In this document: positions 1-34,280 of the stretch, one piece after another
Layout: each line of letters starts with the position of its first letter
Position numbering within the stretch: position 1 is the first letter of the stretch
Source: Actinotalea endophytica
GTDB lineage: Bacteria; Actinomycetota; Actinomycetes; Actinomycetales; Cellulomonadaceae
Direction of reading: 5' to 3'
Length of the DNA: 34,280 nt
Assembly: GCF_025717005.1 (NCBI RefSeq)
Contig: NZ_JAOVZU010000006.1
Coordinates: forward strand, 289,184-323,463
Position numbers and translations under genes: made by a program
Notes under the pieces: model-generated
What the model saw: the letters and a program-made list of their open reading frames with translations, nothing else
The model's database searches: none
What the model was told of the DNA's origin: nothing

Positions 1-62
1 GGGGGCCGCGGCCCCGGGGGGGGCCGGCCCCCGCCCGGCGCGGCGCCGGCGGGCCCCCCCCG
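1..62. other. Extreme G/C low-complexity stretch at the window edge
   Basis: The first 62 bases are almost only G and C, with runs of 7-8 G or C and no reading frame of biological character. The sequence changes abruptly to normal coding-like composition near position 63. It looks like a contig end or a polishing artefact in very GC-rich DNA rather than a gene. The following bases 63-185 hold no gene I can support. Confidence 0.5.
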
Positions 63-185
63 CGGTGCTGCTTGTCGAGGCCGTCGTCTGGTCAGGTGTC
101 GCCGTGGCGCTCGCGGCGTGGAACGCGCGGAAGGTGGTGTTCGTCCGGACCCCGCCGGTCGGGCTCGGCCCTGAGCCCGACGCCC

Positions 186-623
186 TCAGACGGTCAGGTC
201 CCGAGGGCGGACCCGCTCGAGGAGCTCGAGCAGTCGGCCGCGCTCGGCGGCGGAGATGCCGTCGAAGACGGCAGAGTCGTGGAGCCCGGCCCTCATCCGG
301 TCCCAGAGCTGATGGCCGCGCTCGGTGAGGGTCAGGATGCGTTTGCGCCCGTCGTCGGGGTGCGGCTGCCGCGTGATCAGGCCCGTCTGCTCGAGCTTGT
401 CGGCGATGAGGCTGGCCGTGGAGGGGTCGCGGTCGAGCAGCCGTGCGAGGTCGCGCGGGGTCACGGGCGTCCGGCTCGTCGTGAGGATCCGTAGCACCGC
501 GGGGGCCGAGGCTGGGGCGTCGAACTCCTGGAGGGTCGCGTCGACGATCGCCTGCGCGTGGTCGGCGATGGCGATCACGCACTGGATGATCCGCGCCTTC
601 TCGTCCTCCGCCGTCCGGTCCAC
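186..623 (-). CDS. MarR-family transcriptional regulator
   Basis: A 145-residue protein of normal MarR length. A winged helix-turn-helix spans about residues 55-105 (RDLARLLDRDPSTASLIADK), followed by the typical wing motif DDGRKR and LTLTERG. The start is GTG at 623. It has no Shine-Dalgarno sequence, but a TAACCT -10 box (630-635, minus strand) lies exactly 6 nt upstream, which fits a leaderless mRNA. It diverges from the reductase at 681, and a 24-bp near-perfect palindrome lies between them (645-668). I infer that it represses itself and the reductase and responds to a small, probably phenolic or carbonyl, ligand; the ligand is unknown. Confidence 0.88.
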   Translation of the reverse strand: MDRTAEDEKARIIQCVIAIADHAQAIVDATLQEFDAPASAPAVLRILTTSRTPVTPRDLARLLDRDPSTASLIADKLEQTGLITRQPHPDDGRKRILTLTERGHQLWDRMRAGLHDSAVFDGISAAERGRLLELLERVRPRDLTV

Positions 624-644
624 GGACCAAGGTTACCGTGGCAT

Positions 645-668
645 ACTCAGTGAGTGCACTCAATGAGT
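645..668. promoter_or_regulatory. Palindromic operator between marR-like gene and reductase
   Basis: The core TGAGTGCACTCA (651-662) is a perfect 12-bp palindrome. It is flanked by ACTCA on the left and TGAGT on the right, so the dyad covers 24 bp with only one mismatched symmetric pair. It lies upstream of the leaderless MarR promoter and 12 nt before the reductase start. The size and position fit a MarR dimer site. The binding partner is inferred from adjacency. Confidence 0.75.
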
Positions 669-680
669 GGGAGAAATCAA

Positions 681-1709
681 ATGACCGATCAGTCGCCTGT
701 CGGAACCGTGCTGGTCACCGGCGTGACCGGCTACCTCGCCCAGTGGGTCGTGGTGGAGCTCGCGAACCGCGGCCACCGGGTGCGCGGCACGGTCCGCGAC
801 CTGGGCCGGGCGGAGCCCGCACGGCGCGCGATGCTCGAGCAGTGCCCTCCGGGGGCCGACCTCGAGCTGGTCCAGGCGGATCTCCTCGACGACGCCGGCT
901 GGGACGCGGCGTTCGCCGGCGTCGAGGCGGTCCTGCACACGGCCTCTCCGATGCCCTTCGACGACCTCAGCGACCTGGTCGTCTCGGCCCGGGAGGGCAC
1001 CCGCAGGGTGCTGACGACGGCGGCACGCAGCGGGGTGCGCCGGGTCGTCGTCACCTCGTCGGGCACAGTGGCCCAACCGGCGGACCCGACCCTGCGGTCG
1101 ACCGAGGAGACGTGGTCCGAGCCGTCCGGCGACGCGGCCCACGTCTACCCCGACTCGAAGATCCTTGCCGAGCGGCTCGCGTGGCAGCTCGGAGCCGACC
1201 TCGGGCTCGACCTGACGACGATCCTCCCGTCGTTCATGCAGGGCCCTCCGGTGGGGCGGCCGACGCGGTCCGGCACCATCGACGTGATCCGTCGGCTGCT
1301 CGACGGTGCTCTCCCGGCCCTGCCGCGGCTGGGGTGGAACGTCGTCGACGTCCGCGACGTCGCACGGCTGCACGTCCTCGCCCTCGAGGATCCGTCGACG
1401 ATCGGTGAGCGCTACCACGGTGCCGGAACCTTCGTCTGGTACCGCGACATCGCCCGGATGCTGCGCGAGGAGATGCCCGAGGCGAGGAAGGTGCCGACCC
1501 GTCAGCTCCCGGACGTCCTGGTCCGGCTCGCGGCCCGGCGGGACGCCCACCTGGCGATGATCGTCGGCGAGCTGGGCATCACCCGCGACGTCGACACCGC
1601 CAAGGCGCGCACGCAGCTCGGCTGGACCACCCGCCCGGTGCGGACCACGGTCGTCGACACCGCCCGAGCGATCATCGCGAGCGGCCCCGAGAGCCGGAGC
1701 CCCCGCTGA
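681..1709 (+). CDS. NAD(P)-dependent extended-SDR reductase (dihydroflavonol-reductase/aldehyde-reductase-like)
   Basis: A 342-residue cytoplasmic oxidoreductase with a Rossmann N-terminus. TGVTGYLA at residues 13-20 is the dinucleotide-binding glycine motif, S126/S127 are the catalytic serine candidates, and Y156-PDS-K160 is the SDR catalytic YxxxK. Length and motif spacing fit the extended SDR group that includes dihydroflavonol 4-reductase and yeast GRE2-type aldehyde reductases. ATG 681 is preferred over GTG 654 and ATG 663 because GGGAGA lies 6-7 nt upstream, and the earlier starts fall inside the operator. It diverges from the MarR gene, which probably controls it. Substrate unknown; a carbonyl reductase role is inferred. 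Confidence 0.85.
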   Translation: MTDQSPVGTVLVTGVTGYLAQWVVVELANRGHRVRGTVRDLGRAEPARRAMLEQCPPGADLELVQADLLDDAGWDAAFAGVEAVLHTASPMPFDDLSDLVVSAREGTRRVLTTAARSGVRRVVVTSSGTVAQPADPTLRSTEETWSEPSGDAAHVYPDSKILAERLAWQLGADLGLDLTTILPSFMQGPPVGRPTRSGTIDVIRRLLDGALPALPRLGWNVVDVRDVARLHVLALEDPSTIGERYHGAGTFVWYRDIARMLREEMPEARKVPTRQLPDVLVRLAARRDAHLAMIVGELGITRDVDTAKARTQLGWTTRPVRTTVVDTARAIIASGPESRSPR

Positions 1710-1754
1710 CCTGCAGCGAAGCGCGCACGGCCATGCGTTTGCGGCATTTCCCCA

Positions 1755-1766
1755 GCCTTCGAAGGC
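1755..1766. promoter_or_regulatory. Perfect 12-bp palindrome upstream of crotonase gene
   Basis: GCCTTCGAAGGC is a perfect dyad in the 140-bp gap between the reductase and the crotonase, 84 nt before the crotonase start. It may be a regulator site for the crotonase gene. No clear -10/-35 pair can be assigned, so its role is a guess. Confidence 0.3.
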
Positions 1767-1849
1767 CTGACGAGGATCGTGCAGCCGGCCGGGCGACCCC
1801 GTCGCCCTGCAACCCAGGAGCCGGACGAGACTCGAAGAGGAACCCGACC

Positions 1850-2752
1850 ATGACCAACACCAACTACGTCCGGTGGCCGTCGTTCGACGAGATCGCCGAG
1901 ATGTTCAAGGAGCACTTCATCATCACCCGCACGCCCGAGGGTGTGTGCACGGTGCGGATGCACACCAACGGCGGACCGCTGATCTGGTCGATGGAGCTGC
2001 ACGACGCGATCGGCAAGATGTGGCGGATGCTCGGCACGGACCGGGACACCGAGGTCATCATCTTCACCGGCACCGACGACATCTGGGTCTCGGACTTCGA
2101 GGCCGAGAGCTGGATGCCCGAGACGACCGACCCGGTCAACACCCGGTACGACCACATGTTCATCGACGGCCGGCGGATGCTGATCTCGATGATCCACGAC
2201 GTGGAGGTCCCCACGATCGGCGTGCTCTCCGGCTCGGGCGGCCACACCGAGCTCGCGCTGATGTGCGACTTCGCGATCGCCGCCGACGACATCAAGATCC
2301 TCGACCCGCACGTGCTGGTCGGCAACGTCCCCGGCGACGGGATCCACTCGTGCTTCTTCGAGCTGATGCCCTACCGGCAGGCCGTGTGGTACCTGATGAC
2401 CGGCGACATGATGACCGCCGAGGACGCGCTGAAGTACGGCCTGGTCTCCGAGCTGGTCCCGCGCGAGAACCTCATGGACCGCGCGAACGAGATCGCCGGG
2501 ATGCTGATGAAGCAGAACCGGATCGTGCGGCGCCTGAGCACCCAGGTGATGCGGCGCAAGTGGAAGCAGCGGATCGTCGACGACCTCGACATGGCGTTCG
2601 GCACCGAGATGCTGGGCTGCTTCTCCGACTCCCACGAGCACTCCTTCATGCCGTCGGTCAACGAGATGGTCGGCAAGCAGCCGAACTACCAGGGCAACAC
2701 GAAGCTGCCGGTCGACTTCCAGTGGCCGGAGGGCACCGGACCCAAGCACTGA
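1850..2752 (+). CDS. Crotonase-fold hydrolase, 6-oxocamphor hydrolase-like (beta-diketone C-C hydrolase)
   Basis: A 300-residue crotonase superfamily protein. The start is ATG 1850 with GAAGAGGA 8 nt upstream. Compared from memory with Rhodococcus 6-oxocamphor hydrolase (OCH), which cleaves cyclic beta-diketones by a retro-Claisen reaction, it keeps the HTxGxxLxW strand (residues 38-46). It also keeps His51 (OCH H45), His132 (H122), His154 (H145) and Asp163 (D154) in PHxxxGxVPGDG. Ordinary enoyl-CoA hydratases carry two glutamates instead of this His/Asp set. A C-terminal tail of about 40 residues (after residue 260) goes beyond OCH and may aid oligomer contacts. Neighbours are a reductase upstream and a convergent LysR gene. 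A role in ring cleavage of a cyclic diketone is inferred; generic annotation would be enoyl-CoA hydratase/isomerase. Confidence 0.75.
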   Translation: MTNTNYVRWPSFDEIAEMFKEHFIITRTPEGVCTVRMHTNGGPLIWSMELHDAIGKMWRMLGTDRDTEVIIFTGTDDIWVSDFEAESWMPETTDPVNTRYDHMFIDGRRMLISMIHDVEVPTIGVLSGSGGHTELALMCDFAIAADDIKILDPHVLVGNVPGDGIHSCFFELMPYRQAVWYLMTGDMMTAEDALKYGLVSELVPRENLMDRANEIAGMLMKQNRIVRRLSTQVMRRKWKQRIVDDLDMAFGTEMLGCFSDSHEHSFMPSVNEMVGKQPNYQGNTKLPVDFQWPEGTGPKH

Positions 2753-2759
2753 CCGTCGC

Positions 2760-2804
2760 GGTGGGACCCCGGCCGGCCGTCAGCGGGTCGCGCCGGGTCC
2801 CGCC
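2760..2804. terminator. Possible bidirectional terminator hairpin
   Basis: GGTGGGACCCCGGC (2760-2773) pairs with GCCGGGTCCCGCC (2792-2804) with one bulge and one mismatch, between the convergent crotonase and LysR genes and running into the LysR 3' end. There is no T tract, as is common in high-GC actinobacteria. The fold has not been computed. Confidence 0.4.
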
Positions 2805-3685
2805 GGCCGGGTGCGGACGTACTCGGCGAGGTTGTGGACCGTGGCGGCCTCGTTGTCGACGCGGAAGATCAGGACGAGCTCGCACGAGGTGTCGAGGTCG
2901 CTCAGGGTGCAGCAGCGGAACTCGCGGTCCATCGCGAGCGACTCGTAGAGCCTGCGCGAGACGAAGGTGACCCCGAGCCCGAGCTGCGCCCGCATGAGCG
3001 CCGTGCCCAGGGTGGGCACGAGGGTGATCCCGCCGGCGGCGCCGCGGTCGTCCCGCGCCGCCAGCTTGAGCCGGCCGAGGAACGGGGGCGCCACGTGCCC
3101 GGGGATGACCAGCGGCTGGGCGAGGACCTCGGCCGCGCCGGCCGACTCCCCGAGCTCGATGTCCGACTCCCTGGCGTAGATCGCGACGAAGTCGTCCGAG
3201 CCGACCGGGACCGCCGCGAGCAGGTCGTTCTCGGGCGCTGCGTAGTCGACGGTGAGAGCCGCGTCGTACACGCCGTTCAGGATCGAGTCGTACAGGGCGT
3301 CGAACGGGACGTCATCGACCTCGGTCCGGACGTTCGGGAACGCGTCCATGAAGCCGCGGACGTCCCGCGTGAACAGGCCGCGGAACTCACGGACCGTCGC
3401 GATCGACAGCGTCCCCTCCAGACCCTGCTGTGCCGCCTCCATCTCGGCCGTCACGCGCTCGAAGTGCTGCAGCAGCAGCTCGACGTTGGCGTAGAGCACC
3501 TGGCCCGCGTCGGTGAGCGAGACGCGGTGGGTGTTCCGGTCGAACAGTCGGACGCCGAACTTGCGTTCCAGGCTCGCGATCTGCCGGCTCAGCGCGGGCT
3601 GACCGATGTAGAAGTGCTCGGCGGCCTTCGAGAAGTTCCGGTACATCGCGACGTACTGGAAGTACTTCAGCGACTGCACGTCCAC
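2780..3685 (-). CDS. LysR-type transcriptional regulator
   Basis: A 301-residue protein of normal LysR length. The N-terminal winged helix-turn-helix (about residues 3-60) contains NFSKAAEHFYIGQPALSRQI and the FGVRLFDR hinge. The C-terminal region is the periplasmic-binding-protein-like co-inducer domain, with a TLGTALMRAQLGLGVTFVS segment typical of its second subdomain. The start is GTG 3685, with GGGAGG about 6 nt upstream. It is convergent with the oxocamphor-hydrolase-like gene. LysR genes usually control a divergent neighbour, but here the divergent side is a long gap, so the target is uncertain; the crotonase gene is a candidate. Confidence 0.9.
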   Translation of the reverse strand: MDVQSLKYFQYVAMYRNFSKAAEHFYIGQPALSRQIASLERKFGVRLFDRNTHRVSLTDAGQVLYANVELLLQHFERVTAEMEAAQQGLEGTLSIATVREFRGLFTRDVRGFMDAFPNVRTEVDDVPFDALYDSILNGVYDAALTVDYAAPENDLLAAVPVGSDDFVAIYARESDIELGESAGAAEVLAQPLVIPGHVAPPFLGRLKLAARDDRGAAGGITLVPTLGTALMRAQLGLGVTFVSRRLYESLAMDREFRCCTLSDLDTSCELVLIFRVDNEAATVHNLAEYVRTRPAGPGATR

Positions 3686-4034
3686 GGGTTGCCTCCCGGC
3701 GGTCCTCTGCGATCACGGGGCAGGTCGTCTGCTCGGCCGTTCGGTCCGGCCCGGCCGTCCCGTCGTTGCTCGCCTCGACGGTAGGTGGACATTCCTTCGG
3801 GTCACCGTGACCGAAGTCCGGACCCGTCGTCGCGCTCAGGACGACGCCGGCCCCTCCACCGTGAGCCCGTGGGCGAGCAGCGTGGGGTTGCCGGCGAGCT
3901 GGTGGCCGCCCGAACCGAGGCGGGCGAGGTGTTCACACAGCGGCTCGGTCCCGGTGAGAAGGTCGCGCCACGCGCGACGAAGCCTTCCTGTGCGGACCCG
4001 CGGCGATGACCAAGGACCTCAGACGACGCGGGCG
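3686..4034. other. 349-bp gap with a palindrome and a possible gene remnant
   Basis: No intact gene is seen. A 13-nt dyad GGTCACCGTGACC lies at 3800-3812, extended outward by CTTCG/CGAAG. On the minus strand, between stops, about 3838-4009 can be read as a peptide with WRDLLTGTEPL and ending LLAHGLTVEGPASS. This resembles the C-terminal end of some glycoside hydrolases or trehalose-synthesis enzymes, where WRDxLTG is common, but it has no start codon or upstream domain. It may be the remnant of a deleted gene; this is weak. Confidence 0.3.
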
Positions 4035-5102
4035 TCAGCCGGTGCAGACGACCCCGACGCAGTCGACCCCGTTGTGGCTCGCGACGTTCCCGCCGAGATC
4101 GACGGCCTGGGGCACGTAGAGACCGAACCCGGTGTTGTGCGTCGCCGTGTTGTCACCGACGTGGCTGAGGGTGTCGATGATCACGCCGTCGCCGTTCCGG
4201 GTGAAGGTGTTGCGCTCGACGATGATGTCCTCGACCGGGAAGCCGAGCGAGCTGGTCTCGGAGTGGATCCCCACGCCGTTGCGGACGAACTCGCTGTCCT
4301 GCACCAGGGCTCGGTGGCCGAGCTCCAGAGCAGTGCCGTTGGCCACGAACGTGTTGCCGACGAGCGTGTGCGTACCGAGGCTGACGATGTTCTTGTCGCC
4401 TTGGATGGCCGTCCCCAGGTCGCGGAAGCTCGATCCGGTCACGCTGAGCCGGCACCAGCCGGCGGTGATCCCAGCGCTGCCCTGCCGGAAGCTCGAGTCG
4501 CTCACCGTGATCCGGCCGCCGTCGGTGCAGCTGCCGTCGATGGTCGAGCGGGTGAACGACGACCCGGACACGGTGATGTCCGGAATGGTGGGACCGCCCG
4601 AGATCCGGCTGTCGATGAAGGTGCTGTCGCTGATGTCGAGCGACCCGCCCCAGAAGAACCCGGGCGAGGCGTCCCGGAAGGTCGACCGCTCGACCGTGAC
4701 GCCGATCCCAATACCGCCCAGGACGTCACCCGCGACGGACCTGACGGTGACGTCGGAGATGTGCGCGTAGAGCAGGCGGAACTCGTAGTCGACGAAGAGG
4801 CTGCCCCAGTTCTTGATCGTGCCGTTGCGCACCGTCACGGGGCTGGTCGACGGCATCTCCTCGTCGGTCAGGAGCGCGGTGCCACCGGTACCTGGTCCTC
4901 GCAGCGTGTGGCCGCCGAGGTCGAGGGTCGCGCCGGCCGCCAGGACCAGCCCGACGTCGGTGCAGGTCAGGTTGGCCTGGAGGGTGACCGTCCCGGTGAT
5001 CGTGTCCCCGCACGCGACCCCGGCCCCGGCCGCAGCGGCCGGGAGAGCGCCGGTCAGGATGACGGCGGCGGTCGAGAGCGCCGCAATGATGCCCCTGCGC
5101 AT
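4035..5102 (-). CDS. Secreted right-handed beta-helix repeat protein
   Basis: A 355-residue exported protein. ATG 5102 is chosen because GGGGAGG lies 6-7 nt upstream; an in-frame ATG at 5126 would add 8 residues before the basic start. Residues 1-28 form a signal peptide (MRRG, hydrophobic core, cleavage near PAAAA-GAG). The rest is a series of about 20-25-residue rungs with N/S-x-F and G-x-G-I patterns such as ISDSTFIDS, VSGSSFTRS, VSDSSFRQG, VTGSSFRD and VERNTFTRN, typical of pectate-lyase-like or NosD-like parallel beta-helices. A pair of cysteines at the C-terminus (DCVGVVC) may form a disulfide. No catalytic residues could be identified. It may bind or act on polysaccharide outside the cell; function unknown. 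Confidence 0.8.
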   Translation of the reverse strand: MRRGIIAALSTAAVILTGALPAAAAGAGVACGDTITGTVTLQANLTCTDVGLVLAAGATLDLGGHTLRGPGTGGTALLTDEEMPSTSPVTVRNGTIKNWGSLFVDYEFRLLYAHISDVTVRSVAGDVLGGIGIGVTVERSTFRDASPGFFWGGSLDISDSTFIDSRISGGPTIPDITVSGSSFTRSTIDGSCTDGGRITVSDSSFRQGSAGITAGWCRLSVTGSSFRDLGTAIQGDKNIVSLGTHTLVGNTFVANGTALELGHRALVQDSEFVRNGVGIHSETSSLGFPVEDIIVERNTFTRNGDGVIIDTLSHVGDNTATHNTGFGLYVPQAVDLGGNVASHNGVDCVGVVCTG

Positions 5103-5178
5103 GTGTGCCTCCCCGAACAGCGTCATCGCCGATCTGAGCGTCGCCGCGTGGTCGTGCGGCCGGGCAACAGCCCCAAAA

Positions 5179-5838
5179 CTACCGATTCGTCCCGGTTCCG
5201 GGAAGCCTCTCGGCGCCGTCCGCGCCCGTAGCCTCGAGCGCGGCGATCCAGGCGTGCGGGTCCGCCGCCGCGCTCATCGCCGTCCCGCTCACCAGCCAGG
5301 TCGCGCCGTGGCGTGCGCACTCGAGGCCGCGTTCGAGGTCCACGGACCCGTCGACCCCGAGCAGGTCGCGTCCGCCGAGTCCCACCAGCCGCGCGTAGGT
5401 GCCGGGCACGAAGCCTGACCCCGCCTGCCCGGGCACCACGGACATGACGAGGACCCCCACCTCGGCGGCGAGGTCGGCGGTGACGTCGAGGGGCGTGCCG
5501 GGGCTGATCGCGACCGCGGCCGTCCGGCCCGCGCGCCGGATCGCCTCGACCGCGGCCTCCCAGTCGGCGGACTCGACGTGCACGGTGACGGTGTCGCAGA
5601 TGTCGATCCAGGCCGACAGATGATCGAGGGGGCGCTCGACCATGAGGTGGGCCTCGCCGGGCAGGCCGGTGAGGGCGCCGATCCGCACGGCGTCGGCCGG
5701 GCTGAACCCGCCGGGCGCGGCGAAGACGCCGTCGGAGACGTCCCAGTGCCAGCGCCTCAGTCCTGCGCCCGCGAGGCGCTGGGCCTCGGCCTCCTGCCGG
5801 TCCCGGGGGACGGACCACAGCGAGCCGGCGAGCCGCAC
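5179..5838 (-). CDS. Ribulose-phosphate 3-epimerase-like TIM-barrel epimerase
   Basis: A 219-residue protein of normal RPE length. The family metal/catalytic residues are present: H31 and D33 in HWDVSDGVF (the usual motif is HxDxMDGxFVP, so Met is replaced by Ser), H64 in EAHLMVERP and D163 in GVDGSVD. The MSVxPG loop appears as MSVVPGQAGSGF, which differs from the usual GFGGQ loop, so substrate preference may differ from D-ribulose 5-P (for example allulose-6-P or another ketose phosphate). The GTG start at 5838 lies 2 nt after the stop of the SorC regulator, so the two are co-transcribed. It probably serves the sugar cluster A operon on the other strand. Confidence 0.8.
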   Translation of the reverse strand: MRLAGSLWSVPRDRQEAEAQRLAGAGLRRWHWDVSDGVFAAPGGFSPADAVRIGALTGLPGEAHLMVERPLDHLSAWIDICDTVTVHVESADWEAAVEAIRRAGRTAAVAISPGTPLDVTADLAAEVGVLVMSVVPGQAGSGFVPGTYARLVGLGGRDLLGVDGSVDLERGLECARHGATWLVSGTAMSAAADPHAWIAALEATGADGAERLPGTGTNR

Positions 5839-5840
5839 GG

Positions 5841-6821
5841 TCAGGCCTCGGTCCGGGCGGTCGTGACGGGAGGCAGCTCGAGCGCGGCCTCGGCAAGCGA
5901 GCGGTCGGTCACGAGCTCGGTGAGCAGGCCGGACCGGGCCACCGCGACCACCGCGTGCGCCTTCTCCGCGCCCGCGGCGACGGCGATCACGCGGGGGATC
6001 CGGCGCAGCTGGTCCGCACGGATGGTGATGCAGCGGCGCGCGAACTGCGGAGCGAGCACCTCACCGGTGTCGGACACCAGGATCGTGGCGACCTCCGCGC
6101 GCACGCCGGCCTCGCGCATCGCGGCGGCGTCCGCGGGGGGCAGGGCGGCGAGGAGCTGTGAGACCGGCGGGTCCCAGGATCCGATCGCGAGCATCGCGGT
6201 GGTCACGTCGTCGAACATCTTCAGCGCGGCCGCGACGTCGGGCTGGCGGCGCAGCGCGTCCGCGGTCCGCGGGTCGTCGACCACGAGCGGGGCGAAGATC
6301 GGCCGCGCGGTGCCACCGCTGCGCAGCGCGACCTTGCGGACGATCTCGACCGGGGACTCCTCGAGGTCGGTGCCGATCGCGCCGGTCAGCTGCACGACGT
6401 CCACCCGTGGCAGGGGTGGCATCGCGGCGCTCATCGCGGTGAGCGTGCGCCCCCAGGCCAGGCCGAGCACCTCGCCCGCCTCGAGCGTCTCGCCGAGCAG
6501 GTTCGCCGCGGCCTGACCGACCTCGTCGCGGACCTCGGCCAGGCTGCCGGCCGACTCCACCACCACCACGCGGCGCAGGCCGAGGTGCTCGGCCAGGGCC
6601 GTGGCGAGGTCCGGGACGAGGGTGCCCGCGTCGTGCACCGTGATGGTGACCACGCCGCGGTCGCGGGCCTGCTCGAGCAGCCGGGCGACCTTGAATCGTG
6701 AGACGCCCAGGGCGTCGGCGATCTCCACCTTGGAGCTGTCGTCGACGTAGTACATGCGTGCCGCACGCACCAGCAGCGCGTGTTCCTCGCGTGACATCGG
6801 CGTCTCGTGCCCCTCGCTCAT
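5841..6821 (-). CDS. SorC-family sugar-responsive transcriptional regulator (cluster A)
   Basis: A 326-residue SorC/DeoR-type regulator. The N-terminal helix-turn-helix (about residues 30-58) contains KVEIADALGVSRFKVARLL. The C-terminal sugar-phosphate-binding domain contains GLAWGRTL, VVQLTGAIG, AIGSWDPP and the terminal VTDRSLAEA. The start is ATG 6821, embedded in the perfect palindrome GCTCATATGAGC. There is no Shine-Dalgarno sequence, but TATGCT lies exactly 6 nt before the ATG, so the mRNA is probably leaderless and autoregulated. It diverges from the CUT2 transporter operon and is followed by the epimerase at 5838. The effector is inferred to be a phosphorylated sugar of this pathway. 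Confidence 0.92.
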   Translation of the reverse strand: MSEGHETPMSREEHALLVRAARMYYVDDSSKVEIADALGVSRFKVARLLEQARDRGVVTITVHDAGTLVPDLATALAEHLGLRRVVVVESAGSLAEVRDEVGQAAANLLGETLEAGEVLGLAWGRTLTAMSAAMPPLPRVDVVQLTGAIGTDLEESPVEIVRKVALRSGGTARPIFAPLVVDDPRTADALRRQPDVAAALKMFDDVTTAMLAIGSWDPPVSQLLAALPPADAAAMREAGVRAEVATILVSDTGEVLAPQFARRCITIRADQLRRIPRVIAVAAGAEKAHAVVAVARSGLLTELVTDRSLAEAALELPPVTTARTEA

Positions 6822-6833
6822 ATGAGCAGCATA
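6816..6833 (-). promoter_or_regulatory. Leaderless promoter and operator over the SorC (cluster A) start codon
   Basis: GCTCATATGAGC at 6816-6827 is a perfect dyad that contains the regulator's ATG (6821-6819). The -10 box TATGCT (6833-6828) is followed by six bases and then the ATG, putting +1 on the A of ATG. A regulator bound here would cover the -10 edge, the transcription start and the first codons. Confidence 0.75.
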
Positions 6834-6846
6834 CCCCAGATTCGTT

Positions 6847-6858
6847 ACTCATATGTGA
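6847..6858. promoter_or_regulatory. Secondary SorC-type operator
   Basis: ACTCATATGTGA matches the GCTCATATGAGC dyad at 9 of 12 positions and lies 31 bp centre-to-centre (about three helical turns) from the site at 6816-6827, near the -35 position of the regulator promoter. Such spacing suits cooperative binding of a SorC tetramer. Assignment rests on similarity only. Confidence 0.55.
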
Positions 6859-6868
6859 CTTCGAAGCC

Positions 6869-6896
6869 TTGCGGTCCGCGATCGATGCGGTATGGT
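6869..6896 (+). promoter_or_regulatory. Probable promoter of the cluster A transport operon
   Basis: TTGCGG (6869-6874) and TATGGT (6891-6896) are separated by 16 bp, giving a start point near 6903, about 47 nt before the permease ATG. The operator at 6920-6931 lies just downstream, a suitable place for repression. Not verified experimentally. Confidence 0.5.
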
Positions 6897-6919
6897 CGTT
6901 GCAGATGAGCGGTTAGCGC

Positions 6920-6931
6920 GCTCAAATGAGC
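6920..6931. promoter_or_regulatory. SorC-type operator in front of the cluster A permease
   Basis: GCTCAAATGAGC is a dyad apart from its central pair, in the predicted 5' leader of the transport operon. A further half-site ATGAGC lies at 6905-6910. It matches the palindromes at the starts of all three SorC genes in the window. Confidence 0.65.
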
Positions 6932-6949
6932 ACCGCGAGGAGGCGGGAC

Positions 6950-8002
6950 ATGGCACGACGTCGGATCCCCGAGGAGCTCGGCATCATCGGTGTCATCGTG
7001 CTCATCGGCGCGATCTTCAGCCTGATGTCGCCGACCTTCCGGACGTTCGACAACGCCCAGCTGCTGCTGCTCAACGGCTCGGTGATCGCGTTCCTGGCCA
7101 TGGGGCAGGCGTTCGTGCTGCTGACCGGCGGCATCGACCTGTCGACCGGGTCGAACGTCGCGCTCACCGGCATGATCGCGGCGCTGGCCATGCGCGCCGG
7201 AGCGCCCTGGTGGCTGGCGTGTCTCGCCGCCGTCGGGATCGGCGTGGTGGTCGGCATGATCAACGGCTCGCTCGTGCACTACGCGGGTCTGCCACCGTTC
7301 ATCGTCACGTTCGCGACCTTCGGGGTCGCGGCGAGCATCCCGCTCATCCTGACCGGGGCGAACTCGGTGATCGTGGCCGACCCGATGTTCGCGATCGTCG
7401 GACGCGGCCGGCTGTACGGCATCCCGATGCCGGTGGTGCTCGTCATCGTCTTCGCGATCGTGCTCACCGTGCTGCTGCGGATGACCCCGACCGGTGTGCA
7501 CGTGTACGCGGTCGGCGGCAACGCGGAGACCGCGCGGCTGTCCGGCGTCCACATCGGGCGCGTGCGGGTGCTGGTCTACGCGGTCAGCGGCATGTGCGCG
7601 GGGATGGGCGGCCTGATCGTCACCTCCCGGCTCATGGTCGGCTACCCGTCCGCCGGCTCCGGCAACGAGCTCTTCTACTCGATCGCCGCGGCCGTGGTCG
7701 GCGGCGTGAGCCTGTTCGGCGGGATCGGCACGCTGCCCGGCGCCCTGCTCGGCGCCGTGCTGGTCGCCGAGGTCTCCAACGGCATGAACGTGCTCGGTGT
7801 GGAGAGCTACTGGCAGCCCCTGGTGATCGGCCTGATCATCCTCGGCGGCGTGATGATCGACACCTATCGCCGCTCCTCGTCCCTCGGCAGCCTGCTGCGC
7901 CGAGCCCTCGGCGGTTCACGGACCGGCGAGCCCACCACTCCTGCCGCCGGGGCGACGACGTCCCGGGAGCAGGACACGACGCCCGCCCGCCCTGCCGGGT
8001 GA
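6950..8002 (+). CDS. CUT2 sugar ABC transporter permease (RbsC/XylH-like)
   Basis: A 350-residue inner-membrane permease of the ribose/xylose type. It is hydrophobic throughout, with about 8-10 membrane segments beginning at residue 10, and carries family signatures such as GQAFVLLTGGIDLSTGS, GLPPFIVTFATFG and YSIAAAVVGGVSLFGGIGT (the conserved GG-S-x-GG-G region). ATG 6950 is chosen over ATG 6926 because AGGAGG lies 6 nt upstream and 6926 falls inside the operator. The tail after about residue 315 is polar and rich in T, A and R. It is first in the operon with the binding protein, ATPase, isomerase and kinase. Substrate inferred to be a monosaccharide or polyol. Confidence 0.92.
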   Translation: MARRRIPEELGIIGVIVLIGAIFSLMSPTFRTFDNAQLLLLNGSVIAFLAMGQAFVLLTGGIDLSTGSNVALTGMIAALAMRAGAPWWLACLAAVGIGVVVGMINGSLVHYAGLPPFIVTFATFGVAASIPLILTGANSVIVADPMFAIVGRGRLYGIPMPVVLVIVFAIVLTVLLRMTPTGVHVYAVGGNAETARLSGVHIGRVRVLVYAVSGMCAGMGGLIVTSRLMVGYPSAGSGNELFYSIAAAVVGGVSLFGGIGTLPGALLGAVLVAEVSNGMNVLGVESYWQPLVIGLIILGGVMIDTYRRSSSLGSLLRRALGGSRTGEPTTPAAGATTSREQDTTPARPAG

Positions 8003-8031
8003 GTGGGAACTCACAACCCTGAGGAGAAGCA

Positions 8032-9063
8032 ATGAAGCTACGCAGGACCACCGGTCTGGTGGCCTCCGCGCTCGCCGCGACGGTCGTGCTCGGGGCCTGC
8101 TCCGGGGCGGTCGACACCGGCACCGGCAGCTCGAGCACCAGCGCATCGGACGACGCCTCGGCGGACGCCGGCAGCGGTGACATCCCACGCCCGGCCGCCT
8201 GCGACGCCGACGAGCCGTTCATCGCCGTGGCGCTGCCGAACCTGACCAACCCCTACTACGTGGCGATGAAGTCGGGCTTCGAGGAGGCCGCCGCCGCGAA
8301 CGGCATGTCGGTCGAGATCCAGATCGCCGACGATGACGACGCGACCCAGCTCTCCCAGGTCCAGTCGATGCTGCAGAAGGACCCGTGCGCGCTGGCCCTC
8401 AACGCGGTGAAGTCCGAGCCGGGTGCGGCGATCGTCAAGGCCGCGAACGACGCGGGCGTCCCGGTGTTCACGGTCAACGTCGGCATCGACCCCGACGCGC
8501 TCGCCGCACAGAGCGCGACGATCGTGCAGTACCTCGCGGCCGACAACTACACCGGCGGCGTGCAGGGCGCCCAGATGGTCCTCAACGACCTCGGCGAGGA
8601 CGCGGAGCTGAAGATCGGCTTCGTCACCGAGCCCGACGAGACCCCGACGGTCATCCGTGACCAGGGCTTCGAGGAGACCATCGCAGCCAACCCGAACGCC
8701 GAGGTCGTGGCCAAGGTCGACGGCAACGTGAAGCCCGACGACTCGCTCACCGCGACCACCGAGATGCTCTCCGGCAACCCGGACATCAACGTGATCTGGG
8801 CCTCCACCGGCCCGGCCGCCTACGGCGCGCTGCAGGCGCTCGAGCCCGGCTCGGACGTCAAGGTCTACGGGTTCTGCGCGGCCGAGACCACGCTGACCGA
8901 CCAGTACCCGGGCTGCGTGGCCCAGGAGCCGTACGTCTACGGCACCAAGGTCATCGAGCAGATCCGCGCCTGGCTCGACGGCGGCACCCCCGAGGCCGAG
9001 GTCCTCGAGCCGCTGAAGGAGTTCGTCAACGGCGAGACCCCGGGTCCGGGCGAGGTCGGCTGA
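8032..9063 (+). CDS. CUT2 sugar ABC transporter substrate-binding lipoprotein
   Basis: A 343-residue exported lipoprotein. The signal peptide has lipobox VLGAC with the lipidated cysteine at residue 23, followed by a Ser/Thr/Asp-rich linker. The mature part is a RbsB/XylF-type periplasmic-binding fold (Peripla_BP_4): IAVALPNLTNPYYVAMKSGFE opens the first lobe and the hinge regions follow. GAGGAG lies just upstream of ATG 8032. It sits between permease and ATPase, an unusual order since many CUT2 operons place the binding protein or the ATPase first. It defines the specificity of the importer; the ligand cannot be read from sequence. Confidence 0.92.
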   Translation: MKLRRTTGLVASALAATVVLGACSGAVDTGTGSSSTSASDDASADAGSGDIPRPAACDADEPFIAVALPNLTNPYYVAMKSGFEEAAAANGMSVEIQIADDDDATQLSQVQSMLQKDPCALALNAVKSEPGAAIVKAANDAGVPVFTVNVGIDPDALAAQSATIVQYLAADNYTGGVQGAQMVLNDLGEDAELKIGFVTEPDETPTVIRDQGFEETIAANPNAEVVAKVDGNVKPDDSLTATTEMLSGNPDINVIWASTGPAAYGALQALEPGSDVKVYGFCAAETTLTDQYPGCVAQEPYVYGTKVIEQIRAWLDGGTPEAEVLEPLKEFVNGETPGPGEVG

Positions 9064-9064
9064 C

Positions 9065-10597
9065 ATGGACGCGACGTCGATCGGGACGCCCGCGCAGGGC
9101 CTGAGCGCACGCGGGGTGGTCAAGAGCTACGCGGGTGTCACGGTGCTGCACGGCGTCTCGATCGACGTCGCACCCGGCGAGGTCGTCGGGCTGGTCGGGC
9201 ACAACGGCGCCGGCAAGTCGACCCTGCTCAAGGTGATCTCCGGGGCCACCAGCCCCGACTCCGGGACGATCACCGTCGAGGGCGAGCGCCGTCACCTGGA
9301 CAGCCCCTCGGCGGCGATCGCCGCCGGCATCGCGACCGTCTACCAGGAGCTCGCGCTGCTGCCCAACCTCACGGTCGCGCAGAACGCGTTCCTCGGTGAC
9401 GAGCGGCGACGCCGCGGGGTGCTGGACAAGGCCACCATGCGCCGCCTGGCGCGCGAGCTGACCGAGTCGTTCGGCCTCGAGGTGGACGTCGACCGGCGGC
9501 TGGGGGACTACCCGGTCGCCACCCGGCAGCTGCTCGAGGTCGCGATCGCGACGCACCGCAACGCCCGCTACCTGCTGCTCGACGAGCCGACCACGAGCCT
9601 CGAGGGCGGTCAGGTCGAGCGGTTCCTGGACACGGTGCGCGACCTGGCCGTCGAGCGACGGCTCGGGATCATCTTCGTGGACCACAAGCTCGACGAGCTG
9701 TACGCCGTCTGCTCGCGGATCGTCGCCCTGGTCGACGGCCGGGTTCGGATCGACGCGAAGGTCGACGAGGTCGGCCGCGACGAGGTCGTCGCCGCGATCG
9801 CCGGCGAGGAGCAGCCCGCGGCGCCCGTGCGCACGGCCGCGGGGCCGGACACCGCCGCCTCCGCGACCGCCGGACGGCACCTCGAGGTGCGCAACCTGCG
9901 GGCGCCCGGCATCGAGGACGTCACCCTCGAGGCCCGCGCAGGTCGTGTGCTCGGCATCTACGGCCTGGTCGGGTCGGGGCGCACCGAGCTGCTGCGATCG
10001 CTGGTGGGCCTGTCCACCCTGTCCTCGGGAACGGCCGAGCTGGACGGGCAGGCCTACCGGCCCCGCTCGCCCGGCGCCGCCCAGGCCGAGGGCGTCGTCT
10101 ACCTCACCGAGGAGCGCAAGCACGACGGCATCGTGCCGAGGCTGAGCTCGCCGTACAACGTCGCGCTGCCGGTGCTGAGCCGCTACTCGCGCTCGGGCTT
10201 CCTGCGCAAGAAGCGGATGCTCGCCGAGGCCGACGACGTCCTGACGCAGATGCGCATCCGCGGTGACGTGCACGGCCCCGTCGTGGGCCTGTCCGGCGGG
10301 AACCAGCAGAAGGTGCTGCTCGCCCGCGCCATCAGCCAGCGACCGAGGGTGCTGCTGCTCGACGAGCCCACCAAGGGCGTCGACCTCGGGGTCAAGGCCG
10401 AGATCCACCGGATCATCCGGTCCCTCGCCCACGACGAGGGTCTGACCGTCGTCGTGGTGTCCTCCGAGGAGGACGAGATCTGCGAGGTCGCCGACGACAT
10501 CGTCGTGATGTCCCACGGGCGCTGCACGGGCGAGCTGGTCCCGCCCGAGGCGCGCACCCCCACCGAGCTGCGACGGTCCGCATGGGCCGCGGCATGA
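9065..10597 (+). CDS. CUT2 sugar ABC transporter ATP-binding protein (two nucleotide-binding domains)
   Basis: A 510-residue RbsA/XylG/MglA-type double ATPase. The first domain has Walker A GHNGAGKST (about residue 45) and Walker B YLLLDEPTT, with a degenerate signature (ATRQLLEVA instead of LSGGQ). The second domain has the degenerate Walker A GLVGSGRTE typical of this family, a canonical signature LSGGNQQKV and Walker B VLLLDEPTKGVD. It starts 1 nt after the binding-protein stop, so translation is probably coupled. It energises the cluster A importer and might in principle also serve others, but CUT1 importers normally use a MalK/MsiK-type ATPase. Confidence 0.93.
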   Translation: MDATSIGTPAQGLSARGVVKSYAGVTVLHGVSIDVAPGEVVGLVGHNGAGKSTLLKVISGATSPDSGTITVEGERRHLDSPSAAIAAGIATVYQELALLPNLTVAQNAFLGDERRRRGVLDKATMRRLARELTESFGLEVDVDRRLGDYPVATRQLLEVAIATHRNARYLLLDEPTTSLEGGQVERFLDTVRDLAVERRLGIIFVDHKLDELYAVCSRIVALVDGRVRIDAKVDEVGRDEVVAAIAGEEQPAAPVRTAAGPDTAASATAGRHLEVRNLRAPGIEDVTLEARAGRVLGIYGLVGSGRTELLRSLVGLSTLSSGTAELDGQAYRPRSPGAAQAEGVVYLTEERKHDGIVPRLSSPYNVALPVLSRYSRSGFLRKKRMLAEADDVLTQMRIRGDVHGPVVGLSGGNQQKVLLARAISQRPRVLLLDEPTKGVDLGVKAEIHRIIRSLAHDEGLTVVVVSSEEDEICEVADDIVVMSHGRCTGELVPPEARTPTELRRSAWAAA

Positions 10598-10608
10598 GAG
10601 GAGAAGCG

Positions 10609-11247
10609 ATGGACCTGTCCGGCTCGGAGGTCCTCGAGGCCGCCCGCGATGCGATCCGGCGCGAGGGCAAGGGCGTCGCGGACGTCGCCGACCTCATCGA
10701 CGACACCTTCCTCGAGGCGGTCCGCATGCTGCAGGCCTGCACCGGCAAGGTGTTCGTCACCGGATCGGGCACCAGCGGTTCGATCGCGCGGCGGATGGCG
10801 CACCTGCTCGCCGTGACCGGCACCCCGGCGCTGTTCCTGCCGGGCATGGACGCGCTGCACGGCACGATGGGCGCCGTGGTCGAGGGCGACCTGCTGATCA
10901 CCATCTCGCGCGGTGGCGAGTCCACCGAGCTCAACGACCTGTCCACCCGGGTCCAGCAGCGGCACGTGCCGGTGATCGCGCTCACCGCGGCACCCGACTC
11001 GTCGCTGGGCCGGCTCGCCGACCTCACCGTGCACCTGCACACCGACACCGAGGTCGACCCGGGCGGGGTGATCGCGATGGGCTCGACCCTGATCGCCGCC
11101 GTCTGGGGCGACGCGCTCGCCTACGTGCTCATGCGGCTGCGAGGCTACGGCTGGGACCAGGTGCTGTTCACCCACCCCGCCGGCGCCGTCGGGCTGATCG
11201 ACGACCTCCCCGAGGCGCTCACCGGGCTGGCCGACCAGGAGGTGTGA
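10609..11247 (+). CDS. SIS-domain sugar-phosphate isomerase (KdsD/GutQ-like, no CBS domains)
   Basis: A 212-residue protein consisting of one SIS domain. GSGTSGS (52-58) and SRGGES (100-105) are the phosphosugar-binding loops, and GTPALFLPGMDALHG (71-85) closely resembles the KdsD/GutQ arabinose-5-phosphate isomerase motif. The C-terminal CBS pair of KdsD is absent, so the protein is catalytic-domain only. ATG 10609 is supported by AGGAG 6 nt upstream and starts 11 nt after the ATPase stop. Aldose-ketose isomerisation of a sugar phosphate is inferred; 6-phospho-3-hexuloisomerase is the main alternative. With the epimerase at 5179 and the next-door kinase it forms the metabolic part of cluster A. 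Confidence 0.82.
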   Translation: MDLSGSEVLEAARDAIRREGKGVADVADLIDDTFLEAVRMLQACTGKVFVTGSGTSGSIARRMAHLLAVTGTPALFLPGMDALHGTMGAVVEGDLLITISRGGESTELNDLSTRVQQRHVPVIALTAAPDSSLGRLADLTVHLHTDTEVDPGGVIAMGSTLIAAVWGDALAYVLMRLRGYGWDQVLFTHPAGAVGLIDDLPEALTGLADQEV

Positions 11248-12731
11248 TGGGCGTCGTCGCGGGTGTCGACACCTCGACGCAGTCGTGCACGGTCAGCCTG
11301 CACGACGCCGCCACGGGGGCCCTGCTCGGCACCGGTCGAGCCCCGCACCCCGTGACCTCGCCGCCGGTCAGCGAGCAGCACCCGGACGCCTGGCGCGCGG
11401 CGCTGCTCGAGGCGTTCGCCGCGGCGTGCGGCAGCGTCGGCCTGGCCGCGACCGACGTCGACGCGATCAGCGTCGGGGGACAGGCGCACGGCCTGGTCAT
11501 GCTCGACGAGGCCGACCGGGTGCTGCGCCCCGCGAAGCTCTGGAACGACACGACCTCCGCCGAGCAGGCCGCGCGGCTCGTCGAGTCGCTCGGCGTCGAG
11601 GGCTGGGTGCGGGCCGTCGGCTCGGTGCCGACCGCCGCCTTCACGATCACCAAGCTGGCGTGGGTCGCCGATCACGAGCCGCAGCACCTGGACCACCTCG
11701 CGCACGTGCTGCTGCCGCACGACTACCTCACCCACCTGCTCACCGGCCGGTACGTCACCGACCGCTCGGAGGCGTCCGGCACCGGGTACTACGCGGCGCA
11801 CGAGGACCGCTGGCTGCTGGAGCACCTGGAGACGATGGTCGGTCCGGCCGACTGGGGGCCTCGCCTGCCCACGGTGCTCGGCCCGTCCGAGCCGGCCGGC
11901 CCGGCCACCGGGTCGTTGGCGCGCGAGCTCGGCCTGCGCCCGGACTGCGTCGTCGGCCCCGGTGGCGGGGACCAGCACGTCGGCACGCTCGGGATCGGCC
12001 TCCAACCCGGCGACGTGCTCTACAGCCTCGGGACCTCCGGGGTGGTGATGACCCCGAGCAGCGCTCCGGTGTTCGACCTCAGCGGCTGGGTGGACGGGGT
12101 CGCCGACGCCGCCGGCGGCTGGTTGCCCCTGGTCTGCACGCTCAACGCGACCAAGGTCACCGACGCCTTCGCCCGCCTGCTCGGCGTCGACCACGCCGAG
12201 CTGTCCCGTCTCGCGCTCGCCGCGCCCGTGCGTGCCGACCGTGCCGTGCTCGTGGCCTACCTCGACGGTGAACGCACCCCCGAGCGCCCGCACGCCCGCG
12301 GCCTGCTCGGCGGGCTGCGCAGCGACCTCACCCGGGAGGAGTTCGCGCTCGCGGCCTTCGAGGGTGTGGTCCTCGGTCTGGTCCGCGGGCAGCGCGCGAT
12401 CGACGCGGCCGGCGTGCCGACCGACGGTGTCACGGTGGTCACCGGCGGCGGCGCTCGCTCCGCGGCCTACCGTCAGGTGCTCGCCGACGCGACCGGGCGA
12501 CCGGTCGAGACCCGTGCCGTGGACGAGGCCGTCGCGAGGGGAGCTGCGATCCAGGCGTCCGCGGTGCTCGGCGGAGCCGCCGTGGCCGACGTGCGCGAGG
12601 AGTGGCTCCCCGGGCGGACATCGGTCACCGAACCCCGTGACGGCGTGCCCGACGAGGTGCTCGAGCGGTACCTCGGGCTCGCCTCCACCTCGCAGCGGTC
12701 TGACGACACGGTGTCGCGCCACGGCGGCTAG
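11247..12731 (+). CDS. xylB: FGGY-family carbohydrate kinase, xylulokinase-like
   Basis: A 494-residue two-domain FGGY kinase. The N-terminal phosphate loop is GVDTSTQS (6-13), the xylulokinase signature is SVGGQAHGLVMLD with LRPAKLWND (residues 75-101), and the catalytic base is D242 in GGGDQHVG. The C-terminal ATP domain has VVTGGGARS. ATG 11247 overlaps the SIS stop by 1 nt (TGATG) with AGGAGG 4 nt upstream, so it is translationally coupled. It is close to XylB, but the operon lacks a xylose isomerase (XylA), so the ketose it phosphorylates may not be D-xylulose. It is the last gene of the cluster A operon and convergent with the methyltransferase. Confidence 0.85.
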   Translation: MGVVAGVDTSTQSCTVSLHDAATGALLGTGRAPHPVTSPPVSEQHPDAWRAALLEAFAAACGSVGLAATDVDAISVGGQAHGLVMLDEADRVLRPAKLWNDTTSAEQAARLVESLGVEGWVRAVGSVPTAAFTITKLAWVADHEPQHLDHLAHVLLPHDYLTHLLTGRYVTDRSEASGTGYYAAHEDRWLLEHLETMVGPADWGPRLPTVLGPSEPAGPATGSLARELGLRPDCVVGPGGGDQHVGTLGIGLQPGDVLYSLGTSGVVMTPSSAPVFDLSGWVDGVADAAGGWLPLVCTLNATKVTDAFARLLGVDHAELSRLALAAPVRADRAVLVAYLDGERTPERPHARGLLGGLRSDLTREEFALAAFEGVVLGLVRGQRAIDAAGVPTDGVTVVTGGGARSAAYRQVLADATGRPVETRAVDEAVARGAAIQASAVLGGAAVADVREEWLPGRTSVTEPRDGVPDEVLERYLGLASTSQRSDDTVSRHGG

Positions 12732-12767
12732 CCACTCCTCGCCTCGGTCGGTCGGCTCGCCGCTCGA

Positions 12768-13592
12768 TCAGGACGGTCGAGCGCAGGTGAACATGACGGT
12801 GCGGATGCGTCGCTCGGCGAGGTTCGCCACCTGGTTGGCCGCCATCGCCGCGAACGTGCCGCCGAGGAACGCGGCGAAGGTGATCGGGGGCGGGCCGTCT
12901 CGTTCCACCTGTGCGCGCACGCGCTGGAACCAGGTGAGACTCTCGTCGGACGAGTCGACCGTCGCGGCGATCTCGAAGCCCGCTGCTCGGAGCAGCGCGG
13001 CCATCTCCTGCGGTGTGGCGAGATGGCTGGTCGACGGGTCCGCCGCCCACGGCACCGGGTACCGGACGTCGCCGCCCTCGCCCTGCAGCACGTCGTAGGC
13101 GACGAACCTGCCACCGGGTCGGGTCACCCGGAACGCCTCGGCGTACAGCGCGGACTTGTCGGGGATGTTCATCGCCACGTGAACGGTCAGCACCGCGTCC
13201 GCGACGGCGTCGGGCAGGCCCGTGGCGGTGGCGTCCCCGACGACGAAGCGCGTGCGGTCGGCCAGCCCCGTCCACTCCGAGAGCGCGGTGGCCACCGCGC
13301 AGAACTCGGCGGTGAGGTCGATGCCGGTGACCGTGCAGCCGATCACCTCGGCGAGCGTCCGTGCCGGCCCGCCAAGTCCGCTGCCGAGGTCGACCACGCG
13401 CGAGCCGGACGTGACCTCGAGTGCCTCGGCGATCTCGAGCGATGCCTGACGGCCGCGGATGTGGAACTCGTCGACCGGTGCGAGATCTGCCGTCCGCAGG
13501 GTCGTCCCGCTCAGCCCTGCCTCATCGAGGGCGGCGCGGACGGTCGCGACGAGGTCGCCGGACCCGCTGTAGAACCTCGACACCGCGTCCAC
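12768..13592 (-). CDS. Class I SAM-dependent methyltransferase
   Basis: A protein of about 274 residues. The SAM-binding motif VVDLGSGLGGPARTL (motif I) is followed by CTVTGIDLT, GDATATGLPD, VHVAMNIPDK and FRVTRPGGRFVAYD. This matches the small-molecule methyltransferase group related to sarcosine/dimethylglycine and tocopherol-type enzymes (N-terminus VDAVSRFYSG). The start is probably GTG 13592; GTG 13619 is an in-frame alternative and neither has a strong ribosome binding site. It lies 89 nt after the minus-strand permease and could be the last gene of that transport operon or independently expressed. Substrate unknown. Confidence 0.78.
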   Translation of the reverse strand: MDAVSRFYSGSGDLVATVRAALDEAGLSGTTLRTADLAPVDEFHIRGRQASLEIAEALEVTSGSRVVDLGSGLGGPARTLAEVIGCTVTGIDLTAEFCAVATALSEWTGLADRTRFVVGDATATGLPDAVADAVLTVHVAMNIPDKSALYAEAFRVTRPGGRFVAYDVLQGEGGDVRYPVPWAADPSTSHLATPQEMAALLRAAGFEIAATVDSSDESLTWFQRVRAQVERDGPPPITFAAFLGGTFAAMAANQVANLAERRIRTVMFTCARPS

Positions 13593-13681
13593 GGCGCCAT
13601 CGTGGCACCGGATTGTCACGGCGTCGATCAGGAGATTCTGGACGGGCTCACGTGGCTCGGCGTGGCGTGCCCGCCTGGCCG

Positions 13682-14578
13682 CTACTTGATCGCACCAGCC
13701 GTCATCCCGTCGACGAAGTGCCGTTGCACGGCCACGCTGACGACGACGAGCGGCGCGACGATGATGATGATGCCCGCGGCGATCATGGGCTGGTTCGCGC
13801 CGGCGTACTCGCTCGAGAAGAACGCGAGTCCGAGGGAGACAGATCGGAGCTGGTCGGTCGTTGCCAGCAGGAGCGGCTCGATGTACATGGACCACGCCCA
13901 CAGGCCGGAGAACACGGACAGCGTGAGCAACCCCGGGCGCGCGAGCGGAAGCATGACCCGGAAGAAGACGCCGAGCTCGCTCGCGCCGTCGAGCCGCGCC
14001 GCTTCGCTCAGCTCCTCCGGGATCCCGACGAAGAAGGCGCGCATGTAGAACGTGGCGAACGGCAGGCCCATCGCGACCGCGACGGTCACGATGGCGACGC
14101 GAGTGTTGAGCAGGCCGAACCCCGCGACGACGTCGTACACGGAGAACATGATCGACGAGAACGGGATCGTCAGGGCGATGACGAACGACACGATCAGCGC
14201 GGGCCGCCCGGGGAAGTCGAAGCGGGCCAGGCCGTACCCCGCAGCCGAGGCGAGCACCAGCGTGACCAGCACCACGCTCACCATGTAGATGAGGGAGTTG
14301 GGCACGTAGGTGCTGAAGTGCGCGGTGTTCCAGGCGTCGACGAAGTTGCTGAACGCCCACGACGGCCAGCCGAGCGGGTCCTCGATGTACTCCTGACGGG
14401 TACGCAGCGATGTGATCAGGAGCCACACGATCGGGAACGAGATGATGAGGAACATCCCGATCATCACGACGTACGTGACCCAGGTCGGCGCGAAGCGTAC
14501 GGACTCGCGGCTCATGCTGATGCGCCGGCGCGGTCGCGGCGGCGGCGGGCCGGCAGGCATCGTCGACTCAGGACTCAC
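13682..14578 (-). CDS. CUT1 sugar ABC transporter permease, MalG/LacG type
   Basis: A 298-residue permease with six predicted membrane segments after a proline/arginine-rich cytoplasmic N-terminus of about 30 residues. The cytoplasmic EAA loop is present (EAARLDGASELGVFFRVML), the contact site for an ATPase, and the C-terminus FVDGMTAGAIK is typical of the MalG type. The GTG start at 14578 overlaps the end of the partner permease by 11 nt. It works with the permease at 14568 and the lipoprotein at 15518; no ATPase gene accompanies them. Confidence 0.9.
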   Translation of the reverse strand: MSPESTMPAGPPPPRPRRRISMSRESVRFAPTWVTYVVMIGMFLIISFPIVWLLITSLRTRQEYIEDPLGWPSWAFSNFVDAWNTAHFSTYVPNSLIYMVSVVLVTLVLASAAGYGLARFDFPGRPALIVSFVIALTIPFSSIMFSVYDVVAGFGLLNTRVAIVTVAVAMGLPFATFYMRAFFVGIPEELSEAARLDGASELGVFFRVMLPLARPGLLTLSVFSGLWAWSMYIEPLLLATTDQLRSVSLGLAFFSSEYAGANQPMIAAGIIIIVAPLVVVSVAVQRHFVDGMTAGAIK

Positions 14579-15521
14579 GGGTGTTGGACCTTCCGGTGAT
14601 GGCGGTGAAGACCAACGCGAGGACGACGATCGTCATCGCGATCGCGCCGGCCTGGCCGAACTCGTTCCGGCTGAAGGCCATGGTGTAGGCGGAGGTCCCC
14701 AGGAGCTGTGTCGCGTTGCCGGGCCCACCGGCCGTCATGATCCAGACGAGGTCGAACGCGCGCAGGCCCGCGATGCCCGCCAGCATCGTCATCAGTGCGA
14801 GGTAGGGCCGCATCTGGGGGATGACCACGTGCCACAGGCGCTGCAGCCTCGACGCGCCATCGACCGATGCCGCGTCGAGGAGGTTCGGGTCGATGTTCTG
14901 CAGGCCGCCGAGCGAGATGACCACGTAGAAGCCTGTGCTGGCCCAGACCTGTGTCAGTACGAGCACGATGATCGCCCACTGGGGGTTCGCGAGAGGGCTC
15001 GAAGCGAGGAACGGGATCCCGAGCGCCTTGCCGATCGCCGCCAGGCCGCCGCTCACCGGCTGCCAGAGCTGCAGCCAGATGATGCCGACGATGGATGCCC
15101 CCATCATCTCGGGCACGAGGAAGACGGTTCGGAAGACCACCCAGCCCCGCGGTCTCGTCCACAAGAGGACCGCGATCAGGAACCCGATCGTGACGGCGAC
15201 GAAGAGACCGGCGATGTAGAGCACGTTCCGCCCGACGGAGTCCCAGAAGACCGAGTCCGCGAACATGCTGCTGTAGTTGGCGAATCCGATGAACGTTCGG
15301 TCGGGCGAGAAGCCGTCCCAGTCGGTCAGGCTGATGCGGAAGGTGCCGATCACCGGGTACAGGACGAACACGGCGACGAGCGCGGTGGCCGGTGCGGCGA
15401 ACAGGAGGCCCGTCAACCGCCTGCGCCAGGCCCTACGACGTCCGGGCAGGGCCCGGCTGGCGCCGGAGCAACCGGTGCCCCCTGCCGGGGCACCGGTCAC
15501 GTGGTCCGACGTGATGCTCAA
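14568..15521 (-). CDS. CUT1 sugar ABC transporter permease, MalF/UgpA type
   Basis: A protein of about 317 residues with a basic N-terminal leader, six membrane segments starting near residue 35, and the EAA loop DAASVDGASRLQRLWHVVI. The start is probably TTG 15521, overlapping the binding-protein stop (TTGA) with GGGAGA upstream. GTG 15500 is an in-frame alternative. It forms the transmembrane channel with the MalG-type partner. The reading frame stays open upstream through the binding-protein gene, but that part is a shadow of the other frame. Confidence 0.87.
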   Translation of the reverse strand: MSITSDHVTGAPAGGTGCSGASRALPGRRRAWRRRLTGLLFAAPATALVAVFVLYPVIGTFRISLTDWDGFSPDRTFIGFANYSSMFADSVFWDSVGRNVLYIAGLFVAVTIGFLIAVLLWTRPRGWVVFRTVFLVPEMMGASIVGIIWLQLWQPVSGGLAAIGKALGIPFLASSPLANPQWAIIVLVLTQVWASTGFYVVISLGGLQNIDPNLLDAASVDGASRLQRLWHVVIPQMRPYLALMTMLAGIAGLRAFDLVWIMTAGGPGNATQLLGTSAYTMAFSRNEFGQAGAIAMTIVVLALVFTAITGRSNTRES

Positions 15522-16825
15522 CCCTCGTTCTCCCACGCCGCCTGGAGCTGGTCGAAGAACTCGTCGAGCGTGATCTGGTCGGAGAAGACCTCCTGGCTGA
15601 GGCGGCCCATCAGGTCGTTGAACTCGCCCGAGGACTTGAGGTCGATCGACATGCCGGTCTCGGCGTCCGGGTCGGTCAGCGGCTCGACGCCCTGCTTGAA
15701 CAGGTCGCTGACGTCGGCGCTCTGGAGGTCGATGCCGAGCACGGGTGCGGCGAAGCCGGCGCGCTCGACCAGCTTCACGCCGGTGTCCTTGGAGACCATG
15801 AAGTCGAGGAACCGGGCGACCGCGTCTTGGTGCTCGCTGTTCGCGTTGATCACCCAGAGCGAGCCCATGCCCTGCATGGCGAACTGCCCCTGCCCACCCG
15901 GCACCTCGGGCCACGTGGTCATGTAGTACTCGTTGTCCGGTGACGCGCTCTGGATCGGTTCCAGGTTGCACGTGCATGCCGGGAAGTACGAGAGCGCGTC
16001 CTTGCTCTCGATGAGCGAGATCGCGGTGTTGTTGTCGAGCGTGCTCATCTCGGGGATGAAGCAGCCGGCATCCTTCGCGGTGACCAGCACGGTCTCGATC
16101 GCAGCCCGGATGTCGGGGTCCGTCCACGCCCCAGCCTCGTGGTTCGCGAACGCGATCTCGTCCTCGGGGCCGAGGAGGTTGAGGATCGGCAGCCCGAGGT
16201 AGAAGTACCAGATCCAGCCGGCGCCGTTGTCGCCGCTGGAGATCGGCACGATGTCGTTGGCGCGCGCCACCTGGCAGACGTTCGCGAGGTCGTCGACCGT
16301 GGTCGGAACGGTGAGGCCGAGCTCGTCCAGCGCAGTCTGGTCCCACAGCATCCCGTTGATCTCGGCTTCGACGCCGAGGCCGAACAGGTCGCCGTCGTCA
16401 GCGGTCCCCCAGGCGAGGGCGCCTTCGGCCACCCTGTCCTTCCAGCCGTACTCGGTGGCGTAGTCCTCGAGGCTCTGGGCAAGGCCGGCCTCGTAGAGCT
16501 CGCGGCCGGTCGACACCTCGACGTAGGCGAGGTCCGGTGTGTCACCCGAGCGGAAGGCGTTCTTGACCAGCGGCGAGAGCTTGTCGGACTCGTAGCGGGT
16601 CTGCTCGACCTTGATGTCGGGGTTCTCGGCCATGAAGTCGTCGAGGATCGAGTCGACGGCGTCGATCGTCTCGGGGTCTGCCGTCTGGTTCCAGTAGGTC
16701 AGCGTCGTCACGCCGTCCGTTCCACCCGCATCGTCGGCGCCGCCCGATCCACAGGCAGCCACTGATCCGATGGCCAACGCCGTGCAGACGGCGGCCGCGC
16801 CGAGCCGTGTCGTTCGCTTGTGCAT
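15518..16825 (-). CDS. CUT1 sugar ABC transporter substrate-binding lipoprotein
   Basis: A 435-residue lipoprotein with signal peptide and lipobox SVAAC (Cys25), followed by a Gly/Asp-rich linker. It has a family 1 solute-binding fold (MalE/UgpB-like) with LTYWNQTADPETIDAV at the start of lobe 1 and INGMLWDQTALDELGL near the middle. Two further cysteines (PACTC) could form a disulfide. GAGGAG lies 6 nt before ATG 16825. It is the first gene of the minus-strand importer operon, preceded by a promoter and SorC-type operators. The ligand is unknown; co-regulation suggests a sugar or sugar acid related to cluster B. Confidence 0.9.
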   Translation of the reverse strand: MHKRTTRLGAAAVCTALAIGSVAACGSGGADDAGGTDGVTTLTYWNQTADPETIDAVDSILDDFMAENPDIKVEQTRYESDKLSPLVKNAFRSGDTPDLAYVEVSTGRELYEAGLAQSLEDYATEYGWKDRVAEGALAWGTADDGDLFGLGVEAEINGMLWDQTALDELGLTVPTTVDDLANVCQVARANDIVPISSGDNGAGWIWYFYLGLPILNLLGPEDEIAFANHEAGAWTDPDIRAAIETVLVTAKDAGCFIPEMSTLDNNTAISLIESKDALSYFPACTCNLEPIQSASPDNEYYMTTWPEVPGGQGQFAMQGMGSLWVINANSEHQDAVARFLDFMVSKDTGVKLVERAGFAAPVLGIDLQSADVSDLFKQGVEPLTDPDAETGMSIDLKSSGEFNDLMGRLSQEVFSDQITLDEFFDQLQAAWENEG

Positions 16826-16902
16826 TCCATCTCCTCGTTGAGCGTGGTGCCGGGCTCCCTCGGTGTTTCGGCTACCGGGAGCACGTGGCGGATCGCTCCG
16901 GG

Positions 16903-16931
16903 ACGGTAGGCGACTGACTGGGCGGCTGCAA
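16903..16931 (-). promoter_or_regulatory. Promoter of the minus-strand CUT1 importer
   Basis: Reading the minus strand, TTGCAG (16931-16926) and TACCGT (16908-16903) are separated by exactly 17 bp, giving a start near 16896 and a 5' leader of about 70 nt before the lipoprotein ATG. The SorC-type operator lies immediately upstream of the -35 box, and an ATGAGC half-site touches it. Confidence 0.55.
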
Positions 16932-16952
16932 TGAGCGTTCGCTCGTTTGAGC
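16931..16952. promoter_or_regulatory. SorC-type operator pair upstream of the minus-strand importer
   Basis: GCTCGTTTGAGC (16941-16952) matches the SorC dyad. It is preceded by ATGAGC (16931-16936), which is itself inverted relative to the GCTC at 16941. The elements overlap and sit beside the -35 box, consistent with control by the adjacent SorC regulator. Confidence 0.6.
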
Positions 16953-16957
16953 GGATC

Positions 16958-18034
16958 TCATGGATCCTCGAGCAAGGCTGCCGCGGCCGCGGTGTCCGTC
17001 ACGAGAGCGTTGGCGAAGCCCCCTCGAAGCACCGCGCGGATCGCCCGTGCCTTCGAGGCGTGCCCGGCGACGGCGACCACCGTGGGGATCGCGCGGAACT
17101 CCTCGGTCGGGATGCTCATCAGCTGACCGGAGAGCGGAGTCGCGATCTCCTTGCCCTCCTTGTCCAGGAAGAGTCCGCCCACCTCGGCCTGCAACCCGGC
17201 GGCGGTCAGCACCTCCCGCACGTCCTGGGAGACGAACTGGTGCAGCAGCGAGTTCGGAGGATCCCAGCTGCCGATCGTGACGAGTCCCACGGAGATGTCG
17301 CGGAACTGCTCGAAGGTCTCTGCGATGCCGTGCGACCTGCGCAGCGCGCGCGCGGTCGCCGAGTCGGGCGCGATGAGCGGTGCGTAGAGGGGGTAGGGCT
17401 GAGCCCCGGTGATCGCCGAGAAGCGGCGCACGAGCTCCATCGAGTTGCTGCTCGGAGGGCCGGTGATGCCCGACATCTGGACGACGGGGCACCGTGGGAG
17501 GGCCGTTGCTGCGTTCGCGACCGCCTCGACGGAGCGTCCCCAACCGACGCCGAGCACGTCGCCGTCGGCGAGGAGGCCGGCGAGCAGGCGGGCTCCCTCG
17601 CGGCCCAGCGCCTCGCGCATCTCTGCTTCGGTCAAGTGGCTCGACTCGACGACTGCGGCATGGCGAAGGTCGTACTGAGCCTTGAGCCGCGTGCTCAGGT
17701 CGCGGCGGCCGTAGCGCGGGCGGTGCAGCGTGATCTGGACCGTGCCACGCCGCTCGGCCTCGTCGAGGAGACGCGCGATACGGAAGCGCGAGATGCCGAA
17801 CTCCTCCGCGATCGTCACGCGGCTCTGCCGGGCGAAGTAGTACCGCTCGGCGACCCGGAGGAGGAGATCGTCGTGATCGGGCCCGTCGTCGTCCTCGCCG
17901 ACGTCCTCGGGATCGAACATGACGTCACTGGTCCGGACGGCGCCCTCGCGTGGTCCTGAAGCCCCCCCGTGGGACGAGGTCTCCTCCGGCGCGCCCGCGT
18001 CGGGGCTCTCAGCCTCGCCATCAATACCGCTCAT
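16958..18034 (-). CDS. SorC-family sugar-responsive transcriptional regulator (cluster B, first copy)
   Basis: A 358-residue SorC regulator. It has an unusual acidic, low-complexity N-terminal extension of about 50 residues (rich in D, E, G and S) before the helix-turn-helix RVTIAEEFGISRFRIARLL. The sugar-phosphate-binding domain has GVGWGRSVEAV, VVQMSGITG, TIGSWDPPNS and VVAVAGHASKARAIRAVL. ATG 18034 lies inside GCTCATGTGAGC, with TAGAGT exactly 6 nt upstream, so it is probably leaderless. It is a close paralogue of the regulator at 18724 and likely controls the importer at 16825. Without the extension its length would be normal for the family. Confidence 0.9.
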   Translation of the reverse strand: MSGIDGEAESPDAGAPEETSSHGGASGPREGAVRTSDVMFDPEDVGEDDDGPDHDDLLLRVAERYYFARQSRVTIAEEFGISRFRIARLLDEAERRGTVQITLHRPRYGRRDLSTRLKAQYDLRHAAVVESSHLTEAEMREALGREGARLLAGLLADGDVLGVGWGRSVEAVANAATALPRCPVVQMSGITGPPSSNSMELVRRFSAITGAQPYPLYAPLIAPDSATARALRRSHGIAETFEQFRDISVGLVTIGSWDPPNSLLHQFVSQDVREVLTAAGLQAEVGGLFLDKEGKEIATPLSGQLMSIPTEEFRAIPTVVAVAGHASKARAIRAVLRGGFANALVTDTAAAAALLEDP

Positions 18035-18046
18035 GTGAGCACTCTA
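18029..18046 (-). promoter_or_regulatory. Leaderless promoter and operator over the first cluster B SorC start codon
   Basis: GCTCATGTGAGC (18029-18040) contains the ATG (18034-18032). The -10 box TAGAGT (18046-18041) is followed by six bases and the ATG. The geometry is identical to that at 6816-6833. Confidence 0.72.
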
Positions 18047-18686
18047 GCGGCGGGGGGTCGGCCGCGGGCAAGGCCCGATCCGCCGTCGATGACGCGGGCC
18101 GGCCCCGGCTTCCAGGTCCGCTCGGTCGCAGCACGACCGAGGGGTCGCCGCGCTCGCTCCGCGGCGCTCTCATACCAAGCTTCGCTGCCGCGAGGTCCGC
18201 CGGGTCCATCTCTACCCCGAGGGCCCCGCGGCCGCCCGCTCGTACCAGGTGTGCGCCGCGTCCGGCTCGACCGTCTCGTTGGTGACGCCCTGGTTGAACA
18301 TCGCCATGGCGTGCCCCGACTTCGCGGCCGCGAGGAGCCACTGCCGGCCGGAGGCTCGGTCGTCCGCCGTCGACCCGGAGAGCAGCTGCACACCGAACCG
18401 GACGCATGGGCGCGCTGAACTGCAGTTCGCACGATGCCGGGATGACGTGGAGCGCACGATTCCGGACCACCAGCAAGACAATGCCATCGTGGTCGCTCAG
18501 AATGCCGCAAGAATCGGATCGATTCAGACGTGGCTGGCATTGGGGCGCTGCAGTCCGCCGCCGGGGACAGTCATCCGACCCGCGGTCGAGTGGAGGTCTC
18601 GTCGGTGTTGGTGCGCGCGAGGCCGTCGCCGTCCGAGCGTCGTGCCGAGCAGGCGAAAACATCGTCCAAGATGTGGCGATGTGGTC
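18047..18686. other. Gap between the two cluster B SorC genes
   Basis: About 640 bp without an intact gene. It holds decayed Sel1-like repeat coding sequence (18150-18375, minus strand) and, at its right edge, an orphan SorC-type operator (18687-18698). Several overlapping open frames here have shadow-like composition and no ribosome binding sites. This looks like a deletion or decay scar between duplicated regulators. Confidence 0.55.
18150..18375 (-). pseudogene. Remnant of a Sel1-like repeat protein
   Basis: On the minus strand, one frame reads WLLAAAKSGHAMAMFNQGV followed by DAAHTWYERAAA. This is the Sel1/TPR-like repeat pattern (A-W-AA-G-A-N-G, then A-WY-AA). It ends at a TAG near 18212. 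After it, a different frame resumes with EAWYESAAER, again a Sel1 helix end. The change of frame, the stop and the lack of a proper start and end indicate a decayed gene fragment. Sel1 proteins are usually signalling or scaffold proteins; nothing ties this one to sugar use. Confidence 0.5.
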
Positions 18687-18698
18687 GCTCACATGAGC
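18687..18698. promoter_or_regulatory. Orphan SorC-type operator
   Basis: GCTCACATGAGC has the same sequence, on the opposite strand, as the operator at 18029-18040, but no gene start is evident beside it. On the minus strand it is followed by GTGAGCGAC, like the first codons of a SorC gene, yet no TANNNT box lies upstream and the frame is not a recognisable protein. It may be a leftover of a duplicated regulator start, or an auxiliary binding site for looping. Confidence 0.5.
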
Positions 18699-18723
18699 AG
18701 GTCGCGATGGGTCGGGACCTGGT

Positions 18724-19668
18724 TCAGTCCGCGGTCAGACGGCGCGCCACGGTCGAGTCCGTCACGAGCGCACTCACGTAGCCGCCCTTGAGCACCGCGC
18801 GGATGGCCCGCACCTTCGACACGTGTCCGGCGACCGCGACGACGGTCGGGACGGCCGACAGGTCGCTGGCGGAGATGCTGATGACCCTGCGGGCGAGCGG
18901 CGTGTCCAGCTCCTCGCCGTCCTGGCCCAGGAAGATCCCGCCGAGCTCGGCCTGCAAGCCGCACCGCGTCAGCAGGTCGCGGTCCGCCGGCGACACGTAC
19001 TGGCGCAGCTGCGAGTTCGGGGGGTCCCAGCTGCCGACCGCGACCAGCGCGACGGAGACGTCCCGGAAGCGCGCGAACGTCTCGGCGATGCCATGGGAGG
19101 TGCGGAGCGCACGGGCGGTCGCCGCATCCGGCAGCACGAGCGGCGCGTACAGCGGGAACGCAGGTTCCCCGGTCAGGGACGAGAACAACCGGACCAGCTC
19201 AGATGAGTTGTCGCCGGGACGTCCCGTGATGCCCGAGAGCTGCACGACGGGGCAGCGGGCGAGTGTCGGAGCGGCGTCGGCCACGGCCTTCACCGCTCGG
19301 CCCCAACCGACGCCGAGGACGTCACCGTCGGCAAGCAGCCTTGCGAGCAGACGGGCGGCCTCCCGCCCGAGCATCTGGCGCAGCTGAGCTTCGGGGACCG
19401 CTCCCGCCCTCACCACGACGGCGTGCCGCAGTCCGTACCGCTCGCGCAGGCGCACGGCGAGCGCGCTCTCGCCTTCGAGCGGCCTGTGCAACGTGATGCG
19501 CACGACGCCCCGTCGCTTGGCCTCGTCGAGCAGCCGGGCAACTCGGAAGCGGGAGATCTCCAGCTCGCCGGCGATGTCGACCATGCTCATGCCGTCGAAG
19601 TGGTACCGCCTGGACACGTCGACCAGCAGCGAGTCGTGATCGCGGCCCACACCACGCTGTGCGCTCAT
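18724..19668 (-). CDS. SorC-family sugar-responsive transcriptional regulator (cluster B, second copy)
   Basis: A 314-residue SorC regulator with helix-turn-helix MVDIAGELEISRFRVARLL (about residues 28-48) and sugar-phosphate-binding domain motifs GVGWGRAVKAV, VVQLSGITG, AVGSWDPPNS and VVAVAGHVSKVRAIRAVL. These are nearly the same as in the copy at 16958, so the two arose by duplication. ATG 19668 lies within GCTCATATGTGC, with TAAGAT exactly 6 nt upstream and a possible -35 TTGACC 19 bp further, again indicating a leaderless message. It diverges from the plus-strand importer and pathway genes, which it probably controls. Confidence 0.92.
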   Translation of the reverse strand: MSAQRGVGRDHDSLLVDVSRRYHFDGMSMVDIAGELEISRFRVARLLDEAKRRGVVRITLHRPLEGESALAVRLRERYGLRHAVVVRAGAVPEAQLRQMLGREAARLLARLLADGDVLGVGWGRAVKAVADAAPTLARCPVVQLSGITGRPGDNSSELVRLFSSLTGEPAFPLYAPLVLPDAATARALRTSHGIAETFARFRDVSVALVAVGSWDPPNSQLRQYVSPADRDLLTRCGLQAELGGIFLGQDGEELDTPLARRVISISASDLSAVPTVVAVAGHVSKVRAIRAVLKGGYVSALVTDSTVARRLTAD

Positions 19669-19684
19669 ATGTGCATCTTATGGT
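19663..19684. promoter_or_regulatory. Operator and overlapping divergent -10 boxes at the second cluster B SorC gene
   Basis: GCTCATATGTGC (19663-19674) covers the regulator's ATG, and TAAGAT (19680-19675, minus) is its -10 box. On the plus strand TATGGT (19679-19684), the same hexamer as proposed for cluster A, overlaps it and could start the pathway operon near 19691, which would give a 5' leader of about 295 nt. The minus-strand promoter is well supported; the plus-strand one is tentative. Confidence 0.5.
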
Positions 19685-19985
19685 TGCGCTGGCTCAGCCG
19701 GTCAAGGTCTACTCCTGCCCGTCACCGGAGACCGCCGGAGCCTCGTTGAGGCACGACCCATCGGGTCAGCCGACGGGTTCGGGGGCAGTTCTCTCTCGAG
19801 TCGTATTGGTGCACGTCCGGTGCGTCGCGGCGGCCGCGTGGGTGCCCAGAAGGGCGCGCGGAGCGGGCGCGCTTTCGCTCTCCTCGACTGCGGGTGGGTC
19901 GGCGGATCTGGCATAAGTACGGGGCGCGAGTGAGAACGACTGAACGGACGACGTCAGCTAGAACTACGCAAAGGAGCAGGTTCGA
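19685..19985 (+). other. Long non-coding leader region before the cluster B operon
   Basis: About 300 bp without a credible gene. It includes a small inverted repeat GACCC-atc-GGGTC near 19757-19769 and ends with AAGGAG at 19970-19975, the ribosome binding site of the next gene. No known riboswitch class was recognised. A promoter closer to the gene cannot be excluded. Confidence 0.35.
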
Positions 19986-21320
19986 ATGAGATTGCGCAAG
20001 AGCTTCATGATCGCGGGCGCCGGCGTCGCCGCAACGAGCCTGCTCGCGGCCTGCGCGGGCGGCGCGGCCACGTCGGCCACGACGACCGACGGCTCGGCAG
20101 GCGGAGACACGGTCACGTTCCGAGGCTGGGCGCCGATCGACCCTGCCCTGAGCGGGATGATCGACGCCTTCGAGTCGGCCAACCCCGGCACCACGATCGA
20201 CGCCACCGTGATGGGCGGCCCGGACTACTGGGTCGATCTCGCCGCGCGCGTCTCGTCGAACACGATGTCCGACATCGTGGGCCTGATGCCCGGCGCCCAG
20301 ACCCAGCAGTACCGCGACTACCTCATGCCGCTGAACGAGTGTGCGGCCTCGCAGTGGGGGGACGACTGGGAGGACAAGTTCTACCCGATCGCACTGGATC
20401 AGGCGCGCCTCGGCAACCCTGACGGTGACGACAACTTCTACGGTCTCCCGGTGCTCACCCAGATCATGAACATCTGGGCGAACACCGAGATCATGGACGA
20501 GACCGGCGCGGAGATCCCGCAGACCTGGGCGGACCTCGAGGCCGTGACACCGACCTACGAGGGCAACGGCTTCACGCCCTTCCTGCTCGGCGCCAAGCAG
20601 TACTGGCTGAACACGTCGATCTACCTGGAGCTCGCGAACAACATCAACCCCGGGCTCGTGTACGAAGCCGAGGACGGCACGGTCCCCTGGACCGACCCTG
20701 ACCTCGTGAAGGCCTTCGAGTACTGGCAGAAGCTGTTCACCGACGGCATCGCCCAGGAGGGCGCCAACGCACTCGAGCCCTACCCGGACGCGGTCGGCAT
20801 GTTCGAGGCCGGCGACGCGCTCTTCCTGCCGCTCGGCTCGCAGTGGATCCAGCAGTCCGACCCCACCGCCGACCAGTCGACGATCGCCGACCTGTCCAAG
20901 GGCATGAACGGCTACGAGCCGTTCCTCTTCCCGACCATCCCGGGTGGCGCGGACAGCCCGCAGTACGTCGGAGGCGCCGAGTTCCTCTTCGGGATCTCGA
21001 AGAACTCGCAGAACCCCGAGCTGGCCTGCCAGGTGCTGACGGACTGGATCGCCGGTGCCGGCGGCCAGGTCCTCATCAACACGCTGTTCGACCTGCCTGC
21101 CGTGAAGGGCCTGGAGCCGCAGGTGTTCACCTCGGACAAGCAGGAGGAGATCTTCAACGAGCTGGCCAACGAGTGGCTGCCGCAGGTGCAGTACTCCCGC
21201 TACTTCAAGGACCCGGCGATCGAGACCGCCGTCTCCGATGCGCTCGCCGCGGTCGCCACGGGATCGATGACGCCGCAGGAGGCGGCCGAGTCGGTCCAGG
21301 AGGTCTACGACGGGCTGTGA
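19986..21320 (+). CDS. CUT1 sugar ABC transporter substrate-binding lipoprotein (cluster B)
   Basis: A 444-residue lipoprotein. The signal peptide has lipobox LLAAC (Cys23) and is followed by a Ser/Thr/Gly-rich linker and a family 1 solute-binding fold: VTFRGWAPIDPALSGMIDAF opens lobe 1 and MNIWANTEIMDETG lies in the middle. AAGGAG lies about 10 nt before ATG 19986. A perfect 14-bp hairpin follows the gene, which would stabilise its transcript and favour excess binding protein over permease. It diverges from the SorC regulator. Expected ligand: the sugar or sugar acid entering the lyxK/ula-type pathway downstream. Confidence 0.9.
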   Translation: MRLRKSFMIAGAGVAATSLLAACAGGAATSATTTDGSAGGDTVTFRGWAPIDPALSGMIDAFESANPGTTIDATVMGGPDYWVDLAARVSSNTMSDIVGLMPGAQTQQYRDYLMPLNECAASQWGDDWEDKFYPIALDQARLGNPDGDDNFYGLPVLTQIMNIWANTEIMDETGAEIPQTWADLEAVTPTYEGNGFTPFLLGAKQYWLNTSIYLELANNINPGLVYEAEDGTVPWTDPDLVKAFEYWQKLFTDGIAQEGANALEPYPDAVGMFEAGDALFLPLGSQWIQQSDPTADQSTIADLSKGMNGYEPFLFPTIPGGADSPQYVGGAEFLFGISKNSQNPELACQVLTDWIAGAGGQVLINTLFDLPAVKGLEPQVFTSDKQEEIFNELANEWLPQVQYSRYFKDPAIETAVSDALAAVATGSMTPQEAAESVQEVYDGL

Positions 21321-21327
21321 TCGCGAG

Positions 21328-21367
21328 GCCGGTTCCCGGGGTGACCTGCCCTGCCCCGGGAACCGGC
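21328..21367 (+). terminator. Intercistronic hairpin after the binding-protein gene
   Basis: GCCGGTTCCCGGGG (21328-21341) and CCCCGGGAACCGGC (21354-21367) are perfect 14-bp complements with a 12-nt loop and no T tract. It lies 8 nt after the lipoprotein stop and 50 nt before the permease ATG. It is probably a transcript-stabilising or partial-termination element, as known between malE and malF-type genes. Confidence 0.7.
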
Positions 21368-21416
21368 TCCGGCCGCAAGCCTCGTGCCCAACCGATCACC
21401 TGGAGAGCGTGAACCG

Positions 21417-22313
21417 ATGCGTCATCCCCTGGCGCGCCGCGACCGGCTGACCTCGCTGGCCTTCGTGGTGCCCGCACTGATCCTGTTCTTCGTCTTCGTC
21501 GCCTACCCGATCGTCTACAACTTCCAGGCGAGCACGCTGGACTGGGATGGCGCGACGGCGGGGACGTTCGTCGGCCTCGGCAACTTCGTGGCCCTCGCGC
21601 ACGACCCGGTGTTCACCAAGACGCTGCTGAACTCGGCGCTCTGGATCCCCTTGACGATCGTGCCGCAGGCCCTGATCGGACTCGGGCTGGCTCTCATGCT
21701 GAATCAGCCCCTGCGGGGTCGCGGCGTCTACCGCGCACTTCTCTTCCTGCCGACGGTCCTGTCACCCGTGGTCGTCGGGATCGTCTGGGCCCAGATCCTC
21801 GACCCCAACAGCGGCACACTCGCCGCCATCGCGGAGCAGACCGGCCTGACGTTCCTCAAGTTCAGCTACCTCGGCGACCCGAAGACTGCGATCTTCGCGG
21901 TGATGGTGGTGAACATCTGGATGTACACCGGCTTCTCTCTGCTCTTCTACCTGGCCGGCCTGCAGCTGATCGAACCGAGCCTGCTCGAGGCCGCGAAGCT
22001 CGACGGCGCGAACTTCTGGCAGCGGACGACGCGCGTCACCTTCCCGCTGCTGCGGAACACTCACCTCACGCTGCTCCTGCTGGGGATCATCGGGTCTCTG
22101 AAGACGTTCGAGCTGCTGTACGTGCTGACGTCGGGTGGGCCCTACCACGCGAGCGAGATGCTCCCGACCTATGCGTTCAAGCAGGCGTTCCAGCTTCACT
22201 CGATCGGCTACGCCTCCGCCATCAGCGTCGCGCTTCTCGTGATCGCGATCGGCAGCTCGCTCCTCATGACCCGGGTCTTCGGCGCCGGCTTCATCACGGG
22301 GGAGGAACGATGA
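21417..22313 (+). CDS. CUT1 sugar ABC transporter permease, MalF/UgpA type (cluster B)
   Basis: A 298-residue permease with six predicted membrane segments beginning at about residue 13 and the EAA loop EAAKLDGANFWQRTTRVTF. ATG 21417 is preferred, with GGAGAG upstream; GTG 21384 would add 11 residues without a ribosome binding site. It forms the channel with the next gene. Confidence 0.9.
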   Translation: MRHPLARRDRLTSLAFVVPALILFFVFVAYPIVYNFQASTLDWDGATAGTFVGLGNFVALAHDPVFTKTLLNSALWIPLTIVPQALIGLGLALMLNQPLRGRGVYRALLFLPTVLSPVVVGIVWAQILDPNSGTLAAIAEQTGLTFLKFSYLGDPKTAIFAVMVVNIWMYTGFSLLFYLAGLQLIEPSLLEAAKLDGANFWQRTTRVTFPLLRNTHLTLLLLGIIGSLKTFELLYVLTSGGPYHASEMLPTYAFKQAFQLHSIGYASAISVALLVIAIGSSLLMTRVFGAGFITGEER

Positions 22314-23149
22314 GCGGTCGACGACCTGCGCAGCTGAGCCGACGGGTCAACCTGCTGCACCTGATCCTCGTCCCGGTCACCGTCGCCTGGATGCTGCCGA
22401 TCGTGATCGTCATCGGCCTGTCACTGAAGCCGACGAACGATCCGGGGACCATCGCGTTCGGGATGCTCCCACGCAGCCCTTCGTTCGCGAACTACGTGAC
22501 CGTCTTCCAGCAGAACCCCATACCGCGGTACCTCTTCAACAGCGCGCTCATCGCCGTGCCGTCCGTGGTCCTCGTGGTCCTGCTCGGCTCCATGGCGGCG
22601 TTCGCTCTCGCTCGCCTGAGGGTGCCGGCCAAGGGCTGGATCTTCGGTCTGCTGACCCTCGCGCTGGTCCTGCCGATGTCGAGCATCGTGGTGGCGACGT
22701 TCCAGGTCCTCCAGGCCTTGGGCCTCTACAACTCGACCTTCGGTGTGAGCATCGTGTACACCGCGCTCGGGCTGCCGTTCGCCATCATCCTCATCCGCAC
22801 CTCGTTCATGGCTGTGCCGCAGGAGACGCACGACGCGGCCGTCGTCGACGGGGCCAACAAGTGGCAGACCTTCTGGCACGTGTACCTGCCGCTCGCCCGC
22901 CCAGCCATCGCGGTGGTCGTCGTCTGGCAGCTGATGCTTGCCTGGAACGACTTCCTCCTGCCGCTGGTCTCCCTCGTCGACAAGGACATCAAGCCGTTGA
23001 CCCTGATCCCCCTCGTCTACCGAGGCGAGCACTTCACCCAGGTGGGGGCTCTCTTCGCGATCCTGATCGTGGTGTCCGTCCCGATCGTCGCCACGTTCGC
23101 CATCGCCCAGCGTTCGCTGGTCAACGGGCTCGCCGGGGCCGTCAAGTGA
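22310..23149 (+). CDS. CUT1 sugar ABC transporter permease, MalG type (cluster B)
   Basis: A 279-residue permease with six membrane segments, EAA loop DAAVVDGANKWQTFWHVYL and a typical C-terminal end LVNGLAGAVK. The ATG overlaps the previous stop by 4 nt (ATGA), with GGGGGAGGA upstream, so translation is coupled. No ATPase gene follows; the next genes are metabolic. A shared MsiK-type ATPase elsewhere in the genome is required by inference. Confidence 0.91.
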   Translation: MSGRRPAQLSRRVNLLHLILVPVTVAWMLPIVIVIGLSLKPTNDPGTIAFGMLPRSPSFANYVTVFQQNPIPRYLFNSALIAVPSVVLVVLLGSMAAFALARLRVPAKGWIFGLLTLALVLPMSSIVVATFQVLQALGLYNSTFGVSIVYTALGLPFAIILIRTSFMAVPQETHDAAVVDGANKWQTFWHVYLPLARPAIAVVVVWQLMLAWNDFLLPLVSLVDKDIKPLTLIPLVYRGEHFTQVGALFAILIVVSVPIVATFAIAQRSLVNGLAGAVK

Positions 23150-23195
23150 CCTCGCCCGGCTCTCCCGCAAGCACCCCGACCGAAGCAGGAGCGTC

Positions 23196-23726
23196 ATGCA
23201 ACCCAAACTGATCCACCACGTCGGCATCCTGGTAGCGAACCTGGAGGAAGCCATCGAGCGGTGGGAGCGGATCACGGGGTACACCTTCGGCCCGATCCAC
23301 CGGTACCGGAGCAGCCACTACCGCGACTCCAGCGAGCAGGACGAGCACCTCCACGACGCACGGCTCTCCTTCTCGCGCGAGGGGACGCCGCACATCGAGC
23401 TGCTCGAGGCGACCGGCACAGGTACGCACGGCGCAGCGAACCTGGGGGTTCACCACCTCGCCTTCGTCGACTACGGCGACCTGGAGGCGGAGCATGAGCG
23501 GGTCACCGGTCTGGGCCTGCAGGTCGACGGCCGCGACGTGAACGACGCCGGCGAGCTGCTGCTGTTCTTCACCGACCCGCCGAGCACCGATCACGTCCGA
23601 CTCGAGTTCGTCGCCCCGCGCGACCATCCCAATGTCATGGACGACGGTTCGCCGATGTGGCGCGACCCGAGCACCGGGCGATTCGACGCATGGGGACCGG
23701 ACGGCAAGGACTGGAGGGGTCGCTGA
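23196..23726 (+). CDS. VOC-superfamily (glyoxalase/epimerase-fold) metal enzyme in the sugar pathway
   Basis: A 176-residue protein with two beta-alpha-beta-beta-beta modules. IHHVGILVANLEEAIERW (residues 6-23) and VHHLAFVDYGDLEAEHERV (85-103) open the modules. Likely metal ligands are H8, E68 (HIELLE), H87 and E137 (RLEFV), the H-E-H-E arrangement of methylmalonyl-CoA epimerase-type VOC enzymes. AGGAG lies 4 nt before ATG 23196. It sits between the permease and the kinase, overlapping the kinase start by 1 nt, so it is co-translated with the pathway. An epimerase or isomerase acting on a keto-sugar acid before phosphorylation is a reasonable guess. No described yia/ula pathway known to me has such a member. 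Confidence 0.8.
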   Translation: MQPKLIHHVGILVANLEEAIERWERITGYTFGPIHRYRSSHYRDSSEQDEHLHDARLSFSREGTPHIELLEATGTGTHGAANLGVHHLAFVDYGDLEAEHERVTGLGLQVDGRDVNDAGELLLFFTDPPSTDHVRLEFVAPRDHPNVMDDGSPMWRDPSTGRFDAWGPDGKDWRGR

Positions 23727-25234
23727 TGGGGCGATACGTGATCGGGGTCGACAACGGCGGCACGTTCATCAAGGCCGGGATGTACGACCAGGACGGAACC
23801 CTCGTCGCGCTCGCGAAGGAGCGCAACGTCGTTCGCGCCCTGGCCGGGGGGCGGGTCGAGGTCGATCAGGAGGAGCTGTGGCAGGCCAACTGTCGGTGCG
23901 TGCGGCGGCTGATGGCCGACAGCGGCGTGCCGCCCGAGGAGGTCGAGTGCTTGGGCTTCGCGGGCCAGGGCAAGGGACTCTGGCTGCTCGGTGACCGTGG
24001 GGAGCTGGTTCGTGCCGGGATCACGTCCGCGGACGACCGTGCCTGGCGCTACGCGGAGCAGTGGAAGGCGGACGGCAGGGCCGCTGCGATCTTCCCGGCG
24101 ACCCTTCAGGGTCTCTTCAGCTCCCACCCGGTGACCATCCTCAGGTGGCTGAAGGACCACGAGCCCGAGGTGTACGACGCCGCACGCTGGGTCTTCTCGA
24201 TGAAGGACTACCTCGTCTTCCGCGCGACCGGCGAGGTCGTGTCGGACTACTGCAACCAGTCGGGCAACAGCTTCATCAACCTCGCGACGCGCGAGTACGA
24301 CCCGACGATCCTCGAGAAGCTGGGCGTCCCCGAGTTCATCGAGAAGCTTCCTCCCCTGTTCGAGGCCGCTGAGGTCGTCGGTTCGGTCACGGCGGCGGCG
24401 GCAGCCGAGCTCGGCTGCGCGGGGGGGACCGCAGTCATCGCGGGCATGTTCGACGTGGATGCGAGCGCGGTGGCGGCCGGTCTGGTCGACCAGTCGGTCG
24501 TGTGCCTCATCACCGGCACCGCGGGGGTGAATGTGTACGCCGCGCCGGAGCCGGTGGCCGACGGTTCGGTGGCCATGAACTCGCTCTACTGCATCCCGCA
24601 GACCTACCTGGTCGAGGAGGGCTCGAACACCTCGGTCGGGACGATGGAGTGGGTCGCGGACACCCTCTTCGGTCCGGAGCTTCGGGCCGCCTGGGACGAC
24701 CGCTCGGCGGTCTACGGCCAGATGGCGGGGGCCGCTCGTTCGGTCGAGGTCACCTCGAGCGACGCAGTGTTCCTCCCGTTCCTCCAAGGCGATGGCTTCG
24801 GGGGGCGCAGCGGCGGGGTGTGGGCCGGTCTGTCGTCGACCGATCGGCGCGAGCACCTGACAAGGGCCGCCTTCGAGGGAGTGGTGTTCGCCCATCGGCG
24901 GCACATCGATCGACTGCTTCGGCATCGGCCCGCGCCGCGTGCCTACCGGATCGCCGGCGGGGCTGCCCGCTCGGCGCACTGGGTGCAGCTGTTCGCCGAC
25001 GTGCTCCAGCGGCCGATCGAGGTCACGACCGAGAGCGAGCTCGGCGTCAAGGGTGTGGGCATCGCAGCCGGCATCGCCACGGGCGTGTACACGGGCTTCG
25101 CCGATGCCGTGGCGAAGCTTGCGCCGGCGAACGAGACGGTCGAGCCGGACGCTGCGATGGCCGAGCACTACGACCGCAAGTACGACAGGTTCAGCCGCGC
25201 GGCCGAGCGGCTCCGCGATGTCTGGGCCGACTGA
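23726..25234 (+). CDS. lyxK: FGGY-family kinase, L-xylulose/3-keto-L-gulonate kinase-like
   Basis: A 502-residue FGGY kinase. The phosphate loop is GVDNGGTFIKAGMYD (7-21), the active-site motif is GFAGQGKGLWLL (77-88), the LyxK-like segment HPVTILRWLKDHEPE lies at residues 134-148, and the catalytic base is D243 in GMFDVDA. The AQGKG and HPVxLLRWLKxHEPE motifs are those of E. coli LyxK (YiaP), which phosphorylates L-xylulose and 3-keto-L-gulonate. ATG 23726 overlaps the VOC stop (TGATG) with GGAGGGG upstream. It is followed by decarboxylase and epimerase genes in the same order as in the yia operon. A rare L-sugar substrate is inferred from this context. Confidence 0.82.
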   Translation: MGRYVIGVDNGGTFIKAGMYDQDGTLVALAKERNVVRALAGGRVEVDQEELWQANCRCVRRLMADSGVPPEEVECLGFAGQGKGLWLLGDRGELVRAGITSADDRAWRYAEQWKADGRAAAIFPATLQGLFSSHPVTILRWLKDHEPEVYDAARWVFSMKDYLVFRATGEVVSDYCNQSGNSFINLATREYDPTILEKLGVPEFIEKLPPLFEAAEVVGSVTAAAAAELGCAGGTAVIAGMFDVDASAVAAGLVDQSVVCLITGTAGVNVYAAPEPVADGSVAMNSLYCIPQTYLVEEGSNTSVGTMEWVADTLFGPELRAAWDDRSAVYGQMAGAARSVEVTSSDAVFLPFLQGDGFGGRSGGVWAGLSSTDRREHLTRAAFEGVVFAHRRHIDRLLRHRPAPRAYRIAGGAARSAHWVQLFADVLQRPIEVTTESELGVKGVGIAAGIATGVYTGFADAVAKLAPANETVEPDAAMAEHYDRKYDRFSRAAERLRDVWAD

Positions 25235-25270
25235 CCGACGCCGACTTCGGAACGGGAGAGAGAGAGTCAC

Positions 25271-25903
25271 ATGAAGTTGCAGGTTGCACTGGACACCTTC
25301 TCGCTGGAGACCGCGGTCGCGGTCCTCGAGCGGATCGCGCCCTGGGTCGACGTCGCCGAGATCGGGACGGGTCTGGGGATCAGCGCCGGCATCGAAGCCG
25401 TGCGAGTCATCAAGGAGGCGCATCCGCAGCTCGAGGTGCTCTCCGACATCAAGATCATGGACGGCGGCGAGAGCATGGCGGCGTTCGTGCTCGATGGCGG
25501 CGCCGACATCGTGTCGGTCCTGGGCGTGACGGACGACGCGACCGTCGCTGCAGCCGTCGGCGCAGCGCACGAGCGCGGCAAGCGGGTGCTCTGCGACATG
25601 ATCGGCGTGCGTGACGTCGCCACACGGGCCGCGGAGCTCGACTCCCTGGGTGTCGACCTGGTCTGCGTCCACACGCCCTACGACCTCCGCGAGACGGTCA
25701 AGCCACCGGCCGAGGCGCTCGTCCAGGTGAAGGCAGCCGTGACCCGAGCCGGCACGGTGGTCACGGGCGGCATCAAGCTCGACACCGTCGACTCGATCGT
25801 GGCGCTTGCCCCGGACGTGGTGGTCGTCGGCAGCGGCATCATGGCCGCCGCTGACCCTGAGGCAGCGGCGAAGGCCTTCCACCGAGCGGTGCACGCCGCC
25901 TAA
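25271..25903 (+). CDS. HPS/KGPDC-family enzyme (3-keto-L-gulonate-6-P decarboxylase or hexulose-6-P synthase-like)
   Basis: A 210-residue TIM-barrel member of the OMP decarboxylase suprafamily. The shared residues are D8, E30, the metal/catalytic triad D59-x-K61-x-x-D64, H134 and the phosphate-binding GSGI at 187-190. The residues known to separate the two activities are mixed: D109 is HPS-like (E112 in E. coli KGPDC), Y137 replaces KGPDC R139, and T165 is KGPDC-like (T169). Overall sequence, for example DMIGVRDVATRA, is closer to hexulose-6-phosphate synthase. The operon (LyxK-type kinase, UlaE, UlaF) argues for decarboxylation of a 3-keto-hexonate 6-phosphate to L-xylulose 5-P. The function is therefore left between the two. 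Confidence 0.8.
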   Translation: MKLQVALDTFSLETAVAVLERIAPWVDVAEIGTGLGISAGIEAVRVIKEAHPQLEVLSDIKIMDGGESMAAFVLDGGADIVSVLGVTDDATVAAAVGAAHERGKRVLCDMIGVRDVATRAAELDSLGVDLVCVHTPYDLRETVKPPAEALVQVKAAVTRAGTVVTGGIKLDTVDSIVALAPDVVVVGSGIMAAADPEAAAKAFHRAVHAA

Positions 25904-25946
25904 GCACGACCGACTCCCGGCACCGGCCGGGCAGCCACTCCCATCG

Positions 25947-25974
25947 AACGCTCGGCGCGTACGCGCCCAGCGTT
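25947..25974 (+). repeat. 28-bp inverted repeat between the decarboxylase and 3-epimerase genes
   Basis: AACGCTCGGCGCGT and its complement ACGCGCCCAGCGTT meet with no spacer and one mismatched pair, so the 28 bp form a near-perfect dyad. It lies 43 nt after the stop. It could be an intercistronic RNA hairpin that tunes expression of the last two genes, or a regulator site. No T run follows directly. Confidence 0.55.
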
Positions 25975-26001
25975 GGCGAAGCACACCCTTTTGGAGGCGA
26001 C

Positions 26002-26160
26002 GTGCCTGGTCACGACTGGTGCAGTCGACGCCCTCGGCAACCCGCGCGCAGCGCGAGGGCCATCAGCGACGTTGCGTTCGCGCGGGCCCCTGACGAGCTC
26101 GACCGACAGGTCGGCGTTCGCGTGCTTCACGTCGCGGGTCCCCGGGGGTGGTCGCGGTGA
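26002..26160 (+). CDS. Possible 52-residue leader ORF overlapping the 3-epimerase start
   Basis: GTG 26002 is preceded by TTTTGGAGG at good spacing, the strongest ribosome binding site in this 244-bp gap. The frame runs to TGA 26158-26160, 13 nt into the next gene, whose own start lacks a good ribosome binding site. The peptide (Arg/Ala-rich, starting VPGHDWCSRRP) resembles nothing known to me. It may serve to couple translation into the epimerase, or be spurious. Confidence 0.28.
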   Translation: MPGHDWCSRRPRQPARSARAISDVAFARAPDELDRQVGVRVLHVAGPRGWSR

Positions 26161-27062
26161 CCGCGCTGCGACCGGTGACCTGGGGGGTCGAGCTCGGCGT
26201 CTATGAGAAGGCGCTCCGGTGGGCGGGTTCCTGGGACGATCTGTTCCGGCAGGCCGCTGATGCGGGGTTCGCCTTCGTGGACCTCTCGGTCGACGAGACG
26301 GACGACCGCGTCTCCCGTCTCTGGTGGCCGGATGCGGTGCGCGGGGAGGTTCGCGAGGCGAGCCTGCGCCACGGTGTGGCGATCGGCGGCCTGTGCCTGT
26401 CGGCGCACCGCAAGGTCGCTCCGGGCAGCGCTGACCCGGCCGTGCGGCGACGGTCGCAGGAGCTGCTGCTGCGCAGCGTGGACCTGAGCGTGGACCTGGG
26501 TGCCCCGCTGATCCAGGTCGCGGGCTACTACGCCTTCTACGAGGCTCCCCGGTCGGGGGCACGCGAGCACTACCTCGACGTGATCGCCGCGGGCGCCGCC
26601 TATGCCGCACAGCGGGGCGTGATGCTCGGTATCGAGAACGTCGACGGGACCGACATCACCTCGATCAGCCGGGCGCTGGAAGCGTGCGACGAGATCGGGT
26701 CGGCCCACCTTCAGCTGTATCCGGACATCGGCAACCTGACCGAACGCGGTCTTGACGTCGTCGCCGAGCTCGCCGCGGGCCGCGGGCGGATGCTCGCGCT
26801 GCACGTGAAGGACACGCGCCCGGGCGAGCCGCGACGGGTCCCGATGGGCACGGGGGCCGTCCCGTGGGCGAAGGCGTTCACCGAGCTCGCTCGGCAGGGG
26901 TGGTCGGGGCGGATGCTCATCGAGATGTGGAACGACTCGCGGCCCGACTCCGCCGCGGAGGCACAACGCGCGCGGGAGTTCATCCGGGGCCGGCTCGAGG
27001 CCGCCGGCATCCCGGTCGCCACGCGGACGCCAGGACCGGTGGCTGAACGCCACGCTCAGTAG
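26148..27062 (+). CDS. ulaE: L-ribulose/L-xylulose 5-phosphate 3-epimerase (UlaE/SgbU family)
   Basis: A 304-residue TIM-barrel sugar-phosphate epimerase. It is highly similar to E. coli UlaE/SgbU throughout: LGVYEKAL near residue 16, VDLSVDETDDRVSRL, CLSAHRK, LQLYPDIGNL, HVKDTRPGE and IEMW. The metal ligands E163, D193, H219 and E259 are all present. GTG 26148 is used; GTG 26157 is equally possible. It interconverts L-xylulose 5-P and L-ribulose 5-P, the step between the decarboxylase and the 4-epimerase. It is the most securely identified enzyme of cluster B and anchors the pathway assignment. Confidence 0.92.
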   Translation: MVAVTALRPVTWGVELGVYEKALRWAGSWDDLFRQAADAGFAFVDLSVDETDDRVSRLWWPDAVRGEVREASLRHGVAIGGLCLSAHRKVAPGSADPAVRRRSQELLLRSVDLSVDLGAPLIQVAGYYAFYEAPRSGAREHYLDVIAAGAAYAAQRGVMLGIENVDGTDITSISRALEACDEIGSAHLQLYPDIGNLTERGLDVVAELAAGRGRMLALHVKDTRPGEPRRVPMGTGAVPWAKAFTELARQGWSGRMLIEMWNDSRPDSAAEAQRAREFIRGRLEAAGIPVATRTPGPVAERHAQ

Positions 27063-27079
27063 CACCTTGGAGGAGAGCA

Positions 27080-27751
27080 GTGCTGGACGAACTCAAAGGA
27101 CAGGTCTGCGAGGCGAACCTCGCCCTTCCGCGACATGGGTTGGTGACGTGGACGAGCGGGAACGTCTCAGCGCGCGACGAGGAGAGCGGGCTCGTGGTGA
27201 TCAAGCCATCGGGTCTCCGGTACGAGGTGATGACCAGCGAGGACATGGTCGTGGTCGACCTCGAGGGCAGAGTTGTCGAGGGCGGGAGAGGCCCGTCGTC
27301 CGACACGTTGTCGCACCTCGGCGTCTACCGCGCTCGCGCTGACGTGGCTGCCGTCGTCCACACTCACTCTCGCTATGCCACGGCGTGGGCTGCCATCGGC
27401 GAGACGATCCCGTGCGCGCTCACCGCGATCGCGGACGAGTTCGGTGGCGACGTTCCGCTCGGGGACTATGCGCCCATCGGATCGGACGCGATCGGCGCCG
27501 AGATCGTGCGATGCATCGGCGACTCACCCGCGATCCTGATGAAGCACCACGGTGTCTTCACGATCGGCCCGACCATCGACAAGGCGCTCCAAGCCGCGGT
27601 GATGGTCGAGGACGTGGCGCACACGATGGCGATCGCGCGGGGCCTCGGTGAACCCGTTCGCCTCTCGGCGGAGCGGATCGCCGAGAACTGGGATCGGTAT
27701 CGACACCGGTACGGCACCAGCGCGGCCAGCGAAGGGGTGTCGCGGGTGTAG
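27080..27751 (+). CDS. Class II aldolase family L-ribulose-5-phosphate 4-epimerase (AraD/UlaF/SgbE type)
   Basis: A 223-residue protein of the normal AraD length. The zinc ligands are H94 and H96 (VVHTHSRYAT) and H157 (KHHGVFT). TSGNVS (25-30) and SSDTLSH (73-79, with D75 as the likely acid/base) are the phosphate and catalytic motifs of the 4-epimerases. GGAGGAGAG lies upstream of GTG 27080. As the last gene of the cluster B operon it would convert L-ribulose 5-P to D-xylulose 5-P, which enters the pentose-phosphate pathway. An aldolase function, as in fuculose-phosphate aldolase, is less likely because of the UlaE partner. Confidence 0.88.
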   Translation: MLDELKGQVCEANLALPRHGLVTWTSGNVSARDEESGLVVIKPSGLRYEVMTSEDMVVVDLEGRVVEGGRGPSSDTLSHLGVYRARADVAAVVHTHSRYATAWAAIGETIPCALTAIADEFGGDVPLGDYAPIGSDAIGAEIVRCIGDSPAILMKHHGVFTIGPTIDKALQAAVMVEDVAHTMAIARGLGEPVRLSAERIAENWDRYRHRYGTSAASEGVSRV

Positions 27752-27763
27752 CCCGATGCCGTC

Positions 27764-27784
27764 GTCGCCGCGGTGGCCGGCGAC
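27764..27784. terminator. Possible bidirectional terminator between convergent operons
   Basis: GTCGCCG (27764-27770) and CGGCGAC (27778-27784) form a perfect 7-bp stem with a 7-nt loop, in the 44-bp gap between the 4-epimerase and ribH stops. There is no T tract. Its position between convergent genes supports termination in both directions. Confidence 0.4.
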
Positions 27785-27795
27785 CGACCCTGCGC

Positions 27796-28287
27796 TCAGC
27801 GGCTCCACGGCGGCGCCGCACGCAAGGTCAGCGCGGTCGCGACGGCCGCCTGGGCGGCCTCGTACCCCTTGTCCTCGCGAGACCCCGGGAGCCCGGCACG
27901 GTCGATCGCCTGGGCGTCGTCGTCGCAGGTCAGCACGCCGAACCCGACCGGCACGCCGGTGCTCACGGACACCTGGGTGAGGCCGTCCGTCGCCGCCTGG
28001 CACACGTAGTCGAAGTGTGGGGTCCCGCCGCGGATCACGACCCCGAGCGCGACGACCGCGTCGGCGCCCGCGTCGGCGAGGCGCCGGGCCGCCACCGGCA
28101 GCTCGAACGAGCCGGGGACGCGGACGACGTCCGCCTCGGTGATCGTCGCGCCGGCCTCGTCGAGGGCGCGCAGCGTTCCGGCGACCAGACCGTCCATGAC
28201 CGTGGTGTGCCAGCTCGCGGCCACGACGGCGATGCGCAGACCGCGCGCGTCGAGGTGGGCCGGGGCGGGTGCGCCGGTGCCGCTCAT
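27796..28287 (-). CDS. ribH: 6,7-dimethyl-8-ribityllumazine synthase
   Basis: A 163-residue lumazine synthase. It condenses 5-amino-6-ribitylamino-uracil with 3,4-dihydroxy-2-butanone 4-P in riboflavin synthesis. Motifs: [12 protein letters not shown] at the substrate site, [25 protein letters not shown] with the catalytic histidine, [20 protein letters not shown] and the C-terminal [13 protein letters not shown] 28287 overlaps the ribBA stop by 4 nt. It is the last gene of the rib operon. Confidence 0.97.
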
Positions 28288-29582
28288 CGGATCTCCTGAG
28301 GGGTCGGGGCGGCGCCGTTGGCACCGCTGGTGGGTTCGTCGTCGAGCAGGTGGCCCATCAGCTGGGCCTTGGTCGCCAGGTAGGTGGCGTTGTGCGCCGT
28401 CCGGCCGACGCGCAGCGGCTGCGGGTCGACCTCGACGCCGTGCGCCATCAGGCCCGCGACCTTCGCCGGGTTGTTCGTCAGCAGCCGGACCCCGGTCAGC
28501 CCGAGGTCGGCGAGGATCGCCGCGGCCGCGCCGTACTCGCGGCGGTCGGCCGGCAGCCCGAGGTCCAGGTTGGCCTGGACGGTGTCCCGGCCGGCGTCCT
28601 GCAGCGCGTACGCGTCGATCTTCGGCAGCAGCCCGATCCCGCGACCCTCGTGGCCGCGCAGGTAGACCACGGCGCCGCCCTCGCGTGCGGCCTGGTCGAG
28701 CGCCGCCTCGAGCTGCGGCCCGCAGTCGCAGCGCAGCGACCCGAACGCGTCCCCGGTGAGGCACTCGGAGTGCACCCGCACCACCGGCACGGCCGCGGGA
28801 TGCTCGGGTGCGACCGGGACGAGCGCGACGTGGTCGGCGCCGGTGCGCAGGTCGCGGTAGCCGTGCACGGTGAACTCGCCGTGTCGCGTCGGCAGCTGGG
28901 CCGACCCGGTCCGGTGCACCCGGGGGCGGCGGTCGGGGTCCGCCGCGACGGGCGCGTCGTCGCCGTGCTCACGACGCCAGGCGATCAGGTCCGCGATGGA
29001 CAGCAGGACGAGGCCGGCCTCGCGGGCCAGGGCGGCGCTGTCGTCGAGCCGCATCATCGTGCCGTCGTCGTTCACGAGCTCGGCGATCCCGGCGACCGGG
29101 TCGAGCCCCGCGAGCCGGCACAGGTCCACCGCAGCCTCGGTGTGCCCGGCACGGTGCAGGACGCCGCCGGGCACCGCGCGGAGCGGCAGGACGTGGCCGG
29201 GCCGGATCACGTCGTCGGGCCCGGCCGCCGGGTCGGCCAGCACGCGCAGGGTCCGGGCACGGTCGGCGGCCGAGATGCCGGTGGTGACCCCGTGCGTCGC
29301 GTCCACCGTGACCGTGTACGCCGTGCGCCGCGGGTCCTGGCTGTGCGGCACCATCAGCGGCAGGTCGAGCGCGTCGGCGCGGGCCGCCGGCATCGGGGCG
29401 CACAGGTACCCCGACGAGTGCCGGATGGTCCACGCGACCCACTCGGCCGTGGCGGTGCCGGCCGCGAGCACGACGTCCGCCTCGTTCTCGCGGTCGGGGG
29501 AGTCCACCACCAGCACCGGCTGCCCGCTGCGCAGCGCCTCGAGCGCGTCCTCCACGGTGCCGAGCACCACGTCGTCGGTCAT
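28284..29582 (-). CDS. ribBA: Bifunctional 3,4-dihydroxy-2-butanone 4-phosphate synthase / GTP cyclohydrolase II
   Basis: A 432-residue fusion enzyme. The N-terminal RibB domain (about 1-205) has [15 protein letters not shown] with the metal-binding acidic residues, [24 protein letters not shown] and GHTEAAVDL. The C-terminal RibA domain (about 215-415) has the zinc cysteines in [17 protein letters not shown], the catalytic [12 protein letters not shown] and LLTNNPAK. It provides both starting compounds of riboflavin. ATG 29582 overlaps the ribE stop (ATGA) with GGAGGG upstream. A Gly is replaced by Ala in the usual DRENEGD motif (ENEAD), a conservative change next to the acidic ligands. Confidence 0.96.
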
Positions 29583-30220
29583 GACCGTGCTCCCTCCTGT
29601 GTGCTGTCCTGCGAGTCGATCTGCGTGTCGGTCTGCGCGCCGAGCAGCCGCTCGACGTACTTCGCGACCACGTCCACCTCGAGGTTCACCTGGTCGCCGG
29701 GCTCGAGGGCGCCGAGGGTCGTCACCTCGAGCGTCGTGGGGATCAGCGAGACCCCGAACCAGTCGTCGCCCACGCCGGTGACGGTCAGCGAGACCCCGCT
29801 CACCGCGATCGAGCCCTTCTCGGCGACGTACTTCGCCAGCGGGGCGGGGAGCGCGAACCGCAGGTCGTCCCAGCGCGGGCCGGGGTTCCGTTCGAGCAGG
29901 GTCCCGACCCCGTCGACGTGCCCCTGGACGAGGTGACCGTCGAGCCTGCCGTCGGCCCGCACCGCGCGCTCGAGGTTGACCCGCCCACCGACCTCGAGCC
30001 CGCCGAGGGTCGTCCGGGCGAGCGTCTCGGGCATGGCGTCGACGCCGAACGTGCCGTCGTGCACGTCGACGACCGTCAGGCACACGCCGTCGACCGCGAT
30101 CGAGTCCCCCAGGTGCACGTCCTCGGTGACCAGGGGGCCGTGCAGCTCCAGCCGAGCGTCCTGACCGCGCAGGTGGACGCCGGCGACGGTGCCGAGCTCC
30201 TCGACGATTCCGGTGAACAT
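29579..30220 (-). CDS. ribE: Riboflavin synthase, alpha subunit
   Basis: A 213-residue protein made of two lumazine-binding repeats, each a beta barrel. The start MFTGIVEELG is invariant for the family. Repeat one has SIAVDGVCLTV and repeat two has SIAVSGVSLTV; GHVDGVG joins them. It dismutates two lumazines to riboflavin. ATG 30220 overlaps the ribD stop by 1 nt. The last 15 residues (rich in D, Q, S and T) are a poorly conserved tail. Confidence 0.96.
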   Translation of the reverse strand: MFTGIVEELGTVAGVHLRGQDARLELHGPLVTEDVHLGDSIAVDGVCLTVVDVHDGTFGVDAMPETLARTTLGGLEVGGRVNLERAVRADGRLDGHLVQGHVDGVGTLLERNPGPRWDDLRFALPAPLAKYVAEKGSIAVSGVSLTVTGVGDDWFGVSLIPTTLEVTTLGALEPGDQVNLEVDVVAKYVERLLGAQTDTQIDSQDSTQEGARS

Positions 30221-31306
30221 CAGACCTCCAGGTGGGGCTGGGTGGGACGGGCGACGACGAGCACGTCGGGCCCGAGTCTGTGCACGTCGACCGTGCGCAG
30301 CCGCAGCGCCTGCGCGATGGTCGCGATCCCGAGCGGGCCGACCGCGGCCGGCCCGTCTCCGAGCAGCGCGGGCGCCAGGTACGCGTGGACCTCGTCGACC
30401 AGTCCGGCACGCAGGAACGCCGCGGCGACGGTGGGGCCGCCCTCGACGAGCACGTGGCGGACCTGCCGGCCGGCGAGCAGCGCCACGGCGCGAGCCGGGT
30501 CGTGGCCCGGCACCTGGACCAGCTCGCCGCCCTCCCCGCGCAGCCGGGCCCCGGCGGGCACCGCACGGTCGCCGAGCACGACCCGCAGCGGCTGGTGGTC
30601 CGCCGCCCGGTCCTCGGCGGACCGGACCGTGAGTGCGGGGTCGTCCGCGAGGACGGTGCCGGTGCCGACCGCGATCGCGTCGACCCGGGCACGCACCCCG
30701 TGGGCGTGCGCACGGGACTCCGCTGACGTGATCCAGCGGCTCGTCCCATCCTGCGCCGCCACCCGGCCGTCCAGCGTCGTGGCCATCTTGAGGGTGACCC
30801 AGGGGGTGCCGCGGCGGACCGAGGTGAGCCAGACCTCGAGCTGGTCCTCGACCGCGTCGTCGAGCAGGCCGGACTCGACCTCCACGCCGGCCGTGCGCAG
30901 CCGCGCCGCGCCACCGCCCGCCGGCGACGGGTCGGCCACCGCGTGCACGACCCGCGCGACACCGGCCTCGAGCAGGGCTCGCGTGCAGGGGCCGGTGCGT
31001 CCGGTGGTGTCGCACGGCTCGAGGGTGACCACCGCGGTCGCGCCGGCCACGTCGTGACCGGCCGCTCGCGCGGCGGCCAGGGCGGCGACCTCGGCGTGCG
31101 CGGTGCCGGCGCCGCGGTGCCAGCCCTCGCCGAGGACCCGGCCGTCCCGGTCCAGCAGCACGGCACCGACCTGGGGGTTCGGACCGTGTGCCGGTCCGCG
31201 CGCGGCGAGCTCGACCGCGCGCGGCCGCGCGTCGCGGGCGCGCAGCCGCGGGTCCAGGGCGCCGCGGGCCCCGCGGTCAGGCTCCGGGGACGACGACAGG
31301 CGTCAC
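30220..31306 (-). CDS. ribD: Bifunctional diaminohydroxyphosphoribosylaminopyrimidine deaminase / 5-amino-6-(5-phosphoribosylamino)uracil reductase, with abnormal 5' end
   Basis: The N-terminal cytidine-deaminase-like domain has HAEV and PCDTTGRTGPC (zinc ligands). The C-terminal reductase domain has PWVTLKMATTLDGRVA, SRWITS and VLVEGGPTVAAAFL. The first ATG/GTG/TTG in frame is GTG 31161, but that would drop the conserved helix and the PNPQVGAV loop, which are encoded in frame upstream (AVELAARGP, GPNPQVGA) back to a TGA at 31303-31305. A GTG at 31306, directly after the riboswitch platform hairpin, opens another frame that ends after nine codons; removing one base from the CCCC run (31286-31289) would join the frames. 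So ribD either starts at a CTG or carries a one-base insertion or sequencing error. Coordinates assume the GTG 31306 start. Confidence 0.85.
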
Positions 31307-31344
31307 GACGTCGCCGACGCGCCACCAGGGTGCGCGACGACGTC
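31307..31344 (-). promoter_or_regulatory. Expression-platform hairpin of the rib riboswitch
   Basis: Arms CGACGTC/GACGTCG at 31338-31344 and 31307-31313, with GC-rich inner pairing, lie between the FMN aptamer and GTG 31306. The right arm directly touches the GTG. Control of translation start is more likely than termination because no T run follows. Confidence 0.45.
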
Positions 31345-31480
31345 CCGTGCTTCCTCCCATCCGGACTTTCACCGTCGGTCCTGGAGTTCCACCAGGTCAA
31401 CCGGATCGCAAGGGCGGGTGCCCATGCTCACCGGGTCGCGGACTGTCACCGCCGGTTCGGAATTACACCGACCCCGGAGC
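31345..31480 (-). ncRNA. FMN riboswitch (RFN element)
   Basis: On the minus strand the conserved RFN blocks appear in order: CTCCGGGGTCGGTGTAATTC, ACCGGCGGTGACAGTCCGCG, a variable arm, GGTTGACCTGGTGGAACTCC, and ACGGTGAAAGTCCGGATGGG, then AGGAAGCACG. It precedes ribD and would shut off the ribD-ribE-ribBA-ribH operon when FMN is plentiful. Confidence 0.95.
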
Positions 31481-31533
31481 ACGTACGTGTTCGAGCGCAG
31501 TGTGCCACACGCTCATGGGGGTTCCCCTGGGAC

Positions 31534-31583
31534 CGTCGGGCCGCCGGCGGCGACCCGTGCCGGCCTTGCCGGCGGCCCGGACG
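31534..31583 (-). terminator. Hairpin terminator candidate after the SDR gene
   Basis: GGGCCGCCGGC (31538-31548) and GCCGGCGGCCC (31568-31578) form a perfect 11-bp stem with a 19-nt loop, extended by CGTC/GACG with one bulge. It lies 13 nt after the SDR stop and before the riboswitch, so it would insulate the rib operon. No T tract. Confidence 0.55.
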
Positions 31584-31595
31584 ATCGCCGGGGGT

Positions 31596-32357
31596 TCAGA
31601 TCGCCGACCACCCGCCGTCGCACGGCACGATCGCGCCGTTCATGTTGCTCGCGTCGTCGGAGAGCAGGAAGCAGATCAGGGCGGCCTCGTCCTCGGCGGC
31701 GGCCACCGGCGGGATGGTGGTGCCCATGATCGGCCCGAGCGTCGCCGCGGCGTGCTCGGACCTGAACGGCGCCTCGATGTTCGTGGCCACGGCGCCCGGC
31801 GCGACGGCGTTGCAGCGGATGCCCTGTGCCTTGTAGAAGACCGCCACGGACTTCGTCAGCCCGTTGACCGCGTGCTTCGAGGCCGTGTAGGCGACGCCGG
31901 ACGCCGAGGCCCGCAGGCTCGCCTCGGACGAGACGTTCACGATCGCACCCTTGCCGGCCGCGATCATGACCGGCAGGACGCCCCTGATCAGGCGCATCGG
32001 AGCCGTGAGGTTCACGCCCAGGACGCGCTCCCAGGTGGCGTCGTCCACCTCGGCCGGGGGCAGGAAGGCGTCCATGATCCCGGCGACGTTCGCGAGCCCG
32101 TCGACCTTGCCGCCGGCCGCGGCGACCAGCTGGTCGGCGAACACCGGGTCGGACACGTCGCCGGCGACGGTGACCAGGTCGGCGTCCGGGTTCTCCGCGA
32201 CCAGCGCGTCCAGCCGGTCCTTGGCCACGTCGGTGGCGACCACGTGGGCGCCTTCCAGGGCGAGGCGGATCGCGGTGGCCTTGCCGATGCCCGAGCCGGC
32301 GCCGGTCACGATCACGGTGGAGCCGGAGAAGCGGTCGGGGGTGAAGACAGGAGACAT
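31596..32357 (-). CDS. Classical short-chain dehydrogenase/reductase
   Basis: A 253-residue SDR of normal length. The cofactor motif TGAGSGIG is near residue 18, NVAGIMD follows as the NNAG-like motif, and S142/S143 in NVSS with YTASK form the catalytic Ser-Tyr-Lys set. PGAVATNIEAPF is the flexible substrate loop, and the C-terminal end is GGWSAI. An aspartate after beta-2 (ATDVAKDRL) favours NAD(H). ATG 32357 has AAAGGG upstream. It diverges from the NmrA-like gene. Substrate unknown; an alcohol or steroid-like dehydrogenase role is typical for this group. Confidence 0.88.
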   Translation of the reverse strand: MSPVFTPDRFSGSTVIVTGAGSGIGKATAIRLALEGAHVVATDVAKDRLDALVAENPDADLVTVAGDVSDPVFADQLVAAAGGKVDGLANVAGIMDAFLPPAEVDDATWERVLGVNLTAPMRLIRGVLPVMIAAGKGAIVNVSSEASLRASASGVAYTASKHAVNGLTKSVAVFYKAQGIRCNAVAPGAVATNIEAPFRSEHAAATLGPIMGTTIPPVAAAEDEAALICFLLSDDASNMNGAIVPCDGGWSAI

Positions 32358-32384
32358 CGTTGTGCCCTTTCTTCAGTTTCTGTG

Positions 32385-32402
32385 GATACCCCTGTGGGTA
32401 TC
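32385..32402. promoter_or_regulatory. Palindrome upstream of the SDR gene
   Basis: GATACCC and GGGTATC with a CTGT spacer form a perfect 18-bp dyad, 28 nt before the SDR start. It is a likely operator for the SDR promoter; which regulator binds is unknown, the TetR gene at 33453 being the nearest candidate. Confidence 0.5.
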
Positions 32403-32489
32403 TACTTCCGACGCTACTCCGGCGGGGGGTTCGCTGTCCGGCGCGCCGTTCGGGAGGCGTGCCGCCGGCCCGGGACCTTCGCCGAGTTT

Positions 32490-32513
32490 CGCTACGCCTC
32501 CGTAGCGTACTGT
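32490..32513 (+). promoter_or_regulatory. Operator and leaderless-type promoter of the NmrA-TetR pair
   Basis: CGCTACG-cctc-CGTAGCG (32490-32507) is a perfect dyad. TACTGT (32508-32513) directly follows and lies 7 nt before GTG 32521, so transcription would begin at or within 2 nt of the start codon. There is no ribosome binding site. The dyad overlaps the core promoter, as expected for autorepression by the TetR regulator encoded second. Confidence 0.6.
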
Positions 32514-32520
32514 CCTCGAC

Positions 32521-33450
32521 GTGAACCACTCGTCGTCGCCAGTGCCTCGGACGTCGTCGGACGGCGCGCGCTCCTGCGGCGGCTCGGTGCTCGTCACCGG
32601 CGCCTCGGGGAACGTCGGTGGGGCAGTCGTCCGGTCGCTGATCGCGGCGGGTGTTCCGGTGCGGCCCGCGGGTACCGACCCGGTTCGGCTCGCGGCGAGG
32701 CACCCCGAGCTCGCGCCCGTGCGGCTCGACCTGCACGACCCGTCGACGTTCGCCCCCGCGCTGCGCGGCGCCGCGGGGCTCTTCCTGGTGCGCCCGCCGG
32801 CCATCTCGAGGGTGGGACCGACCCTCGGCGCGCTGGTCGACGCCGCGCGTGACGCCGGGGTCGGGCACGTGGTCTTCTCGTCGGTGACCGGCGCGGACAG
32901 CAACCCGCTGGTGCCCCACCACCGGGTCGAGGCCCGGGTGCGGGCGTGCCCGTCGTGGACGATCCTGCGCCCGGGGTTCTTCGCGCAGAACCTCGCGGAC
33001 GCGTACCGCGAGGACATCGTCGCGGCCGATCGGCTCTGCCTGCCGGCGGGTTCGGGTCGGGCGGCCTTCATCGACACCCGCGACATCGGGGACGTGGCGG
33101 CGACGGTGTTCCGCGACCCGGCCGCGCACCATGCAGCCGGGTACACCCTGACCGGCCCCGAGGCGCTCGACCTCGACCAGGTGGCAGCCGTGCTCACCGC
33201 CGAGCTGGGCCGCCCGATCTCCTATCGACCTGCCGCTGCACTGGGCTACGCGGCGCACCTGCGGCGGGCGGGCCTGCCGATGGCGCAGGTCGCGGTCCAG
33301 ACCGTGCTGCACGTCGGGCTGCGCCGGGGCCAGGCCGCCGAGGTCGATCCCACGGTGCAGCGACTGCTCGGCCGGCCCGGCCGCACCCTGGCGGAGTACG
33401 TGCACGACCACCGCGACCTGTGGGCGGTGCCCGCACCGGCTCGGTGGTGA
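32521..33450 (+). CDS. NAD(P)H-binding NmrA-like atypical SDR protein
   Basis: A 309-residue protein. An N-terminal stretch of about 20 polar residues precedes the Rossmann motif VLVTGASGNVGGAVV (about 23-37). VVFSSVTGAD and WTILRPGFFAQNL are typical of the NmrA/quinone-oxidoreductase-2 and azoreductase-like group. The classical YxxxK is not evident (HHRVEARV occupies that region), so it may act as a redox sensor or use a modified active site. GTG 32521 is supported by the leaderless promoter. It is followed 2 nt later by a TetR gene. Confidence 0.8.
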   Translation: MNHSSSPVPRTSSDGARSCGGSVLVTGASGNVGGAVVRSLIAAGVPVRPAGTDPVRLAARHPELAPVRLDLHDPSTFAPALRGAAGLFLVRPPAISRVGPTLGALVDAARDAGVGHVVFSSVTGADSNPLVPHHRVEARVRACPSWTILRPGFFAQNLADAYREDIVAADRLCLPAGSGRAAFIDTRDIGDVAATVFRDPAAHHAAGYTLTGPEALDLDQVAAVLTAELGRPISYRPAAALGYAAHLRRAGLPMAQVAVQTVLHVGLRRGQAAEVDPTVQRLLGRPGRTLAEYVHDHRDLWAVPAPARW

Positions 33451-33452
33451 GG

Positions 33453-34046
33453 ATGACCGTGGCGCACGTCGACCCCCGGGTGGCCCGCTCCCGAGCAGCG
33501 GTGCTCGCGGCGGCCACCGAGCTCCTCGCCGAACGAGGGGTGGCGGGCACCACGATCGAGGCCGTCGCCGCCCGCTCGGGAGTGGCCAAGACGACCATCT
33601 ACCGCCAGTGGCCGGACCAGCACGCCCTGGTGCTGGACGCGTTCGACACCGTGCTGCCCGTGACACCTGCGCCGGACACCGGCGCCCTGCGCGGCGACCT
33701 GCTCGCCATCGTCTCGGGTCTGGCCCGCGCCCTCGTGAGCAGTCCCGCGGCGACCCTGATGCCTGCGTTGATCGACGCCGCCGAACGGGACCCGGGGTTC
33801 GCCGACCTCCACCACCGAGAGGCCGCGCGGCGGCACGAGGCGGTGCGCGAGGTCGTGCAGCGCGCCCGGGACCGCGGTGAGGTCGGTGACGACGTCGACC
33901 TCGACGACCTGCTCGACGCCCTCGCCGGGCCGCTGTTCCACCGTCGGTACGTCACGGGCCGACCCCTGGACGACCGGACCGCGGAACGCGTCGTCGACCG
34001 GGTCGTGGCCGGCCTGATGAGGCCCACCGGCCACCCCGCGACCTGA
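33453..34046 (+). CDS. TetR-family transcriptional regulator
   Basis: A 197-residue TetR regulator. The N-terminal helix-turn-helix (about residues 12-58) reads AATELLAERGVAGTTIEAVA then SGVAKTTIYRQWPDQHALV, a textbook TetR DNA-binding domain. The ligand-binding C-terminal part is of the TetR_C type with PALIDAAERDPGF and GPLFHRRYVTGRPLDD. ATG 33453 lies 2 nt after the NmrA stop; GTG 33447 would overlap it. It probably represses its own operon through the palindrome at 32490. Confidence 0.9.
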   Translation: MTVAHVDPRVARSRAAVLAAATELLAERGVAGTTIEAVAARSGVAKTTIYRQWPDQHALVLDAFDTVLPVTPAPDTGALRGDLLAIVSGLARALVSSPAATLMPALIDAAERDPGFADLHHREAARRHEAVREVVQRARDRGEVGDDVDLDDLLDALAGPLFHRRYVTGRPLDDRTAERVVDRVVAGLMRPTGHPAT

Positions 34047-34061
34047 CCCGGTGGCCCCGGC

Positions 34062-34118
34062 CCGGACGCCCGGCCCTGGTCCGGACGCCCGGCCCTGGTC
34101 GGGGCACCCGGCCCCGGC
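34062..34118. repeat. 19-bp tandem repeat, two exact copies plus a degenerate third
   Basis: The unit CCGGACGCCCGGCCCTGGT occurs at 34062-34080 and 34081-34099 without change, followed by a diverged copy (cggggcacccggccccggc). It lies just after the TetR stop. The repeats contain CCGG/GGCC dyads and could act as a GC-rich terminator; the copy number may vary between strains. Confidence 0.7.
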
Positions 34119-34205
34119 CCGGTCCGCCCGCTCCGGGACCTCGGGTCGAACGTCTAGCTGTAGTTCCCAGGGACGTTGTGATCAGCGTGGTGTGAGTGGG
34201 AAGGC

Positions 34206-34262
34206 GAGGACCTCCGGTATCGAAGGGGTTACCACACCATCCTCGATGACCCGGAGGTCCTC
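34206..34262 (+). promoter_or_regulatory. Hairpin sequestering the transposase ribosome binding site
   Basis: GAGGACCTCCGG (34206-34217) and CCGGAGGTCCTC (34251-34262) are perfect 12-bp complements. The right arm contains the GGAGG ribosome binding site of GTG 34263. Inner ATCGA/TCGAT segments can extend the stem. Read-through RNA from outside would fold and block translation of the transposase, as described for other IS families. Confidence 0.7.
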
Positions 34263-34280
34263 GTGACCCACGCTAACGCC
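34263..34280 (+). CDS. IS481-family transposase, first six codons only
   Basis: GTG 34263, with GGAGG 5 nt upstream, begins VTHANA, the characteristic N-terminus of IS481-type transposases (M-S/T-HANA). The rest, with the helix-turn-helix and DDE catalytic core, lies outside the window. Confidence 0.65.

Follow-up and report, generated by a model that had tools for sequence, protein, structure and literature searches.

The stretch of Actinotalea endophytica DNA analysed here (34,280 nucleotides, hereafter the window) contains a gene cluster, rare in high-GC bacteria, that probably serves to degrade an uncommon L-sugar acid by means of an epimerase-like protein and an enzyme of formaldehyde-fixing type modified in the direction of a decarboxylase. 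Eight genes run on one strand from 19986, the ATG of a solute-binding lipoprotein (SBP), to 27751, the stop codon of AraD, in the order SBP, two CUT1-type permeases, VOC protein, FGGY kinase, HPS/KGPDC-family enzyme, UlaE and AraD, with a SorC-family regulator divergent from them (Table 1). All eight are present as a sequence-only reading of this DNA had described them. An identical order, SorC included, recurs at 47-81% identity in a genome from another family of the order (G756, 19-kb stretch L077), so the arrangement is more than chance and the VOC gene, at the equivalent place there, is a true operon member, as that reading had held. We tentatively regard the cluster, with confidence only just short of even, as an operon that degrades a keto-L-hexonate without a redox step. 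Gene content, synteny, phylogeny and active-site residues are observed; the substrate, the order of the VOC and kinase steps, every activity and the regulation are inferred from them.

Table 1. Features of the operon and its surroundings, with positions counted from the first letter of the window
Feature	Positions	Strand	Evidence or remark
SBP of neighbouring CUT1 set	15518..16825	-	24% identical to operon SBP
Second SorC regulator	16958..18034	-	63-64% identical to SorC3
SorC-family regulator SorC3	18724..19668	-	PF04198 1.4e-51; divergent from operon; 65% identity to L077
CUT1-type solute-binding lipoprotein (SBP)	19986..21320	+	81% identity to L077
Perfect 12-bp inverted repeat	21330..21365	+	Between SBP and permease 1; possible RNA hairpin
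Permease 1	21417..22313	+	PF00528 BPD_transp_1; 77% identity to L077
Permease 2	22310..23149	+	PF00528 BPD_transp_1; 77% identity to L077
VOC protein, proposed metal-dependent keto-sugar-acid epimerase	23196..23726	+	PF13669 3.3e-12; 67% identity to L077
LyxK-type FGGY kinase (by tree)	23726..25234	+	FGGY_N and FGGY_C; tree; start overlaps VOC stop
HPS-clade enzyme	25271..25903	+	PF00215, TIGR03128; KGPDC-type Thr
UlaE/SgbU-family pentulose-5-phosphate 3-epimerase	26148..27062	+	NF009688 323.7 over 317
AraD/UlaF-family L-ribulose-5-phosphate 4-epimerase	27080..27751	+	NF005123 312.5 over 251

Gene content, uptake and regulation

By family, the set shared by the yia and ula pathways (kinase, OMPDC-suprafamily enzyme, 3-epimerase and 4-epimerase) is present, and profiles together with the kinase tree recovered the LyxK-type kinase, UlaE and AraD of the yia-like set proposed earlier. 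Besides the subfamily model listed in Table 1, UlaE passes NF009689 (244.5 over 200) and lies below the cut-off of the equivalog TIGR00542 (244.1 under 272.15); AraD likewise passes its subfamily model and fails TIGR00760 araD (173.9 under 389.1). The entry step of those pathways, a YiaK reductase or a UlaG lactonase, finds no counterpart: Ldh_2, the YiaK family, has no match in the genome, in agreement with the earlier view that the reductase is missing, no lactonase was recognised within the operon, and an oxidoreductase was recognised neither there nor in the operon of G756. Permease 1 probably starts at ATG 21417, versus the mechanical ORF start at 21384, and the kinase probably starts at ATG 23726, within the TGATG shared with the VOC stop, rather than at GTG 23657. 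No riboswitch was detected in the operon at the gathering threshold; an FMN riboswitch lies further along, outside it. Single-sequence AlphaFold models (pLDDT 38.5 and 52.6) were too poor for use.

The CUT1 importer is represented by the lipoprotein SBP, whose family assignment is weak (TIGR03851 and TIGR03850 far under cut-off, no Pfam match at 0.001), and by the two BPD_transp_1 permeases. In those ORFs of the window that were scanned, neither a TRAP nor a PTS gene was recognised; the proposed substitution of these systems by ABC-type permeases is supported. Neither CUT1 set comes with a recognised ATPase of its own. The recognised ABC ATPase of the window is ribose-type (9065-10597), and a shared MsiK-type ATPase is assumed. 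The SorC neighbour announced by the sequence-only reading is one of three SorC genes in the window, all on the minus strand (the remaining one at 5841-6821), and the second, at 16958-18034, probably goes with the CUT1 set next to it. A comparison of six intergenic stretches gave nothing convincing as common SorC operators.

Descent and active site of the HPS-clade enzyme

The gene that had been taken for the SgbH counterpart belongs by descent to the HPS clade and not with SgbH/UlaD, from which the tree separates it by a 100/100 split between HPS and KGPDC. In accordance with this position, both the window protein and its G756 ortholog (68% identical) pass the cut-off of 200 of the HxlA model TIGR03128, with 215.4 and 206.9, and both fail the KGPDC models PRK13306 (96.4 and 90.2, cut-off 250) and PRK13305 (73.7 and 82.8, cut-off 294). 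The alignment, which included 7 of the 13 new KGPDC loci (L078-L090), gives the enzyme the HPS-like residues D, Y and S at positions 112, 139 and 192, versus E, R and R in classical KGPDC. On the other hand, four columns that are invariant in 21/21 HPS rows are altered identically in the window and G756 proteins (P37G, A61S, E72M and A169T, in UlaD numbering; own Gly 34 is UlaD 37 and own residue 165 is UlaD 169). Thr169 occurs in only these two among 23 HPS-clade rows and in 11 of the 12 KGPDC-clade rows; Gly37 is typical of neither family, HPS having Pro. Section 5 of PMC5980557 gives Thr169 as the sole residue unique to KGPDC, under a signature built there on two rows from each family, and the paper notes promiscuity between KGPDC and HPS. 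The threonine is not universal in KGPDC, since the KGPDC-clade protein of G135, from a similar operon, has Ala169. Judged by its aligned residues, the HPS-clade enzyme has a mixed active site, and this combined with HPS-clade descent makes decarboxylation a predicted, not a proven, activity.

An hxlB gene adjoins all 21 HPS genes compared: 12 of the 13 loci in one comparison, the thirteenth being the KGPDC of G280, and 9/9 annotated plasmid loci (10 plasmid records were taken from the 186 that matched HPS). A gene of G280 matches the MFS protein of G135. In the genome of the window no hxlB scores over the cut-off, and none was seen in the 19-kb stretch L077. A SIS protein of the window (10582-11247) was rejected as hxlB, being KdsD-like and scoring 52.5 bits versus the HxlB cut-off of 160. 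An ordinary RuMP module is ruled out by the lack of hxlB over cut-off and by the continuation of the operon to UlaE and AraD. The enzyme resembles the RuMP hxlA-hxlB system in its HPS-clade sequence (about 34-46% identity) and differs from it in lacking hxlB and in the replacement of Pro37 and Ala169. These same observations bear on a reading in which HPS chemistry runs in reverse, where the VOC protein would turn an imported L-series 2-ketohexose into a 3-hexulose that, once phosphorylated by the kinase, would be cleaved to formaldehyde and L-xylulose 5-phosphate. The phylogeny, D112, Y139, S192 and the HxlA model all speak for HPS; however, hxlB over cut-off is missing from the genome, Thr169 and Gly37 stand in place of invariant HPS residues and a formaldehyde-handling gene was recognised nowhere in the operon, which leaves this reading unlikely.

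KGPDC and HPS form a model pair for change of enzyme function, and the change has reportedly been studied with designed mutants (work ascribed to Wise 2005 and Yew 2005). A natural HPS-clade protein with the KGPDC threonine, which its ortholog in another family shares, opens the opposite change to direct testing; if true, a decarboxylase derived from HPS would run counter to what was done to KGPDC in the laboratory. The evolutionary proposal as a whole is possible but less likely than not, namely that a Bacillota-type HPS became a 3-keto-L-hexonate 6-phosphate decarboxylase and that a VOC-type keto-sugar-acid epimerase replaces the reductase or lactonase entry, giving a redox-free pathway carried by an operon scattered over two families of one order.

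The VOC protein, the kinase and the substrate

In the favoured decarboxylative route, the CUT1-type importer would take up 3-keto-L-gulonate, or its epimer or 2-keto isomer, and the VOC protein would epimerise or isomerise the imported compound to 3-keto-L-gulonate, moving a proton at the carbon beside the ketone via a metal-bound enediolate. Phosphorylation by the LyxK-type kinase would then give the 6-phosphate, which the Thr169-bearing HPS-clade enzyme would decarboxylate to L-xylulose 5-phosphate, and UlaE followed by AraD would convert the latter to D-xylulose 5-phosphate, with SorC responding to a pathway intermediate. In the ula and yia pathways, UlaE and AraD act on L-xylulose and L-ribulose 5-phosphate. 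If the route is true, the use of a VOC protein would give sugar-acid breakdown an additional entry reaction.

Residues H8, E68, H87 and E137 of the VOC protein, which we take to be metal ligands, are conserved in all five proteins of the alignment (made without the G1071 relative), and the protein ends in a C-terminal DDGS extension. No close PDB relative was found. The closest VOC outside the two operons, in G281 (50% identity), adjoins a zinc dehydrogenase and a cyclase that, among PDB entries, scores highest against 4p53 (357.7 bits, versus 195.7 for the runner-up), and this 4p53-like neighbour suggests an alpha-hydroxyketone epimerase as the function of the VOC protein. CetB is a VOC-type valiolone epimerase (2-epi-5-epi-valiolone epimerase); it shares the VOC superfamily with the window protein, and proton transfer beside a polyol ketone is proposed for both, the link running only through the G281 neighbourhood. 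Further relatives comprise one at 29% in genome_contigs and two at 30-34% in plasmids, with none in viral_contigs. Alternatively, the protein may be an accessory glyoxalase-like enzyme for oxidised ascorbate products, such as 2,3-diketo-L-gulonate or its fragments, instead of a main-route epimerase. Its membership of Glyoxalase_4 and a match of just 21 bits, against a cut-off of 114.95, to a methylmalonyl-CoA epimerase model point in that direction, but the identical position in both operons and the cyclitol-like surroundings of the G281 relative make such a role quite improbable. VOC and kinase genes overlap in the window, whereas in G756 a gap of 64 bases separates them.

All NCBIfam scores of the kinase stay below their cut-offs, the best being XylB (217.6 under 380.25); on this score and its position off the XylB branch we rejected a xylulokinase. 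It groups with LyxK of E. coli, the kinases of two Pantoea yia operons, a G499 kinase and rhizobial kinases from other operons, apart from XylB and LsrK, with support of 99/98 in a first tree and 97/97 in a second one that omitted the partial FucK and A. tumefaciens rows. By this grouping the kinase is LyxK-type, its activity being predicted. The second tree does not settle its placement inside the clade. In PMC6958661, LyxK is the enzyme that phosphorylates 3-keto-L-gulonate before SgbH, SgbU and SgbE act. The annotation of E. coli LyxK, L-xylulose kinase, would suit an L-xylulose or other L-pentose substrate, whereby the kinase would yield L-xylulose 5-phosphate directly, the VOC protein would turn an aldose into a ketose and the HPS-clade gene would serve a side branch. 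In both genomes, however, that gene stands within the operon, and an L-pentose substrate would leave it conserved without a role, so that this option, also raised by the sequence-only reading, is very unlikely. Still another substrate, such as an inosose or a different cyclic keto-polyol, is brought to mind by the cyclase beside the G281 relative, but is highly improbable given that UlaE and AraD indicate L-xylulose/L-ribulose 5-phosphate and that the window's own genome has one DHQ-synthase-family gene, the number expected for AroB alone.

Distribution and related systems

The distribution of the cluster is scattered: the VOC gene is present in 1 of 200 genomes of the family, only two genomes were found with the full operon, and G281 and G1071 have the VOC gene without the remaining operon genes. 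No description of the operon appears in titles or abstract starts among the matches listed.

Among the closest known systems, E. coli yiaKLMNO-lyxK-sgbHUE has a LyxK-type kinase, an OMPDC-suprafamily enzyme, a 3-epimerase and a 4-epimerase in equal order, whereas the window has CUT1-type permeases, VOC and SorC, no recognised YiaK, YiaL or TRAP, and an OMPDC-suprafamily enzyme derived from the HPS clade. The E. coli ula operon with UlaG, for L-ascorbate, shares UlaE- and UlaF-type epimerases with the window, which differs in having a kinase in place of a recognised PTS or UlaG lactonase and an enzyme outside the KGPDC clade. In two Pantoea plasmid operons (L020 and L058; yiaK-YiaL-like-MFS-FGGY-ulaD-3-epimerase-araD), whose kinases score highest among the best 30 of 800 plasmid records, ABC importer genes also adjoin the yia-type set, but the ABC type is different and is accompanied by MFS, yiaK, a YiaL-family gene and an annotated UlaD.

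Among 18 UlaE loci of the order, the window excluded, 13 (L035, L078-L088, L090) combine SorC, a phosphotriesterase-type lactonase, KGPDC, UlaE, AraD, a PfkB kinase and MFS. They resemble the window in the SorC neighbour and in their UlaE and AraD relatives, and differ in the KGPDC-type gene, PfkB-family kinase, lactonase and MFS and in having no VOC, FGGY or CUT1 match; their gene order is variable, with AraD on the opposite strand in L087 and L088. In all, 15 of the 18 loci pair a PfkB-family kinase with a KGPDC-type gene and one, that of G756, has the window-type version, which implies at least two rebuilt forms, and the cluster looks like an altered form of a known pathway rather than an unprecedented system.

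The operon and its counterpart in a second genome

The eight genes that the sequence-only reading had described, all on a single strand of this region (G000:C17:289184-323463, in a genome of 4.25 Mb; regional G+C content 67-76%) stand as an observation, which is strengthened by the finding of the complete operon in a second genome, G756. Profile matches identify two permeases (BPD_transp_1), a Glyoxalase_4/VOC protein, an FGGY kinase, an enzyme of the OMPDC suprafamily, and epimerases of the UlaE and AraD families, and weak profile matches place the solute-binding lipoprotein (SBP) in the CUT1 type. The UlaE and AraD proteins score over the subfamily-model cut-offs but below TIGR00542 and TIGR00760, which are equivalog models. 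As the kinase lies below every NCBIfam cut-off, we infer the exact reactions of all three enzymes. No oxidoreductase was recognised within the operon, and a search for Ldh_2 (YiaK family), whose control was positive in 4 of 14 named genomes, gave no match in the own genome.

Features of the window discussed here
Feature	Position	Strand	Remark
Second sugar operon	5841-12731		SorC on (-)
Second CUT1 set (SBP2, two permeases)	13682-18034	-	adjoins own SorC
ORF	18021-18692	-	no family match
Stretch separating two SorC genes	18035-18723		~690 bases
SorC gene	18724-19668		divergent from operon
Eight-gene operon	19986-27751	+
DMRL synthase gene (riboflavin)	27796-28764	-
Lumazine-binding domain gene (riboflavin)	29579-31015	-
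FMN riboswitch	31344-31485	-	92.6 bits

Across 396 genomes sampled from the order, a UlaE query at a cut-off of 1e-40 matched 17, the own genome among them, and 18 UlaE loci were examined (16 stretches from 15 further genomes, plus the loci of G280 and G135). One of them, locus L077 of G756, which belongs to a different family, carries the complete operon in identical order with a divergent SorC. In the best tblastn pieces, identity to the window is 65% for SorC, 81% for the SBP, 77% for each permease, 67% for the VOC protein, 47% for the kinase, 68% for the HPS-clade enzyme, 62% for UlaE and 74% for AraD. In the window the end of the VOC gene overlaps the beginning of the kinase gene (TGATG), and in G756 a gap of 64 bases separates the two. 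Identity at codon positions 1, 2 and 3 is 0.743, 0.778 and 0.474 for the VOC gene, 0.733, 0.800 and 0.524 for the HPS-clade gene, and 0.83, 0.83 and 0.48 for AraD; a minimum at third positions is the pattern of protein-coding genes under selection.

Of the 18 UlaE loci, 15 combine a gene of the KGPDC type with a PfkB-family kinase, and neither HPS nor KGPDC was detected at L091 and L092. Loci L035, L078-L088 and L090 hold SorC, a phosphotriesterase-type lactonase, KGPDC, UlaE, AraD, a PfkB kinase and an MFS protein. Eight KGPDC rows of this type were aligned (one from L089, without a lactonase match), all with R64 for K64 and E67 for D67, and five with K136 for H136. L053, from a genome of the same genus (G135), contains SorC, MFS, a lactonase-type protein, a divergent KGPDC with R67 and A169, a PfkB kinase, AraD and UlaE, as well as two ORFs that resemble, by eye, a split transketolase. 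At L092:8171-9636 (G900) a LyxK-like kinase lies next to a UlaE-family gene; its match is split between two reading frames, the first piece being interrupted by stops, and it looks broken. The UlaE match of L063 (G633) has one internal TAA.

The HPS-clade enzyme and the kinase

The sequence-only reading is broadly correct in proposing a rebuilt yia/ula pathway, but the member of the HPS/KGPDC family was recruited from HPS and does not descend from the SgbH line. A 35-row tree splits HPS from KGPDC at 100/100. The window enzyme and its G756 ortholog pair (100/100) inside the 23-row HPS clade, where their link to the rows from Bacillota is moderately supported (91/91). The enzyme passes the HxlA model (215.4 against a cut-off of 200) and is under both KGPDC models (96.4 and 73.7). 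All 21 other HPS rows, comprising 11 class genomes and one Paenibacillus plasmid (tblastn) and nine annotated plasmid loci, have an adjacent hxlB; the own genome contains no hxlB over the cut-off, and a paralog search at 1e-3 turned up neither another HPS nor a KGPDC. The hxlB of G394, a genome from this order, shares 82% identity with its counterpart on an Arthrobacter plasmid, one of the hints that the own genome is that of an actinomycete.

Columns were sought in which the window and G756 have a common letter that no HPS row shows, with at least 19 of the 21 HPS rows in agreement. Four were found, each 21/21 in HPS (UlaD numbering, HPS residue first): P37G, A61S, E72M and A169T. Columns 37 and 169 correspond to columns 6 and 21 of a signature table of two KGPDC and two HPS rows, whose column 21 Thr is described in section 5 of that paper as the only residue unique to KGPDC, and promiscuity between the two families is also noted there (PMC5980557). 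Thr169 occurs in 11 of the 12 KGPDC-clade rows of our alignment, the exception being Ala in G135. Positions 112, 139 and 192 of the window enzyme are HPS-like (D, Y, S), which counts against a full switch to KGPDC. In the UlaD mutant 1xbx, positions 112, 139 and 169 of the alignment read D, V and A, in line with a KGPDC reportedly engineered towards HPS. By its residues, the window enzyme looks like an HPS shifted partway towards KGPDC.

The kinase scores highest against Pantoea yia-operon kinases (blastp, 295 and 293 bits) and E. coli LyxK (279), followed by three rhizobial-type kinases (252-274), G499 (206), XylB (137) and LsrK (127). Trees place it within a supported clade of LyxK-type, rhizobial and G499 kinases, the branching inside which they do not settle. 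Clade membership leaves the substrate unfixed because the rhizobial-type members belong to operons with different genes.

The VOC protein and the proposed pathway

Residues H8, E68, H87 and E137, which we take to be metal-ligand-type positions, are identical in all five aligned VOC proteins. GYTF and HDAR motifs and a DDGS extension are common to the proteins of the window, G756 and G281, and absent from Rhodococcus and Deltaproteobacteria relatives. The G281 protein (50% identical to that of the window by blastp) is encoded between a cyclase and a zinc dehydrogenase on one strand, followed by a sugar porter. The best PDB match of the cyclase is 4p53 (357.7 bits; the next, 3-dehydroquinate synthase, 195.7), named simply 'Cyclase' in the search output and presumably the valiolone synthase ValA. 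CetB, itself a VOC protein, epimerises 2-epi-5-epi-valiolone. Because of this precedent and the 4p53-like cyclase that adjoins the G281 gene, our best guess for the operon VOC protein is an epimerisation at the carbon adjoining the ketone of a polyol. The one-strand run in G281 (L098:3876-12584) also includes aldonolactone-oxidase-like, SDR and GMC proteins, and is possibly a cyclitol pathway.

L-Xylulose and L-ribulose 5-phosphate are the established substrates of UlaE and AraD in the ula and yia pathways (described in PMC6958661). The conserved OMPDC-suprafamily step ahead of them points to a six-carbon, 3-keto substrate. As no gene of the operon was recognised as a dehydrogenase or lactonase, this compound is expected to have reached the keto level before import. 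The VOC protein would then set its stereochemistry or keto position. Candidates that fit are 3-keto-L-gulonate, a C2 or C4 epimer of it, or a 2-keto isomer.

Distribution and neighbouring genes

The genomes searched were drawn as samples that overlap one another. They yielded the VOC protein from one of 200 genomes in the family (the own; 1e-8), one of 24 in the family of G756 (G756 itself; 1e-15) and three of 217 in the phylum (the own, G281 and G1071; 1e-15). The stretches examined in G281 (19 kb) and G1071 (a 4.1-kb contig) contained no further operon genes. UlaE occurs in 2 of 394 class genomes and 2 of 19 genomes of the genus, and the operon kinase, at 1e-60, in at least 2 of 394 class genomes, with three candidates per genome scored among the matches listed. 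Such scattered occurrence may point to horizontal transfer.

The second sugar operon of the window comprises SorC, a ribose-type permease, an SBP, an ATPase, a XylB-type kinase (412.2 bits; cut-off 380.25) and, neighbouring this xylulokinase, a KdsD-like (arabinose-5-phosphate-isomerase-like) SIS protein without a CBS match. The SorC of the second CUT1 set is 63-64% identical to the operon SorC, and the SBPs of both sets share 24%. The location of the FMN riboswitch near riboflavin genes is ordinary.
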